Below, piece by piece: positions 1-64,000 of a DNA stretch of 64,000 bases. Location of the stretch: positions 248,001 through 312,000 of the forward strand of contig CALCUM010000003.1 of the NCBI GenBank assembly GCA_937907245.1, read 5' to 3'. Each line of letters opens with the position of its first letter. Position 1 is the first letter of the stretch. The position numbers were made by a program, and so were the translations under genes. This stretch comes from an uncultured Rhodobiaceae bacterium (GTDB taxonomy: Bacteria > Pseudomonadota > Alphaproteobacteria > RS24). The notes beneath the pieces are model-generated. The model saw nothing but the letters and a program-made list of their open reading frames with translations. It ran no database searches and had not been told where the DNA came from.

Positions 1-3000
1 GCTAGAGCCTTGGTCAGGCCCTGCCCATCGATAAAAGTGAACGCGCCCGCGCCCGCATCGACTTGGAGAGATCCAGAGACAGACTCCATCATGGCAGCCA
101 CCGAGGTGCCGCGCCCGCGCAACGCCAGCGTGCCACGATGCGGCGCATCCCAAACGGAATTCCGAGCGCTTGAGGCCTGCAAAGTCGGCGGTCGTATATC
201 TGTGAAGCTAGCTTCCAGATTAAAATAAGGATTTAGGCTACCGCCCTCTGCCTGAAGATTGGCCGATAGTTTTCCACCCAGAAATTGCGCGCCCATCTCT
301 GGCACTTCCAGCACGCCCTCAATCAATTTTAGCCGCGCCATCGCGCTATTTACCGGCACAGAGCCAAAGTTCGCGTTCAGTAAGCGTAAGTTCATATCCG
401 CATTGGCATACCCCAAAAGAGGCCAAGCCATAGGCGTTTGCGCCCAGCCGGTGCTCGTCCATTCCGGCAAAGCCCATGTGAGGTCTGTGCCATCCAAAAA
501 AATGTCTGCGGCCAACTGAGGGGCTGCGTCCCCTAGTTGCAAAATCCCGTCGATATTCATTTTTCCATCGCCAAGCTGGCCTTCGAAACCCGAAAATCCA
601 ATATTCGTTGCCGAGGCGTTTAATTGCCCCCGCGCCGAAGCCGACAGGTTTGACGCGCTCGATTGCACGCCCAATAAGGGCAATATATTGGTTGTGGTGA
701 AACTCAGCGCCCCCTCCAGACGAGGCCCATCGGCGGAAGGGCGCAAACGGCCCGACACTTGTGCTTTGTCTTCGCTCAAGACCAACTCACCGCGCAGAGC
801 GGAAACATCTGTGCTTTGGCGATCGAGGGCGACTTCGAGGCGTCCTTGCGCCGAGGCGGGATAGTGCGACGGAAGCTTGAAGGGATGAGCTAAATCGTTT
901 GCTGAACCATTTAAAATCAGAGAAACCCTACTGCCAGCGACCCCATAATCGAGGGAACGGGACGGTGTTATAATATTAAAATGAGCGCCTAAGTCGCCGA
1001 TTTTACCGCGTCCGGCGAATTTGGCATCGGGCCAATCCGGGGCCTCGGGCGAGCTTAGACGTAGGTTGCCGGATAGAGAAGCGGACGTATCGGCGGCAAA
1101 TGAAATCGGGATAAAGCGGCGCAAGACGGGGGCCGCCAGCTCTTTCAAACGAGAGCTCTCGAGCTGCACATCTATCTCACCATGTGGCAGACCCGTTGCG
1201 TAATCCATTTTTCCTGTGGCGCTAATCTGTGCGCCGCTGAAGTCTGCTAGCTGAACCTCGTCGAGGGTAAGATATTGGTCTTTTACGTGAGCTTCCAATT
1301 GCACCGGGCCAAAGCTTTGCGTGCCCGAATACAGCTGATTTGCTTCCAACCGCAGTTTTACCTGGCGCTTTTCATCTGGTTTTTGCAGCCATGACCCCAT
1401 GGCTCTATGCACAGGGTGCCAAATTGCGGCCAGCTTAAAGTCCCGATTGGTTTGCCCATCGCCTATTCCCCAATCGCTCATATCTAGGCGAGAGAAATTC
1501 AAATCAGCCCCGACATGGAGGGCGGGGCCTTGCCTGACGGAAATTTCGCCAGAAACCCGATCGTCATCTAGGCGTCCCGACAGTCGGGTTAACTGCAGGC
1601 TTTCGTTCGACCAGTCGATATCGCCAACCAAACTAACGCGTTGTAACCGCGAGGGGTCAATACTCTCAGCTAAACCTGAGATGTCGGACGAAAATTGATC
1701 GCTGGCCCATATCATAGCCGCCAACCCATCGGAGCTACGGGCTGAAAAACTGCCCGAGAAAGCAGGTGTTGGGGCTGAAACATCCAGCACCCCGACGGCC
1801 AAGAGGGCGCTACGAAATGGCAGATTGAGGCTTAGGCGTTCGATATCCATTTGTTGGCCGCGCCAATCAAAGGCCAGCAATAAATTACTCCCCGTTTCGC
1901 CACCAAGTTCGAATTGGTTCGCCTCTAGGCGCAACCCCATACCAAGGTCGGGCGCCAAACTGCGCCACAATCGATCGGCGGCCGGCGCCGGAGACGAAGG
2001 CTTGGGCGCCGCGCGCAGAACATCTAGCTTCAAAGACCCCGTCGATAGCCGCCCAATCAAAAGCGGGCCATTGTGGCTATCGGGCTCCAACGTATTTGGC
2101 CAATCCAAGGCGAGGCGAGATTGGAACAAAGTATTGAGCGCCGATATTTCTAAGTTCTCGGAACGAATACCCGTTGCATCACCTCGAACCAATCCGGAGA
2201 AAGACACCAATCGCGCTTCCGATGAAATGGAGACTGGCAGATAATGCTCTATCAAGCCTGCCATCGCATGCCCCGAGGAAAGGCTAAGCTCGCCGTCCAA
2301 CCGCCAGTTTTGATGACGCGTAACCGACCCTTCAAAGGCAAGGTTTTCGTTTACCGCAAGCCGCAGGTTGGCCCGCACATCGATTGACGAATTGGGCACG
2401 GCTGGGTTTTGCTCGCTTAACTGCAAAGCAAATTGCGCCAACTCACCAAACCCTGTCGGGTGCTCTATCGTTAGGTTTAACGGCTCCCCTATATTTCGAG
2501 GCGGCATGGCCAAAGAGACCGATGGCAATTGAATAGTTTTGGAGGCATCGCCTGCGTTCAAGCCAGATGCCACCACTCGGCTATCGAGCAAATAAAGCCC
2601 TGGTTGCGAGACGGAAAGCAGCGAGGCGAGAAACCCTTGCGGGCTTTGGCCGAATTGAGCCGTAATGTCGGCCTCAAGCACATGCACGCTTTTCACCTTG
2701 AGGCGGCGTTGAAAAAGGGCTGCGATATCAAGGTCGACAATTAGCCTCGGCAATTTGGCCGCCATCTGCACTTTCGTTGTATCGGAGCTGGTCAGGCTCA
2801 AATTCGTAAAAATAACCTGCGGGCGCGGCAGCATCCTTAAGCGAACGCTATCTTTTATGGCGTTATCAAAGCGAACCTCTATGCCAGCTTCGCTCCCTAA
2901 ATCAGAGACCAAAGCTTGCGTGGCTTGTGCCAAGCGCAAGCTATTGGGCACCACCACAGCTGTGGTTATCAGCAACATCAAAGCGATTAAAAAGGGTATG

Positions 3001-3014
3001 GCGGGAAAACGCAT
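1..3014 (-). CDS. AsmA-like envelope protein, C-terminus beyond the left edge (partial)
   Basis: About 1004 codons are visible, reading leftward off the window, so the C-terminus is missing. The start is an ATG at 3014 preceded by AGAGGA. The product begins MRFPAIPFLIALML, a single N-terminal membrane anchor, followed by a long beta-rich region in which short Leu/Ile/Ser segments about layers of polar residues. This pattern is typical of AsmA/YhdP/TamB-type proteins, which span the periplasm and are linked to phospholipid movement to the outer membrane. The size and architecture support the family. I cannot see the diagnostic AsmA C-terminal domain, so the subfamily is open. It is divergent from the helicase gene, sharing a 118-bp spacer. 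Confidence 0.7.
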   Translation of the reverse strand, partial: MRFPAIPFLIALMLLITTAVVVPNSLRLAQATQALVSDLGSEAGIEVRFDNAIKDSVRLRMLPRPQVIFTNLSLTSSDTTKVQMAAKLPRLIVDLDIAALFQRRLKVKSVHVLEADITAQFGQSPQGFLASLLSVSQPGLYLLDSRVVASGLNAGDASKTIQLPSVSLAMPPRNIGEPLNLTIEHPTGFGELAQFALQLSEQNPAVPNSSIDVRANLRLAVNENLAFEGSVTRHQNWRLDGELSLSSGHAMAGLIEHYLPVSISSEARLVSFSGLVRGDATGIRSENLEISALNTLFQSRLALDWPNTLEPDSHNGPLLIGRLSTGSLKLDVLRAAPKPSSPAPAADRLWRSLAPDLGMGLRLEANQFELGGETGSNLLLAFDWRGQQMDIERLSLNLPFRSALLAVGVLDVSAPTPAFSGSFSARSSDGLAAMIWASDQFSSDISGLAESIDPSRLQRVSLVGDIDWSNESLQLTRLSGRLDDDRVSGEISVRQGPALHVGADLNFSRLDMSDWGIGDGQTNRDFKLAAIWHPVHRAMGSWLQKPDEKRQVKLRLEANQLYSGTQSFGPVQLEAHVKDQYLTLDEVQLADFSGAQISATGKMDYATGLPHGEIDVQLESSRLKELAAPVLRRFIPISFAADTSASLSGNLRLSSPEAPDWPDAKFAGRGKIGDLGAHFNIITPSRSLDYGVAGSRVSLILNGSANDLAHPFKLPSHYPASAQGRLEVALDRQSTDVSALRGELVLSEDKAQVSGRLRPSADGPRLEGALSFTTTNILPLLGVQSSASNLSASARGQLNASATNIGFSGFEGQLGDGKMNIDGILQLGDAAPQLAADIFLDGTDLTWALPEWTSTGWAQTPMAWPLLGYANADMNLRLLNANFGSVPVNSAMARLKLIEGVLEVPEMGAQFLGGKLSANLQAEGGSLNPYFNLEASFTDIRPPTLQASSARNSVWDAPHRGTLALRGRGTSVAAMMESVSGSLQVDAGAGAFTFIDGQGLTKAL

Positions 3015-3037
3015 GGGGTTCCTCTTTGTTTTCATGA

Positions 3038-3110
3038 GCCACGATACCAAGCCCTCTCCCCCTTGGCTATGAATTCCTATTCTGCCCTAGCCCTTAGATG
3101 CTATCGTGGC
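3038..3110. repeat. 9-bp inverted repeat in the divergent asmA-like/uvrD spacer
   Basis: GCCACGATA at 3038-3046 is perfectly matched by its reverse complement at 3102-3110. A second inverted pair, CCAAG/CTTGG, lies inside at 3047-3066. The repeat occupies most of the spacer between two divergent start codons, so it could be an operator or an mRNA leader structure for either gene. No known regulator site is recognised, and chance is not excluded. Confidence 0.35.
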
Positions 3111-3132
3111 AGAATCAATTTAAGGCAGATAT

Positions 3133-5523
3133 ATGGAAAGCGATCCGTTCGATTTGGGCGATGACATGCAGGTGCCACAAGCGCCTAAAAACTCTGACCC
3201 CCTTGCAGGCAACCGCCCGCAAACGCCCGAGCCACACGAAGGCTTGAGCGTATCCCAACGCGCGGCCCAAGCCGCTTCAGCACCCCGCACTGAACCGCTA
3301 CTAGAGGGGTTGAATGACGAGCAACGCCAAGCCGTGACAGCCCCCGATGGTCCGCTTTTGTTATTGGCGGGCGCCGGCACAGGCAAAACCCGCGCGCTGA
3401 CCACGCGCATTGCCTATAAAATCGCTACACAACAAGCTTGGCCGAGCCAAATATTGGCCGTGACTTTTACCAATAAAGCGGCGCGCGAGATGAAAGACCG
3501 AATTGGCAAAATGCTCGGCGAAACCGTGGAGGGCATGCCATGGCTTGGCACGTTCCACTCTTTGTCTGCCAAAATTATGCGCCGCCATGCAGAGCTGGTG
3601 CAATTGCGCCCCGATTTTACCATTCTCGACACCGACGACCAAATTCGATTGCTCAAACAGATTATTCAGGCTGAGAACATCGACGACAAACGCTGGCCCG
3701 CGCGGCAGATGGCCATGCTCATCGACCGTTGGAAAAACCGTGGCTGGTTGCCTGAAAACGTGCCGCAAGGCGAAAGCGGGTTTTTTGCCAATGGCCAGGG
3801 CGGCAAGATTTACGCGCAATATCAAGCGCGATTGAAGATTTTAAACGCGGCTGATTTTGGCGACCTCCTGCTGGAATGCCTGCGATTGTTCCGTGAAAAT
3901 GAGGCGGTATTGGTTGAGTATCAACAACGCTTTAAACATATTTTGGTAGATGAGTATCAAGATACCAATGCCGTGCAATACCTATGGCTGCGCCTGCTGG
4001 CACAGGGCCATAACAACCTCTGCTGTGTGGGCGATGATGACCAATCTATTTATGGCTGGCGCGGCGCCGAGGTCGATAATATTCTGCGCTTTGATAAAGA
4101 TTTCCCCGGCGCGGGCGTCATTAAGCTCGAGCGCAATTATCGCTCGACCGGAAATATTTTGGCTGCCGCCTCAGGGCTGATTAAAAAGAACGAAGGCCGT
4201 TTGGGCAAAACCCTATGGACGGACAGCAATGACGACGGCGAAAAGGTAAAAGTCCGCGGCACATGGGACGGCGAAGAAGAAGCGCGCCAAACCGCTGACG
4301 ACATAGAAAACCACCAACGCAAAGGCCAAAGCCTGAATGAGATGGCGGTTCTAGTGCGTGCGAGTTTTCAGATGCGTGAATTTGAAGACCGCTTTCTATC
4401 TCTGGGCATTCCTTATCGGGTTATTGGCGGGCCACGGTTTTATGAGCGCGCCGAAATTCGCGATGCCAATGCTTATTTGCGCCTCATCGCCCAGCCCGAT
4501 GATGACTTAGCTTTTGAGCGTATTTGCAATAAACCGCGTCGCGGCCTGGGCAAGGTGGCTTTGCAAACTTTGCGCCAAGTCGCGCGCCAGCAAAACCGCT
4601 CGATGTTTCGCGCGGCCGAAGACATTATCGACACAGAAGAGTTAAAGCCCGCAGCGCGTCGCTCTCTATCTGGCTTTGTGCGCGCCGTTACGCATTGGCG
4701 TTCCCTGGTCGATACGATGACCCACACAGAGCTGTCCGAATTGATACTCGACGAAAGTGGCTATACCGCCATGTGGCAGGCCGATAAATCGCCCGAAGCC
4801 CCCGGCAAATTAGAAAACCTCAAAGAACTCGTTCGCTCCATGGAGGATTTCGAAACCCTGACCGGCTATCTCGAACATATCTCGTTGGTGATGGAAGCCG
4901 CCACCAATGACAATGAAGACAAGGTCTCTATTATGACCTTGCACGCGGCTAAAGGTTTGGAATTTGAAACCGTGTTTCTTCCGGGTTGGGAAGAAGGCTT
5001 GTTTCCCCATCAGCGCAGCCTCGATGAGAGCGGCGATAAGGGACTGGAAGAAGAACGCCGCCTTGCCTATGTGGGCATCACGCGCGCCAAGATACGCGCC
5101 ACGATTTCCTTTGCTGGCAACCGTCGTACGCATGGGCAATGGAATTCTGCTCTGCCCTCGCGCTTTATTGATGAGTTGCCGATGGACCATGTGGAAGTGG
5201 CCGAGACCAGTCAAGATGGAGGTGGATTGGCGACACAAAGCCGCTTTGCCAATGATTTTTCTGGCTCCAGCTATAACAGTCCGGGCTGGCAACGCGCCCA
5301 AGCCAACAAACAAAATTACGCGGGGCGCAGCTCGACAATAAATGGGCGCGCAGAAAGCGCTCCTTCCACTTTATCGGATAGTGCTTATGAGCGCGGCGAG
5401 CGGATTTTTCATCAGAAGTTTGGCTATGGGCGCATTCAAGGCATCGAAGGCAACAAGCTAACCGTGGTGTTTGAAAAAGCGGGAACCAAGAAAGTTCTCG
5501 ACAGCTATGTCGAGAAGCCCTAG
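3133..5523 (+). CDS. uvrD: ATP-dependent DNA helicase, UvrD/PcrA family
   Basis: 796 aa superfamily 1A 3'-5' helicase acting in nucleotide excision and mismatch repair and in clearing replication or transcription blocks. A roughly 55-residue acidic, disordered N-terminal extension precedes the Q-motif region (LNDEQRQAV). Walker A is AGAGTGKT at about 79-86 and motif II is VDEYQDTN at about 272-279. Motif III (GDDDQSIYGWRGAE), motif V (TLHAAKGLEF) and motif VI (EERRLAYVGITRAK) follow. The last 45 residues (HQKFGYGRI...) match the small C-terminal Tudor-like domain of PcrA/UvrD. All helicase motifs look intact. The next gene starts 9 nt downstream, suggesting cotranscription with prmA. Confidence 0.95.
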   Translation: MESDPFDLGDDMQVPQAPKNSDPLAGNRPQTPEPHEGLSVSQRAAQAASAPRTEPLLEGLNDEQRQAVTAPDGPLLLLAGAGTGKTRALTTRIAYKIATQQAWPSQILAVTFTNKAAREMKDRIGKMLGETVEGMPWLGTFHSLSAKIMRRHAELVQLRPDFTILDTDDQIRLLKQIIQAENIDDKRWPARQMAMLIDRWKNRGWLPENVPQGESGFFANGQGGKIYAQYQARLKILNAADFGDLLLECLRLFRENEAVLVEYQQRFKHILVDEYQDTNAVQYLWLRLLAQGHNNLCCVGDDDQSIYGWRGAEVDNILRFDKDFPGAGVIKLERNYRSTGNILAAASGLIKKNEGRLGKTLWTDSNDDGEKVKVRGTWDGEEEARQTADDIENHQRKGQSLNEMAVLVRASFQMREFEDRFLSLGIPYRVIGGPRFYERAEIRDANAYLRLIAQPDDDLAFERICNKPRRGLGKVALQTLRQVARQQNRSMFRAAEDIIDTEELKPAARRSLSGFVRAVTHWRSLVDTMTHTELSELILDESGYTAMWQADKSPEAPGKLENLKELVRSMEDFETLTGYLEHISLVMEAATNDNEDKVSIMTLHAAKGLEFETVFLPGWEEGLFPHQRSLDESGDKGLEEERRLAYVGITRAKIRATISFAGNRRTHGQWNSALPSRFIDELPMDHVEVAETSQDGGGLATQSRFANDFSGSSYNSPGWQRAQANKQNYAGRSSTINGRAESAPSTLSDSAYERGERIFHQKFGYGRIQGIEGNKLTVVFEKAGTKKVLDSYVEKP

Positions 5524-5532
5524 CGCTACCCG

Positions 5533-6393
5533 ATGAGCCCCGTTTGGAAACTTGATTTTATTACCGCCCATATGCTGCAAGCCGAAGCGGCTCTTGAGCT
5601 ATTTGGCGCGACCACTTGGGCATCTGAGAAAATAGATAATCCGTTAGAAACCCAACATGACATTGAGGGTGATTGGCGTTTCGGGGTTTATTTCGAAGAC
5701 AAACCAGACCTCACGCTTTTGCAATTACCCGAAGATGCCGTGGCCACCTTAGAGCCTGTGCCGGAGCGCGATTGGGTGTCGCAAAACCAACAAAACCTGC
5801 CGCCTATTGCCATCGCGCCTTTATATTTACATGGCAGCCACGACCTGCCGCGCGCGGGCAGTTGGCGCAATGTCGAGATGCAGGCAGGACAAGCCTTTGG
5901 CTCCGGCCACCATGGCACCACCCAAGGCTGTTTGCACTTATTCGTCGACCTGCTGAAACGCTACACCCCCGAAACCATTGCTGATGTCGGCTGCGGCTCG
6001 GGCACGCTGGCCATCGCGGCCGCCAAATTACGAGGCTCGGCAGATGGTATTCTCGCGAGCGACAATGACCCCGTGGCCGTGCAAGTGACCCAAACCAATA
6101 TGGCGCGCAATGCTGTTGGCAGCCAAATTAAGGCCTTTACCGCCTTGGGCATGCAGCATGAAGCCTATCGGGGGCGCCGCTTTGACGTGATTTTTGCCAA
6201 TATTATGGCCGGACCCTTAGTGCATTTGGCCGCCGATTTCGAGGCGCATGTTAGCGCTACAGGTCGCGTTATCCTATCGGGATTGCTGAACGAACAAGCG
6301 CGGCGCGTCAAAGCCCGCTATCGGGCTGCAGGCTTTCGGGTCGAGCAGCAAAAAATAATTGGTGCATGGACGAGCCTGTGCCTGAAGCGTTAG
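5533..6393 (+). CDS. prmA: Ribosomal protein L11 methyltransferase-like SAM enzyme
   Basis: 286 aa class I methyltransferase. An N-terminal substrate-recognition part of about 110 residues is followed by the PrmA signature AFGSGHHGTT, the SAM-binding loop ADVGCGSGTLAIAAAK at about 151-166, and the catalytic-region motif FANIMAGPL. PrmA trimethylates ribosomal protein L11. Length and motif order match the family. The gene lies 9 nt after uvrD and 9 nt before the aminopeptidase, so the three probably form one transcript. The N-terminus is divergent, as is usual for alphaproteobacterial PrmA. Confidence 0.9.
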   Translation: MSPVWKLDFITAHMLQAEAALELFGATTWASEKIDNPLETQHDIEGDWRFGVYFEDKPDLTLLQLPEDAVATLEPVPERDWVSQNQQNLPPIAIAPLYLHGSHDLPRAGSWRNVEMQAGQAFGSGHHGTTQGCLHLFVDLLKRYTPETIADVGCGSGTLAIAAAKLRGSADGILASDNDPVAVQVTQTNMARNAVGSQIKAFTALGMQHEAYRGRRFDVIFANIMAGPLVHLAADFEAHVSATGRVILSGLLNEQARRVKARYRAAGFRVEQQKIIGAWTSLCLKR

Positions 6394-6402
6394 AGTGTGA
6401 GC

Positions 6403-8229
6403 ATGTTTCAAAGTTTTAAGGATGATGATTTTGGCGGAAGCCCCCAAACGCTGAGAGATTTGCGCGCGCAGTTAACCGCACGCAAACTCGACGGGTTTAT
6501 TGTGCCGCGTGAAGACGAGTTTCAAGGCGAATATGTGCCAGAAGGCAATGAGCGGTTAAAATATCTAACCGGCTTTGGCGGCTCGGCGGGCACAGCCGTG
6601 GTGCTGGCACGAAAGGCGGCCATATTTGTCGATGGCCGCTATATTTTACAAGCGCCCCAACAAGTCGATAGCAAGCGTTTTGAGATTATCAACGTGATGC
6701 AAACCCCGCCGAGCCATTGGGTGGCGGCGCAAGCCAAGCCGGGTTTTGACATTGGCATTGACCCGAAATTGCATAGCGAAGCGGCGGTGCAGACCTATCG
6801 CGACCGATTGGCTGCCAAGGGCGCGAGATTGGTTTTCGTCGATAGCAATCCTCTCGATGCCATTTGGCACGATCGCCCGGCTTCGCCCAAAACACCCGTA
6901 ACGGCGCATCCTAACGCTTTGGCGGGATTAACCTCGCTAGAAAAGCGCCAAGCCCTAGCGCAAAACATGAAAGCGGCTGGCCAAGATAGACTGCTCATCG
7001 CGCAGCCAGAAAACCTCGCATGGCTGCTCAATTGCCGCGCCACTGATGTGCCGCATACGCCGTTTGCTTTGTCGTTTGGTATTTTAAATAAGAACGCCAG
7101 CTTCGATTGGTTTATCGACCGCGCGCGGGTTAGCCAAAGCGTGCGCCTGCATATTGGCAAGGGGCTACGTTTGGCCGCGCCCGACAGTTTGGCGAAAACC
7201 TTGCAAGCCATAAAAACCGAAACCATCGCCTATGACCCCAATAGCACCTCAGCTTGGTTTGGTGCGCAATTGGTGGACGCCAATATTCAGCGCATCGCAG
7301 ACCCATGCGCCCTGCCCAAGGCCAATAAAACCAAGGCGGAAATTAAAGCCACAACCCAAGCCCATGTGACCGATGGCGTGGCCTTGTGCAATTTTTTAGC
7401 GTGGCTGGATAAAAATAGCCGCTCCGGCAAGTTGAGCGAAATAGACGCGGCCAAACATGCCGAAGCTTGTCGTGCGGCAACGGGGAAATTGCTGGACTTG
7501 AGTTTTGACACTATCGCCGGAGCTGGGCCCCATGGCGCCATTGTGCATTACCGCGTGACCGAGAAAACCAATCGGATTTTGAAACCAGGTGATTTGTTTT
7601 TGATCGACAGCGGCGGGCAATATCAAAAAGGCACAACGGATGTCACCCGCACCGTGTTGATTGACACACCCATCAGCGGCAAAGGCGGCAAAATAAGCCC
7701 GCCCAAAGGCGCCATAGAAGCCTTTACCCGGGTATTGCGCGGCCATATTGCTTTGGCCGCTGTGCGTTTTCCTCATGGCACCAATGGTATGCAGCTCGAC
7801 ACGCTGGCGCGCGCGCCGCTTTGGGAAGTGGGGCAAGATTTTGATCATGGCACAGGCCATGGTGTCGGCAGTTATTTGTCGGTGCATGAAGGGCCACAGC
7901 GAATTTCCAAAGGGGGTCTCGTGCCGCTGCAAGACGGTATGATTGTCTCCAATGAGCCGGGGTATTATGCGGCCGGCAAATTCGGTATTCGGATTGAAAA
8001 CCTACAATATGTGCGCCCCGCCAAGACGGCCAAGGGCAGCCGCGATATGCTGGAGTTTGAAACCCTGACGCTGGCGCCTATCGACCGACGCCTGATCGAT
8101 AAGTCCATGCTGAGCCACCATGAAATAAGCTGGCTGAATGCTTATCATGCGCGGGTTCAGAAAACCCTTTTGCCGAAAGTCGATAAGGCCACGCAAAGCT
8201 GGCTGAAGGCTAATTGCAAACCGCTTTAG
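6403..8229 (+). CDS. M24B aminopeptidase (Xaa-Pro aminopeptidase)
   Basis: About 608 aa cytosolic metallopeptidase predicted to remove an N-terminal residue next to proline. It has the long three-domain form: two creatinase-like N-terminal domains followed by a pita-bread catalytic domain. Metal ligands are visible: the two Asp in LIDSGGQYQKGTTDVTRTV, His in GTGHGVGSYLSVHE, Glu in SNEPGYY and Glu in GIRIENL. An in-frame GTG at 6397 could also start it. Neither start has a good ribosome binding site. It is the last gene of the uvrD-prmA run and converges on ligA, with 37 nt between them. Assignment to Xaa-Pro specificity is by family. Confidence 0.9.
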   Translation: MFQSFKDDDFGGSPQTLRDLRAQLTARKLDGFIVPREDEFQGEYVPEGNERLKYLTGFGGSAGTAVVLARKAAIFVDGRYILQAPQQVDSKRFEIINVMQTPPSHWVAAQAKPGFDIGIDPKLHSEAAVQTYRDRLAAKGARLVFVDSNPLDAIWHDRPASPKTPVTAHPNALAGLTSLEKRQALAQNMKAAGQDRLLIAQPENLAWLLNCRATDVPHTPFALSFGILNKNASFDWFIDRARVSQSVRLHIGKGLRLAAPDSLAKTLQAIKTETIAYDPNSTSAWFGAQLVDANIQRIADPCALPKANKTKAEIKATTQAHVTDGVALCNFLAWLDKNSRSGKLSEIDAAKHAEACRAATGKLLDLSFDTIAGAGPHGAIVHYRVTEKTNRILKPGDLFLIDSGGQYQKGTTDVTRTVLIDTPISGKGGKISPPKGAIEAFTRVLRGHIALAAVRFPHGTNGMQLDTLARAPLWEVGQDFDHGTGHGVGSYLSVHEGPQRISKGGLVPLQDGMIVSNEPGYYAAGKFGIRIENLQYVRPAKTAKGSRDMLEFETLTLAPIDRRLIDKSMLSHHEISWLNAYHARVQKTLLPKVDKATQSWLKANCKPL

Positions 8230-8266
8230 AGGTTTTATCTAAGGCCTGGCATACGCCACGCCCTAT

Positions 8267-12054
<3,788 letters not shown>

Positions 12055-12063
12055 GCTCGCACC

Positions 12064-12876
12064 CTAAAATACGGCGCTTAGGGCTCGACTAATCCAGGAG
12101 GTCTCGTCCTTAACTGGCTCTAAGTCTCGCTGTCGCAAAATACGATAGCTGTATTTATACCATGGGCTGTCAGGATAGTTATAGCCCAAGACAGCCGCCG
12201 CATTTTGCGCTTCATTGGGCACGCCCAAGAGCAAAAAGGTCTCGGTTATCCGGTGCAAAGCCTCTGGCACATGACTGGTACGGCTGAAGTTTTCAATCAC
12301 TCTACGAAAACGCGAAGCGGCGGCAATATAATCACCCCGGTTTTGATAAAACCGACCGACATCCATTTCTTTACCCGCCAAGTTATCGTTGGTGAGGTCA
12401 ATTTTCAAAACCGCATCCCTTGCGTAGTCTGTTTCAGGATAGCGGCGAATAACTTCCCCTAAAGCATATTGCGCCAACTCGGTTGTGCGTTGGTCTAGCT
12501 TAATGTCTGAAATGCGTTCGTATTGGCACATAGCCATGAGATAATAGGCATAAGGCGCTTGGTCATTGCCCGGGTAAAGGGCAAGAAACCGCTGTGCTGT
12601 GCCAATGGATTCGTCATATTTGTTTTGCAAATAATACGTATAAGCCGACATCACCAAAGCGCGGCGAGCCCATAAAGAATACGGGTGCTGGCGTTCTACT
12701 TCATCGAACTCTTGGGTCGCGAGAATGTAATTGCCACGCGCGAGCTCTGCATGGGCATTATTATAGATCACCTCTACCGGGCGTTCGACATATAGGGCTT
12801 CGATGTTTTTTACCCCGCCACAAGCGGACAGAGTGGTAGCGACCAAAGCCACAGCAAATATATGTATTAAGCGCAT
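12064..12876 (-). CDS. bamD: Outer membrane assembly lipoprotein BamD
   Basis: 270 aa lipoprotein with signal peptide MRLIHIFAVALVATTLSAC. The lipobox LSAC puts the lipidated cysteine at residue 19. The rest is about five TPR-like helical repeats (NAHAELARGNYILATQEFDEVERQHP and so on), the fold by which BamD docks to BamA in the beta-barrel assembly machine. Length and repeats match alphaproteobacterial BamD (ComL/YfiO). It is first in the bamD-recN-ligA run, 98 nt after lpxC. It would insert, among others, the autotransporter encoded at 36409-40284. Confidence 0.95.
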   Translation of the reverse strand: MRLIHIFAVALVATTLSACGGVKNIEALYVERPVEVIYNNAHAELARGNYILATQEFDEVERQHPYSLWARRALVMSAYTYYLQNKYDESIGTAQRFLALYPGNDQAPYAYYLMAMCQYERISDIKLDQRTTELAQYALGEVIRRYPETDYARDAVLKIDLTNDNLAGKEMDVGRFYQNRGDYIAAASRFRRVIENFSRTSHVPEALHRITETFLLLGVPNEAQNAAAVLGYNYPDSPWYKYSYRILRQRDLEPVKDETSWISRALSAVF

Positions 12877-12974
12877 TTAGCGATTCCCAAGTTGAGCTCT
12901 ATATTTACTGCATTGCGCAGGCACAAGCCAGCGTCAAAGCGCTAAATCAGTTTAAAATTAAAGGAAAAAAGCTG

Positions 12975-13952
12975 CTATTCAGCCGCTAGAATGGTTTCGC
13001 CATCGGCCAAATTAACCAACTCAAAGGCATCGGCCTCTTGGAACAAAGCGTTCAGCAAGTCATTGTGCAGCGCGTGGCCAGATTTATAGCCACGATAGCG
13101 GCCAACAAGGTGCAGACCCATGAGATATAAATCGCCGATCGCATCCAACAGCTTGTGCTGAACAAACTCACGCTCAGAGCGCAAGCCTTCTTCGTTCATC
13201 ACTGTGTCGCCATCGACAACAATCGCATTTTCGACCGAACCGCCGAGCGCCAAGCCAGCTTTATGCATGGCCTCGACTTGCTGCAACATGCAGAAAGTCC
13301 GAGCACTAACAACATCGGTGTCGAAGTTTCCATCGTCCAGCTTAAGCGCATAGGACTGACGGCCAATCGCGCCGCTTTCAAAATCAATCTCGGCTTCAAA
13401 CACGCTTTCATCGTCTGGCACCAATTCGCAATAGCTGTCGCCATTGCCAACGCGCACGCGCTTTTTGATGCGAACCACACGGCGCGATACGCCAAGCTCG
13501 CGCAATCCAGCGTCTTGGATCATAGCGACGAAAGGTTTTGCGCTGCCGTCCATGATAGGCACTTCAGGAGCGTCAATCTCGATGATGGCGTTATCTACCC
13601 GCAAGCCAGCCAAAGCGGCCATCAGGTGCTCTACCGTGCCAACAACGTGGCCGAAGCGGTTACCGATTTTAGAAGATAAAGTTACTTCACAAACACTGGC
13701 GCAAAGAGCCGGAATAATCGCTTCTTCTGGCGTCTCAATATCGGTGCGAATAAAAACAATGCCTGTATCGGCTGCCGCAGGGCGCACCCGCAAGGTAACT
13801 GTTTTTCCAGAATGAAGACCAATACCCGTTAGGCTCGCGTCGGCTTTCAACGTGGTCTGCCAAACCCCCATGCGCGCCGCAGCTGGCAAGGCAGCATGAG
13901 ACACGGCACTAAATTGTGCGTTCATCTCTGCTATGCTAGCGGGTGCAACCAT
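12975..13952 (-). CDS. lpxC: UDP-3-O-acyl-N-acetylglucosamine deacetylase LpxC
   Basis: About 325 aa zinc enzyme catalysing the committed step of lipid A synthesis. The domain I start (QTTLKADASLTGIGLHSG) and the zinc site (VVGTVEHLMAAL, and HKLLDAIGDLYLMG with its His and Asp) are visible. The final catalytic His lies in GHALHNDLL. I prefer the ATG at 13952 because GAGGAA lies 6 nt upstream. The ATG at 13970 (331 aa) has no ribosome binding site and directly abuts a hairpin. About 30 residues still precede the family core. It stands apart from ftsZ, with a peptidase gene between. Confidence 0.95.
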   Translation of the reverse strand: MVAPASIAEMNAQFSAVSHAALPAAARMGVWQTTLKADASLTGIGLHSGKTVTLRVRPAAADTGIVFIRTDIETPEEAIIPALCASVCEVTLSSKIGNRFGHVVGTVEHLMAALAGLRVDNAIIEIDAPEVPIMDGSAKPFVAMIQDAGLRELGVSRRVVRIKKRVRVGNGDSYCELVPDDESVFEAEIDFESGAIGRQSYALKLDDGNFDTDVVSARTFCMLQQVEAMHKAGLALGGSVENAIVVDGDTVMNEEGLRSEREFVQHKLLDAIGDLYLMGLHLVGRYRGYKSGHALHNDLLNALFQEADAFELVNLADGETILAAE

Positions 13953-13970
13953 CAGGGTTTCCTCATTCAT

Positions 13971-13988
13971 GTCTCAAATAGATGAGAC
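13971..13988 (-). promoter_or_regulatory. Hairpin in the lpxC leader
   Basis: A perfect 6-bp inverted repeat, GTCTCA-N6-TGAGAC, sits immediately before the upstream in-frame ATG of lpxC and about 20 nt before the preferred start. In mRNA it would form a short stem next to the translation start region, so it could modulate initiation. No known element is recognised. Confidence 0.35.
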
Positions 13989-14049
13989 TTCTATGAGTGT
14001 TTTCTACCTATCCCCCCGATGCACCTCAATTAACAGATTATTGCCTTTT

Positions 14050-14065
14050 GTTACACCGCTGTAAC
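14050..14065. repeat. Palindrome GTTACA-N4-TGTAAC upstream of lpxC
   Basis: A perfect 6-bp dyad with a 4-nt centre lies about 100 bp upstream of lpxC, just after the M15 peptidase stop codon. It is flanked by A/T runs. Read on the + strand it resembles an intrinsic terminator with a T5 tail, but no + strand gene ends here. A protein-binding operator for lpxC is the alternative. The function is unknown. Confidence 0.35.
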
Positions 14066-14090
14066 TTTTTGAAACATCATTAGAACATAG

Positions 14091-14546
14091 TTAGAACGCC
14101 GGAAATCCGCTAGAAATGCCACTTCGCGTTTTTGTGAGGCTCTGCCTGCGATTAGCGCCCTTTACACGCGACACATGCACCCAACCGGCGTTCACGTCCT
14201 TGGGCAGTGGAAACTCCAAAATAAGTTGGTCATAAGTGAGATTTGACTGTATCCAAAGCACCAGACTTCGCGGGCTCAGGCCAGCCACCTCAAAATCGAC
14301 AGCCGCTCCCTGGCAGTGCTGGCTTTTGGCACTGCCCCCAATGGCTGCGTTGAGTGCGGGACAGCGATATCCGCTAGAGGGAAATATCGGCACATGAAAC
14401 TGTGCTCTTACGGGCTCCAGTATTTGCGTGCATACGAGTTTGAGAGCCTCCAGCTCTTTTGGGCCCGGCTGGTTTATAATTCCGAGGCGAGCGGCGGTTT
14501 GCGATTGCGTTAATTCGCGCAAACTGAAATGGGGCGATAGCAGCAT
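14091..14546 (-). CDS. Small M15-type (D-Ala-D-Ala carboxypeptidase-like) peptidase
   Basis: About 151 aa. The core is LSPHFSLRELTQSQTAARLGI, then SGYRCPALNAAIGGS...SQHCQGAAVDFEV and finally GWVHVSR. The His/Asp/His ligands of zinc M15A peptidases are recognisable as H in SQHCQGAAVDFE, its D, and H in WVHVS. Such enzymes cleave peptidoglycan stem peptides; phage endolysins share the fold. No signal peptide is visible, so how it reaches peptidoglycan is unclear. I chose the ATG at 14546. The upstream ATG at 14594 falls inside the ftsZ terminator tail. The GGAGG before 14546 is unusually close (1 nt), so the start is uncertain. Confidence 0.7.
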   Translation of the reverse strand: MLLSPHFSLRELTQSQTAARLGIINQPGPKELEALKLVCTQILEPVRAQFHVPIFPSSGYRCPALNAAIGGSAKSQHCQGAAVDFEVAGLSPRSLVLWIQSNLTYDQLILEFPLPKDVNAGWVHVSRVKGANRRQSLTKTRSGISSGFPAF

Positions 14547-14596
14547 TCCTCCAGTATACGCGCCTTGGCACCTTAGGGGATAAGCTTGCGCCATAA

Positions 14597-14626
14597 GAAA
14601 ACGGCCCGGGTTGCCCCGAGCCGTTT
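14597..14626 (-). terminator. Rho-independent terminator of ftsZ / dcw operon
   Basis: A 12-bp stem with one mismatch (arms 14599-14610 and 14615-14626, loop of four) lies 26 nt after the ftsZ stop codon. Read on the - strand it is followed by TTTTCTTAT. It separates the division cluster from the downstream peptidase and lpxC, which therefore need their own promoter or readthrough. Confidence 0.8.
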
Positions 14627-14651
14627 CCTAATCTTAAAACCAAGCTACAGG

Positions 14652-16427
14652 TTAGCGGCGCAAGAAAGCCGGAATATCTAGCTGATCCGTGTCAAACGAC
14701 GAGGCCGACATGGTTGGCCCTGTTTGCATGCTGGTCTGGACAATTGGCTCCGAGCTTACCGCATCGGCGCTAGGTGCTGAGACCATAGGTGCGGCCTCTA
14801 CCTTAACGGCAACTTCTGCCTTAGGCGTAACGGGTGCCACTTCGGCTTGCGAGCTGTTATCCTTGGCACCCAAATCCAGAGTTGGCGCTTGTGCCACTTC
14901 TTCTGCTTTGGTCTCCATCACAGGTTCTGGAGCCTTAATCTCAGCTGCTGTGGCTGGGACTTCTGGCGCCCCATCCAGCTCGTTTTGAAACGCAGCTGGT
15001 TGAGCCATAGGGGTCCGCTCTGGCGTTCCAACTGGCATTCCAGTTGGCATTTCGACTGGTGCAGGCGCTTCCGTAACTTCCAGCGGAGCTGCAGGCGCAT
15101 CGCTGATTGGCATTTGCTGAACCGAGGCTTCGTCGTGAGCTTGCGCCTCGACTGCAATACGTGGCGCAGGCATGGTTTGTGCCGACGTCGTATCTTTTTT
15201 AGCGCCAAACACGCGGTCAATGAACGAGCGTTTGCGTTTTGAAATAGGCTGGTGAGATGGCACTTCAGCCCGCTCTCCGGCCAGAAAGCTAGGCAAATCT
15301 GTATCTGCTTTAGCTGGCGCTGGCGCCTCCATCGGGGCCGCTGAATCCAGATTTGGCGCAGGCGCTGCTTCTGCAGTGGAGGCAGTGGGGGCAGCGGGGG
15401 CAGCTTCATTTGGCGTCATTTGGATAATCCGACCGCCATCCAAGGCCGTCAATTTAGCCGCTTCCGCGTCAATACCTGTTGCCACAACCGAAACCCGCAT
15501 CATGCCGTTCAAGGCTTCATCGAAGGTCGAGCCGATGATGATATTGGCTTCTGGGTCGACTTCTTGCTTGATGCGGCTGGCCGCTTCGTCCAGCTCATAA
15601 AGCGTCATGTCATTGCCGCCGGTGATGTTAATCAGCACCCCGCGCGCGCCTTGCATCGACACATCGTCGAGCAATGGGTTGGCAATGGCGGCTTCGGCAG
15701 CTTCCACGGCACGTTTGTCGCCTTCGGCTTCGCCTGTGCCCATCATCGCTTTGCCCATCTCGTTCATAACGGTACGAACATCCGCGAAATCGAGGTTGAT
15801 AAGACCTGGCTTGATCATCAAATCGGTGATCCCCGCCACGCCCGAATGAAGCACTTCATCGGCCATCGCAAACGCTTCAGCAAAAGTTGTCTGAGCATTG
15901 GCAATGCGGAACAAGTTTTGGTTCGGAATGATAATCAACGTATCGACTTCTTTGGCCAGCGCTTCGATGCCTGCCTTGGCCGAGCGCATGCGCCGACCGC
16001 CTTCGAAATCAAACGGTGTGGTAACCACGCCAACTGTCAAAATGCCTTGTTCGCGCGCCGCGCGGGCAATAACCGGTGCAGCGCCTGTGCCCGTGCCGCC
16101 GCCCATACCAGCGGTGACAAAAGCCATGTGCGAACCTTGCAACATATCCACAATCTCGGCCATGGTTTCTTCCGCGGCGGCTTTGCCCACTTCTGGGTTG
16201 GAGCCTGCGCCAAGACCTTCGGTGATTTTCGAACCGATTTGGATGCGTCGATCTGCACTAGAATTGGTTAGCGCTTGTGCGTCTGTATTGGCGACAACAA
16301 AGTCGACGCCCTCCAGACCCGCAGCGACCATATTATTGACAGCATTGCCGCCTGCGCCGCCAACGCCAAACACAACAATGCGTGGCTTGAGTTCACGTTT
16401 CGGTGGAACGGTTAATTGAATACTCAT
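14652..16427 (-). CDS. ftsZ: Cell division GTPase FtsZ
   Basis: 591 aa tubulin homologue that polymerises into the Z ring. The GTPase core covers about 1-335, with [10 protein letters not shown] at 110-119 and the T7-loop acid motif NLDFAD at 211-216. A Pro/Ala/Glu-rich linker of about 240 residues follows, then the conserved C-terminal peptide LDIPAFLRR (583-591) that binds FtsA and other partners. The linker is odd: it holds a second similar motif DLPSFL (377-382) and a basic stretch [13 protein letters not shown] (396-408). AAGGAG 7 nt before the ATG overlaps the stop codon of the upstream small frame, suggesting coupled reinitiation. Confidence 0.98.
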
Positions 16428-16437
16428 GACTTTCTCC

Positions 16438-16602
16438 TTAGTTACTCGCCGAATTTGGCGAGATCTGGTTTGGGTTCTGAATGGTCAAAACTCGATTTTC
16501 ATCCACGGCCTTAAAGCCTTCAGATGGGTAAAATTTGGCGTCTACCGCCGGCGTTAAATGGGTTTGCTCTCTCATCGGACCTACCTTCACGGCTTGGGAC
16601 AT
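16438..16602 (-). CDS. Unrecognised 54-aa small protein between ftsA and ftsZ
   Basis: A 54-codon reading frame fills the ftsA-ftsZ gap. Its ATG overlaps the ftsA TAA as TAATG, and GGAGGA inside the last ftsA codons sits 7 nt upstream as a strong ribosome binding site. Its own TAA overlaps the AAGGAG of ftsZ. The product begins [15 protein letters not shown] and ends [12 protein letters not shown]. It is polar, has no Cys or Trp, no membrane segment and no signal peptide, and looks mostly disordered. I recognise no family. It may be a division accessory protein or a translated leader that sets ftsZ expression. The coupling signals on both sides are the main evidence; conservation is untested. 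Confidence 0.6.
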
Positions 16603-17879
16603 TAGAAATTCCTCCGTAGCCAGTTTCCGAGCCAGCCGAACGCGCCAGCAGCACGCCCTTCCTTCAGCACAGCATCGGCATGATTGCGCCCGGCATAGGT
16701 CAACAGACCCGCACAGGCAGAAAACGCAGGCCCTGTTGCACTTTCGGGCAGGCCTGTCAGGCGCATGGGAGATCCCAATCGTGCCTGTTTTTCTAAAATA
16801 GTATGCGCCAGTTCGCGCGCGCCGTTAAGCTGCGCAGCGCCCCCCGTCAACACCACGCGTCCGCCTGCCATATTGGCAAAGCCGCTTTGGGTTAACTTGG
16901 TTTGAATCATCTCAAAGGTTTCCTCTAAGCGCGGGCGAATAATCTTGGTCAGCTCACTGCGCGGAAGCGTTTGGTGGTCGCCGCCCATAACCGGCACCTC
17001 AAACTGCTCGCGCTCACCGCTTGGGGTGGCCAAAGCACTGCCGTAAAGCGTTTTGATGCGTTCTGCCGTGGTCATGGAAACATTTAGACCTTGCGCAATA
17101 TCGGTTGTGATATGGCGCCCACCAACGGGCACAACACAAGTAAATATGACATCCCCTTGGTGAAACACGCTGGCACTTGTGGTTCCTGCGCCCATATCTA
17201 GGTGCAGCACACCCAAATCAATCTCATCTTGCATCAGGGTAGACAGCGCGCTGGCATAAGGCGTCACCACTAATTTTTCACATCTCAAATGGCACTGCTC
17301 GATGCAAGTTAGCAAATTACGAGCGGGGCCCGCAGGTATCGCCACCATGTGCATAGTGACTTTCAACTTCTCGCCCTGCATGCCGCGCGGGTCGACGATG
17401 CCGTAATGATCGTCAATGCCGTAGCCAACAGGGATGGCATGAAGAATTTCCGTATCGGCCGACCAAAAGTCTTCATGCGCCCCGCGCAAGGCCATGGCCA
17501 TATGTTCTTGCGTCACTTTTTGCCCAAGCAAAGGCACATCGGCTTCTACCATTCGGCTGGTCAATAGACCGGACGATACGCCGATAACCACATCGCGCAC
17601 TTCCAAGCCGGCCATGCGTTCGGCGGCATGTACGGCAGCCCGGATACTGTCTTCCGCCGCCCGCATATCCACCACTTGCCCAGCGACCACGCCTTCTGAA
17701 ACGTGATGGCCAAGACCTGAAATTCTTACCAAACCACTTTGCCCTGAACCATCAACGCTATGCTCGCCAATCAGGCAGGCGACCTTGGCCGTGCCTACAT
17801 CGAGAGCCGCAATGACCCCACGACGCAACGGCATAGAGGTGCGCCGGTCGAATTGAGCGATGTTCAGGGGTCGATTCAC
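16602..17879 (-). CDS. ftsA: Cell division protein FtsA
   Basis: 425 aa actin-like ATPase that tethers FtsZ filaments to the membrane and recruits late division proteins. Phosphate-1 loop (AALDVGTAKVACLIGE), the SHS2-containing 1C insertion, phosphate-2 region (LHLDMGAGTTSASVF) and adenosine motif (GRVVLTGGAAQLNG) are in order. The C-terminus FGWLGNWLRRNF is the expected amphipathic membrane-targeting helix. The start overlaps the ftsQ stop by 4 nt (ATGA), and the stop overlaps the start of the 54-codon frame by one base. Confidence 0.96.
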   Translation of the reverse strand: MNRPLNIAQFDRRTSMPLRRGVIAALDVGTAKVACLIGEHSVDGSGQSGLVRISGLGHHVSEGVVAGQVVDMRAAEDSIRAAVHAAERMAGLEVRDVVIGVSSGLLTSRMVEADVPLLGQKVTQEHMAMALRGAHEDFWSADTEILHAIPVGYGIDDHYGIVDPRGMQGEKLKVTMHMVAIPAGPARNLLTCIEQCHLRCEKLVVTPYASALSTLMQDEIDLGVLHLDMGAGTTSASVFHQGDVIFTCVVPVGGRHITTDIAQGLNVSMTTAERIKTLYGSALATPSGEREQFEVPVMGGDHQTLPRSELTKIIRPRLEETFEMIQTKLTQSGFANMAGGRVVLTGGAAQLNGARELAHTILEKQARLGSPMRLTGLPESATGPAFSACAGLLTYAGRNHADAVLKEGRAAGAFGWLGNWLRRNF

Positions 17880-18784
17880 GAAGTCACCTTTGCACTATTG
17901 GCTTTGGGGGGCAGAGTTTTGCTAGAGCGTTTCGACTCGGGACGCAAGAGAACCCGATCCGGCAAGCGCAAATCAATGGCTTGGTTTTCAACCGCCAGAA
18001 TGCGGCGATCTTTTTCCAATTGCATGAGGCGGTTTAAGGCGCCTTCAATATTGCCCTCTGGCAACAACACTTTGCCGCCATGGTCGAGGCGAACCGTCCA
18101 GCGGCGCCCTCCCGTCCAATGGGCTGCCACCATCCGATTGCGCAGCACCGGATAGGCTTTCAATTGATCCATCAAATCACTGGCCCGCAACGTAGACCCC
18201 TCGCCAGAGAAAGTCGGCAAGTGCTCAAAGGCGCGCAAATGCTGGCGCGTAATCGCCACACCATTTCTATCAATCAGCGACTTGTGACGGTCATCTTGAT
18301 ACAGCGCAAAAGGCTCGCGCTCCGTTAGCTTCACGTGCAGAATATTGGGCAAGCGCCGCAGAACAACCGCTTGTTTGACCCAAGGCAGAGCTTCAATGCG
18401 GGCATGCATTTCGTCGAGGTCGAGGGCAAAAATAGCGCCACCTTGTTGCGCATCAATGGCGCTCAAAAGGTCTGCGGCTTGCGTCCGCTTTCTGCCTTCC
18501 ACGGTAATATCATTAATTTCAAAGCCCATGGCTCTGGTGACCGCATGGGTTTTCTCGCGCACTATTTCAGCGGCGGGGGTAAGCATATCAAAACGGAAAA
18601 CACTGGCCACAACAGCCGCGCAAACCAGCGCCAAACTGGCCAACCGAAGTTTGCGGCCCGACCATAAAACCCGCAAGCCAATGGCCATAAGGTTCAGCGG
18701 AGTAACCAGAATGGAGATAAGGGTATCGCTGATACGATTTTTTAAGCTCGGCTTAGGTGGTTTCGTTTGTTTTACCGCTGGCAT
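17876..18784 (-). CDS. ftsQ: Cell division protein FtsQ
   Basis: About 302 aa bitopic membrane protein of the divisome. It has a cytoplasmic N-terminus, one transmembrane segment at roughly 45-65 (LRLASLALVCAAVVASVF), a periplasmic POTRA domain (EINDITVEGRKRT...LPWVKQAVVLRRLPNILHVKLTEREPFALYQ) and the C-terminal beta domain. The ATG at 18784 has GGAGGA about 7 nt upstream and is preferred over the ATG at 18805, which would add seven residues. It overlaps the end of ddlB and the start of ftsA. Confidence 0.94.
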   Translation of the reverse strand: MPAVKQTKPPKPSLKNRISDTLISILVTPLNLMAIGLRVLWSGRKLRLASLALVCAAVVASVFRFDMLTPAAEIVREKTHAVTRAMGFEINDITVEGRKRTQAADLLSAIDAQQGGAIFALDLDEMHARIEALPWVKQAVVLRRLPNILHVKLTEREPFALYQDDRHKSLIDRNGVAITRQHLRAFEHLPTFSGEGSTLRASDLMDQLKAYPVLRNRMVAAHWTGGRRWTVRLDHGGKVLLPEGNIEGALNRLMQLEKDRRILAVENQAIDLRLPDRVLLRPESKRSSKTLPPKANSAKVTS

Positions 18785-19686
18785 GAGGCATCCTCCACAA
18801 TCCATTGAACTAAATCGGCAAAGCTTATGCCTCTATGAGCGGCCATTTCTGGTACCAAAGAGAGCGGCGTCATGCCGGGTTGGGTGTTAATTTCTAAAAG
18901 GGCAAGTTGGTTCTTGTCCGCATCGAAGCGGAAGTCGGCTCGGCTAATCCCGCGACAACCAAGGGCGATGTGCGCGGCTAGACTTATCTCTTGAATTTGG
19001 CTCGCCAAAGCATCGGGGATATCGGCTGGCAAATCATGGCGGGATCCGCCCTCTTCATATTTAGCGCGATAATCATACCAGCCATTGCTCGGCACAATTT
19101 CCATCACGTCGAGGCCTTGCCCACCCATGACGGCACAAGTTAATTCGCGCCCCGCCACATAGGCCTCCACCATGGCCATGCCGTCGAAAGCCCACCCCGC
19201 TTCGGTTAAGCAATCGGGCACCGCATCCGAGTCGTCGACCACAATCTCAATTCCCACGCTAGAGCCTTGATTAACCGGCTTTACAACATAAGGCGGCTGC
19301 ATAGGATGCCCTTGCACGCGGCCCTTTTCGACCAAAATAGAGGCGGCGATAGGCAGATCCATGGCGGCAAATATTTGTTTGGACAAATGCTTATCCATCG
19401 CCAAAGCCGAGGCGCGGACGCCAGAGTGGGTATAGGGAATTTGCAAGACCTCTAATAGTCCCTGCACTTCGCCATCTTCGCCCCCGACACCGTGCAGCGC
19501 GTTGAAGCAGATATCTGGTTTTACTTCGGCCAATTGTTGGTCGAGCGCGCGGGTGGCATCTATTTCGGTGACGCGGTAGCCAAGCTCGCGCAAAGCGGCC
19601 GCGCATTGCGCGCCGGAAATTAAGCTAACCTCGCGTTCAGGAGACCAGCCACCCATCAAAACGCCGATATGTTTTGCGTCGCTCAT
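18772..19686 (-). CDS. ddlB: D-alanine--D-alanine ligase
   Basis: 304 aa ATP-grasp enzyme making the D-Ala-D-Ala dipeptide for MurF. The N-terminal motif GVLMGGWSPEREVSLISG, the GVGGEDGEVQGLLE loop, the Ser-containing active-site segment PVNQGSSVGIEIV and the Mg-binding end LLEINTQPGMTPLSLVP are all present. Length matches DdlB. It overlaps murB by 4 nt upstream and ftsQ downstream, so it is read as part of the mur-fts run. Confidence 0.97.
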   Translation of the reverse strand: MSDAKHIGVLMGGWSPEREVSLISGAQCAAALRELGYRVTEIDATRALDQQLAEVKPDICFNALHGVGGEDGEVQGLLEVLQIPYTHSGVRASALAMDKHLSKQIFAAMDLPIAASILVEKGRVQGHPMQPPYVVKPVNQGSSVGIEIVVDDSDAVPDCLTEAGWAFDGMAMVEAYVAGRELTCAVMGGQGLDVMEIVPSNGWYDYRAKYEEGGSRHDLPADIPDALASQIQEISLAAHIALGCRGISRADFRFDADKNQLALLEINTQPGMTPLSLVPEMAAHRGISFADLVQWIVEDASCQR

Positions 19687-20615
19687 ACAGCCTCCCCGAT
19701 GCGTTTGATTTCCCAGTGCAAATCTTCGCCGCTAGTTTGCGCTACGAGGGCACGAACTTGCTCGCCCAAAGTTTCCAAATCGGCGGCGCTGGCCTGGCCA
19801 TGATTGATCATAAAGTTGCAATGCAACTCAGACATTTGCGCATCGCCAACTTGCAAGCCACGGGCGCCAGCAGCATCGATGAGCTTCCATGCCTTAGGGC
19901 CTTGCGGGTTGGCACCGCCTGGATTTTTGAAAGTCGAGCCGCCCGTGCGCGATTTTATCGGCTGAGTTGCTTCGCGTTTTGCAGAAATTTCATCCATCGC
20001 GGCCATAATCGTTGGCTGGTCGCCGGGGGTCGCTTCAAAGCGCGCGCCTGTGTAGACCAAAAATTCTGAGTAGCCGTTATGGCGATAGCTTAATTGCAAG
20101 TCAGCGGCGGAGAAGACATGCGTCTTGCCAGCTCTATCCAAGGCTTCCACCTCGACCAAAACATCGCTGGTCTCGCCGCCATAGGCGCCTGCGTTCATAG
20201 CAATCGCGCCGCCAATAGCGCCTGGAATGCCGCGATAAAACTCTAAGCCAGACAATGATAAGTCGGCCGCGGCACGCGCCAGCTTCACATCCAAAGTGGC
20301 CGCACCGGCTGAAATTTGTGTGTCTGAGATTGGCTTAACTTGGCCAAAGGCCGCGCCAAGACGAAGCACCACACCGCGCACGCCGCCGTCTCGTACCAAT
20401 GTGTTGGAGCCTGCGCCCAAAATATGCAGTGGCACGTCATGCGATAGCTCGGCCAAAAACACCGATAGATCGTCAGCGTCAGCCGGCATAAACACGACAT
20501 CCGCCGTGCCTCCAACACGGAACCAACACAAATCAGCCAACGCCACATCGCGCAGATACTTGCCACGCACTTCTGGCAGGGGCCAATCTTGCATCTGGGT
20601 TTGGAGGCTTTGCAT
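19683..20615 (-). CDS. murB: UDP-N-acetylenolpyruvoylglucosamine reductase MurB
   Basis: 310 aa FAD/NADPH enzyme converting UDP-GlcNAc-enolpyruvate to UDP-MurNAc. Flavin-binding motifs ILGAGSNTLVRDGG and YRGIPGAIGGAIAMNAGAYGGE are visible. The catalytic serine lies in RTGGSTFKNP, and HCNFMINHGQASAADLE is near the C-terminus. The arrangement fits type II MurB, lacking the extra type I region. Start overlaps the murC stop (TAATG) with GGAGG upstream; stop overlaps the ddlB start by 4 nt. Confidence 0.97.
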   Translation of the reverse strand: MQSLQTQMQDWPLPEVRGKYLRDVALADLCWFRVGGTADVVFMPADADDLSVFLAELSHDVPLHILGAGSNTLVRDGGVRGVVLRLGAAFGQVKPISDTQISAGAATLDVKLARAAADLSLSGLEFYRGIPGAIGGAIAMNAGAYGGETSDVLVEVEALDRAGKTHVFSAADLQLSYRHNGYSEFLVYTGARFEATPGDQPTIMAAMDEISAKREATQPIKSRTGGSTFKNPGGANPQGPKAWKLIDAAGARGLQVGDAQMSELHCNFMINHGQASAADLETLGEQVRALVAQTSGEDLHWEIKRIGEAV

Positions 20616-22042
20616 TAGATTTTGCCTCCTAGTTTTTCGGCCGTCGCATAGGCCATGGATGAGATGGAGCCTGCGCCCATGAAAATCACAACATCTTCGG
20701 CTTGGATTTCTTTGGCTAAATTATCGGTCAATTTATCATTGGTCTCGACGTGGATAGCGTGGCGGTGGCCATGTGCGCGCAAGCCTTGCACCAATGCGGC
20801 ACTATGAAAGCCATCAATCGGCGCCTCTCCAGCTTCAAACACAGGCGTGACCAAAACCGTATCGGCACCGTTCATGCTGGAGCAAAAGCCTTCGAATAAA
20901 TCTCGTAAGCGGCTATAGCGATGCGGCTGCATAACCGCAATCACACGGCCTTTGCTGACCGCACGTGCGCTTTCCAGAACCGCTTCAATCTCTACAGGAT
21001 GATGGGCGTAATCGTCGAAAAGGCGGATGTTCTTATCGAGCGTGGCAACCGGTGTGAAGCGGCGTTTCACCCCGCCAAACCCGGCCAAGCCTTTGCGAAT
21101 GCTCCCCTCATCACTACCCACTTCTATGGCGGCGGCAATGGCGGCCAAGGCGTTTTGCAAATTATGTTTACCGGCCATTGGCAAAGACAAGTCACGCAAA
21201 TGTTTTTGCGTATCGCTGCGCCGGTCGCGCCATAGCACATCGAAATATTGGGTTAGGCCGTCTTCGCGAATATCGACCGCGCGGACATCGGCTTGCTCGC
21301 CCAGACCATACGTAATCAGGCGGCGGTCGGTCACACGGCCGACGAGGCTTTGCACCTCAGGATGGTCAAGGCACACAATGCCGACCCCGTAAAAAGGAAT
21401 GTTTTGAATATAGCGATCGAAGGCGGCCCGTAAGCCATCGAAGTCGCCGTAATGCTCCAGATGCTCGGGGTCAATATTGGTGACAATGGCAATGGTCGTC
21501 GGCAGGCGTACGAAAGTGCCATCGCTCTCATCGGCCTCTACCACCATCCACTCGCCTTGGCCAAGGCGCGCATTGGTGCCATAGGCATTTATAATGCCAC
21601 CGTTCATTACCGTTGGATCCAGCGAGGCGGCATCGAGAAGAGCTGCCGTTAAAGAGGTGGTGGTGGTTTTGCCATGCGTGCCAGCAATCGTGATGCAAGG
21701 CTTCAGGCGCATCAGCTCAGCCAACATCTCGGCGCGGCGCACAACAGGAATATGGGCGGCCCGCGCAGCTTGCACTTCAGGATTATCGTCAGGCACGGCA
21801 GATGAAATGGTCACGACGCCGGCCTTTTCAACATGGGCGGCTGCGTGGCCCTGCATAATTTTAATGCCCATGGCGGCGAGGCGTTCGGTATTAGCATTGG
21901 AGCCCATATCGCTACCCTGCACCTCATAGCCCATAAGATGCATCACTTCAGCAATGCCGCTCATGCCGATGCCGCCGATACCGACAATATGCACACGGCC
22001 AAAGGGGCGCAGACCCGCAGGTAAAGACATAGGTCTATCCAT
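20615..22042 (-). CDS. murC: UDP-N-acetylmuramate--L-alanine ligase MurC
   Basis: 475 aa Mur ligase adding L-Ala, the first stem-peptide residue, to UDP-MurNAc. The N-terminal UDP-binding loop is HIVGIGGIGMSGIAEV. The P-loop is IAGTHGKTTTTS at about 115-126. The central EADESDGTF and the C-terminal motif DDYAHHPVEIEA typical of MurC follow. The start overlaps the end of murG by 8 nt with AGGAGG upstream; an internal ATG at residue 5 is possible. The stop is coupled to murB. Confidence 0.97.
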   Translation of the reverse strand: MDRPMSLPAGLRPFGRVHIVGIGGIGMSGIAEVMHLMGYEVQGSDMGSNANTERLAAMGIKIMQGHAAAHVEKAGVVTISSAVPDDNPEVQAARAAHIPVVRRAEMLAELMRLKPCITIAGTHGKTTTTSLTAALLDAASLDPTVMNGGIINAYGTNARLGQGEWMVVEADESDGTFVRLPTTIAIVTNIDPEHLEHYGDFDGLRAAFDRYIQNIPFYGVGIVCLDHPEVQSLVGRVTDRRLITYGLGEQADVRAVDIREDGLTQYFDVLWRDRRSDTQKHLRDLSLPMAGKHNLQNALAAIAAAIEVGSDEGSIRKGLAGFGGVKRRFTPVATLDKNIRLFDDYAHHPVEIEAVLESARAVSKGRVIAVMQPHRYSRLRDLFEGFCSSMNGADTVLVTPVFEAGEAPIDGFHSAALVQGLRAHGHRHAIHVETNDKLTDNLAKEIQAEDVVIFMGAGSISSMAYATAEKLGGKI

Positions 22043-23213
22043 GGCTGGCCTCCTGCTGAGCTTGGGTGCTGCTGGAGCTTGGCAGATCGATTTGAACGGG
22101 CATACCAGAAGCGAGGCATTGCGCGTAACGCGTTAAGCGACCGGCTGCATCTAGCTCCCCAAAAGCCGAAGCCTGGCGCGACACGCCACTTAGGGCTTCT
22201 GGGTCATCCATCCATTGGGTCAATATTTCGGCTAAATAGTCTGGCGTGAACTCAGGCTGACGCGTCATTAAAGCCCCGCCCATTTCACATAGCTCTAAGC
22301 CGTTCATCGCTTGGTCTTGGTCTAGCGAGCCGGGTAGCGGCACAAGTAAAGAAGGCGTGCCAAGCGCGGCAAGCTCGGCAACCGTTGAGGCGCCACCACG
22401 TGAAATCACCATATGGGCACGCCGCATACGGGCTGGCAAATCGGGGAAGAATTCGCGCAACTCAGCATGGACAGCTAGCTTTCCATAAGCCTCTAAAGTC
22501 TCTTGCATGTCGGCTTTGCGGACTTGATGAACAATCCGCAGACGATTTTGCAGGCTCTTTGATAGTTTTTCTACCGCTTGGGGTAGCACGGCGGAAAACA
22601 CGCTGGCACCCTGGCTACCACCGAATACCAAAAGCTCGAAAACACCTGATTTACCGGGTTCCATGTAGCTATTTTCGGCCGCATTCAACACCGCGGCCCG
22701 CAAAGGGTTGCCTGTACGGCGCAAGCGCTCAGACGCATTGGCAGGCACTTTTTGGGTCTGACCGTAACTTGTCGCCACCGATGCACCCCAGCGAGCGGCC
22801 AGACGATTGACCCGACCCAGAACAGCATTTTGTTCATGCACCAAAACCGGTAACCCAGACCAAATGGCGGCCATGACAGGCCCAAAAGAGGGGTAGCCTC
22901 CAAAGCCCACAACCACTTTCGGCTTCAACCGACGAACCAAGTATAAAGACGAAAAAATGGATATCATCAAAGTGAGAAAACGAAACGGCAGCGCGATAAT
23001 ACCGCCGTTGAACACGGTGGCGGCCGGTAACTTATGGTGATGCATTTGCGTCAATTGCGGCAGATAAACAAGGCCGCGCGCATCGGTCGCCAGATGCACC
23101 TCATAGCCCGACGCTTTCAATTGCTCGGCCAATACACTGGCGGGGAACATATGCCCCCCTGTGCCGCCAGCCGCGAGCAAAGCAATCGGTTTTTGAGGGG
23201 ATGATTTATTCAT
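22035..23213 (-). CDS. murG: Lipid II synthase MurG
   Basis: 392 aa peripheral membrane GT28 glycosyltransferase that adds GlcNAc to lipid I. The glycine-rich loop LLAAGGTGGHMFPA near the N-terminus, the second G-loop LVFGGSQGASVF and the UDP-sugar motif SRGGASTVAELAALGTPSLLVPLP identify it. It is slightly longer than E. coli MurG because of a polar Ser/Gln-rich C-terminal tail. It overlaps ftsW by 4 nt and murC by 8 nt. Confidence 0.96.
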   Translation of the reverse strand: MNKSSPQKPIALLAAGGTGGHMFPASVLAEQLKASGYEVHLATDARGLVYLPQLTQMHHHKLPAATVFNGGIIALPFRFLTLMISIFSSLYLVRRLKPKVVVGFGGYPSFGPVMAAIWSGLPVLVHEQNAVLGRVNRLAARWGASVATSYGQTQKVPANASERLRRTGNPLRAAVLNAAENSYMEPGKSGVFELLVFGGSQGASVFSAVLPQAVEKLSKSLQNRLRIVHQVRKADMQETLEAYGKLAVHAELREFFPDLPARMRRAHMVISRGGASTVAELAALGTPSLLVPLPGSLDQDQAMNGLELCEMGGALMTRQPEFTPDYLAEILTQWMDDPEALSGVSRQASAFGELDAAGRLTRYAQCLASGMPVQIDLPSSSSTQAQQEASHG

Positions 23214-24385
23214 GTGCGACCTCCCGCAATGAGGTGGATGCCACTTGCTGGCAAAGTGCGAAGGCGCATATCTGAACTGGCCCGACGGCGCATTAACCCC
23301 ACCAACATGCCCATGGTAATAGCTGACGCAAGAAGCGAAGAGCCGCCATAAGAAATGAAAGGCAAGGTCATGCCCTTGGAAGGCATGAGATTAAGATTAA
23401 CTGCCAAATTGATAATCGCTTGCAGACCGAATAAGCAAATAAGCCCAGAAGCGGCCAATTGCACCCAATGCTCACGTTCCTCACGCAAGGCCCAAAGCGC
23501 GCGCCAGACCAAAAAGGCAAAAGTGAAAACAATGAAGCAACCAATAATCAAGCCGCCTTCTTCCGCCGCCACGGCAAACACATAATCGGCATGGGCGTCT
23601 GGCAAGATAGATTTCACGCGGCCATCGCCCGGCCCAACGCCGGTAATGCCGCCCGAGCGAATGGCATCCATGGCTTTATCTACCTGGTAAGTGTCACCCG
23701 TCGATGGGTCGAGGAAACGATCGATACGACTTTGGAAGTAGCCATAAGTTGAATAAACATATGTGCCTGCCAATAGGCCAAGACCTGCCATGGCACCGAT
23801 TAATTTCATTGAGCCACCCGAAAGAAAGAAAAGACACATCCACACCAGACCCAGCAAGATAGTCTGACCAAAGTCTGGCTGCATGGCCAATAGAACGCAG
23901 GTGCCCAGCAATAGCGCCACCGCCAGCCACATATCATAGGCCACGAATTTGGCTCTTTGACGGGCAAATAGCCAAGCGGTAACCACCACGAAAGCAGGTT
24001 TTAAAACTTCTGACGGCTGCACAGACAAGCCACCGATTAACAACCACCGACTGGCACCCTTTACAGTGACGCCGAAAAATAGCGTGGCGATGACGCCGCC
24101 GAGTGCGCCCACCAACAAAAGAAGCGCGAAATATTTAATCGCTTTGGGCGACAGCATCGACACGCCAATAAACACACAGCCCGCCAGCGAAAGGAAAGCG
24201 AATTGCTTATTGGCAAAATAATAAATCGATTTACCGATGGTCTGCGCCACCGCCGGACTGGCCGCAAAGGCCATGAGATACCCAAGACCGATGAGCGCCA
24301 TGACACCTAAGACCATTGGGCGGTCGACGGTCCACCACCACTGCGACAGCGGGCTACGATTGGTGCGAGCGAACATACGGCTCAT
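23210..24385 (-). CDS. ftsW: Peptidoglycan glycosyltransferase FtsW
   Basis: 391 aa SEDS-family polytopic membrane protein (about ten transmembrane helices) that polymerises septal glycan strands with FtsI. Diagnostic segments are VQPSEVLKPAFVVVTAWLFA, GDGRVKSILPDAHADYVFAVAAEEGG (with the conserved SEDS Asp region) and LPFISYGGSSLLAS. Its place between murD and murG is the classic dcw position, which favours FtsW over RodA. It overlaps both neighbours by 4 nt. Confidence 0.95.
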   Translation of the reverse strand: MSRMFARTNRSPLSQWWWTVDRPMVLGVMALIGLGYLMAFAASPAVAQTIGKSIYYFANKQFAFLSLAGCVFIGVSMLSPKAIKYFALLLLVGALGGVIATLFFGVTVKGASRWLLIGGLSVQPSEVLKPAFVVVTAWLFARQRAKFVAYDMWLAVALLLGTCVLLAMQPDFGQTILLGLVWMCLFFLSGGSMKLIGAMAGLGLLAGTYVYSTYGYFQSRIDRFLDPSTGDTYQVDKAMDAIRSGGITGVGPGDGRVKSILPDAHADYVFAVAAEEGGLIIGCFIVFTFAFLVWRALWALREEREHWVQLAASGLICLFGLQAIINLAVNLNLMPSKGMTLPFISYGGSSLLASAITMGMLVGLMRRRASSDMRLRTLPASGIHLIAGGRT

Positions 24386-25779
24386 GCGGCACCCCCTGCT
24401 TCTTGCGCGCTCACCCAGCTAGCCACAGCGGCTTGAAAGGCGACCCCGCGCGCTTCGAAATCTTCGAACTGGTCAAAGGACGCGCAGGCCGGCGATAGTA
24501 AAATTGTGGCATGGGCAAGGGCATCGGCTTGCGCTTGATTGGCTGCTTGGGTAAGCGCCTTATCCATCGTGTACGATATCTCAACCGGTATTTTTCCAGA
24601 CAAACTTTGAGCAAACCCATCCGCCGCTTCGCCGATGAGGAAGGCCGCGCGGACATTGCTGAATTGGGTTTCCAAACTCGAGAGGCCGCCCGCTTTGGCG
24701 ACGCCACCTGCAATCCAATAAATATTATCAAAGGCTGCCAAAGCATGGCGTGTCGCCTCGGCGTTGGTGGCTTTGCTGTCGTTCACAAAAGTTAGGGCCC
24801 CATGGCGCGCGATCGGTTGCAAGCGATGCGACATGCCAGCAAAGCTCTTAAAACTGGCAGCCATGACATCGGCGCTTATTCCCAAGCCCAATCCAATAGC
24901 CATTGCAGCAGCTGCGTTCTGCCCATTGTGGGCGCCGCGCAAGGCAAGGCAATCTTGCAAAACCACAGGCTCGGCTTGACCATAGTGCAAGCTGGCATCG
25001 GCAAAATATATATCGCCTTGCGTGTGCGTGCTGGAAATCGTAATGCATTTTTCGTGCGGGTGACGCTCAAACATTTCGCGGCTTGGCGCATCATCCATGC
25101 CAATAACGCGAAGCGATTGGCATTTATCATTCTCAAAAAGAGCTTCTTTGGCCCGCGCATAGCCCGCCATATCGCCATGCCTATCGAGGTGGTCTGGCGT
25201 TAGGTTTAACATCACACCCATATCGCAATGCAACCGGCGGTTAAGGTCGAGCTGGTAGGAAGATAACTCTAGGACATAAATTGTGTTTGGCGCCGCCGCG
25301 TCTGGCAGCGGCAATTGCAGAACTGGCGTGCCGATATTGCCGCCCATATGAACAGGCAGGCCAGCCGTTTGCAGCATGTGAGTAACCAGCGCCGTGGTCG
25401 TCGATTTTCCATTGGTGCCCGTAATGCCGATGAGCGTCGCCTTATCGCGCAGACCCGACGCCTCAAGCGCCATGGAGAATAAATCCATATCGCCCAAAAC
25501 AGCACAAGCCACAGCCTTTGCCGCCGCCACAACTGGGTGCGGGGCCGGATGGGTAAGCGGCACGCCAGGGCTTACAATTAATTGGGCAGGGCTGCCAAAA
25601 TCATCGGTTAAATTTCGCAAAACGGCCCCGAGTTTTTCAGCCTGCTGACGCGGCTCCGCGCGATCATCCCATGCCACAACTTGATTTCCCGCAGCCACTA
25701 GCGACGCCACACAAGCCAAGCCTGAGCGGCCCAGTCCGAAGACGGCGGTTTCACCAGTGAGTTTGGGAAGCTGCATCAT
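24382..25779 (-). CDS. murD: UDP-N-acetylmuramoylalanine--D-glutamate ligase MurD
   Basis: 465 aa Mur ligase adding D-Glu. The N-terminal Rossmann loop is VFGLGRSGLACVASL. The P-loop is IGITGTNGKSTTTALVTHML, followed by LELSSYQLD and the C-terminal FVNDSKATNAEATRHAL motif typical of MurD. The first two codons are both ATG, so the exact start is ambiguous by one residue. It lies 5 nt after mraY and overlaps ftsW by 4 nt. Confidence 0.96.
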   Translation of the reverse strand: MMQLPKLTGETAVFGLGRSGLACVASLVAAGNQVVAWDDRAEPRQQAEKLGAVLRNLTDDFGSPAQLIVSPGVPLTHPAPHPVVAAAKAVACAVLGDMDLFSMALEASGLRDKATLIGITGTNGKSTTTALVTHMLQTAGLPVHMGGNIGTPVLQLPLPDAAAPNTIYVLELSSYQLDLNRRLHCDMGVMLNLTPDHLDRHGDMAGYARAKEALFENDKCQSLRVIGMDDAPSREMFERHPHEKCITISSTHTQGDIYFADASLHYGQAEPVVLQDCLALRGAHNGQNAAAAMAIGLGLGISADVMAASFKSFAGMSHRLQPIARHGALTFVNDSKATNAEATRHALAAFDNIYWIAGGVAKAGGLSSLETQFSNVRAAFLIGEAADGFAQSLSGKIPVEISYTMDKALTQAANQAQADALAHATILLSPACASFDQFEDFEARGVAFQAAVASWVSAQEAGGAA

Positions 25780-25784
25780 AGACC

Positions 25785-26876
25785 CTACCTCAGCTTCAAC
25801 GTAGCCAGCCCAACGAGGGCAAGGATGACGGAAATAATCCAGAAGCGAATGACAATTGTCGGCTCTGCCCAGCCGCGTTGCTCAAAATGATGATGCAAAG
25901 GCGCCATGGCGAACACACGCTTGCCGGTTAGTTTGAACGAAGCCACTTGCACAATCACCGAGACAGCTTCCAACACAAACAAGCCGCCGATAATGGCCAG
26001 AACCAGTTCGTGTTTGGTAGCCACGGCGATAGACCCAAGCGCGCCGCCCAAAGCCAGCGAGCCCGTATCGCCCATGAAAACGGCGGCCGGCGGCGCATTA
26101 TACCAAAGAAAGCCTAAGCCTGAGCCGATGAGCGCGGCGCAAAATACCGCCAGCTCGCCCGTGCCAGGCACGTAGTGGACTTGCAGGTAATTCGCAAAAA
26201 TCGCATTCCCGACCAGATAAGCGATAAAGCCAAAACTGGCCGCCGCAATCATCGTTGGCACAATTGCTAAACCGTCTAGGCCATCGGTAAGATTGACTGA
26301 GTTCGAGGCACCAACAATCACAATCAGGCCCGCAAAAAGATAGAGCGGAAGGCCGAAGGGCAAAAGCACATCTTTAAAGAAGGGAATGGCGTAACTGGTC
26401 GCCAGGGGCTCCGGCAAATAATGGCTAATGGCCAGAACCGTACAAATAGCAATAATCGATTCAAATATTAATTTCAAACGACCCGGCACGCCGGCGCTAG
26501 ATCCGCCGCGCAGTTTTAAATAATCATCGGCAAAACCAATAATGCCAAAGCCCGTTGTGGTCAGCAGCACAATCCACAAAAATGGATTGGTTAAATTTCC
26601 CCAAATCAAAGTTGACCCTAAAGCGCCCAATAAGATAAGCAAACCGCCCATGGTTGGGGTTCCGATTTTAGTTACCAAATGCGATTGCGGGCCATCTTCG
26701 CGTATCGGCTGACCTTTGCCTTGACGCGCGCGCAGCGCACCAATGACCCATGGGCCCAGCAAGAAGGTGATGAGCAAAGAGGTCATTACCGCGCCACCCG
26801 CCCGAAACGTAATGTAATTGAACAGATTAGCGCCAGGCACTTGTTCGTTAAACTGGAGCATGAATTCATAGAGCAT
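25785..26876 (-). CDS. mraY: Phospho-N-acetylmuramoyl-pentapeptide transferase MraY
   Basis: 363 aa integral membrane enzyme with about ten helices that transfers phospho-MurNAc-pentapeptide to undecaprenyl phosphate, forming lipid I. Motifs [21 protein letters not shown] (catalytic Asp pair), [24 protein letters not shown] and [12 protein letters not shown] are all intact. Start ATG overlaps the murF stop in TAATG. Length matches the family. Confidence 0.97.
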
Positions 26877-28318
26877 TATCCGACCCTCGCCTGTTTTATC
26901 TGTGCCGCAGAACTTGCCAGCAAGGCGTCGACCACTTTTCCCATACCACTGGAATTGGAGCCCTTCACCATCACCACATCATTGGCGCGTAAATCTCGGT
27001 GTAAAATTTCCATAATTTCGTCTGTCGTGCCGACATGCGGCCCCGTGCGGCCTGGCGGCAGATGATTGTGCAAATGCACCATCAAATCTCCACAGGTCAG
27101 CACCAAATCAATATCGGCTTGCTCGATGTTTTCTGCCAAGCTCGCGTGCAGGGCTGGTGCGTCTTTGCCCAGCTCGGCCATATCGCCCAAGACGGCAACG
27201 CGGCGACCACGGCCCAGACGTGGCGCCAGACCCAAAGTATTTAAAGCTGCCGCCATCGACGTTGGATTGGCGTTATAACTCTCGTCGATGAGGGTTATTT
27301 GAGCCTCGGCATCGCCGATAGCATAACGCCGACCGCGCCCCGATAGGCCTTCATTGTCTGCCAGCGACAAAGCCGCCAGGGCTAAATCAGCCCCTGCATT
27401 TTGTACCGCCGCCAAAACAGCCAGACTGTTGGCGACATGGTGCGCGCCGGGTGTGCCAATTTTATAAATCACTTCTTGTCCCAGAATATGAGCGGTCACA
27501 CAGCTGCAGGCTTCGTGCAATTTCACTTGCGCTGTAAAGGCTTGCGCTTGCGCGTTACCCTCGGCAGAGAAATCCATGATGCGGGCCTGGCTCGCGCCTT
27601 GTTTCAACTCGTCATAATACGCATTATCGCGAGGCAAAATAGCGACCCCGCCTTCGACCAAACCACTGAATATCTCGGCCTTGGCGCGCGCCAGAGCTGT
27701 CATGTTATCGAAGTTTTCAATATGCGCCGTGCCAATGGTTGTGACGATGGCGCACTGCGGGCGCACCATATCCACCAAATCTGTTAGCTCGCCAGCGTGG
27801 TTCATGCCCAGTTCAAACACCGCAAAATCAGCCTCGGCCGATAGCCGTGCCAGACTGAGAGGCACACCAATATGATTGTTGAACGAACGCTCGGACGCAT
27901 GCACAGAGCCGCTTTTTGCCAGCGCTGCAGACAGTGTTTCTTTGACGCTGGTTTTACCGACACTGCCCGTTACCGCAATAATATGGGCTTGGCTGCGCTC
28001 GCGAGCCGCACGGCCCAAAGCCTCTAGCGCCGCCAACACATCCGACACGGGTAGCAAAACCGCTTTGGCTGGCAAACTCTCGCTGGCAAAGTCTGGCCGC
28101 ACAAAAGCTGCCGCGGCGCCAGCTTCAAAAGCCGCCTCGACATACGCATGCCCATCGACATGCTCTCCCGGCAGAGCCACGAAAATATCACCTGGCTTCA
28201 AATCACGCGTGTCTATACTCACGCCATTGGCCACCCAATCGGTCGGCACGTCTTGGCCAACCAGATGCGTTGCCACTGCCGCTATCACTTGCGAGCCCTT
28301 CCAGAGAGGATTAGCCAT
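26876..28318 (-). CDS. murF: UDP-MurNAc-tripeptide--D-alanyl-D-alanine ligase MurF
   Basis: 480 aa Mur ligase that adds the D-Ala-D-Ala dipeptide supplied by DdlB. The N-terminal MurF/HPr-kinase-like domain ([19 protein letters not shown]), P-loop [15 protein letters not shown], and [10 protein letters not shown] and [15 protein letters not shown] segments identify MurF rather than MurE. AAAGGGGG precedes the start, which overlaps murE by 8 nt. It is coupled to mraY downstream. Confidence 0.97.
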
Positions 28319-29789
28319 GCTGGCCCCCTTTCGCAGAAAGATAGGATTGCGCCACTATGGCATCGTCAAACGGCAAAATTGTGTCGCCGATAATCTGACC
28401 GCTCTCATGGCCTTTGCCAGCCAGCAGAACAATATCATCGCTTTGCGCGGCGTTAATAATGGCACCAATGGCTTCGCCGCGATCGCCAATTTCTTGGGCT
28501 TTGGGGCAAGCGGCAAGAATGGCGGCACGAATGCTCGCGGCTTTTTCTTGGCGCGGGTTATCATCGGTCACGAAAATGCTATCCGCTTTGGCGGCAGCAA
28601 CCTTGCCCATTTCTGGGCGCTTGCCAGCATCGCGATTTCCACCACACCCAAACAACACCGAAAGATTACCAGACGCCGGAAGATGGCCGCGCAAGGCGTC
28701 CAGAGCCTTGTCGAGCGCATCGGGCGTGTGAGCATAATCGACGTAAACACTGGCGCCATTTTGCGAGCGTCCAACAAATTGCATACGGCCACGCGGCGCT
28801 TGCAAATGCGCGCAGGCCGAGAATAATTCTTTGTCTTGCAGGCCAAAGGCTTGCGCCATGCCCAAAGCTAACGCCAGGTTCTCGGTTTGAAAATCTCCAA
28901 TAAGCGGAACCGCAAGGCTTTGCGACTGGCCGTTCAAGGTAACCTCGATCTGTAAGCCCGTGGCCGTGCGCGCCTCGACTTGGACAAAAACACTATCCTC
29001 GGGGCGACCGACCATCACAGGGCTACGACCATAAGTTTCGCACACAGCCTGCAAGCGTTGACCAGAGACATGACTGCCCACAATCACAGCCGTGCCGGTC
29101 TCGCTCAGCAACTCCGTGAACAAACGTTGCTTGGCCGCTTCATAGGCTTCCGGCGTATCATGATAATCCAAATGATCGCGCGATAGATTGGTAAATCCCG
29201 CCACTTCGACCCGCACGCCATCCATACGATGCTGCGCCAAGCCATGACTGGAAGCCTCCATCGCCAAATGCGTGACGCCATGCGCGCTCAAATCTCGTAA
29301 GGCCGCATGCAAGCGAACGGGGTCTGGGGTTGTGTGTTGCAAGGGCTCAAAATAACCATCCGCTTCCACCCCCAGAGTACCCATGGCCGCAACCTTATGG
29401 CCTTGGGCGGCAAGAAGTTGGCGCAAGAAACTGACCGTCGAGGTTTTACCATTAGTGCCGGTAATGCAGCCAATATGGGCGGGTTGAAATTCAAAGAAAC
29501 GGGCGGCCATATGGGCCAAATCACGATGTGGATTATCACTCGTTACGAAAGCCACATCTGCGTGCAAGGGTTGGGCCAGCAAAGGCTCGCTGGCCAATAC
29601 CGCCGTCGCCCCATTTTCAATCGCTTGGCTGATGAACGCCTGACCATCGACTTTTGTGCCCGGCAGCGCGGCAAATAAATATCCCGGCTGCACCGTGCGG
29701 CTATCGGCGCTGAGGCCGCGCACGTCTGGTGAGGGCACGCCACCTTTGCCAGTTAGGTTTGAGTTGCGGCTTAATTCATCGAGGCGCAT
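28311..29789 (-). CDS. murE: UDP-MurNAc-L-Ala-D-Glu--meso-diaminopimelate ligase MurE
   Basis: 492 aa Mur ligase adding the third stem residue. SADSRTVQPGYLFAALPG and P-loop CITGTNGKTSTVSFLRQ are followed by MEASSHGLAQHRMDGV and VDYAHTPDALDKAL. The DNPR motif (FVTDDNPRQEKA) is the family signature for meso-diaminopimelate instead of lysine, as expected for a Gram-negative wall. GAGGAGG lies before the ATG, and the start overlaps the ftsI end by 14 nt. Confidence 0.97.
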   Translation of the reverse strand: MRLDELSRNSNLTGKGGVPSPDVRGLSADSRTVQPGYLFAALPGTKVDGQAFISQAIENGATAVLASEPLLAQPLHADVAFVTSDNPHRDLAHMAARFFEFQPAHIGCITGTNGKTSTVSFLRQLLAAQGHKVAAMGTLGVEADGYFEPLQHTTPDPVRLHAALRDLSAHGVTHLAMEASSHGLAQHRMDGVRVEVAGFTNLSRDHLDYHDTPEAYEAAKQRLFTELLSETGTAVIVGSHVSGQRLQAVCETYGRSPVMVGRPEDSVFVQVEARTATGLQIEVTLNGQSQSLAVPLIGDFQTENLALALGMAQAFGLQDKELFSACAHLQAPRGRMQFVGRSQNGASVYVDYAHTPDALDKALDALRGHLPASGNLSVLFGCGGNRDAGKRPEMGKVAAAKADSIFVTDDNPRQEKAASIRAAILAACPKAQEIGDRGEAIGAIINAAQSDDIVLLAGKGHESGQIIGDTILPFDDAIVAQSYLSAKGGQHG

Positions 29790-31512
29790 AAGCCACCTCC
29801 TCGACAGATTGATGTGTCGGTTTCACAGCCGCTTGCTCTGCAGGAACTTCGGCACGCGGCAAGACACCCAAAAGACTGGCCGTGCGACGCACAATCTCGC
29901 CCGCCGCTGGTGCCGCATTCCAACCAGCTGAATTGAGCCCATAAGTTTCCGCATGACCTTGCGGCTCATCCAGCATGACCAGCATCGCGTAGCGTGGCGC
30001 GCGAGCTGGAAATGCGCCTAAAAACGAAGTCCTTAAGGCCTCTTTATTATACCCGCCCACGATGTGCTTTTCGGCTGTACCGGTTTTGCCCAAAATTTGA
30101 TACCCAGGCACCTCGGCTTGGCGCGCCGTGCCATGGGTCACGACCGAGCGCATCATCCGGCGCAACGAGCGGCTGGTTTCCGCCGCGATAATTCGCTGGC
30201 CCACTGGCAGGCCAACTTTGCGCAAGCTCGGCTCGTACAGAACACCGCCATTGACCATCGCCGCGCCTGCCATAACAGCAGCGAGGGGCGAGACCGAAAA
30301 ACTGTAACCAAAGGAAGACGTCGCGCGCTCAATGTCCGTCCAACGGGTTGGCACGATAGGCTCGGCACTTTCAAGCAACTCGAAAGGCACAGAGTCTAAG
30401 AAACCAAGTTTGCCAAAAAATTCGTAATGCACATCTGCCGGTACCCGCATAGCCATTTGAACGGCACCAATATTCGACGAGTGAATGATAACCTCATCTA
30501 TCGATAAAATGCGCTCTTGGCCATGGTCATCTTCAAAGACCTTGCGGCCAACTTTTATCGGCTCGCGGGTGTCAAAGCCCTCGTCCTCCGCCACTAGACC
30601 TGTGTCTAAGGCCATGGCTGCCGTGAATACTTTGAAAATAGAACCGAGCTCATAAACGCCCGAAGTCATCCGATTGAAATGCGGTTCGCGGCCCTGCGCC
30701 ATTGCGTCATTGGCATCAAAATCAGGCAGCGACACCAATGAGATAACTTCGCCCGAATGCACATCCACCATAATGGCGCCTGCCGCTTTGGCTTGATATT
30801 TGACCATCGCTTCTTGTAAAACGTCACGCACATTATGTTGCACGCGCACGTCTAGGCTGCTTTCAAACACGCCTTCAAAACCCTCGTCTTCGATCAACCG
30901 ATCGAGATATAACTCGAGCCCTAAAAGGCCGCGCATGTCGGAGCTGGTGAACCCAACGCTATGGGCCATCACATGACCCGTCGGATAGACCCGACTGCTA
31001 GCGCGGGTCAGTTTCAAGGCCGGATCGCCAAAAGCCAAAGTGGCTTGCTTCTGGGCTGGCGTAAGGCCTGTTTCCAATTCAACATAGCGATCTTTACCCG
31101 ACATCAAACGCGCGGCACGAGCTTGGTTTAAGTCAGGCAAAATCTGTTTCAAGCGCGCCGCCATTTGCGGGCCATCGTCAATCATCGCAACATCTGCGCC
31201 CAGCGTTACGGTAGAGATTTGCGTCGCCAAGACCACGCCATTGCGATCTAAAATAGTGGGGCGCACCATTTGTTTTTGTTTCTGCGCGCCAGCCTGCCAC
31301 GCGGGCTGGTTTTCCAAAACCGTGAGCTGCACCAAGCGCCCAGCTAAAACACCAAACACGATGACGAAGCAGGTAAGCGCCAAACGCAAGCGATTGCGGG
31401 TCACCTCGACGGCATGCTCGGACAAATCTCCTGGACCACCGCTCAAGCGTCCGCCCAAGACGGCCGCCCAATCGCGCCCTGCCGCAACGACGGGAAGTTT
31501 AGCGCGGCTCAT
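29776..31512 (-). CDS. ftsI: Septal peptidoglycan transpeptidase FtsI (PBP3)
   Basis: About 578 aa class B penicillin-binding protein that cross-links septal wall with FtsW. It has one N-terminal transmembrane anchor (LALTCFVIVFGVLAGRLVQL), a pedestal domain with RPTILDRNGVVLA, and a transpeptidase domain. The active site is SIFK (about 291-294), SSN (HSSNIGAV) and KTGT (LGKTGTAEK). The ATG at 31512 has GGGAGG 6 nt upstream and is preferred to the ATG at 31527. It overlaps ftsL by 14 nt. Confidence 0.96.
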   Translation of the reverse strand: MSRAKLPVVAAGRDWAAVLGGRLSGGPGDLSEHAVEVTRNRLRLALTCFVIVFGVLAGRLVQLTVLENQPAWQAGAQKQKQMVRPTILDRNGVVLATQISTVTLGADVAMIDDGPQMAARLKQILPDLNQARAARLMSGKDRYVELETGLTPAQKQATLAFGDPALKLTRASSRVYPTGHVMAHSVGFTSSDMRGLLGLELYLDRLIEDEGFEGVFESSLDVRVQHNVRDVLQEAMVKYQAKAAGAIMVDVHSGEVISLVSLPDFDANDAMAQGREPHFNRMTSGVYELGSIFKVFTAAMALDTGLVAEDEGFDTREPIKVGRKVFEDDHGQERILSIDEVIIHSSNIGAVQMAMRVPADVHYEFFGKLGFLDSVPFELLESAEPIVPTRWTDIERATSSFGYSFSVSPLAAVMAGAAMVNGGVLYEPSLRKVGLPVGQRIIAAETSRSLRRMMRSVVTHGTARQAEVPGYQILGKTGTAEKHIVGGYNKEALRTSFLGAFPARAPRYAMLVMLDEPQGHAETYGLNSAGWNAAPAAGEIVRRTASLLGVLPRAEVPAEQAAVKPTHQSVEEVAYAPR

Positions 31513-31834
31513 GAGCGCCTCCCGCATTGACGTTGCTGGGCACGAGCATCACAGGAATGGTCTGCGTTTCCTGCGTGCGCATATCTTCGACTTGTGACAA
31601 GCGCAGATGGCCTAATTGCAAATAATGGCGCGATAGCAATTGCAAACGACGCGGGTCGTTCAGGCTGCTCCATTCGGCGCGCAAGGTGCGCTGGCGGTCC
31701 AACTCGCGATTAATTTTTTGCTCCACCTGCCGCACGCCGCGCGCCTCGGCTTCTGCCGAATAGCGAATGTGGTAAAGCGCGGCAATGCACAAGACCAGCA
31801 AAAGACACAAAGATATATTTATCCAGCGTATCAT
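31499..31834 (-). CDS. ftsL: Cell division protein FtsL
   Basis: 111 aa bitopic membrane protein. One transmembrane helix (ISLCLLLVLCIAALYHI) is followed by a short periplasmic coiled coil (EARGVRQVEQKINRELDRQRTLRAEWSSLNDPRRLQ). This is the FtsL layout, which with FtsB and FtsQ activates FtsWI. Sequence conservation in this family is low. The position between rsmH and ftsI and the 4-nt overlap with rsmH support the call. Confidence 0.9.
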   Translation of the reverse strand: MIRWINISLCLLLVLCIAALYHIRYSAEAEARGVRQVEQKINRELDRQRTLRAEWSSLNDPRRLQLLSRHYLQLGHLRLSQVEDMRTQETQTIPVMLVPSNVNAGGAHEPR

Positions 31835-32874
31835 CCGCGCACCTCAATTTGAGGGGCGCGGCGGGGCATTAAATCACCACTTTCGGGAAAGGCGGGCGCC
31901 TTTGTGCGAAGCGCCACCCGCAGACGCGCCGAACGCGAGCGCGGATTATCTTCAATCTCGGATGCACTCGCCTTGATGGTGCGCTTTACAGGTTCGGCAA
32001 AACTTGGTGGCGCCATTTCCACATCTGGCTGATGGCGCGATGGACGCCCTGAGCGACCTGTGCGCGGGCTGAAAAATTGCTTCACCATGCGGTCTTCTAG
32101 CGAATGAAAGGTTACAACCGCCAAACGACCGCCCGGCTTGAGGATTTGCTCCGCCGCTTGCAGACCGCGCAATAGCTCGCCCAATTCATCATTGAGATAA
32201 ATCCGAATGGCCTGAAACGTGCGCGTGGCCGGATGCGATTTACCAAAGCGTGGCGCGCCCAAAACCGAAATAACTACATCCACCAAATCTTGGGTGGTGG
32301 CAAAAGGCGTCTCGGCGCGGCGAGCAACAATGGCCTTGGTAATGGCGCGGGCGCGTTTCTCTTCGCCATAAACATGCAAGATATCGCTCAGCAAATCTGG
32401 CTCAGCTTGGTTTAATAATTCCGCAGCACTTTGCCCGCTCTGGCTCATCCGCATATCCAGCGGCCCATCGCGCATGAACGAAAATCCACGTTCAGCCTCA
32501 TCTAACTGCATGGAAGAAACGCCCAAATCAAGCGTCACGCCATCCACTTGCGGCTGGCCGGCCTCTGGCAACAGGCGATCCATATCGCCAAAACAGCCAG
32601 AGAGGTAAATTAGGCGCGAACCGAATTCAGCAGCCAGCGCATCGGCATGTTTTTTTGTGTCTGGGTCACGGTCGATTGCCACCACAGTGCAATCCGCCGC
32701 TTGCAATAAAGCTTTGGTGTAACCGCCCGCCCCGAAAGTGCCATCGACATGGGTTTCATTGGCTTGGGGTGCCAGAGCGCCCACTACTTCGTGCAAGAGT
32801 ACAGAAATATGGGGAGCGGAAACCGGGGGCACGCTAGCTTGCTGCCTATTGAACACGTCACCCCCGCTACTCAT
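31831..32874 (-). CDS. rsmH: 16S rRNA (cytosine1402-N4)-methyltransferase RsmH
   Basis: 347 aa SAM-dependent enzyme (MraW) that modifies C1402 in the ribosomal P site. Motifs HISVLLHEVVGAL, DGTFGAGGYTKALL, GVTLDLGVSSMQLDEAERGFSF and AVVTFHSLEDRMVKQFF are all present. It is the second gene of the dcw run, overlapping mraZ by 4 nt and ftsL by 4 nt. The C-terminus carries about 30 extra basic/proline residues. Confidence 0.96.
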   Translation of the reverse strand: MSSGGDVFNRQQASVPPVSAPHISVLLHEVVGALAPQANETHVDGTFGAGGYTKALLQAADCTVVAIDRDPDTKKHADALAAEFGSRLIYLSGCFGDMDRLLPEAGQPQVDGVTLDLGVSSMQLDEAERGFSFMRDGPLDMRMSQSGQSAAELLNQAEPDLLSDILHVYGEEKRARAITKAIVARRAETPFATTQDLVDVVISVLGAPRFGKSHPATRTFQAIRIYLNDELGELLRGLQAAEQILKPGGRLAVVTFHSLEDRMVKQFFSPRTGRSGRPSRHQPDVEMAPPSFAEPVKRTIKASASEIEDNPRSRSARLRVALRTKAPAFPESGDLMPRRAPQIEVRG

Positions 32875-33395
32875 TGCTTGCCCTCACCCGGCGGCGCGGG
32901 AGGCGGCGATGAAAGCGATCGCAACAACCCCCTTTGTTGCAGCGCCATAGCGCGTGCTTTCGATCTAAAGTCGGCGTAACTGGCTGGATTCCAAATCTGG
33001 AATTTGGTTCCAAGACCCACAAACATCAGCTCTTTTTCAACGCCCGCATGCGCCAATAAAGGCGCCGGCAAAGAAACCCGACCATCCGCATCAAACGTTA
33101 AGTGATGGCTATCGGCAAACAAAGAGGCGGCCAAAGCATCACGCTCTTCGGTGAATAAATCGAGGCGCTCGACCATGGCGCCAATGTCGCTCATCAGCGA
33201 CTGCCCGCCGCCTTCAATCGCCGCTTCGGTGAAAGACGGATAAACAAAAATACCATGCGGCCCATCATGGGGCGCGGCTGGGCCAGAATTTTGCGAATTG
33301 TTTTGGGCGATAATCGCCGAACGGAAGACAGACGGAACCGAGACGCGACCCTTGGCGTCTATCTTGCTCGTGACTGTAGACATGAACGTGGCCAT
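32871..33395 (-). CDS. mraZ: Transcriptional regulator MraZ
   Basis: 174 aa double AbrB-fold DNA-binding protein that autoregulates the dcw cluster. The first repeat is SKIDAKGRVSVPSVFR and the second HLTFDADGRVSLPAPLLAHAG, followed by FVGLGTKFQIWNP. A Pro-rich C-terminal tail (SLSSPPPAPPGEGKQ) makes it longer than the usual 140-150 residues. AAGGAGG 5-7 nt upstream fixes the ATG at 33395. Its likely operator, four TGGGN boxes, lies 70-105 bp upstream. Confidence 0.96.
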   Translation of the reverse strand: MATFMSTVTSKIDAKGRVSVPSVFRSAIIAQNNSQNSGPAAPHDGPHGIFVYPSFTEAAIEGGGQSLMSDIGAMVERLDLFTEERDALAASLFADSHHLTFDADGRVSLPAPLLAHAGVEKELMFVGLGTKFQIWNPASYADFRSKARAMALQQRGLLRSLSSPPPAPPGEGKQ

Positions 33396-33465
33396 GTCGG
33401 CTTCCTCCTTCGTTTGTCAGCGCTTCGGGCGCGACACTCCCACCCCTTGTTTGCGTGGTCTTATA

Positions 33466-33500
33466 TGGGATTACTTGGGATAGCATGGGCAAGTATGGGT
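33466..33500. repeat. MraZ-box array: four TGGGN repeats with 5-nt spacers
   Basis: TGGGA, TGGGA, TGGGC and TGGGT start at 33466, 33476, 33486 and 33496, exactly 10 bp apart on the + strand. A degenerate TGGAA at 33506 continues the phase. TGGGN repeats with 5-nt gaps are the published MraZ operator pattern. They overlap the predicted mraZ promoter, which fits autorepression of the division operon. The boxes read opposite to mraZ. Confidence 0.75.
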
Positions 33501-33505
33501 GTCAA
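33477..33505 (-). promoter_or_regulatory. Predicted dcw/mraZ promoter
   Basis: On the - strand a consensus -35 TTGACA (33500-33505) is followed by a 17-nt spacer and -10 TATCCC (33477-33482). A TGC just upstream of the -10 fits an extended -10. Transcription would start near 33470, giving a leader of about 75 nt before mraZ. The MraZ boxes cover the whole element. Confidence 0.55.
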
Positions 33506-33594
33506 TGGAATTTGGAGGGCATTTGCGCGCGCAAACGGGCAGATATGGGCAGGCCGATTGCCGATATCGCTACATGTTGTGGATTTTGAAAAAA

Positions 33595-33957
<363 letters not shown>

Positions 33958-33962
33958 TTTTT

Positions 33963-33991
33963 TGCTTACGCCTCGAAAGCCCAAGCGTCAA
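33963..33991 (-). promoter_or_regulatory. Predicted rnpB promoter
   Basis: TTGACG (33986-33991), 17-nt spacer, TAAGCA (33963-33968) on the - strand, with the rnpB 5' end about 6 nt further on. It lies wholly in the short gap after the amidase stop codon, so RNase P RNA can be transcribed independently. Confidence 0.6.
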
Positions 33992-34004
33992 GAGAGCATA
34001 TGAC

Positions 34005-34787
34005 TCAACCTGCTTCTGGACCTGCTTCTGGTTTGGCGAGACTGGCACGACAATAGGCATAAATCAGACTTTGGGTCTCGGCGTCGGCAATGCCATTCAC
34101 CAGGCTTGGCCGAAAATGGCGCTGGAAGGCGGCGACCACAGCGTGCATCGGCTCGCCATAAATACCGTCGGCTTCGATAAGATAGCCAAAAGCAGCCAGT
34201 GCTTTTTGCAAAGGCCGTATCGCTGCTTGCGCCCGCGGCGCCTCGGATGGCAAAGCCGCTACCGATTCTAGTTTCACATTTGGCAACCAAATACCAAACC
34301 CCGCCGCATGCAATTCAGCCCAATCGAAGGCCTCGCCCGGGTCTATTTTGCGGCCCGGCGCAATATCGCTATGGCCAATCACATGGCGCGGGTCGAGGTT
34401 GTTTCGGTCGATGACATCTTTCAAAAGCGCGTAAAGTGCCTGTCTTTGCGCTTCGGGGAAGACGCTCATATGGCCCTGCTCGTCATGGCCTTTATGGTCT
34501 AGCTCAATGCCTATGGAGGCAGAATTCATATCGCTTTCCCCCTGCCAAGAAGACACGCCCGCGTGCCAAGCGCGACGGCTCTCGTCGACCATTTGCACAA
34601 TCTGACCATCGCGATGAATGAGATAATGAGCTGAGACTTTCGCGACAGGGTCGCACATGCGCTCAAGCGCGGCTTGTGCGCTTTCCATATTGGTATAATG
34701 CAAAACAATATGGCTCAGTTTTTTGGCGCGCGCATCATGATTGGGCGAAGCTTGAATTTGGACTGGAGTTAGCCGGCTCTGCTTCAT
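34005..34787 (-). CDS. N-acetylmuramoyl-L-alanine amidase (AmpD/Amidase_2) with peptidoglycan-binding domain
   Basis: 260 aa. The Amidase_2 zinc site is seen as IVLHYT (His about 30), a central Glu region SIGIELDHKGHD, and RHVIGHSDIAPGRKIDPG with His and Asp ligands. The last 80 residues (AIRPLQKALAAFGYLIEADGIYG...VVAAFQRHFRP) form a PG_binding_1 domain. This resembles AmiD/AmpD enzymes that cut the MurNAc-L-Ala bond in recycling. No signal peptide is visible, favouring the cytosolic AmpD role. A 12-bp tandem repeat encodes the PEAGPEAG end. The gene overlaps eamA by 4 nt. Confidence 0.88.
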   Translation of the reverse strand: MKQSRLTPVQIQASPNHDARAKKLSHIVLHYTNMESAQAALERMCDPVAKVSAHYLIHRDGQIVQMVDESRRAWHAGVSSWQGESDMNSASIGIELDHKGHDEQGHMSVFPEAQRQALYALLKDVIDRNNLDPRHVIGHSDIAPGRKIDPGEAFDWAELHAAGFGIWLPNVKLESVAALPSEAPRAQAAIRPLQKALAAFGYLIEADGIYGEPMHAVVAAFQRHFRPSLVNGIADAETQSLIYAYCRASLAKPEAGPEAG

Positions 34788-35659
34788 AGCACGTTCCCCG
34801 CGTGCGCAACCTCGCGCTTTCTTAACCCGATAATCAACACGCCAAGCAAAGCGAGGCCGCCACCAATCCAGAAACGAACCCCCAATTGGTCGCCCCAGAA
34901 AATAACGCCCGATAGAATGCCGAAAATTGGTGCCATTAGCGTCAACGGCGAGGTGACCGAAACGTCGTAGCGTTGCAGCAAATAATACATGCCCGCATGG
35001 CCAATCAAGCTAGCGCCAACGGCGGTATAAACCACGCCTCCCCAAGCCATCCAACTGGCGTTTTGGAGAACCTCGACATGGTTGTTCTCAAAAATGAGCG
35101 ACAAAGCAATCAAGGGTGGCCAACTCAGCACGGCAATCCAGGCCTGCATTTGATAGACGCCTGTATGCTTGATTTGCTTCATCACAATGGTGCCAGCCGA
35201 GCCGATGAAAGCGGCCCCGACAACCATGAGAAGCCCTAGCCGCTCGCTAATGATAGCGGGGTCGAAGCTGATGATAACCACGCCGCCAAACGACATGGCA
35301 ATCCCCATCCAACGCCGCCAGCCAACCTGCTCGTTTAAAAATATAATCGACATGATGGTGCTAATCGGCACGCCCAATTGTGTTGCCACGGCGATGGAGG
35401 ACACATTGTCGGCAATCGACATGCCGCCATAAAAAAGAGAGAAATGCGCCGAGCCCATGGCAATGGAAATGAAAATAACCTGTGGCATTTTGCCAGAGAC
35501 AATTTGCAAGAAAGGAAACAGCAGAAGCGACAGTAAAAGATACCGAAGCGCTGTAAACAGCATTGGTGGAATTTCCGTCACACCCGCTTTGCCAGCCACA
35601 AAAGTGAAGCCCCAAACCAAGCAGATGATGAACATGAGAAAAAGATGTCGTAGCGCCAT
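34784..35659 (-). CDS. EamA/DMT-family transporter
   Basis: About 291 aa with ten hydrophobic helices in two EamA halves (first half beginning FLMFIICLVWGFTFVAGKAG, second after ISERLGLLMVVGAAFIGSAG). The family exports amino acids, nucleosides or other metabolites; the substrate cannot be told. I use the ATG at 35659, where the hydrophobic core begins. The upstream ATG at 35842 would add 61 residues that overlap the divergent phosphatase gene. It leads a transcript with the amidase. Confidence 0.85.
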   Translation of the reverse strand: MALRHLFLMFIICLVWGFTFVAGKAGVTEIPPMLFTALRYLLLSLLLFPFLQIVSGKMPQVIFISIAMGSAHFSLFYGGMSIADNVSSIAVATQLGVPISTIMSIIFLNEQVGWRRWMGIAMSFGGVVIISFDPAIISERLGLLMVVGAAFIGSAGTIVMKQIKHTGVYQMQAWIAVLSWPPLIALSLIFENNHVEVLQNASWMAWGGVVYTAVGASLIGHAGMYYLLQRYDVSVTSPLTLMAPIFGILSGVIFWGDQLGVRFWIGGGLALLGVLIIGLRKREVAHAGNVL

Positions 35660-35721
35660 GAATCGGATGTAGCATGAGCCCCATCGAAGCTCCAACATAT
35701 ATCTCAACAATAGGATACGCC

Positions 35722-36402
35722 ATGGCTGCTCTGCTTTTTGACCTCGACGGAACCCTTGCCGATACAAAGCCCGATTTACATGCCGCGATGAATTATATTC
35801 TGCGCAAGAACGGATTGGACGAGGTTTCTGGAGACGCCACACAAAATCTCATCGGCGGCGGCGCGCGGGTTATTTTGCAACGTGGCCTGCTAGAGAACGG
35901 CGTCACATGGCCAGACGATCAACTGGATGCCGCGACCGAAGAGTTTGTTTTATATTACGACCAAAACATCGACGACCACACCAAACTGTTTCCCAACCTC
36001 ATGCCAATTTTAGACGCCGCCCGCGCTGGCGGTATTTTGATGGGGGTTGTCACTAATAAACGCGAGAGCTTATCGGCCAAATTATTGTTTCGCCTTGGCA
36101 TCCATAGCTATTTCGATGTGCTGGTTGGCGGCGACACTTTGCCGAAACGCAAACCAGATCCAGACACAATCGAAGAAGCCTTAAAGCGCCTTAACGCAAG
36201 CCCGCAAGACGCCATTATGGTGGGCGATAGTGAAGCCGATACTGGCGGCGCTATGGCCGCGAACGTGGCGTCCATTTGTATGAGCTTTGGCTATCGCCGT
36301 GTCAGCCTAGACGAGCTGCAAGCAGATGCCATCATCGATGATTTTTCAGAATTTGCCGCGGCCGCAAAACGCTTGAAGCCAGGATTATTCGACGCGCTTT
36401 AG
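35722..36402 (+). CDS. gph: HAD-family phosphatase, phosphoglycolate phosphatase-like
   Basis: About 226 aa. Motif I LLFDLDGTLADT is at the very N-terminus, motif II is in VVTNKRESL, and the lysine of KRKPDPDTIEEAL with MVGDSEADTGGAMAAN supplies motifs III and IV. The cap domain between I and II matches phosphoglycolate phosphatase, which clears 2-phosphoglycolate from DNA repair or oxygenation. The ATG at 35722 is preferred, with AGGA a few nt upstream; an ATG at 35674 would add 16 residues. It ends 6 nt from the convergent autotransporter gene. Confidence 0.85.
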   Translation: MAALLFDLDGTLADTKPDLHAAMNYILRKNGLDEVSGDATQNLIGGGARVILQRGLLENGVTWPDDQLDAATEEFVLYYDQNIDDHTKLFPNLMPILDAARAGGILMGVVTNKRESLSAKLLFRLGIHSYFDVLVGGDTLPKRKPDPDTIEEALKRLNASPQDAIMVGDSEADTGGAMAANVASICMSFGYRRVSLDELQADAIIDDFSEFAAAAKRLKPGLFDAL

Positions 36403-36408
36403 GCGGCC

Positions 36409-39400
36409 CTAGAACAACAAGCGGACAGAAATACCGCCGCCATGCACTTCTTCGCCATCGCCGAATTTGCCGCGATAATTAAATTCAAATGCGAAATAAT
36501 CATTATGCGCCGCAACCCCGAGACCTAGCTCGGTGGTGTCGGAAATTTCGTCTTGCGATTTCAAATCAAACACGACGTCATTGCCGACGAAATTGGCTTT
36601 GGCGCTATAGGCCGAGTAATTGTCGACGCTGCGAAAGCCCAAATAGTAGTTTGGCTCCCAAACGATGTCGCTCGGGCTGCCGCCGCCGCGCACGAGGCTG
36701 CCGCGCACACCGATGTAATCGCTAGTCATATCTGAGTTGCCGCCGCGCACCCGCAAAGCGAGATCTCGGCCGACGGTAAGGAGCGTGCGCTCTGTGTAAT
36801 CATCCTGCTTTAGCGAGAAGTAATCGCGACCCGCTTCAATGCGCAACAAATGGTCATCCTCGAGAATAGGATAAATCACCCGCGCCGACGCCGAAGTGGA
36901 AGCTCCATCCCAAGCTGCGGCTAACACATCACTGACGCCGTTAAACTGAACGCTGCGCAAACTGTCGAAAGCAATCGACCCCGCAGCCGCACTGAGCTCG
37001 TATCGTACGGGCCCAATTTTATCTGCCATATACGCGCCAACCCCAAAACTCTCGGCCTTCACTTCGTCGCGGCCAGGCGCAATCGCATTGGGCAATAGGC
37101 TCGGCTTTTCATGCACCGAAGTGAAGCTCATTTGGGCATACATACCCACGGCTTCGGCAAAGCCGGCTGGCGCGTCATAGCCTAACGCCATGCCGTAGCT
37201 CGTGCCGCTCACCGTGTCTGTTTCTTGGGTCGCGTCTTGCTTGCGATAGTCGCCAAATTGCTGCACCCAACCATCGCCATCGCGGCGCCCACCGGCACCT
37301 ACAATTTGCAAATGCTGGCCGACGGCCCCCGTTGCGGCTTCGCTAAGGCTGGCTAATTGCTTCATCGTGCCATCGCCATACTGAGGGAGCAATTGATCAT
37401 AATAAGCATCAAACTCATCGCCATCGGTGATCAAACTAAGCACCGCCTCTAGCGTTTCATCGGAACGGAAATGACTGATAACAGCAGGCCAAGCTGAGCC
37501 TTCGGTTGCGTTTAAGCCGAGTTCACTGGCTGTTTTGATTGCAAAGTCCGCCTGTATCACATCCTTGGCGCCTGTCGTGTCTACCTCTAAAGAGACATTG
37601 TAAATATAGGGATGGCCTTCTTCTTGCAGACTATCGCTGATGTTGAGACTGCTTAAGTCTGAACTCGACTCGATGAGCTTGATGGTGCGAATTTCAAAAT
37701 CACCATTTCCATCCACGCCAGGCAGGCTTGTGATGAAAGGCGAGATAGTGGCGTCCGCGCCGATGGACAAGCTGTCTACATCTAAAATAGCGCCGGTTAG
37801 GAACTCGGGGGAAACAGTGAAGCGCAAATCAGCTTTTTCGCCGAGCGTCAGGGAAGCGATATCAAGACCTTCTAGGTCTTCGCCGACATCGGCATCATCG
37901 CCATCGGCATTTAAATCTCGTCCTTCTTGGCGAACAAAATGCAATTGCGTTTTCTCGGCAGCAATATTCGCGTCTTGCCCACCCAGAGCAATCGTTAAAG
38001 AGCCCGCGCCTTTTTGTATCGCCCCAACAAAAGTTGTAACCGGCGCTGTATATTCATTGCCATCTATATCGTCTTCGCTATTCGCGTCGTCGTCTATTGA
38101 ATTGCCAATCAGAAGACTGTCGGCCCCGCCGCCGAAGCTGATGTTGCCGCGCATGTTACCGGCCAAAAGCTTGAACTCATTATCACCAGAGCCAAAGTTT
38201 ACGTCACCCGTAATACTCGGAAGCGCGCCTAAATCGCGCTCATCAATTCTGCCGTCCGCCTTGGCCACATTGATACCATCTGCGTTTTTCTCGACGTCGC
38301 CCGTGCGATCGATATCTATATCACCACCGCCGCTATAGACGTCCTCATTGCCTGCTACGCCGTCAACATTGGCTTGAATAACCGTGTCTTGTTTGCGCAT
38401 TTCTTGCACTAAGTTTAAGGGCCCAGAAACGGCAGATAGCTCGAAGGCGATGGCATTTTGACCGGCAATAGATTCATATAAATCTGCCGCATCCGCATCG
38501 CTCGGCGTAAGCTGTGAATGGCTGGAAGACACGCGGACGATGCCGCGGTTATTTAGAACCATCGCAGCTGCAGAAGCATCCGCGATATGAGCGGCAGCTA
38601 GGGCACCAATATTAACCCCAATGGCCGACTTGCTGGCATTGGTAATCGTGTCATGCGATTTCGTGTGCGTCCGAATTGCGGCGCTAATGGTGCCTTCATT
38701 CAACAATAAGGTGCTGTCACCGCGAAGGCCGTCGGTAAGTTCCATATCTGCAATATCGATAGCGGTCGCATCGCCATTATAGGCCGTGGCCGAAATAGCA
38801 CCGCTGTTATAAATGCCGCCATGCAAAACCCGCGAGGCCACGCCATCATCTAATAAGATAGCCGTGGCCTGGGTTTTAATTTCATAGGCGCCTTTTTTCA
38901 CTCCGTCATATTGCGAGTTCGCCGAGATGCTGCCTCGGTTCATCAAGCCATGGGAGTAATAAAACACTTGGGTGCTGTCATAAACATCGCGGGGCGTGTT
39001 GCCATTGTCGTCTGAGGGGAGGTCTTCGCCATCATCATTGGTGGTGTCGAGAAATGTCTCTTTCGTCGCCCCATTTAGAGACCCGATGGTCTCTGAAATT
39101 TTCAGCGCCGCTTCCCCATCCGCTTCGCCGAAGCTGGTGATGCTGCCGGTGTTCCGGTTGGGGTCAAAATGATAAGGCTTGGTCTTATTGGCAACGACGC
39201 TTACAAAATTACCATCGTCATCGACCCGCAGGTCGTTAATGTCGGACAGGGCCTCTCGCTCATCAGGCGTACTCAAGCCATTCATATTGCCGTTAATCAA
39301 CACGCCACCCGAGACGCTTGCCGCAATATCGACGGCCGAGCCGGAGGTGCGACGCTCATTCGGGTTCGCTGTTTGTTGGTCGGCATCGAACTCTTGCGCC

Positions 39401-40284
39401 GTATCTGAGTCTAAGCCGCCACGTGTCGGCAAAATTGGCAGCGAGTAGCCCGTTGCTTGGATGGCACCTTCAATCATCAAGGAGCCGGAAATAGCCCCAT
39501 CAATATCGAGCGCAACGCTATCATCGCCGCGCACATTAACCGAGCCACGCTGACGGTAATTGCCACCAATCGGGTTGTTAAGGTTCACACCGCGCGCATT
39601 GTCGCCGATGACGGTAATGTTGGTGGATAAATCGAGATTGCTCGACAAATCGCCGTTGATATACACACCCGCAACAATATTTCCAGAATCATCTGTACCG
39701 CCTGTACCCTCTACGGTGATGCTGGATCCACTCTCGCCAATCAGATCGGTGCTAATGTTCGCGTCGACCCAAAGTCCGATACGACGCTTACCACCGGATA
39801 AAGCCGGCGAACCCTCGATAATTCCATCTTCATCTGTGTCATTGGCATCTGGCAAGCCATCGCTATTGCCGTCATAGTCTGGGCCGCGCACTTCTATGAC
39901 ATTCAGGCTCGCGCCATCTTTTAGCCGCAGGCTTCCCGTCAAAAGAGGGTCGAATACTTTAATCGCAATGCCGTTTTGCAAAGGCTCCGCCGTAGCTTCG
40001 TCATCGTCATCGCGATCTCGAACCGTGATATTACCCGCGATGCTCACATCTGCATCTTGATCTATCAATAAAGCGGCTTGCTGGGCGGGGTTAGATGGCG
40101 TGCCATCAATGGTGATGCTTTGAACCTTCGTACCCGCTGGATTGGCAGAGACAATCTGCTCGGTCGTCGCTTCCGTATCGTCCTCGTCGCCGGTCACTTC
40201 AAACGCCAGAACTGGCGCCAACACAAGCAGACCCGTTAGCGGCAGCACAAGGGCGGATGTCAATAGGCGGGATTTTAAAGTCAC
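36409..40284 (-). CDS. Large Asp-rich autotransporter (type Va) with C-terminal beta-barrel
   Basis: About 1291 aa. A signal peptide (LLTSALVLPLTGLLVLAPVLA, cleavage near FEVTG) precedes a passenger of nearly 1000 residues rich in Asp, Gly, Asn and Ser, with beta-helix-like rungs such as GDVNFGSGDNEFKLLAGN and FGGGADSLLIGNS. Ca-binding-like DxDGD/DTDEDG segments occur early (YDGNSDGLPDANDTDEDG). The last 300 residues form an autotransporter barrel ending in SVRLLF, the terminal Phe that BamA recognises. The start is probably GTG at 40284, preceded by GAGGA; a TTG at 40296 adds four residues. It lies downstream of the acyl-CoA synthetase. The passenger function is unknown. Confidence 0.85.
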   Translation of the reverse strand: MTLKSRLLTSALVLPLTGLLVLAPVLAFEVTGDEDDTEATTEQIVSANPAGTKVQSITIDGTPSNPAQQAALLIDQDADVSIAGNITVRDRDDDDEATAEPLQNGIAIKVFDPLLTGSLRLKDGASLNVIEVRGPDYDGNSDGLPDANDTDEDGIIEGSPALSGGKRRIGLWVDANISTDLIGESGSSITVEGTGGTDDSGNIVAGVYINGDLSSNLDLSTNITVIGDNARGVNLNNPIGGNYRQRGSVNVRGDDSVALDIDGAISGSLMIEGAIQATGYSLPILPTRGGLDSDTAQEFDADQQTANPNERRTSGSAVDIAASVSGGVLINGNMNGLSTPDEREALSDINDLRVDDDGNFVSVVANKTKPYHFDPNRNTGSITSFGEADGEAALKISETIGSLNGATKETFLDTTNDDGEDLPSDDNGNTPRDVYDSTQVFYYSHGLMNRGSISANSQYDGVKKGAYEIKTQATAILLDDGVASRVLHGGIYNSGAISATAYNGDATAIDIADMELTDGLRGDSTLLLNEGTISAAIRTHTKSHDTITNASKSAIGVNIGALAAAHIADASAAAMVLNNRGIVRVSSSHSQLTPSDADAADLYESIAGQNAIAFELSAVSGPLNLVQEMRKQDTVIQANVDGVAGNEDVYSGGGDIDIDRTGDVEKNADGINVAKADGRIDERDLGALPSITGDVNFGSGDNEFKLLAGNMRGNISFGGGADSLLIGNSIDDDANSEDDIDGNEYTAPVTTFVGAIQKGAGSLTIALGGQDANIAAEKTQLHFVRQEGRDLNADGDDADVGEDLEGLDIASLTLGEKADLRFTVSPEFLTGAILDVDSLSIGADATISPFITSLPGVDGNGDFEIRTIKLIESSSDLSSLNISDSLQEEGHPYIYNVSLEVDTTGAKDVIQADFAIKTASELGLNATEGSAWPAVISHFRSDETLEAVLSLITDGDEFDAYYDQLLPQYGDGTMKQLASLSEAATGAVGQHLQIVGAGGRRDGDGWVQQFGDYRKQDATQETDTVSGTSYGMALGYDAPAGFAEAVGMYAQMSFTSVHEKPSLLPNAIAPGRDEVKAESFGVGAYMADKIGPVRYELSAAAGSIAFDSLRSVQFNGVSDVLAAAWDGASTSASARVIYPILEDDHLLRIEAGRDYFSLKQDDYTERTLLTVGRDLALRVRGGNSDMTSDYIGVRGSLVRGGGSPSDIVWEPNYYLGFRSVDNYSAYSAKANFVGNDVVFDLKSQDEISDTTELGLGVAAHNDYFAFEFNYRGKFGDGEEVHGGGISVRLLF

Positions 40285-40319
40285 GCTTTTCCTCAAATTC
40301 TGCCGCTACACGGCTATGG

Positions 40320-42026
40320 TTAGCTGGCGTCCGCTGGGTCTAGCGTATCGCGCAATTCGCGTTTCAAAAACTTACCACTGGCATTGCGGGGCAACTTCTC
40401 TGTTCGCAACCAGATATACCTTGGAATTTTAAAACTTGCCAATAGTTTAGAGCAATGCTCGCGCACGGCATCGGCGGTCAAACTTGCGCCATCCGCCACA
40501 ACGATTGCAATACCTACTTCTTCGCCTAGGCGCTCGTCTTCCACACCAAATACGGTGCATTCAGCGACCGCATCATGTTTAAACACAGCGCTTTCCACTT
40601 CAGCACAATAAATGTTTTCGCCACCGCGCAATACCATATCTTTGGCTCGGTCGACGATGAACACAAAGCCGTCTTCGTCGATGCGCGCAATATCGCCCGT
40701 GCGGAGCCAACCGTCTTGAATCGATTCGGCCGTGGCTTCCTCGCGGTTCAGATAGCCTTTAATCACATTGCCACCTTTGACGCATAGCTCTCCCACCGAG
40801 CCTTCCGGCAAATCATTGCCATCGGCATCGATAACTTTACCAATCATCGTTGGCACAAGTGGGCCACAACTGTCTGGCTTATCGAGGAAATATTTACCGA
40901 CAACGGCGGTAATTAGACCGCAAGTCTCGGTCATGCCATAGCCTGTATTGGCTTGGCCATTTTCCAAAGCTTCGTCAATTTTGCCAACCAAATCTGGTTG
41001 CAATTGCGCGCCGCCACCGCCCAAAGTTACCAAAGACGACGTGTCATATTTAGCAAAATCAGGATGCGCGATAATCTCACGTGCCATTACCGGCACGCCG
41101 CTCAAATTGGTTACTTTATATTTATCGACGATTTTCAGCGCTTCGCCTGCATCCCATTTATACATGAAAATAAGCGTGCCACCGCCCATGGTGCAGGGCT
41201 GAGAAACACAATTATTGGCCGTCACATGGAACATCGGAGTGGTTACCAACATAATGGGCCCGGGGGCTGTGCCTGGCTCTGGAATTTGGTCGACTGTGCC
41301 GGCTTCCACCGCCTCTGCCATATTGGAGGCAGCTGACATGAAGGCTACGCTCATCAGGTTCAACACGCAGCCACGCTGGGTTAATTGAGCACCTTTCGGG
41401 CGACCTGTCGTGCCAGATGTGTAGAAAATGCATGCATCTTCGTCGCCATCAATGGTCACTTCTGGCATTTCGCCAGCATGGTTTTTCAACTCAGCATAAT
41501 CAATCACGCCATCGATAGGCTCTGGCAAACGCAGGCCAATTAATTTCATATCTGGGAATTGATCGCGAATCGGCAGGATGCGTTCGAGACGCTCCACATC
41601 GGCGATGAAAGCTTTCGGCGCGCTGTCTTCTAGGCCGTATTGCATTTCATCGGTTACCCACCAAGCGTTCATACCCACCACGGTAATACCGACCGAGGTC
41701 AGGGCCCAGTAAATCAGCATCCATTCTGGGTAATTGCGGAAGGCCAAAGCAACGCGGTCGCCTTGTTTAATTCCGTTTTCAAACATCCAGGCCGCGACGC
41801 GCGCGCTCTCGGCATAGGCTTGGCTATACGTCCAGGTTTCGCCTTCATAAACCAGATAAGTTTTATCGGCATGGCCCATGGCAGAAAGCGCCCAAACTTC
41901 GCGAAGCGACGGCGGCGCATTGGTAAATGTTTTCAGCGTTTGGCCGCGAACTTCAATGTCGCTGATGGCAAACATGCTGTCTGGGCCTGTCATTTGATCG
42001 CACACTTGTTTTAATTCTGCATACAT
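40320..42026 (-). CDS. AMP-dependent acyl-CoA synthetase (fatty acid--CoA ligase)
   Basis: 568 aa adenylate-forming enzyme activating a carboxylic acid to its CoA thioester. The P-loop-like motif FYTSGTTGRPKGAQLTQRG, YGMTETCG, the hinge GWLRTGDIARIDEDGFVFIVDRAKDMVLRGGENI and the C-terminal catalytic lysine region PRNASGKFLKRELRD are intact. The family includes medium- and long-chain fatty acyl ligases; the exact substrate is open. It would feed the acyl-CoA dehydrogenases encoded further right. It is divergent from the luciferase-like gene. Confidence 0.9.
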   Translation of the reverse strand: MYAELKQVCDQMTGPDSMFAISDIEVRGQTLKTFTNAPPSLREVWALSAMGHADKTYLVYEGETWTYSQAYAESARVAAWMFENGIKQGDRVALAFRNYPEWMLIYWALTSVGITVVGMNAWWVTDEMQYGLEDSAPKAFIADVERLERILPIRDQFPDMKLIGLRLPEPIDGVIDYAELKNHAGEMPEVTIDGDEDACIFYTSGTTGRPKGAQLTQRGCVLNLMSVAFMSAASNMAEAVEAGTVDQIPEPGTAPGPIMLVTTPMFHVTANNCVSQPCTMGGGTLIFMYKWDAGEALKIVDKYKVTNLSGVPVMAREIIAHPDFAKYDTSSLVTLGGGGAQLQPDLVGKIDEALENGQANTGYGMTETCGLITAVVGKYFLDKPDSCGPLVPTMIGKVIDADGNDLPEGSVGELCVKGGNVIKGYLNREEATAESIQDGWLRTGDIARIDEDGFVFIVDRAKDMVLRGGENIYCAEVESAVFKHDAVAECTVFGVEDERLGEEVGIAIVVADGASLTADAVREHCSKLLASFKIPRYIWLRTEKLPRNASGKFLKRELRDTLDPADAS

Positions 42027-42193
42027 GGCTTGTCGTCTCCCTCAACTGAACCTAATGGCGTCGAATATTAGCCACTCGCCTGCAGGCGGCAAGCAGAATC
42101 TCGTATGACACACAACTTTATGCCTAAACTCAGGTCGACCGAACCGCATCAAGTTGCTGGCCAGACGCGTATCGATTGGCTAAACTAATAAAT

Positions 42194-43282
42194 ATGAGCC
42201 AATTTTTACTCAACGCGCTAGATCAGTCTGCCATTGTTACCAACACGAGCCCATCTCAAGCCGTGGCTGAAACTGTGGCCTTGGCCGAGCATTTGGACCC
42301 ATTGGGCTATTCGCGGTTTTGGCTGGCGGAACACCACAACACATCTTCTTTTGCGGGCGCCGCACCTGAAATTCTCATCAGCCATATTGCGGCGCGCACG
42401 CAAAACTTATCCATCGGCTCGGGCGGCATTATGTTGCCGCATTACAGCCCGCTTAAAGTAGCCGAACAATTTCGGATGCTAGCGGCCCTCGCGCCGGGGC
42501 GCATTGACCTTGGCCTCGGCCGCGCACCAGGGGGCGATATGCGCACGGCGGCGGCTTTGCAGCCCGGGCCAAAAGCTTGGCCGCCCGAAGTTTTTCCGCA
42601 GCAATTAGAAATGCTGATGCAATTTTTAGAAGACGCCAATGGCCTGTCTGGCGAGGCGGGTGGTTTTCCAGATGACCACCCCTACCAAGGCTTGCATGCG
42701 CAACCTATGGGCGACGAGTCCGTGCCGGTTTGGATGCTCGGCTCGGGCGGCGATGGCGCCATTCATGCCGCCCACCATGGGCTGCCTTATGTTTATGCGC
42801 ATTTTATCAATCCAGACAATTTAGATAGCGCGCTATCTGCCTATCGTGCGAATTTTAAGGCATCGCGCCAAAGCGACACTCCGAGAGTGGCCCTAGCTGC
42901 CTCTATTTTGGTAGCTGAGACGCAAGAAGAAGCCGATTATTTTGCCCGTCCGCGCAATATTTGGGCCAGTCAATTGATGCAAAATAAAGCTGGCCGCTTC
43001 CCGACATTGGACGAAGCGCAAGATTGGCAAGTGACCCCGCAAGATGCCCAAATTTTAGCCCAACTCGAAGCGCGTAGCCTTACCGGTACGCCCGATAAAG
43101 TAATGACGCAATTAAACGCCATAGTGGAAAGTCATAATATAGATGAAGTGTTTGCTTTGACGCTCATCCCAGATTTGCAGGCGCGCAAACGCTCATACGA
43201 ATTATTGGCCAAGGCGGCAGGCTTACAAGGCACGAGGGACGCAGCTTCCAGCCATGACCAAAGCCTGACTGCGGCACAATAA
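42194..43282 (+). CDS. Luciferase-like (LLM) flavin-dependent oxidoreductase
   Basis: About 362 aa TIM-barrel flavoenzyme. LGYSRFWLAEHHNTSSFAGAAPEILI, GSGGIMLPHYSPLKVAEQFRMLAAL and PGRIDLGLGRAPGGD are hallmark segments of the LLM subgroup related to bacterial luciferase alpha (YvbT/MsnO type). The substrate is unknown; FMN monooxygenation or F420-type use cannot be separated here. ATG at 42194 is preferred over TTG at 42176, as the family starts close to the first beta strand. No clear ribosome binding site is seen. A weak terminator follows. Confidence 0.85.
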   Translation: MSQFLLNALDQSAIVTNTSPSQAVAETVALAEHLDPLGYSRFWLAEHHNTSSFAGAAPEILISHIAARTQNLSIGSGGIMLPHYSPLKVAEQFRMLAALAPGRIDLGLGRAPGGDMRTAAALQPGPKAWPPEVFPQQLEMLMQFLEDANGLSGEAGGFPDDHPYQGLHAQPMGDESVPVWMLGSGGDGAIHAAHHGLPYVYAHFINPDNLDSALSAYRANFKASRQSDTPRVALAASILVAETQEEADYFARPRNIWASQLMQNKAGRFPTLDEAQDWQVTPQDAQILAQLEARSLTGTPDKVMTQLNAIVESHNIDEVFALTLIPDLQARKRSYELLAKAAGLQGTRDAASSHDQSLTAAQ

Positions 43283-43324
43283 ACAGCCCACGAAAAAGCC
43301 ACCAAACTCGCTTGACCCAAAGCT

Positions 43325-43354
43325 ACCTGTGGGGCACAACAAGGCAGGTTTTTT
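43325..43354 (+). terminator. Weak candidate terminator after the LLM gene
   Basis: A 5-bp ACCTG/CAGGT stem with a 15-nt loop is followed by six T residues. It lies between the flavin enzyme and the SDR gene. The stem is short, so termination may be partial. Confidence 0.4.
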
Positions 43355-43372
43355 CCATTTAAGGAGTCGAAA

Positions 43373-44284
43373 ATGAGTTTGGATTTTAAAGATAAAGTTG
43401 TGATTGTAACAGGTGCAGGCGGTGGGCTTGGCAAAAGCCATGCGCTGGATTTTGCACGCCGTGGCGCGAAAGTCGTGGTCAATGATTTGGGCGGCACGTT
43501 GGACGGCTCTGGCGGTTCGTCAGATGCAGCTGAAGCGGTTGTGGCTGAAATTAAAGCGGCCGGTGGCGAAGCCATCGCCAATGGTTCGAGTGTAACTGAC
43601 GACGCTGGCGTCGCGAATATGATTCAACAAACCATGGACGCTTATGGCCGCATCGACGTGTTGGTAAACAACGCGGGCGTCTTGCGCGACAAAAGCTTTG
43701 CCAAAATGGAATTCGGCGACTTTAGCTTTGTCGTCGACGTGCATTTGTTCGGCACCATGAAGCCAACCAAAGCGGTTTGGCCGATTATGAAAGAACAAGG
43801 CTATGGCCGCATCGTGGTCACGTCTTCTTCTTCCGGTCTCTACGGAAACTTTGGTCAGTCTAACTATGGCGCTGCCAAATTGGGCGTTGTTGGCTTCATG
43901 AACACGCTGAAGCTAGAAGGCCAAAAAGACAATATCCACATTAACGCCTTGGCGCCTGTGGCTTGGACACGCATGACAGAAAATCTCATGCCTGCCGAAA
44001 TGGAAGACATGCTGACACCAGAACGCGTAACCCCTGCGGTTGTGTTTATGGCTTCGGAAGCCGCCCCGACTGGCAAAATTATTTGCGCCGGTGCGGGTGC
44101 CTATACATCGGCAGCCATTGTCGAAACAAAAGGCATGTATTTGGGCGAAAACCCAACCGCCGAAGATGTGGCAGCGAATTGGGATACCATTGCGACGGTA
44201 GACGATGATGCCAAAGCCCTGTTCCAGGGTGGTGAACAAACGGGCCGTATGTTTGAGCTTATTCAAGCCGCAAGCAAAGCCTAG
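43373..44284 (+). CDS. SDR-family dehydrogenase, (3R)-hydroxyacyl-CoA dehydrogenase-like
   Basis: 303 aa classical short-chain dehydrogenase. NAD(P) loop TGAGGGLGKSHAL, the NDLGGTLDGSG segment and NNAGVLRDKSFAKM are typical of the N-terminal dehydrogenase of peroxisomal multifunctional enzyme 2. Catalytic Ser-Tyr-Lys appears in TSSSSGLYGNFGQSNYGAAKLG. The C-terminus (about 50 residues past the Rossmann fold) also matches that subgroup. It probably oxidises 3-hydroxyacyl-CoA in beta-oxidation. AAGGAG is 7 nt before the ATG. A strong terminator follows. Confidence 0.88.
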   Translation: MSLDFKDKVVIVTGAGGGLGKSHALDFARRGAKVVVNDLGGTLDGSGGSSDAAEAVVAEIKAAGGEAIANGSSVTDDAGVANMIQQTMDAYGRIDVLVNNAGVLRDKSFAKMEFGDFSFVVDVHLFGTMKPTKAVWPIMKEQGYGRIVVTSSSSGLYGNFGQSNYGAAKLGVVGFMNTLKLEGQKDNIHINALAPVAWTRMTENLMPAEMEDMLTPERVTPAVVFMASEAAPTGKIICAGAGAYTSAAIVETKGMYLGENPTAEDVAANWDTIATVDDDAKALFQGGEQTGRMFELIQAASKA

Positions 44285-44293
44285 AAAGTGTTA

Positions 44294-44323
44294 GGGCGCG
44301 TGGCAACACGCGCCCTTTTTCTT
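44294..44323 (+). terminator. Strong rho-independent terminator after the SDR gene
   Basis: A perfect 9-bp GC-rich stem (GGGCGCGTG, loop GCAA, CACGCGCCC) is followed by TTTTTCTT. It ends directly at the start codon of the antiporter subunit E gene. Confidence 0.9.
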
Positions 44324-44806
44324 ATGCGCCAGATAACCATATCCACCGCTCTTATGTTCGGCCTTTGGCTGATGTTGTCGGGTCATTATACTGGCTTGCT
44401 CATCTCCCTTGGGTTTATCAGCTCGCTTGGTGTTTCGATGATTGCCCATCGCATGGGCGTATTAGACGAGGAAGGGCTGCCAATGGGCGTGCTCTTGCGC
44501 CTCCCCAAAGTCGCCCTCTGGCTGACTTGGGAAATTCTCAAATCAAATTGGGCCGTGGTGAAAGTTATTCTGAACCCTGCCTTGGCAGACCCGCATATGA
44601 CCCGCGTGGTCGCCAGTCAAAAAACCACAGTCGGTCTCGTGACTTTCGCGAATTTTATTACGTTGACGCCCGGCACTGTGTCGGTGGATGTCGATGAAGC
44701 TGACAATAGCATTCTTGTCCATGGGCTAACGGCTGAGTTTGCTGAAAGCCTGAATGACCCTGAAATGGACACTCGCGTGAGCGCCTTAGAAGGGCCCGCA
44801 TCATGA
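44324..44806 (+). CDS. mnhE: Mrp/Mnh antiporter subunit E (MbhA-like)
   Basis: About 160 aa. The N-terminal two-helix hairpin (ALMFGLWLMLSGHYTGLLISLGFISSLGV) is followed by the E-subunit core (PKVALWLTWEILKSNWAVVKVILNP) and the cytosolic domain with FANFITLTPGTVSVDVD. It is a structural subunit of multi-subunit Na+/H+ antiporters. ATG at 44324 abuts the upstream terminator and has no ribosome binding site; a GTG at 44288 would place the terminator inside the gene. It is first of the antiporter operon and overlaps mnhF by 4 nt. Confidence 0.9.
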   Translation: MRQITISTALMFGLWLMLSGHYTGLLISLGFISSLGVSMIAHRMGVLDEEGLPMGVLLRLPKVALWLTWEILKSNWAVVKVILNPALADPHMTRVVASQKTTVGLVTFANFITLTPGTVSVDVDEADNSILVHGLTAEFAESLNDPEMDTRVSALEGPAS

Positions 44807-45099
44807 GCTTTTTGGCAGCCACCCTCGTTGCGCTCGGCGTGGCCTTTGTTCTGGCCATCACCCGTGCCGCTTTAGGGCCGACGCCTTTCGACCGCGTCTT
44901 GGCCGTAAACACCATCGGCACTTTGGCCGTATTGGCGATATCGGTTTATGGGTTTTTCGATGGCCGCCCCGAGTTTTTAGATATTGCGCTGCTCTATGCC
45001 CTGATTAATTTCATTGGCACGATTGCGATTTTGAAATATTTCCGCTTTGGCACGCTGGGCGATCATGCGCTGCCGACTTCCGATGAGGAGGCCTCATGA
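44803..45099 (+). CDS. mnhF: Mrp/Mnh antiporter subunit F (MbhB-like)
   Basis: 98 aa with three transmembrane helices. RAALGPTPFDRVLAVNTIGTLAVLAI is the conserved MrpF core, and LDIALLYALINFIGTIAILKYF the third helix. It is an accessory membrane subunit of the antiporter. It overlaps mnhE and mnhG by 4 nt each. Confidence 0.93.
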   Translation: MSFLAATLVALGVAFVLAITRAALGPTPFDRVLAVNTIGTLAVLAISVYGFFDGRPEFLDIALLYALINFIGTIAILKYFRFGTLGDHALPTSDEEAS

Positions 45100-45428
45100 G
45101 TTGGCTGTTCCAAGGCGTCGAGATTATTGCCTATATTAGCCTTGCACTAGGTAGCCTTGGTGTCATCCTTGGCGCGCTGGGCCTGTTGCGCTTGGGCGAT
45201 ATTTATCAACGCATGCATGGCTCGGGCATCGTCGATACAGGCGGGGCGGGGCTTATTCTGTTTGGCTTATTGCTGCTGTCACCCGACTGGACGGTGAGCG
45301 TGCGCTTGCTGCTCATCGGGTTTATATTGGTGATGACCAGCCCAACGGCCACCCATGCGATTGCGCGCGCAGCACGTGTTTCCGGGGTTGAGGGCGAGAT
45401 GAAATCGAAAAAACGGGGAGGCAAATAA
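45096..45428 (+). CDS. mnhG: Mrp/Mnh antiporter subunit G (MbhC-like)
   Basis: 110 aa with three transmembrane helices. LGVILGALGLLRLGDIYQRMHGSGIVDTGGAGLILFG is the diagnostic MrpG segment; VMTSPTATHAIARAA is the conserved end. The stop is coupled (TAATG) to the next gene. Confidence 0.93.
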   Translation: MSWLFQGVEIIAYISLALGSLGVILGALGLLRLGDIYQRMHGSGIVDTGGAGLILFGLLLLSPDWTVSVRLLLIGFILVMTSPTATHAIARAARVSGVEGEMKSKKRGGK

Positions 45429-46009
45429 TGGCTGGCTTCCTGGTTAATGCTTCGCTTATCGCGCTCTTGGCGCTGATTGCCATTCTGGCTTTGCGCTTGC
45501 ATCGGCTATTTGCCGTGGTGATGTTATCGGGTGCTTTTTCGTTAGTCGCCGCCGCCCAATTTGTGGTGCTAGATGCGGTGGATGTGGCTTTTACCGAAGC
45601 GGCTGTGGGCGCTGGCATCTCTACTGTTTTGGCACTGGCGACTTTATCTCTTGTCCCGGCCGAAGAGAAACCGCACTCCATATCTTTGGTGCCGGCGTTT
45701 ATTGCCACGCTGACCGGATTGCTGCTCGCGGTAGCGGTTTCGGATTTGCCAGATTTTGGCGACCCAAAAGCACCGATACATAATCATGTGGCGCCGGAAT
45801 ATATTATCGGTAGCGAGGAAGTTATTGGGGTGCCCAATATTGTAACCTCCGTGCTGGCCAGCTATCGCAGCTTTGATACTTTTGGCGAAACGCTGGTGGT
45901 TTTCACCGCAGCTTTAGCGGTCTTGCTGATTATTGGCGGCTATACGCGCACAGCCAATGGATCGCGCAAAGCAAAACGCAAAAACAAGGGGAGCCAAGAT
46001 GCAGGATGA
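45428..46009 (+). CDS. DUF4040-containing antiporter subunit (fused MbhD/MbhE, equivalent to MrpA C-terminus)
   Basis: 193 aa. The first 90 residues (LRLHRLFAVVMLSGAFSLVAAAQFVVLDAVDVAFTEAAVGAGISTVLALATL) are the DUF4040/MbhD region. The rest (PNIVTSVLASYRSFDTFGETLVVFTAALAVLLIIGG) matches MbhE. In canonical Mrp these regions are the C-terminal helices of the long subunit A; here they stand alone, without the NuoL-like part. The conserved Asp/Glu in the membrane segment (AVDVAFTEAAVG) are candidates for ion transfer. It overlaps mnhB by 11 nt. Confidence 0.85.
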   Translation: MAGFLVNASLIALLALIAILALRLHRLFAVVMLSGAFSLVAAAQFVVLDAVDVAFTEAAVGAGISTVLALATLSLVPAEEKPHSISLVPAFIATLTGLLLAVAVSDLPDFGDPKAPIHNHVAPEYIIGSEEVIGVPNIVTSVLASYRSFDTFGETLVVFTAALAVLLIIGGYTRTANGSRKAKRKNKGSQDAG

Positions 46010-46481
46010 TGTTGTCATTCGCGTTGTCGCCAAGGTGATGATCCCCGCCGTTATGTTGTTCGCGCTTTATGTGCAATTTCATGGCGATTACGGGCCCGGC
46101 GGCGGCTTTCAGGCGGGCGTTATTTTTGCCTCGGCTTTTGTTTTGAACGCCGTCGTTTTCGGCCTCAACAAGGGGCGCCATGTTTGGCCCGCTAAATATA
46201 ACCTCATCGGAATTTGCGGCGGGGTTTTGATATATGGCTTCACCGGCGTTGGCGGCATGGTGTTGGGCGAAAACTTTTTGAACTTTAACGTGCTTTCCGA
46301 CGACCCAATCGCGGGGCAGCATTTGGGCATTCTATTGGTCGAATTTGGTGTTGGCCTTACCGTTGCGGCGGTGATGGTAATGTTGTTTTTCACTTTCGCT
46401 GGCCGCTTAAACCATATTCGCCTGCTCGCAAAATCAGATGCGCATGACCGCGTTGTCGCCTCCAAAAAGGTGAAAAAATGA
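45999..46481 (+). CDS. mnhB: Mrp/Mnh antiporter subunit B (MbhF-like)
   Basis: About 160 aa with four transmembrane helices. VIRVVAKVMIPAVMLFALYVQFHGDYGPGGGFQAGVIFASAF is the highly conserved MrpB core with its GPGGGFQ motif. ATG at 45999 follows AAGGGGAG. An in-frame upstream start (45933) would lie deep in the previous gene. It overlaps mnhC by 4 nt. Confidence 0.94.
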   Translation: MQDDVVIRVVAKVMIPAVMLFALYVQFHGDYGPGGGFQAGVIFASAFVLNAVVFGLNKGRHVWPAKYNLIGICGGVLIYGFTGVGGMVLGENFLNFNVLSDDPIAGQHLGILLVEFGVGLTVAAVMVMLFFTFAGRLNHIRLLAKSDAHDRVVASKKVKK

Positions 46482-46861
46482 GTGCGCTGCTAGACCCAAT
46501 CCTTGGACAGTGGAACTATTATTTGGTTATCGTTTTGATGATGATTGGCTTTTACGCGGTCATCGCGCGCGGCAATATGGTGAAAAAAATCGTCGGGCTG
46601 AATATTTTTCAGACCTCCGTCTTCATGCTTTATATTTCGATGGGAAAAGTGGCCAATGGCACGGCGCCTATTTTAACGGGCGATCCCAATACCGTTTACT
46701 CCAACCCCTTGCCGCACGTGCTTATTCTCACCGCCATTGTGGTGGGCGTATCTACCACGGCCGTGGGCTATGCGCTGATTATCCGCATCCAAGAGAGCTT
46801 TGGCTCGATTGAAGATGATGACATTATTGCCATGTTAGACGATGAGGAAGAGACCTCATGA
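46478..46861 (+). CDS. mnhC: Mrp/Mnh antiporter subunit C (NuoK-like, MbhG-like)
   Basis: 127 aa with three transmembrane helices homologous to complex I NuoK. GFYAVIARGNMVKKIVGLNIFQTSVFMLYI and LPHVLILTAIVVGVSTTAVGYALIIRI are the expected MrpC segments. A conserved membrane Glu, as in NuoK, is less obvious here. It overlaps both neighbours by 4 nt. Confidence 0.93.
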   Translation: MSALLDPILGQWNYYLVIVLMMIGFYAVIARGNMVKKIVGLNIFQTSVFMLYISMGKVANGTAPILTGDPNTVYSNPLPHVLILTAIVVGVSTTAVGYALIIRIQESFGSIEDDDIIAMLDDEEETS

Positions 46862-48351
46862 TGCAACACCTTCCTATCTTGCAAGTTCTTTTGCCGCTTT
46901 TGGCCGCGCCTTTCGCCGCCATGTTGCGCGGGCGGGATGTCGCTTGGGGTATCGCCTTTATTACCACGGGCACCGCGTTTTTAATCTCGATTGCCTTATT
47001 CCTCGAGCAGCGCGCGCTTGGCACAACCATGGTCTATGAACTTGGCAATTGGGCTGCGCCTATCGGCATTGTCTATGTCATTGACGCCGCCAGCGCGCTG
47101 GTTTTGCCGGTGATTAGTGGCGTCGGTTTTATTGCCACTTTGGCGGCACGCCAATTGGTGGCCGCCGAAATTGACCCACGCGACCATTCGCTTTTCTACG
47201 CCGCTTGGCTGCTGACCATTGCCGGCATGTTGGGCCAAGTGACCACTGGCGATGCGTTTAATATTTTCGTCTTCCTCGAAATCTCGTCGCTTTCGGCCTA
47301 TGCGCTGGTGGCCATGGGCTCGGGGCGCGACCGACGCGCTTTACCTGCGGCGTTTAATTATCTTATTCTTGGCACGGTTGGCGCCACTTTCTATGTAATT
47401 GGCCTCGGCTTGCTTTACATGCTGACGGGTACGTTAAACCTCGCCGACTTGGCCGAGCGATTGCCCCAAGTTGAAGAAACGCGCGCCGTCTTTACCGCCA
47501 TGGCTTTCATCGCACTGGGTCTGTTTTTGAAAATGGCACTGTTTCCCCTGCACTTCTGGTTGGTGCCTGCCTACGCCCATGCGCCTTCGGCGGTAACGGC
47601 GCTCATGGCCTCTACCGCCACCAAAGTTTCGGTCTATGTGCTTATCCGTCTGATTTTCGGCGTCTTTGGCGTCGAGTTCCCTGGCTTGGCCGATGCCGTG
47701 GGGCTCGCCATATTGACGCTTGGTATTGCCGGCGCCTTCGTGGGCACTTTGGCGGCAATCGTTGAGACGGATTTGAAAAAATTATTCGCCCAGTCTTCCA
47801 TCGCGCAGCTTGGCTATATGGCCATCGGCATTGGCGCCATGAGCGCCACCGGACTGGCCGCCGCCTTCTTGCATTTGTTCAACCACGCATTGATGAAAGG
47901 CGCTTTGTTTTTGGCCATCGGCATGATTGCCGCCCAAGCCGGACGCGCCACCATGGGCACCATTCAAGGGGCCGGCAAACAAATACCCATCACCATGACT
48001 GCCATTCTTTTTGGTGGCTTGGCGCTCATCGGCGTGCCGTTGACGGCTGGTTTCATTTCGAAAGTCTATCTCGTGCGCGCGCTGCTGGAACAAAATTTCT
48101 GGCTCTTGGCTGGGCTAACTTTTATTAGCTCCGCTTTGGCTCTGGCTTATGTTTGGAAAATAATTGAGGCCGCTTGGTTGCAACCGCGCCCGGCTGGCGC
48201 ACCGGAGCTGAGCGAGACGGCCAGCCAATATGTTCCAGCTTGGATTATGGTCTTCGCCACCCTCGGGTTTGGTATTTACGCAACCCCTCTGGTCGAAGCT
48301 GCTTTTGCCGCGGCGCATGTGTTTATCCCCTCTACTATGGGGGCTAACTAA
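46858..48351 (+). CDS. mnhD: Proton-conducting antiporter subunit D (MrpD/NuoM-N-like), first copy
   Basis: 497 aa with about 14 transmembrane helices. The ion path residues are present: Glu in FVFLEISSLSAYALVAMG (helix 5), Lys in LFLKMALFPLHFWLVPAYAHAPSAVTALMA (helix 7), Lys in ASTATKVSVYVLIR (helix 8), and ETDLKKLFAQSSIAQLGYM. This is the closest to standard MrpD/MbhH of the three in this operon. The stop is coupled to the next gene (TAATG). Confidence 0.94.
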   Translation: MMQHLPILQVLLPLLAAPFAAMLRGRDVAWGIAFITTGTAFLISIALFLEQRALGTTMVYELGNWAAPIGIVYVIDAASALVLPVISGVGFIATLAARQLVAAEIDPRDHSLFYAAWLLTIAGMLGQVTTGDAFNIFVFLEISSLSAYALVAMGSGRDRRALPAAFNYLILGTVGATFYVIGLGLLYMLTGTLNLADLAERLPQVEETRAVFTAMAFIALGLFLKMALFPLHFWLVPAYAHAPSAVTALMASTATKVSVYVLIRLIFGVFGVEFPGLADAVGLAILTLGIAGAFVGTLAAIVETDLKKLFAQSSIAQLGYMAIGIGAMSATGLAAAFLHLFNHALMKGALFLAIGMIAAQAGRATMGTIQGAGKQIPITMTAILFGGLALIGVPLTAGFISKVYLVRALLEQNFWLLAGLTFISSALALAYVWKIIEAAWLQPRPAGAPELSETASQYVPAWIMVFATLGFGIYATPLVEAAFAAAHVFIPSTMGAN

Positions 48352-49787
48352 TGTCGGCTGAAAATCTAATTTATGCCCTTCTCGGTCTGCCGCTATTGGC
48401 CTCGGCCTTGGTTTTGGTGTTCCGCAATCAGCCGAATTTGCGCGATGGACAAGCGGTCCTGCTAGGGCTTTTAAGCGCAGCGGCGGCCTTTCAGCTTTAC
48501 CTTTTACCGACCGGCGCCAGCCTGACGCTGGTGGAGCTGGCGCCCGGGCTGACCCTGACGTTCACGCCCGAGCCTTTGGGTAAATTATTTGCCCTCGTGG
48601 CAGGCACGCTATGGCCTTTGGCAACGCTTTACACCATCGGCTATATGCGCGGCGCCAAAGAGAAAAACCACACGCGCTTTATGTTCTTCTACGCCGTGGC
48701 CATTCACGCCACCATGGGCATTGCCTTGTCGGGCAATTTGCTGACGCTGTTTGTGTTTTACGAAATGCTGACTTTCTCAACCTATCCACTGGTTACCCAT
48801 AAGGGCGATGAGGCGGCTTTGAAAGCTGGGCGCGTCTATCTTGGTATTTTGGTTTCAAGTTCTATCGTCTTCTTGCTGTTTGGCGTCCTCGGCGTTTGGG
48901 CTATGGCGGGCACGCTAGACTTTGTCTCGGGCGGTATTCTGGCCAGCAAAATAGATCCGTTTTATGTGCCACCCCTTTTGGCTCTATTTGCTTTTGGCAT
49001 TGGCAAGGCGGCGCTTATGCCGCTACACCGTTGGTTGCCAGCGGCCATGGTGGCGCCCACGCCGGTCAGTGCTTTGCTGCACGCTGTGGCCGTGGTGAAA
49101 GCGGGCGTGTTTACCGTGTTGAAAGTCAGCGTTTATATTTTCGGCATTGATTTCTTGAAAGAAACTGGCGGCAGCGAATGGCTGGTTTGGGTGGCAAGCT
49201 TCTCTATTCTAGCCGCCTCGATAGTGGCCATGACCAAGACCAATTTGAAGGCACGCCTCGCCTATTCGACCGTCAGTCAATTGGGGTATATCGTTATGGG
49301 CGCAGCGCTTGCGACGCCGCTGGCGGCTTCTGGCGCTGCCTTGCATATTGCGGCACACGGGGCGGGTAAAATTACTTTGTTCTTCTGCGCCGGCGCGATT
49401 TATGTCGCCCACCACCTCACCGACATTAAAGATATGAACGGGCTGGGCCGCACCATGCCGATTACCTATGGCGCTTTTGCCTTGGCCGCTTTGTCGATTA
49501 TCGGCGTTCCACCTCTGGCCGGGGCTTGGTCTAAATTCATGCTGATGGGCGGCGCGCTAGACAATGGCTACCTTGTGGTGCTGGGTGTCTTGATGGTGTC
49601 CTCGCTGTTGAACTTGGTTTACCTCGGCGAGATTGTTATTCGCGGTTTCTTCGCGGCGCCGACGCATAAAATCATTGGCATCAAGGAAGCGCCTGTCGCC
49701 ATGCTCATTCCCCTGTCGATCACGGCCCTCTTATCGTTAGCGCTGTTTTTTGCCGTCGACCTTCTCATCCTAGATTTTGGAGGCTAG
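48351..49787 (+). CDS. Proton-conducting antiporter subunit, second MrpD/MrpA-like copy
   Basis: 478 aa, about 14 transmembrane helices. Key residues are kept: Glu in TLFVFYEMLTFSTYPLVTHKG, Lys in FGIGKAALMPLHRWLPAAMVAPTPVSALLHAVAVVKAGVF, and TNLKARLAYSTVSQLGYIVMG. MPLHRWLPxA and LLHA resemble MrpA/NuoL more than MrpD. It may replace the NuoL-like half missing from the operon's separate MrpA C-terminus. It is followed 2 nt later by a small membrane protein. Confidence 0.9.
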   Translation: MSAENLIYALLGLPLLASALVLVFRNQPNLRDGQAVLLGLLSAAAAFQLYLLPTGASLTLVELAPGLTLTFTPEPLGKLFALVAGTLWPLATLYTIGYMRGAKEKNHTRFMFFYAVAIHATMGIALSGNLLTLFVFYEMLTFSTYPLVTHKGDEAALKAGRVYLGILVSSSIVFLLFGVLGVWAMAGTLDFVSGGILASKIDPFYVPPLLALFAFGIGKAALMPLHRWLPAAMVAPTPVSALLHAVAVVKAGVFTVLKVSVYIFGIDFLKETGGSEWLVWVASFSILAASIVAMTKTNLKARLAYSTVSQLGYIVMGAALATPLAASGAALHIAAHGAGKITLFFCAGAIYVAHHLTDIKDMNGLGRTMPITYGAFALAALSIIGVPPLAGAWSKFMLMGGALDNGYLVVLGVLMVSSLLNLVYLGEIVIRGFFAAPTHKIIGIKEAPVAMLIPLSITALLSLALFFAVDLLILDFGG

Positions 49788-49789
49788 AT

Positions 49790-50047
49790 ATGGCGAAACA
49801 AAAAACACCACAAACGGCTCTGGTTTCCGTTTCTTGGCTTAGCGCTCTGCTGGGCGTATGTGCTGTGCTGGCCATCGCTGAGTTTATTTTGCATCGTCAC
49901 GCTTATTTTGCGCTGGAGGCGACGCCTTTGTTCTTTGCGATTTTTGGTTTTCTCGCTTTCGGGCTGATTATCGCTGGCAGTTGGCTGGTGGCTAAATTCG
50001 TCACCCGCCCCGTCGATTATTACGACACGCCAGAGGGAGACGCGTAA
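49790..50047 (+). CDS. Small two-helix membrane protein in the antiporter operon
   Basis: 85 aa, not recognised. Two hydrophobic helices lie at about 14-31 (VSWLSALLGVCAVLAIAEF) and 41-68 (LEATPLFFAIFGFLAFGLIIAGSWLVA). A charged cytosolic tail ends FVTRPVDYYDTPEGDA. It sits 2 nt after one D-type subunit and directly before another, so it is likely a structural part of the complex. The archaeal Mbh complex also has a small linker subunit (MbhI), but similarity is not demonstrated. Confidence 0.75.
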   Translation: MAKQKTPQTALVSVSWLSALLGVCAVLAIAEFILHRHAYFALEATPLFFAIFGFLAFGLIIAGSWLVAKFVTRPVDYYDTPEGDA

Positions 50048-51751
50048 ATGCTCGATATGCTGCTTTCCATTCCAGGCATTATGCTTATCGTCGGCGCGCT
50101 TCTTGTGCCTGTGCTGCCCCATGCGCCACGCCAAGCCTATATGTTGGCGCTCATCGCCGTGTCGGGCTATCTCACTTTTGGCATAGAAACGGGGGTTCAT
50201 TCCACCGCAAATCTGGGCGGATTAGAGCTTATTTTGGTGCGCGCCGAAGCGATGACCAAGCCCTTCGCCTTAGTGTTTCATCTGGCCGCGGCGCTCAATG
50301 TTTTTTATGCCATGCACGACCCCAATAAAACCACAGCGGCGGCCGGACTGGCCTATGCGGGCGCGGCCATTGCGGCTCTCTTTGCTGGCGATTTTCTTAC
50401 GCTCTTCCTCTATTGGGAACTAACCGCGGTTACTTCCGTCTTCTTGGTTTTGGCGGGCCATAGCTCGCGCACGCTGGGTGCCGCCATGCGCTATTTGCTC
50501 ATGCAAGTGGGCTCTGGCGTATTACTCTTGGCCGGCGCGGTGATGTTATGGCGCGATGGCACGGGGCTGACCATCCAAGCCATCGACGCGCTAACCCCTG
50601 CCGGTCTTTGCCTGCTTATCGCCTTTGGCATTAAAGCCGCTTTCCCCTTGGTCAATGGCTGGCTGCAAGATGCTTATCCAGAGGCTTCGGTTACTGGCAC
50701 GGTGATGCTCTCGGCCTTCACCACCAAATTGGCAATTTACATGCTGGCGCTTTGCTTTGCTGGCTTCACACCGCTGATTTATATTGGCGCGGTAATGGCT
50801 GTCTTGCCGGTATTCTTCGCCGCCATTGAAAATGATTTGCGCCGCATGCTGGCCTATTCGCTGAACAACCAACTTGGCTTTATGGTCATCGGCATCGGCA
50901 TCGGAACGCAATTAGCCATCAACGGCACCGTGGCCCATGCTTTTGCCAGCACGATTTATCAAGGGCTTTTGTTTATGGCGCTCGGCGCGGTATTGCATCG
51001 CACGGGGACAGCAAAAGCCAGCGAGTTGGGGGCTTTGTGGAAATCCATGCCCTTGACCGCCATTTTTTGCACTGTCGGCGCGCTATCGATTATCAGCTTC
51101 CCGCTGTTCTCTGGTTTTGTGACCAAGTCTTTCACTCTGGGCGCGGTGGCCAAGGAAGGTTATTTCTTCGTCTGGCTGGCGATGGTTTTTGCCACCGTCG
51201 GTGCCGTGCAGCACATCTTTGTAAAGGCAGTTTATCTGCCCTTCTTCGGCCCTGCCGCCAAGCCGGTGAAAGCACAAGAAGCCCCGCTGGGCATGTTGAT
51301 TGCCATGGGGCTTGCGGCGACACTTTGCTTAGGCATAGGGGTCTATCCCGAGCCGTTATATGCGTTGCTGCCCTATGGTGCACGCTATGAAGTTTGGAAA
51401 ACTGGCTATGTGCTGGGAGAATTGCAATTGCTGTTCTTCGCGGGGCTGGGCTTCGTTGTCTTGTCGATGCGCGGGCTTTATTCGGTCGCCGTGGATACCA
51501 GCGTTTTAAATACCGATTGGCTGTTTCGACGGGCTTTGCCGCGCGTAACCATGGCCATTGCTGGGCCTGTTTTGCGATTGTGGTTGGTGGTTCTGGGCGG
51601 ATTGAAACGCGGCGTTTTGCAGGCCCTGAGACTTAGCGAACAGGCCAGCCGCGAAAGCGGATTGGTGTCTGGCATTTCATCCATCGGTTCAGCCGCAGGT
51701 ATCTTCCTCGCCATGTTTGCCCTCATGCTCACCCTTCGCCACGTTATGTAA
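50048..51751 (+). CDS. Proton-conducting antiporter subunit, third MrpD/NuoN-like copy
   Basis: 567 aa, about 14-16 transmembrane helices. Glu in LTLFLYWELTAVTSVFLVLAGH, Lys in FGIKAAFPLVNGWLQDAYPEASVTGTVMLSAFTTKLAIYML, and ENDLRRMLAYSLNNQLGFMVIGI are the proton path residues. It is longer than the other two because of a C-terminal extension of about 80 residues (LPRVTMAIAGPVLRLWLVVLGG...LVSGISSIGSAAGIFLAMFALML) that adds further membrane segments. Last gene of the operon, ended by a bidirectional terminator. Confidence 0.9.
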   Translation: MLDMLLSIPGIMLIVGALLVPVLPHAPRQAYMLALIAVSGYLTFGIETGVHSTANLGGLELILVRAEAMTKPFALVFHLAAALNVFYAMHDPNKTTAAAGLAYAGAAIAALFAGDFLTLFLYWELTAVTSVFLVLAGHSSRTLGAAMRYLLMQVGSGVLLLAGAVMLWRDGTGLTIQAIDALTPAGLCLLIAFGIKAAFPLVNGWLQDAYPEASVTGTVMLSAFTTKLAIYMLALCFAGFTPLIYIGAVMAVLPVFFAAIENDLRRMLAYSLNNQLGFMVIGIGIGTQLAINGTVAHAFASTIYQGLLFMALGAVLHRTGTAKASELGALWKSMPLTAIFCTVGALSIISFPLFSGFVTKSFTLGAVAKEGYFFVWLAMVFATVGAVQHIFVKAVYLPFFGPAAKPVKAQEAPLGMLIAMGLAATLCLGIGVYPEPLYALLPYGARYEVWKTGYVLGELQLLFFAGLGFVVLSMRGLYSVAVDTSVLNTDWLFRRALPRVTMAIAGPVLRLWLVVLGGLKRGVLQALRLSEQASRESGLVSGISSIGSAAGIFLAMFALMLTLRHVM

Positions 51752-51753
51752 CA

Positions 51754-51786
51754 AAAAAGGGCGCTCCGAAGAACGCCCTTAATCTT
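51754..51786. terminator. Bidirectional terminator between antiporter operon and acyl-CoA dehydrogenase
   Basis: AAGGGCG (51758-51764) pairs with CGCCCTT (51775-51781). Read on the - strand it is followed by TTTTTTGTT, which is a good terminator for the dehydrogenase gene. On the + strand the tail is weaker (TTAATCTTGTT). Confidence 0.75.
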
Positions 51787-51804
51787 GTTGCTGGCTGAAG
51801 GGAC

Positions 51805-53016
51805 TTACAGACCCAAGACAGCCTTCGCAATAATGTTGCGCTGAATTTCGTTCGAACCTGCATAAATGGAGGTCTTGCGAACGTTGAAGTAGCGCGGGGT
51901 AATGGGCGCAGCACCGGCCATGCCGATATCGCTCTCATTGGTCGAAGCCAGCGTGTCTTCTACGAAAGGCAGGCCATATTGACCAATCGCTTCCATAGCA
52001 AGTTCGGACACATCTTTTTGTAGCTCCGTGCCGCGCGTTTTCAGCATCGACGATGAGCCTGGGCCAATGTTATCGCCCGCACTCACATCAGAGAAGATAC
52101 GCAGCTCGGTCGCTTCCATCACCATAACTTGGCGCTCGAGATCAGCCAATTTGGCGTTAAAATCGGCATTGTCGATAAGGTGCGCGCCATCGGCTTCAAT
52201 TTCGCCAGCCATTTCACGAACTTTATCGAGTGTGCGATGCAGACCGCCCGAATAGGGGTTGCCGCGTTCAAATTCCAGTAGATATTTGGCGCAGGTCCAA
52301 CCTTCGTTGAGGTTCCCAACGAGGTTTTCTTTTGGCACTTTCACATCTTCAAAGAATACTTGGTTGATCTCTTGCTGGTCCTTGGCAGGGCCATCCAGAG
52401 TAATCAACGGGGCAACACTCACGCCCGGCGTATTCATGTCGATGAGGATAAAGGAAATACCTTGCTGACGCTTGCCTTCATTCGAGGTACGAACGAGACA
52501 GAAAATCATGTCAGCATGTTGCGCCATGGAGGTCCAAATTTTCGAACCATTGCAGAGGAAATGATCGCCTTTATCTTCAGCTTTCATTTGCAAGGAAGCC
52601 AAATCGGAACCCGAACCTGGCTCGGAATACCCCTGACACCACCATACATTGGAGGCTAGAATATCTGGCAGGTATTGAGCTTTTTGCTCTTCGGTACCAA
52701 ACTTCATAATGACCGGCGCAACCATCGTCATGCCAAATGGAATTGTGTGCGGCGCACCGGCAGCTTCCATTTCATGCGTGTAGATGAATTTTTGCGTCGG
52801 CGTGAAGCCCGCACCACCATGTTCTACTGGCCAGTTAGGCGCGGCCCAACCTTTTTCGTACAAACGCTTTTGCCATGTAATGTGCAAATCTTTCGAGATG
52901 TAACCGTTCTTCGAACGCTCGCATTCGCGCTGAATATCTGGCGTAAAAGCTTCTTTGATAAAGGCACGCACTTCCTCGCGGAAAGCATTGTCTTCTGCAC
53001 TATAACTGAGGTCCAT
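51805..53016 (-). CDS. Acyl-CoA dehydrogenase (long class)
   Basis: 403 aa FAD enzyme introducing a 2,3-double bond in an acyl-CoA. N-terminal helices (AFREEVRAFIKEAF), the flavin segment WWCQGYSEPGSGSDLASLQMKAE, KIWTSMAQHADMIFCLVRT, and C-terminal YAGSNEIQRNIIAKAVLGL are typical. The usual Y-E-G catalytic Glu is replaced (YAG), but helix G has Glu in LLEFERG, the isovaleryl-CoA-type position. It lies with an ABM protein, an enoyl-CoA hydratase and another pair of dehydrogenases on the same strand. GGAGA precedes the ATG. Substrate unknown. Confidence 0.88.
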   Translation of the reverse strand: MDLSYSAEDNAFREEVRAFIKEAFTPDIQRECERSKNGYISKDLHITWQKRLYEKGWAAPNWPVEHGGAGFTPTQKFIYTHEMEAAGAPHTIPFGMTMVAPVIMKFGTEEQKAQYLPDILASNVWWCQGYSEPGSGSDLASLQMKAEDKGDHFLCNGSKIWTSMAQHADMIFCLVRTSNEGKRQQGISFILIDMNTPGVSVAPLITLDGPAKDQQEINQVFFEDVKVPKENLVGNLNEGWTCAKYLLEFERGNPYSGGLHRTLDKVREMAGEIEADGAHLIDNADFNAKLADLERQVMVMEATELRIFSDVSAGDNIGPGSSSMLKTRGTELQKDVSELAMEAIGQYGLPFVEDTLASTNESDIGMAGAAPITPRYFNVRKTSIYAGSNEIQRNIIAKAVLGL

Positions 53017-53025
53017 AACTGTCTC

Positions 53026-53322
53026 CTAACCAATCATTTTTACAGGCACGACGTCGGGTGCGCCTGCCATTACACCGGCGCCCAAAGGTGCCGCAGCAGC
53101 GCCAAAGGCTGCTGATTTACCATGCACTTTACGTGCGTCTAGATTTTCATATTGTTCCATCACGCGATAGGTGGTGGCGTCAGCCTCATCTTGGCACAAG
53201 TCATATTGCAACGTGCCTGGCTCATCGGCTTTTACGGCAGCTTGCATATTTGCAAACGCGGCTTCAAATTCAGCCTGCTTTCCGTCTACCACTTTCAACG
53301 TGGCTACATATCCTACTTTCAT
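53026..53322 (-). CDS. ABM-domain (antibiotic biosynthesis monooxygenase-like) small protein
   Basis: 98 aa dimeric ferredoxin-like fold protein: VGYVATLKVVDGKQAEFEAAFANMQAAVKADEPGTLQYDLCQDEADATTYRVMEQYE is the ABM/YgiN core. Members are cofactor-free oxygenases or have unassigned roles. AGGAGAG precedes the ATG. It is 9 nt from the downstream acyl-CoA dehydrogenase and 24 nt from the hydratase gene, which suggests a role with acyl-CoA catabolism, but no activity can be assigned. Confidence 0.8.
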   Translation of the reverse strand: MKVGYVATLKVVDGKQAEFEAAFANMQAAVKADEPGTLQYDLCQDEADATTYRVMEQYENLDARKVHGKSAAFGAAAAPLGAGVMAGAPDVVPVKMIG

Positions 53323-53346
53323 CGTTCTCTCCTATTGGTTTTACGA

Positions 53347-54144
53347 TTATTTATCTTGATACTCCGCCGGCCGCTTTTCGAACATGGCCGACACTGCCTC
53401 TAAATGATCTTCGCTCACATGCATGAGCGCCTGTGCGTTGGCTGACATTTCCATGACCGTTTCAAATCCACTGGTCTGACCGTGACGCATAAGACGTTTT
53501 GCGGCACGCAAAGATTCGCTGCTTTGGCGGACAATGTCATTTGCCATATCATGCGCAGTTTCAAGTAATTTGTCATCCGAAACTACTTGCGACACAAGAC
53601 CCCAGTCCAGAGCGGTCTCGGCGGAAACCGTATTGCCCGTGAACAATAATTCCGAGGCGCGGGCGCTGCCGATGATGCGCGGCAATAACCATGCGCCGCC
53701 ATCGCCCGGAATGAGGCCAATTTTTAAAAACGTCGCGCCAAATATCGCTTTTTCGGAGGCAATGCGTATATCGCACAAACAAGCCACATCATTGCCCAAT
53801 CCGATGGCCGAGCCATTGACGGCGGCAATGGCTGGCACTTCTAGCCCCCAAAGGCTTTTGACGATTTGGTGGATGCCGCGACGATAGCCATCGGCCACAT
53901 GCATGGCGGGGCCCTTAAAGGGGACTTCGCGATTTTGCATGGCTTTGATATTGCCACCGGCAGAAAATGCCGAGCCAGCGCCCGTTAAAATAACACAACG
54001 GATATTTCGGTCGGCGTTGATTTTGGCAATCGTTTCAAAAAAAACCTGACCATCTCCCGGTTCCCCTAATGCATTACGCATATCGGGCCGGTTGATGGTC
54101 AGGGTAACTATGTGTCCCTGCTGGGAAACTTCCAGCATGGTCAT
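53347..54144 (-). CDS. Enoyl-CoA hydratase/isomerase (crotonase family)
   Basis: 265 aa. VTLTINRPDMRNAL opens the fold; CVILTGAGSAFSAGGNIKAM gives the first oxyanion-hole strand and IAAVNGSAIGLGNDVACLCDIRIASEKAIFGATFLKIGLIPGDGGAWLLPRIIG the second, with LIPGDGG at the catalytic-Glu region. The second Glu of classical hydratases is Asp/Gly here, so isomerase or hydrolase activity is possible. It lies 3 nt after the short acyl-CoA dehydrogenase gene, so the two are cotranscribed. It likely acts right after the dehydrogenase step. Confidence 0.88.
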   Translation of the reverse strand: MTMLEVSQQGHIVTLTINRPDMRNALGEPGDGQVFFETIAKINADRNIRCVILTGAGSAFSAGGNIKAMQNREVPFKGPAMHVADGYRRGIHQIVKSLWGLEVPAIAAVNGSAIGLGNDVACLCDIRIASEKAIFGATFLKIGLIPGDGGAWLLPRIIGSARASELLFTGNTVSAETALDWGLVSQVVSDDKLLETAHDMANDIVRQSSESLRAAKRLMRHGQTSGFETVMEMSANAQALMHVSEDHLEAVSAMFEKRPAEYQDK

Positions 54145-54147
54145 ATA

Positions 54148-55275
54148 TTAGGCCGAAGCGAAACGCTTCAGATGGTGATCGACATTCCCAAATTGGGTGT
54201 CAATAACCGTCAAGCGCTTGAAGTAATGACCGACGCTCAGCTCTTCTGTCATGCCCATACCGCCGTGCAATTGCACCGCTTCTTGACCAACAAAACGACC
54301 TGATTTACCGATTTGAACTTTGGCACCCGAAGCCGCTTTTTTGCGCTCTTCTTCGCCTTCGTTCAGTTTCATGTTGACCATATAGGTCATCGAAACCGAC
54401 TGCTCATATTCCATGAACATGTCTACCATACGGTGTTGCAGAACTTGGAAGCTGCCAATTGGCACGCCAAACTGCTTGCGGGTTTTGCAATATTCGACCG
54501 TCGCATCATTCAGCGACTTCATGTGGCCCAAGCTCTCAGCGCAAATAGCGCCAATGCCGTGGTCCAAAGCTTCTTCGAGAATGCTGAGGCCGGTTTCTGC
54601 CGAGCCAATGAGGGCGTCGCCAGATACGGCTACATTTTCGAATGTCACTTCGCTGGCACGGTTGCCATCGACCGTCGGGTAGTCTTGCGTCGAAACGCCA
54701 GCTGCCGATTTGTCGACGATGAACAGGCCAATGCCGTTGCGGTCACGTTGTTCGCCAGAAATGCGAGCCGATACAATAAACTTATCTGCCCAAGGTGCGG
54801 CAGCGACAACGGCTTTGGTGCCGTTTAGCACATAGCCTTCGCCGTCAGCTTTCGCCGAGGTTAGAACATCGCTTGCATTAAAGCGGCTTTGCGGCTCGCT
54901 ATAGGCCAAAGCCCAAATGCTTTCGCCACCAAGGATACCTGGCAGATTTGCTTCTTGCTGAGCTGGGGATGCGTGACGGCTCAAGATGCCACCGCACAAA
55001 ACAACGGTTGGCAAATAAGGCTCAACAACCAGACCGCGGCCCAGTTCTTCCATAATCACCATGATATCAATAGGTCCGCCGTCGAGGCCGCCTAGCTCTT
55101 CCGAAAACGGAGCAGCCAAAAGACCCAACTCGGCAAATTGACCCCAAATTTCTCGGCTCATGCCTTCTTCACTGCGGACGATTTTCATCCGGCTATCGAA
55201 ATCATAATTATCTTGAACGAAACTTTGCACCATGTTGCGGAGCAGAGTTTGTTCTTCTGTAAAGCTAAAATCCAC
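54148..55275 (-). CDS. Acyl-CoA dehydrogenase, short class (probable partner subunit)
   Basis: 375 aa. N-terminal MDFSFTEEQTLLRNMVQSFVQDNYDFDSRM and the C-terminal AVQLHGGMGMTEELSVGHYFKRL fit the short subunit class of the family. Neither the helix-G Glu-Arg nor the terminal Y-E-G motif is present (helix G reads EEALDHGIGA), so it may lack the catalytic base. It is next to the 395-aa dehydrogenase gene with 32 nt between, and such adjacent long/short pairs form alpha2-beta2 enzymes in steroid and branched-acyl degradation. GAGAA precedes the start. Confidence 0.85.
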   Translation of the reverse strand: MDFSFTEEQTLLRNMVQSFVQDNYDFDSRMKIVRSEEGMSREIWGQFAELGLLAAPFSEELGGLDGGPIDIMVIMEELGRGLVVEPYLPTVVLCGGILSRHASPAQQEANLPGILGGESIWALAYSEPQSRFNASDVLTSAKADGEGYVLNGTKAVVAAAPWADKFIVSARISGEQRDRNGIGLFIVDKSAAGVSTQDYPTVDGNRASEVTFENVAVSGDALIGSAETGLSILEEALDHGIGAICAESLGHMKSLNDATVEYCKTRKQFGVPIGSFQVLQHRMVDMFMEYEQSVSMTYMVNMKLNEGEEERKKAASGAKVQIGKSGRFVGQEAVQLHGGMGMTEELSVGHYFKRLTVIDTQFGNVDHHLKRFASA

Positions 55276-55307
55276 TTTGTAATTCCTTCTCTAAATGTGC
55301 GCCGAGA

Positions 55308-56495
55308 CTAAAGCCCCAACACCATTTTTGCAATAATATTGCGCTGAATTTCGTTCGAACCACCGTAAATCGAGGTTTTTCTCGTATTAAAGTAGGTTTG
55401 CGACACGCCTTCGGCATGATCTGGGCCAATCGACAGATAATTATCACCACGGTCGAGCTGGGGAACCCATGGGGAGGCGTAATTGCCAACCGCTTCCATG
55501 GTTAACTCGGTAATCCGTTGCTGGATTTCCGTGCCTTTAATTTTCAAAATCGAGCTTTCTGGGCCCGGGCCTTGGCCCTTGCTTTCAGACGCCAATGTGC
55601 GCAGCTCCGTATATTCCAGAGCGGTCAAATCGATTTCCAATTCGGAGATTTTGCGAGAAAAATCAGACGAATCCAAAAGCGGAGCCCCATCTTCAAGCTC
55701 GCCACGCGCAATTTCACGCAAGCGATCAATGGCTTTTTTCGAACGAGCAACGCCGGCAATACCAGAGCGCTCATTGCCTAGCAAGAACTTGGCAATCGTC
55801 CAACCTTTGTCTTCTTCCCCAACCAAATGCTCAGCCGGAACGCGAACATCTTCGAGGAACACTTCATTGACTTCATGGCCGCCATCGATGGTGATAATCG
55901 GGCGAACGGTAATGCCCGGTGTTTTCATATCGATAAGCAAGAACGAGATACCGGCTTGTGGTTTGCCTTCAGTGCCTGTGCGCACGAGGCAGAACATCCA
56001 GTCGGCGTGTTGCGCCAAAGTTGTCCAAATTTTGTGACCATTGACGATGTAATCATCGCCATCGCGCACGGCGCGGGTTTTCAAACCAGCAAGGTCAGAG
56101 CCGGCACCTGGCTCGGAATAACCTTGGCACCACCAAGTGTCGCCTGATTTAATGCCTGGCAATACCCAATCTTTTTGAGCTTGATTGCCGAATGTGTAAA
56201 TGACTGGGCCCAACATCGCGACGCCGAATGGCAGCGGAGGAATGGTTCCAAAGGCTGCGCTTTCTTCGTTCCAGATATATTTCTGGGTGACCGACCAACC
56301 CGTGCCACCAAATTCTTCTGGCCAGCTTGGGGCGACCCAACCTTTTTCGGCCAAGATTTTATGCCACGCTAGAAAATCTTCTTTGCTAAGATCCCCACGG
56401 TCGGCACCGATGAGGTGCTTTGGGTAATTATCTTCAATAAACTTGCGCACTTCGGCACGGAAAGCTTGGTCTTCGCTTGTGAAATCTACATCCAT
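55308..56495 (-). CDS. Acyl-CoA dehydrogenase, long class (probable catalytic subunit)
   Basis: 395 aa. TWWCQGYSEPGAGSDLAGLKTRAV, KIWTTLAQHADWMFCLVRTG, and YGGSNEIQRNIIAKMVLGL are the FAD and C-terminal motifs. Helix G keeps Glu in FLLGNERSG, the probable base. It resembles the dehydrogenase at 51805-53016 along its length, suggesting paralogy. It is first in this leftward transcript (GGAGA before the ATG) and is followed by its short partner, then the hydratase, ABM protein and another dehydrogenase. Confidence 0.87.
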   Translation of the reverse strand: MDVDFTSEDQAFRAEVRKFIEDNYPKHLIGADRGDLSKEDFLAWHKILAEKGWVAPSWPEEFGGTGWSVTQKYIWNEESAAFGTIPPLPFGVAMLGPVIYTFGNQAQKDWVLPGIKSGDTWWCQGYSEPGAGSDLAGLKTRAVRDGDDYIVNGHKIWTTLAQHADWMFCLVRTGTEGKPQAGISFLLIDMKTPGITVRPIITIDGGHEVNEVFLEDVRVPAEHLVGEEDKGWTIAKFLLGNERSGIAGVARSKKAIDRLREIARGELEDGAPLLDSSDFSRKISELEIDLTALEYTELRTLASESKGQGPGPESSILKIKGTEIQQRITELTMEAVGNYASPWVPQLDRGDNYLSIGPDHAEGVSQTYFNTRKTSIYGGSNEIQRNIIAKMVLGL

Positions 56496-56654
56496 GGAAT
56501 CGTCTCCTATATATTTGACCTAAATCTAGTTGATATGAACGCTAAATCAATCTCGCAATGCGGAAAAAATGCCGCAGAGGGTATTTTAAGTGGAAAAGCC
56601 AAGCTCGAGCGCCTGCAGCTTGCCATTTGGCACGCAAACCGCTAATTTCCTCGT

Positions 56655-56864
56655 ATGTCTGAGACCGTAACATCAAAAAGCGCGGATACATCTCCCGCCT
56701 CCCCTTGCATCCGCCTATGTGCGGTGTCTGCCCGCGCTGGGTTTTGCATTGGCTGCGGCCGCAAGATGATGGAAATTGGCAATTGGTCTGGATATTCAGA
56801 CGCCGAAAAAAATGCCGTCTTGGAACAATTGCCCGCACGACTTGAGACGCTCAAGACCGCTTAA
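56655..56864 (+). CDS. DUF1289 small cysteine protein
   Basis: 69 aa. SPCIRLCAVSARAGFCIGCGRKMMEIGNWSGYSDAEKNAVLEQLPAR is the full DUF1289 core with four conserved Cys (CxxxC...CxxC) and the E-I-x-x-W motif. The Cys set suggests a metal or Fe-S site; the function is unknown. It ends tail-to-tail with cobA, sharing 4 nt. It is easily missed because of its size. Confidence 0.85.
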   Translation: MSETVTSKSADTSPASPCIRLCAVSARAGFCIGCGRKMMEIGNWSGYSDAEKNAVLEQLPARLETLKTA

Positions 56865-57721
56865 ATCGGTTTTGCACCAAACCAGCTTAACGTATCGGCT
56901 AAATCTACCACGCCCCCAATAACAATAATTGAAGGCGGCTCCAGACCATGTTGCTCGGCCAATTGCGCCGCTTGCGATAAATTTCCCGTGACCACGCGCT
57001 GTTTGGGCGTCGTGGCATGGGTCACAATCGCCACCGGCTCATCCGCCGCTCGCCCTGCTGCCATCAGCAAATCAGCTATCACCGACAGACGGCTCATCGC
57101 CATATAAATGACGATTACTGGCGAGGCTTTGGCAATCGCATTCCAGTCCAGCAGCTCGACTTGCGCGTCCGATGACTTGCCTGCCAGATGCCCCGTCACG
57201 AAGGTTACCGCATGGTTGACCTCGCGGTGAGTGGCGGGAATGCCCGCATAGCCAAGGCCGCCAATGCCTGCTGAGATGCCCGGAATAAGCCGGAAAGAGA
57301 TACCCGCCGCTACCAAGCTTTGAGCCTCCTCGCCGCCCCGGCCAAATATAAATGGATCGCCGCCCTTCAACCGCAAGACGCGCTTGCCGTCTCTCGCCAT
57401 TTCAATCAGTCGATTGGTGATGTCGCTCTGGTTCCAGCTTGGTTTGCCGCCGCGTTTTCCGGCATAGAATAAGTCAGCATTAGGACGCACAAGAGACAGA
57501 ATATCTTCAGATACCAAGGCGTCATAAACCACGCAATCGGCTTGCTTTAGCGCATTGACCGCGTGCAGCGTTAGCAGTCCCGGGTCACCGGGGCCCGCAC
57601 CGGCCAGCCACACCCAACCAGGCTCGAAAACCGGCAAGCCATTAATCTGTATGTCAGGAACTGGCTGGTCGCTCAGCGTCAGACGCACGATTTCTTGGGC
57701 TGGAGTCTCGTCATTAGACAT
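56861..57721 (-). CDS. cobA: Uroporphyrinogen-III C-methyltransferase (SUMT)
   Basis: 286 aa single-domain SUMT that methylates uroporphyrinogen III at C2 and C7 to precorrin-2, the branch to siroheme and cobalamin. WLAGAGPGDPGLLTLHAVNAL, VVYDALVS, YAGKRGG, VLRLKGGDPFIFGRGGEEAQ and VIPGISAG-like LIPGISAGIGGLGYAGIPATHRE are the signature motifs. The CysG oxidase/ferrochelatase half is absent, so that step must be elsewhere. It is divergent from the phosphomutase gene. Confidence 0.93.
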   Translation of the reverse strand: MSNDETPAQEIVRLTLSDQPVPDIQINGLPVFEPGWVWLAGAGPGDPGLLTLHAVNALKQADCVVYDALVSEDILSLVRPNADLFYAGKRGGKPSWNQSDITNRLIEMARDGKRVLRLKGGDPFIFGRGGEEAQSLVAAGISFRLIPGISAGIGGLGYAGIPATHREVNHAVTFVTGHLAGKSSDAQVELLDWNAIAKASPVIVIYMAMSRLSVIADLLMAAGRAADEPVAIVTHATTPKQRVVTGNLSQAAQLAEQHGLEPPSIIVIGGVVDLADTLSWFGAKPI

Positions 57722-57816
57722 TTGGTTTCCTCATGCAGCATCTATAGGCGGTTTTATCGAATGGGTAAATCATGCTATGCCCTTCGCTCCGATGAATTAT
57801 TTTTCCGAGGCTTCGT

Positions 57817-59325
57817 ATGTTGTCCAAACCCCGCGCTGATTTAACACCCAATACCCTCGACTTTGAAAACCAAGCTTTGGTGAAGCCAACGGGCTTTCGC
57901 GAGTATGATGCCCGCTGGTTGTTTCCCGATGAGATAAACCTCTCGGGCATTCAGGCGCTTGGCTTTGGGCTTGGCAATGTGTTGTTCGATCTTTTGGGCG
58001 ATGAAAAACAGCCCCGCATTGTTGTTGGGCATGATTACCGCTCCTATTCGCAAAGCATTAAAATTGCCCTGACAACCGGACTGATGAGTGCGGGCGTCGA
58101 GGTTCTCGATATTGGTCTGGCGCTTTCGCCAACCGCTTACTTTGCCCAGTTTCACCTCGATGCCCCTGCCGTGGCCATGGTGACGGCGAGCCATAATGAA
58201 AATGGCTGGACTGGCGTCAAAATGGGCGCGGCGCGGCCGCTGACTTTCGGGCCTGATGAAATGTCGGCTCTGCGCGAAGCGGTTCTGGAGAATACGGGCA
58301 TAGCGCGGGCTGGCGGTAGCTACACACGCGTCGATAGCGTGGCGCAAGCCTATATGGATGATTTGAGCACGCGCGCGCCGTTTAAACGCAAGCTAAAAGC
58401 CGTGGTTGCTTGCGGCAATGGCACGGCAGGGGCGTTTGCGCCGCAAGTTTTGGCTAAATTGGGCGTGGATGTGGTGGAGCTGAATTGCGACCTCGACTAC
58501 ACATTCCCCAACCACAACCCAAACCCCGAAGATATGAAAATGCTGCACGCCATGCGCGACAAAGTTTTGGAAACGGGCGCGGACATCGGCTTTGCCTTCG
58601 ATGGCGATGGCGACCGGTGCGGTGTTGTGGACAATGAGGGGGAAGAAATTTTTGCCGATAAAATGGGCGTTCTCGTCGGCCGCGATTTAGCGCGCCAACA
58701 TAAAGACGCGGTGTTTATTGCCGATGTGAAATCTACCGGCCTGTTTGCCACCGACCCTGATTTATTGGCGGCCGGTGCAGTGACCCATTATTGGAAAACT
58801 GGACACTCTTATATGAAGCGCCACACGCATGATATGGGCGCGCTGGCTGGCTTTGAAAAAAGCGGCCATTTCTTTTTCAACGCACCTATCGGGCGCGGCT
58901 ATGACGACGGCATTGTAACCGCCATCGCCATTTGCGATATGCTCGACAGAGCCGACCAAGACACGATGGCTGACTTGCGGCGTTCGCTGCCCGTTACCTA
59001 TGGCTCGCCGACCATGTCGCCCTATTGCGATGATTTAAAAAAATATGACGTCGTCGATCGCGCCATAGCTCATTTCGAAAAATTAGCTGCCGAGGGCGCG
59101 CAAATTATTGGCCAAGATATTCGTGATTTGGTGACCGTAAATGGTGTGCGCATTACGCTAGCCGATGGCACTTGGGGATTGGTTCGCGCCTCCTCCAATA
59201 AGCCCGGTCTGGTTGTCGTGGTGGAGAGCCCCGTATCCGAAGAAAACATGCGGGCGATTTTTGCCGAGATTGATGCCCTATTGGCGTCTTACCCAGAAGT
59301 CGGGGAATACGACCAAAAGATTTAG
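57817..59325 (+). CDS. Phosphomannomutase/phosphoglucomutase
   Basis: 502 aa alpha-D-phosphohexomutase interconverting hexose 1- and 6-phosphates for LPS or exopolysaccharide precursors. The phosphoserine loop VTASHNENGWTGVKMG, the metal loop FDGDGDRCGVVD, the sugar loop GFEKSGHFFF and the C-terminal phosphate site VRASSNKPGLVVVVESP are complete and in order. GAGG lies before the ATG. AlgC-type dual specificity is likely but not provable here. Its stop overlaps the convergent tauE stop by 4 nt. Confidence 0.92.
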   Translation: MLSKPRADLTPNTLDFENQALVKPTGFREYDARWLFPDEINLSGIQALGFGLGNVLFDLLGDEKQPRIVVGHDYRSYSQSIKIALTTGLMSAGVEVLDIGLALSPTAYFAQFHLDAPAVAMVTASHNENGWTGVKMGAARPLTFGPDEMSALREAVLENTGIARAGGSYTRVDSVAQAYMDDLSTRAPFKRKLKAVVACGNGTAGAFAPQVLAKLGVDVVELNCDLDYTFPNHNPNPEDMKMLHAMRDKVLETGADIGFAFDGDGDRCGVVDNEGEEIFADKMGVLVGRDLARQHKDAVFIADVKSTGLFATDPDLLAAGAVTHYWKTGHSYMKRHTHDMGALAGFEKSGHFFFNAPIGRGYDDGIVTAIAICDMLDRADQDTMADLRRSLPVTYGSPTMSPYCDDLKKYDVVDRAIAHFEKLAAEGAQIIGQDIRDLVTVNGVRITLADGTWGLVRASSNKPGLVVVVESPVSEENMRAIFAEIDALLASYPEVGEYDQKI

Positions 59326-60161
59326 AACAGCAAGGCCGCAAGCATCCGCCCGCCGCTGATAAACAAGAAGCTGGCGAAGATAGTGTTGAGGGTTTTTTTA
59401 CTCATCCGATGCGCTAGGCGCACGCCCAAAGGCGCGCCCAACATGCTGGTTGGTATCATCAAAGCAAAGGCCAAGGCGTTCACGTAGCCAAAGGCAAAAG
59501 GTGGCAAATCAGGCAGCGACCAGCCGCCAAGGATAAAACCAATGGCGGCGGGTACCGCAATAAGAACGCCAATGGCCGAAGAGGTGCCGACCGCGCGGTG
59601 GACATCATGGCCCGAGGCGTTCAGCAAAGGTACCGATAAAGTGCCGCCGCCAATGCCCATCAACGCCGAGAAAAACCCAATGAGGCTGGACAGCGCTTTT
59701 TGCAAAGTTTGGGACAGCGAGCTGGCACTGCCCTCGCCCGCGTTTTTCGATAAAACCATACGAAACGCCATGGTTAAAACCAGTGTCGCGAAAATTATTT
59801 TTAATCCCGCAGGTGCCACAAATCTCGCGGCAATGGCCCCCACCAAAGCGCCCACGGCCACAAAGCCGCCCCAACTTTTTAAAACATCGATATCGACCGC
59901 GCCCTTTTTATAGTGGCTGCGCGTGGACTGGGTGGCCGTGAAACAGATAATCGCCAAAGACGTGCCGACTGCCATATGGATTTGCAAATATTCTGGAAAG
60001 CCAAAAAACACGAAAGTTTGAAACAACACGGGCACCAATATAATGCCGCCACCGACGCCCAAGAGCCCGGCTATAATGCCAGAGATAAACCCTGCCGACA
60101 GCAATACTGCCGCCAAAGAGCCAAGCTCACTGGAGCTGCCTAAGGCCAAGAGTTGTTCCAT
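59322..60161 (-). CDS. TauE/SafE-family (sulfite exporter-like) permease
   Basis: 279 aa with about eight transmembrane helices. GIIAGLLGVGGGIILVPVLFQ and LMGIGGGTLSVPLLNASGHDVHRAVGTSSAIGVLIA are the two family repeats. Members export sulfite, sulfoacetate or related anions; the substrate is unknown. It begins immediately after the dusA stop codon with GGAGGCAGG upstream, so it is cotranscribed with dusA. Confidence 0.88.
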   Translation of the reverse strand: MEQLLALGSSSELGSLAAVLLSAGFISGIIAGLLGVGGGIILVPVLFQTFVFFGFPEYLQIHMAVGTSLAIICFTATQSTRSHYKKGAVDIDVLKSWGGFVAVGALVGAIAARFVAPAGLKIIFATLVLTMAFRMVLSKNAGEGSASSLSQTLQKALSSLIGFFSALMGIGGGTLSVPLLNASGHDVHRAVGTSSAIGVLIAVPAAIGFILGGWSLPDLPPFAFGYVNALAFALMIPTSMLGAPLGVRLAHRMSKKTLNTIFASFLFISGGRMLAALLF

Positions 60162-61175
60162 CTAGCCTGCCTCCTGCATGGCGCTTTTTCGCGCCTGTTG
60201 CTCGAGTACCAAATCTAGGGCCTCGGTTAACACATTTGGATCTTCGCCGCGCTGGGGCGCATTTTCGCTTAAATGCCGACGCCAGATACGCCCACCCGCT
60301 TGGCCTTGAAATAGTCCCATCACATGACGGGTCAACGCATGTAAGCGCGTGCCCTTGGCCACAAGCTCGTGCGCATAAGGCACCAGTTGATGGACAATTT
60401 CTTCGCGCGAGAGCGGCGCTTGCGTCTCGCCATAAAATACCGCGTCGACATCGGATAATAGATAGGGGTTTTTATAAGCGGCGCGACCTAACATGACGCC
60501 ATCGACTTTGGCGATGTGCGTTTGGGCTTCTGGCAAGGTTTCAATGCCGCCGTTGATGGAGATGAGCAAATCGGGATGCGCGGCCTTTAACTGGTAAACC
60601 AAATCATAATCGAGCGGCGGGATATCGCGATTTTCTTTGGGGCTTAAGCCCTCGAGCCAAGCTTTGCGCGCATGCACAATAAAATGTGTGACGCCCGCGG
60701 TTTTGCATTTCTCTACCAAAGTAAACAAAGCCTCATTCGGGTCTTGGTCATCGACACCGATGCGGCACTTCACAGTGACCGGAATTTTTACGCTGTTCTT
60801 CATGGCCGCCATACACTCGGCCACTAAGTCGGGGGTTTGCATCAGGCAGGCGCCGAATTGGCCCGATTGCACGCGATCTGACGGGCAGCCCACATTGAGG
60901 TTAATCTCATCATAGCCCCAGTCTTCCCCGATTTTGGCGGCTTCGGCCAAAGCGTCGGCTTCGCTGCCGCCCAATTGCAAAGCGAGGGGATGTTCTTCGG
61001 CGTTGAAATCTAGCAGCTTGGGTCTCTCGCCAAAACGGATGGCATTGGCCGTCACCATTTCGGTATAAAGACGCGCGCGCCGCGAAATGAGCCGCAGAAA
61101 AAAGCGGTCGTGCCGGTCCGTCCAGTCCATCATTGGAGCGACGGAAAATTTTATATCTTCAGCCCTTAAACTCAT
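60162..61175 (-). CDS. dusA: tRNA-dihydrouridine(20/20a) synthase DusA
   Basis: About 337 aa FMN TIM barrel reducing uridine in the tRNA D-loop. FSVAPMMDWTDRHDRFFLRLI, LQLGGSEADALAEAAKI, the catalytic Cys in NVGCPSDRVQSGQFGACLM, KCRIGVDD, HARKAWLEGLSPKENRDIPPL and ISINGGIETLPEA match DusA rather than DusB/C. I use ATG at 61175 (AAGGG upstream); the longer form from 61253 would read through the terminator. It is followed directly by the TauE-type gene. Confidence 0.94.
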   Translation of the reverse strand: MSLRAEDIKFSVAPMMDWTDRHDRFFLRLISRRARLYTEMVTANAIRFGERPKLLDFNAEEHPLALQLGGSEADALAEAAKIGEDWGYDEINLNVGCPSDRVQSGQFGACLMQTPDLVAECMAAMKNSVKIPVTVKCRIGVDDQDPNEALFTLVEKCKTAGVTHFIVHARKAWLEGLSPKENRDIPPLDYDLVYQLKAAHPDLLISINGGIETLPEAQTHIAKVDGVMLGRAAYKNPYLLSDVDAVFYGETQAPLSREEIVHQLVPYAHELVAKGTRLHALTRHVMGLFQGQAGGRIWRRHLSENAPQRGEDPNVLTEALDLVLEQQARKSAMQEAG

Positions 61176-61213
61176 TCGCCCTTTGTCGCCTTTTTTACGC
61201 GCTTCAGCAAGAA

Positions 61214-61250
61214 CAACAAAAAGCCTGCGAGGTTTCCCCCGCAGGCTTTT
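61214..61250 (-). terminator. Rho-independent terminator of the 61274-63683 acyl-CoA dehydrogenase pair
   Basis: AAAAGCCTGCG (61219-61229) pairs perfectly with CGCAGGCTTTT (61240-61250). On the - strand it is followed by TTTTTGTTGTT. It lies after the dehydrogenase stop and before dusA, which therefore needs its own promoter. Confidence 0.85.
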
Positions 61251-61273
61251 CAATCAGTATCCAATTGGCAGGC

Positions 61274-62512
61274 TTACTTTTTCCCGCTACTGGCCAATTC
61301 GTTAAAGGGTACGTTTTTATCCACCCGAATATCTTGCGGCAAGCCGAGCACTTGCTCGGAGACGATATTGCGCAAGATTTCATCGGTGCCGCCAGCGATG
61401 CGATATCCCGCTGCGCCGAGCCACTGATTTTGGAACGCCGCGCCCATTGGGCTTTCGTCACCATCTTGCAAAATGCCGCCCTGGCCTTGGATATCCATGG
61501 CGAAACTGCCGAGGTCTTGCATTTTTGGACCCGAAACAATTTTACCAATAGAGCTTTCCGCGCCTGGCACTTGGCCTTTCGAGAGAGCTGTCAGCGTGCG
61601 GAACTTGGTGTATTTCAAGCCTTGCGACTGGACATACCAATCGGCAAGTTTTTCGCGCACATTCGAATCTTTAATCGCTGGGCCTTCTTCCAACTCGGTT
61701 TCGCGAGCCAGTTTGAGAAGTTCTTCATAGTCAACGCCACTGCCGCCGCCAATCGCGAGGCGTTCGTTCATCAGCGTGGTCAGAGATACTTTCCAACCTT
61801 CGCCGACATCGCCAAGACGCTGGCTATCTGGAACGCGCACATCATTGAAGAAAACTTCGTTGAAGCCCGAACCGCCAGAGATTTGTTTAATCGGACGAAT
61901 TTCAATGCCAGGCGTTTTCATGTCGAGGAAGAAAAACGTCAGACCTTTGTGCTTCGGCACGGTTGGGTCGGAACGTGTGACGATGATGCCATAGTCACAA
62001 AAATGCGCGCCCGATGTCCAAACTTTTTGACCATTAATAATCCAGTCATCGCCGTCGCGCTCACATTTAGTGCGCAGACCCGCCACATCCGAACCCGCTG
62101 CTGGCTCGGAGAATAATTGGCACCATACTTCTTCGCCAAACAAGGCAGGCTTTACAAACCGCTCGTTTTGCTCGGGCGTGGCCCATTTCATCATGGTTGG
62201 AATGCACATGCCGAGACCGATTTCAAAGAAACCGCGCGGCACATCATAATTGGCTTCTTCTTGCGAATAGATAACCGATTGGATGGAAGTGCCACCGAGG
62301 CCGCCATATTCGGTTGGCCATGTGATGGCGGCGTAACCGGCTTCGGCTTTTTTGGCCTGCCATTCTTTGGCACGAACCAAACGCTCGGCTTCTGATTTCG
62401 TGGACACGCCGGCTTTGGCGTTGCTGGTATCGCGCTGACGCGCATTGGCCGACAACCACTCGCGAACTTCGCTGCGGAACTTGGCTTCTTCTGGGGTATC
62501 GTTAAAATCCAT
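61274..62512 (-). CDS. Acyl-CoA dehydrogenase, long class (probable catalytic subunit)
   Basis: 412 aa. EVWCQLFSEPAAGSDVAGLRTKCERDGDDWIINGQKVWTSGAHF is the FAD segment, with the helix-G Glu in LMNERLAIGGGSG as likely base. The C-terminus (RIAGGTDEILRNIVSEQVLGLPQDIR) is of the FadE type with GGTDEI in place of Y-E-G. It is 46 nt after the short dehydrogenase gene. GAAGGATAG precedes the ATG. Together they repeat the long/short arrangement seen at 54148-56495. Confidence 0.87.
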   Translation of the reverse strand: MDFNDTPEEAKFRSEVREWLSANARQRDTSNAKAGVSTKSEAERLVRAKEWQAKKAEAGYAAITWPTEYGGLGGTSIQSVIYSQEEANYDVPRGFFEIGLGMCIPTMMKWATPEQNERFVKPALFGEEVWCQLFSEPAAGSDVAGLRTKCERDGDDWIINGQKVWTSGAHFCDYGIIVTRSDPTVPKHKGLTFFFLDMKTPGIEIRPIKQISGGSGFNEVFFNDVRVPDSQRLGDVGEGWKVSLTTLMNERLAIGGGSGVDYEELLKLARETELEEGPAIKDSNVREKLADWYVQSQGLKYTKFRTLTALSKGQVPGAESSIGKIVSGPKMQDLGSFAMDIQGQGGILQDGDESPMGAAFQNQWLGAAGYRIAGGTDEILRNIVSEQVLGLPQDIRVDKNVPFNELASSGKK

Positions 62513-62558
62513 CTTAACTATCCTTCTTTCGTTTTAATACGCTTGTGGCTGGAACGCT

Positions 62559-63683
62559 TTAGGCCACATTACTTTTTTCAAGCTCGCTAACGAGCCGGTT
62601 TTTCCATCGGCTAGCGCTGCCCAAAGACAGAGCCAAAAGTTTTGACCGACGATAATGAAATTGCGGATTGGCTTCCCATGTAAAGCCGATGCCACCATGC
62701 ACTTGAATGCATTCTTGCGCGGCAAAGCGATAGGCTTCCGTTGCTGAAATGCGAGCCGAGGCGGCCGCTAATTCAAGGTCTGCGCCTTCTTGGGCTAGCA
62801 CCATGGCGCCATAATAGGCGTTGGAACGAGCCAGCTCGAGCTTCACATACATATCGGCTAATTTATGCTTAATCGCTTGGTAAGAGCCGATTTGACGACC
62901 AAAAGCATAGCGGTCTAACGAATAGTCTTTCGCCATATTCAGCGCCGCTTCTGTGCCGCCGACTTGTTCAAACGCGACCAGCACAGCCGCGCCCGCTTCG
63001 ACGCGTTTCATCAAAGCCCAGCCTTCGCCAGATACGCCCAATAGGCTTGCATCGGCATTGTCGAAGTTAATCTCAGCATGGCCACGCGTTGGGTCGATGG
63101 TCTCGACGCTCGAGCGAGTGACGCCATCTTGCGTCAAATCAACCACGACCAAAGACACAGCCTGCTCGCCAGTGCCGCCCGTATTGGCCAACACAATCGC
63201 CACCGAGGCGGTTTCGCCATCGGGCACCGGCAGTTTACGGCCGTTCAATTTACCATTGGCGAAAGTTGTTTTTATATTGCGCGGCGATGGTGCGGCTGGG
63301 CCTTCTGCGGCTGCCAATGTGCCGATGATTTCGCCCGATGCCAGCTTCGGCAACCAAGTTTGTTTCAAGGTTTCTGAACCGCCAATCTTTAGGGCTTCCG
63401 CAGCCATATAGATAGAGGAGCTGAACGGCACAGGGGCGGCACAACGACCGAGTTCTTCGGCGACCACACATAGCTCTAGCGCGCCCAGGCCTACGCCTCC
63501 GTATTGTTCGGGAATGGCAGCACCGGTAAAGCCCAGATCGCATAAACCTTGCCAAACCTCATCGTGGTGGCTGGCGTCGCTTTCTAGAACCGTGCGCACA
63601 TCATCATAGCTGCATTTATCTTCCAAGAACTTGCGGGCTTGGTCTTTCAGCATTTTCTGGTCATCGGAAAAATCAAAATTCAT
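62559..63683 (-). CDS. Acyl-CoA dehydrogenase, short class (probable partner subunit)
   Basis: 374 aa. MNFDFSDDQKMLKDQARKFLEDKCSYDDVRTVL opens the N-terminal helical domain; the C-terminus has CIQVHGGIGFTWEANPQFHYRRSKLLALSLG. The position of the helix-G Glu-Arg is RVEAGAAVL, so the catalytic Glu is doubtful. It is similar in class to the 54148-55275 product and precedes the long subunit in the same transcript. GAGGAAA is found before the ATG. Confidence 0.85.
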   Translation of the reverse strand: MNFDFSDDQKMLKDQARKFLEDKCSYDDVRTVLESDASHHDEVWQGLCDLGFTGAAIPEQYGGVGLGALELCVVAEELGRCAAPVPFSSSIYMAAEALKIGGSETLKQTWLPKLASGEIIGTLAAAEGPAAPSPRNIKTTFANGKLNGRKLPVPDGETASVAIVLANTGGTGEQAVSLVVVDLTQDGVTRSSVETIDPTRGHAEINFDNADASLLGVSGEGWALMKRVEAGAAVLVAFEQVGGTEAALNMAKDYSLDRYAFGRQIGSYQAIKHKLADMYVKLELARSNAYYGAMVLAQEGADLELAAASARISATEAYRFAAQECIQVHGGIGFTWEANPQFHYRRSKLLALSLGSASRWKNRLVSELEKSNVA

Positions 63684-63776
63684 CCGTAGTTTCCTCCCTA
63701 AGTCGTGTGTCTTACTAATTATCTAATTCGTAAAAAAGGTAGGGCAAGGCGGCACAAGGGTCAATCACTTGATGGC

Positions 63777-64000
63777 CTATGCGTGGAGTGGCAAAACTTC
63801 GTCAAACACGGCATCGACATCGCGCCGATGTTCGTTCAACCTATCGATTAAACGGCTCATATCCGGCTCATTTAACGCCTCCAACAAAACCCCAGCCGTG
63901 GCCAGAACGGGCGTTGCCTCATTATCTTCAAGGCACAGGCTGCCAATTTGTCGCAAAGCCAAAAAGCTTTGAGCCGCCGCATTTAGCCCCTCATAGGCAG
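63777..64000 (-). CDS. Unrecognised protein, C-terminal 74 residues only (enters from the right edge)
   Basis: The frame is open to the window end, so the gene starts outside. The visible end reads AYEGLNAAAQSFLALRQIG, then a helical stretch with LNEPDMSRLIDRLNEHRRD, ending FDEVLPLHA. It is probably all helical and cytosolic. It lies 93 nt upstream of the short acyl-CoA dehydrogenase on the same strand. I recognise no family; a TTG-started 61-codon frame at 63777-63962 is just part of it. Confidence 0.6.
   Translation of the reverse strand, partial: AYEGLNAAAQSFLALRQIGSLCLEDNEATPVLATAGVLLEALNEPDMSRLIDRLNEHRRDVDAVFDEVLPLHA

Follow-up and report, generated by a model that had tools for sequence, protein, structure and literature searches.

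A probable MraZ autoregulatory operator, inverted and merged with the mraZ core promoter in the form usual for Alphaproteobacteria

The region directly upstream of mraZ in the 64-kb stretch of DNA of a marine alphaproteobacterium analysed here (the window) carries what is most probably the autoregulatory operator of MraZ in its usual alphaproteobacterial form, that is, inverted with respect to the gene, merged with the core promoter and repressing by occlusion. We give this reading, in which binding and repression are the predicted parts, a probability of roughly four in five. Four boxes of the ATGGG type, spaced by 10 bp and read opposite to mraZ, would be merged with the core promoter; the 10-bp spacing puts one box on each helical turn and therefore all of them on one face of the DNA. 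One box would at the same time be part of the -10 element, the CCC of TGNTATCCC doubling as box letters, and the -35 element would lie between two boxes. An MraZ oligomer lying along the array face would cover about -40 to +5 and exclude RNA polymerase, and it is proposed that MraZ would therefore keep down the transcription of mraZ itself and of those dcw genes that this promoter serves. We infer MraZ binding, occlusion, repression and its reach along the operon from this arrangement, and likewise the tight autorepression of the whole division operon that an earlier note on this DNA had predicted.

On the + strand of the window TGGG begins at exactly 33466, 33476, 33486 and 33496, so that the array of four units at exact 10-bp steps with a degenerate fifth at 33506, described in the earlier note, can be read directly. 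The corresponding 5-mers are TGGGA at 33466 and 33476, TGGGC at 33486, TGGGT at 33496 and TGGAA at 33506, and a TGGT stands at 33456. Followed in the direction of mraZ, which is encoded on the - strand, the + strand boxes comprise the degenerate box k-1 (TGGA, 33506..33509) just upstream of the -35 hexamer, box k0 (33496..33499) directly downstream of it, box k1 (33486..33489) within the -35/-10 spacer, box k2 (33476..33479), which gives the CCC of the -10 hexamer, box k3 (33466..33469) at the predicted transcription start, and the weak in-phase position k4 (TGGT, 33456..33459).

From the frequencies of TGGG and CCCA, 3.7e-5 exact four-box patterns are expected in the window; there is one, at 33466. 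When up to two mismatches are allowed, the three-box pattern has 14 matches in the window, five of them within the array, and 100 shuffles gave 6.36 matches (sd 2.42, largest 14). Across the whole 1,804,735-base genome the exact three-box pattern is confined to the array, as two overlapping matches, and its reversed control gives none. The four-box pattern with up to three mismatches has 34 matches in the genome (20 forward and 14 reverse), of which the array is the single exact one, against four forward and two reverse matches of the control pattern. Five of the 34 overlap the mraZ array, with 0 to 2 mismatches at four places, and the best match outside it has two mismatches. A chance origin of the array is rejected on its uniqueness in the genome, on the expectation given above and on the conservation of period 10 in relatives. 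We also reject an MraZ regulon based on other exact arrays of this genome; weak extra sites are not rejected, as such arrays are commoner than those of the control pattern (34 vs 6 with up to three mismatches).

The TTGACA-17-TATCCC promoter that had been placed under the boxes is correct as letters on the mraZ strand, with TTGACA at 33505-33500 and TATCCC at 33482-33477, 17 bases apart. The -35 hexamer (33500..33505, - strand) is located in the spacer between boxes k-1 and k0. TATCCC is preceded by TGC, which makes an extended -10 (TGCTATCCC, 33477..33485, - strand) with the CCC common to box k2. The geometry of the -10 predicts a transcription start at 33470..33471 on the - strand and, with it, an mraZ leader of about 75 nt (74 computed); a Shine-Dalgarno-like AAGGAGG of mraZ is read directly at 33404..33410 on the same strand. 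A generic sigma-70 consensus scan of 33300-34100 reported no promoter; it demanded T at position 6, absent from TATCCC. The negative scan and the poor match of TATCCC to a sigma-70 -10 both tell against the preferred reading. A hexamer so far from consensus, and yet nearly fixed, might suggest that MraZ binds here but activates or fine-tunes the promoter, offsetting the weak -10. We consider this very unlikely: with the -35, the -10 and the predicted start all covered by the array, a bound protein would stand in the way of polymerase, and in E. coli and M. genitalium MraZ is a repressor of the cluster it belongs to, as reported in the available part of PMC8475190.

MraZ is a very widespread bacterial regulator, and in the window its gene (32871..33395, - strand, 174 aa) is the first of the dcw cluster. 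The product scores 70.5 bits against PF02381, with a cut-off of 23, which places it in the family, and it matches six NCBIfam MraZ models listed, all below their cut-offs (best NF001477, 139.8 vs 162). Two D-x-x-x-R motifs are intact in it, D13-A-K-G-R17 (D-x-K-G-R) and D102-A-D-G-R106 (D-x-x-G-R). This motif contacts DNA, and D13, K15, R17, D102 and R106 are found in 100% of the ungapped rows of 148 alphaproteobacterial and 71 other MraZ sequences. The best named protein matches come from PS1-clade, Rhodobiaceae and unplaced alphaproteobacterial MAGs (eight loci), and MraZ structures are present in the PDB (1n0e, 9sx6, 9qlg, 9qlr).

The rsmH (mraW) gene (31831..32874, - strand; PF01795 314.9 bits, TIGR00006 302.1 bits) overlaps mraZ by four bases, and ftsL (31499..31834, - strand) is recognised by NF049847 (72.1 bits, cut-off 50), with no Pfam match. 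The remaining dcw cluster (12975..31527, - strand), delineated by Pfam domains and ORFs, contains ftsI, murE, murF, mraY, murD, ftsW, murG, murC, murB, ddl, ftsQ, ftsA, ftsZ and lpxC, the individual Mur ligases being told apart from gene order. The next gene upstream of the operator, on the same strand as mraZ, is rnpB (RNase P RNA class A, 33595..33953, - strand, RF00010 338.6 bits). Of 20 class loci scanned, 8 likewise have rnpB upstream of mraZ, and in Pelagibacter the gene is listed between mraZ and ybjR in the accessible part of PMC2704228. Further along, a 1295-aa ORF on the - strand (36409-40296) looks by eye like an autotransporter-type surface protein.

The array was compared across Pseudomonadota. 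MraZ was found in 211 of the 299 genomes searched, class members included. The alphaproteobacterial sample consists of 148 loci, 23 from the bacterium's own family and 125 from the wider class, after 20 of 168 loci had been dropped: L002, L003 and L035-L040 as repeats, L004-L011 as named records matching genomes already included, L027, L091 and L139 for too little upstream sequence, and L168 as E. coli. From 198 class genomes with a match (3 of the 198 belong to the own family) 127 loci were taken, mostly by best MraZ score, and 125 of them had enough upstream sequence to be used. Together with the held-out set below, these picks cover all but 49 of the 195 matching class genomes outside the own family, and related genomes are counted individually in all class counts. 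A held-out set comprised 19 further loci from the same class list, one of which (L265) shares its genus with a training locus. Another 70 loci represent non-alphaproteobacterial Pseudomonadota, 30 from the MraZ search listing and 40 chosen to spread over families.

At least three CCCA, the box as it appears on the mraZ strand, recur at period 10 in 116 of the 148 alphaproteobacterial mraZ upstreams; at periods 7, 8, 9, 11, 12 and 13 the count is 0/148 each. A TGGG array on the mraZ strand is found in a single locus (L128, 1/148), which also has boxes in the usual orientation. When the shorter TGG core is followed instead, uninterrupted runs of at least three at period 10 lie opposite to mraZ in 15/23 own-family and 109/125 class loci and on the mraZ strand in 0/23 and 1/125, respectively. 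Such runs are absent at periods 8, 9, 11 and 12, except in one class locus each at 11 and 12. Neighbouring CCCA are 10 bp apart in 295 of 344 intervals and 20 bp apart in 31, a count that is partly circular because the loci were picked by a profile trained on such arrays.

That profile describes the composite element on the mraZ strand, [CCCA]-TTGACN-CCCA-N6-CCCA-TGNTAT-CCCA-N6-CCCA. It has 46 columns and was built from the 81 of 125 class loci that could be anchored by TTGAC with at least two boxes, each of these being scored without itself. With plain letter shuffles of 350 bases as the reference, for real stretches of up to 420 bases, the profile scores higher than any of 296 shuffles at 141 of the 148 loci (23/23 own-family and 118/125 class), and in the opposite orientation at no own-family locus and one class locus (1/148). 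Among the held-out loci, 16 of 19 score above the maximum of 380 shuffles, and none does in the opposite orientation. Seven of the 148 loci, all from the wider class, stay below the threshold, as do three of the 19 held-out loci, one of which has just 25 nt of upstream sequence. By eye, three of the seven, L106 (CCTAT), L059 and L080 (both CCATA), seem to have changed boxes at about 10-bp steps; their arrays look recoded, which makes them candidates for an MraZ with altered box choice.

The comparison in relatives that the earlier note had suggested finds the boxes conserved, contrary to the lack of conservation by which that note's claim would have been refuted, and the frequency of the profile turns the supposedly unusual strand and position into the norm of the class. 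For the same reason the layout is rejected as a peculiarity of the source genome. What stands of the operator layout claimed at the outset is a direct-repeat array over the mraZ core promoter on the opposite strand, unlike that of E. coli; what does not stand is the view of its strand, position and box number as unusual, since all three are, as far as sequence comparison can tell, the alphaproteobacterial norm.

The promoter letters are as regular as the boxes. A TTGACA-like site with at most one mismatch is located near the array in 103 of the 116 loci with at least three boxes, and in 93 of these 103 its offset from the boxes, taken modulo 10, is 3 or 4. In the 81 anchored class loci exact CCCA is found 57 times at k0, 70 at k1, 78 at k2, 48 at k3, 24 at k-1 and 0-4 times at positions further out; exact counts in anchored loci are raised, in the own family and the class alike, because anchoring takes the placement with most boxes. 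The own-family counts are 23/23 for k0, 20/23 for k1, 18/23 for k2 and 21/23 for k3. Box k-1 is exact in 5/23 own-family loci and within one mismatch in 16/23, the latter figure being 42/81 for the class. Position k4 is exact in 0/23 and within one mismatch in 13/23 own-family loci (1/81 and 5/81 in the class); being so rarely kept, it is probably no general box, and a general extra box at 33456 is rejected.

TGNTAT precedes box k2 in 74/81 anchored class loci and occurs in the neighbouring spacers in 3/81 and 1/81; it played no part in the choice of these loci. That this spacer and no other is fixed is what one would expect of a sequence common to promoter and operator. The -35/-10 spacer, derived from the TTGAC-to-box distance, is 17 in 55/81 and 18 in 26/81 class loci. 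Across the class, the putative -35 is thus located between boxes and the predicted extended -10 (TGNTATCCC) contains one box. Among the 148 loci, 90 have CCATGNTATCCCA; their predicted leaders span 29-234 nt, the start codons being profile-placed, and that of the window falls within this range at 74 nt. Published mraZ leaders of 38 nt in E. coli, up to 70 in Caulobacter, 170 in S. meliloti and 268 in R. sphaeroides (available text of PMC5089854) vary as widely, a likeness that is no direct test as the last three organisms are outside the named set.

Upstream of the array, an in-phase pair is seen at 33536 (CGGG) and 33546 (TGGG), the latter exactly 50 bp upstream of the box at 33496. TGGG at 33546 is exact in four of the 23 own-family loci (L001, L018, L019, L021), against an off-phase background of 20 in 1656 positions, and the pair (33536-33549) is possibly a clade-specific second MraZ site.

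With a TGG/GTG core repeated directly every 10 bp beside mraZ, the array has the layout of an MraZ operator, in a variant form: its boxes, being on the opposite strand, depart from the mraZ-strand, GTG-core pattern of non-alphaproteobacterial Pseudomonadota. The repeat layout speaks against the view that another regulator of division genes (CtrA, NtrX or an unknown one) uses these boxes instead of MraZ, to which we assign little chance: box core and period agree with those of MraZ operators in other groups, and mraZ lies next to the array. The patterns used in testing this view, TTAA-N7-TTAA, TTAACC and GANTC, are all absent from the 205 bases upstream of mraZ, and an exact NtrX-type GCAN9TGC is absent from the 3,195-base locus L001. 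In favour of the view, a CtrA motif is described at mraZ of S. meliloti in the available part of PMC3616915 and NtrX binding upstream of mraZ of R. sphaeroides in that of PMC7240162.

The letters of the array also form G3N7G3N7G3N7G3, a canonical G-quadruplex (G4) pattern that follows from the box period, and on the template strand its four GGG runs, separated by 7-base loops, might fold into a G4 that controls the promoter, with the MraZ boxes as a secondary matter. This pattern is found opposite to mraZ in 74/148 alphaproteobacterial upstreams (250 nt) and on the mraZ strand in 7/148; for S. aureus a G4 in the promoter region of mraZ, and for other bacteria G4 motifs in mraZ promoters, are reported in the accessible part of PMC11796246. 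However, half of the loci lack the pattern while 141/148 have the composite element, and a G4 would permit other loop lengths whereas the boxes hold to 10 bp, with 0/148 at six other periods. When boxes are chosen on TGG alone, the third G is present in just 422/528. Moreover, non-alphaproteobacteria keep the 10-bp period with GTGG/GTGT boxes (56/70) and show the G4 pattern in 1/70 on either strand. A G4 as the primary element is therefore highly improbable, and an operator read by MraZ remains the preferred interpretation.

The orientation of the boxes separates Alphaproteobacteria from the other Pseudomonadota. In 57 of the 70 non-alphaproteobacterial loci the 250 nt upstream contain an array of three or more boxes on the mraZ strand and no such array on the opposite strand; an array of three within 250 nt is absent from the other 13. 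With 350 nt, one locus of 71 (L212) has, besides an array on the mraZ strand, three TGGG boxes in a gapped array on the other strand. The neutral TGG core gives the same contrast, with 47/70 on the mraZ strand and 0 opposite. The alphaproteobacterial profile, promoter letters included, is found in 0/71 of these loci on the mraZ strand and in 4/71 reversed. The box itself differs as well: with boxes chosen on TGG alone, since motif-based choice shaped the result, the preceding base is A in 420/528 and G in 24/528 alphaproteobacterial boxes and G in 141/156 boxes of other Pseudomonadota.

A possible counterpart in the protein is MraZ residue 11 (window 33363-33365), two before D-x-K-G-R, which is K or R in 93% of the 148 alphaproteobacterial sequences, while 95% of the 71 others have N, S or T there; it is a candidate only, because many other MraZ columns also differ between the two groups. 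A tentative scenario, to which we would give somewhat less than even odds, is that at the root of Alphaproteobacteria the operator was re-founded in reversed orientation on the core promoter, with the box ATGGG in place of GTGG and a matching change in the recognition loop (K/R at residue 11 vs mostly N, S or T). The same bases would then serve as -10 and repressor box, and the MraZ proteins of both groups would no longer read each other's operators.

A direct-repeat MraZ operator has a direction; in the class-wide pattern this direction is reversed, one base of the box is different and the boxes have moved onto the promoter. Part swaps could ask if a ring-shaped repressor is sensitive to the polarity of its operator and what residues determine which box it prefers, and the composite element offers a simple signature for locating the first division promoter in Alphaproteobacteria. 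Among the literature matches listed, none reported in print an inversion across the class, a shift to the core promoter or a different box base, and no title or abstract start dealt with MraZ boxes in Alphaproteobacteria. The main text of PMC5089854, which deals with mraZ upstreams including those of Caulobacter and S. meliloti, contains no mention of an MraZ box or MraZ binding, of binding sites, repeats or TGGG.

The operator, its regulator and the box number are already known from other systems. In E. coli K-12 (mraZ1p), as in the window, TGGG boxes stand exactly 10 bp apart immediately before mraZ, within the dcw cluster. In E. coli, however, the mraZ strand carries three boxes, each GTGGG, starting 43, 33 and 23 bases ahead of the start codon, whereas the four boxes of the window lie on the opposite strand at -104 to -71, extend over the -35 to about +1 and are preceded by A/T. 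The E. coli boxes are downstream of the -10 by eye, as also in the available part of PMC7761207; with the 38-nt leader given in that of PMC5089854, one box would stand just before +1 and two after it. The Mollicutes have direct repeats AAAGTG[T/G] in units of (AAAGTGKN3), as far as PMC8475190 and PMC5282649 were available, with a GTG core in place of the ATGGG of the window; the former source, in the same part, has the repressor role shown in M. genitalium. The closest parallel in number is B. cenocepacia (PmraBc), whose first dcw promoter has four repeats with a 10-bp period, each of 7 nt with 3-nt spacers, on a fragment bound by its MraZ, according to the accessible part of PMC7761207. Four boxes are accordingly not new, but the B. 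cenocepacia array is located downstream of the -10 and over the start site (same source), unlike that of the window, which is merged with the core promoter.
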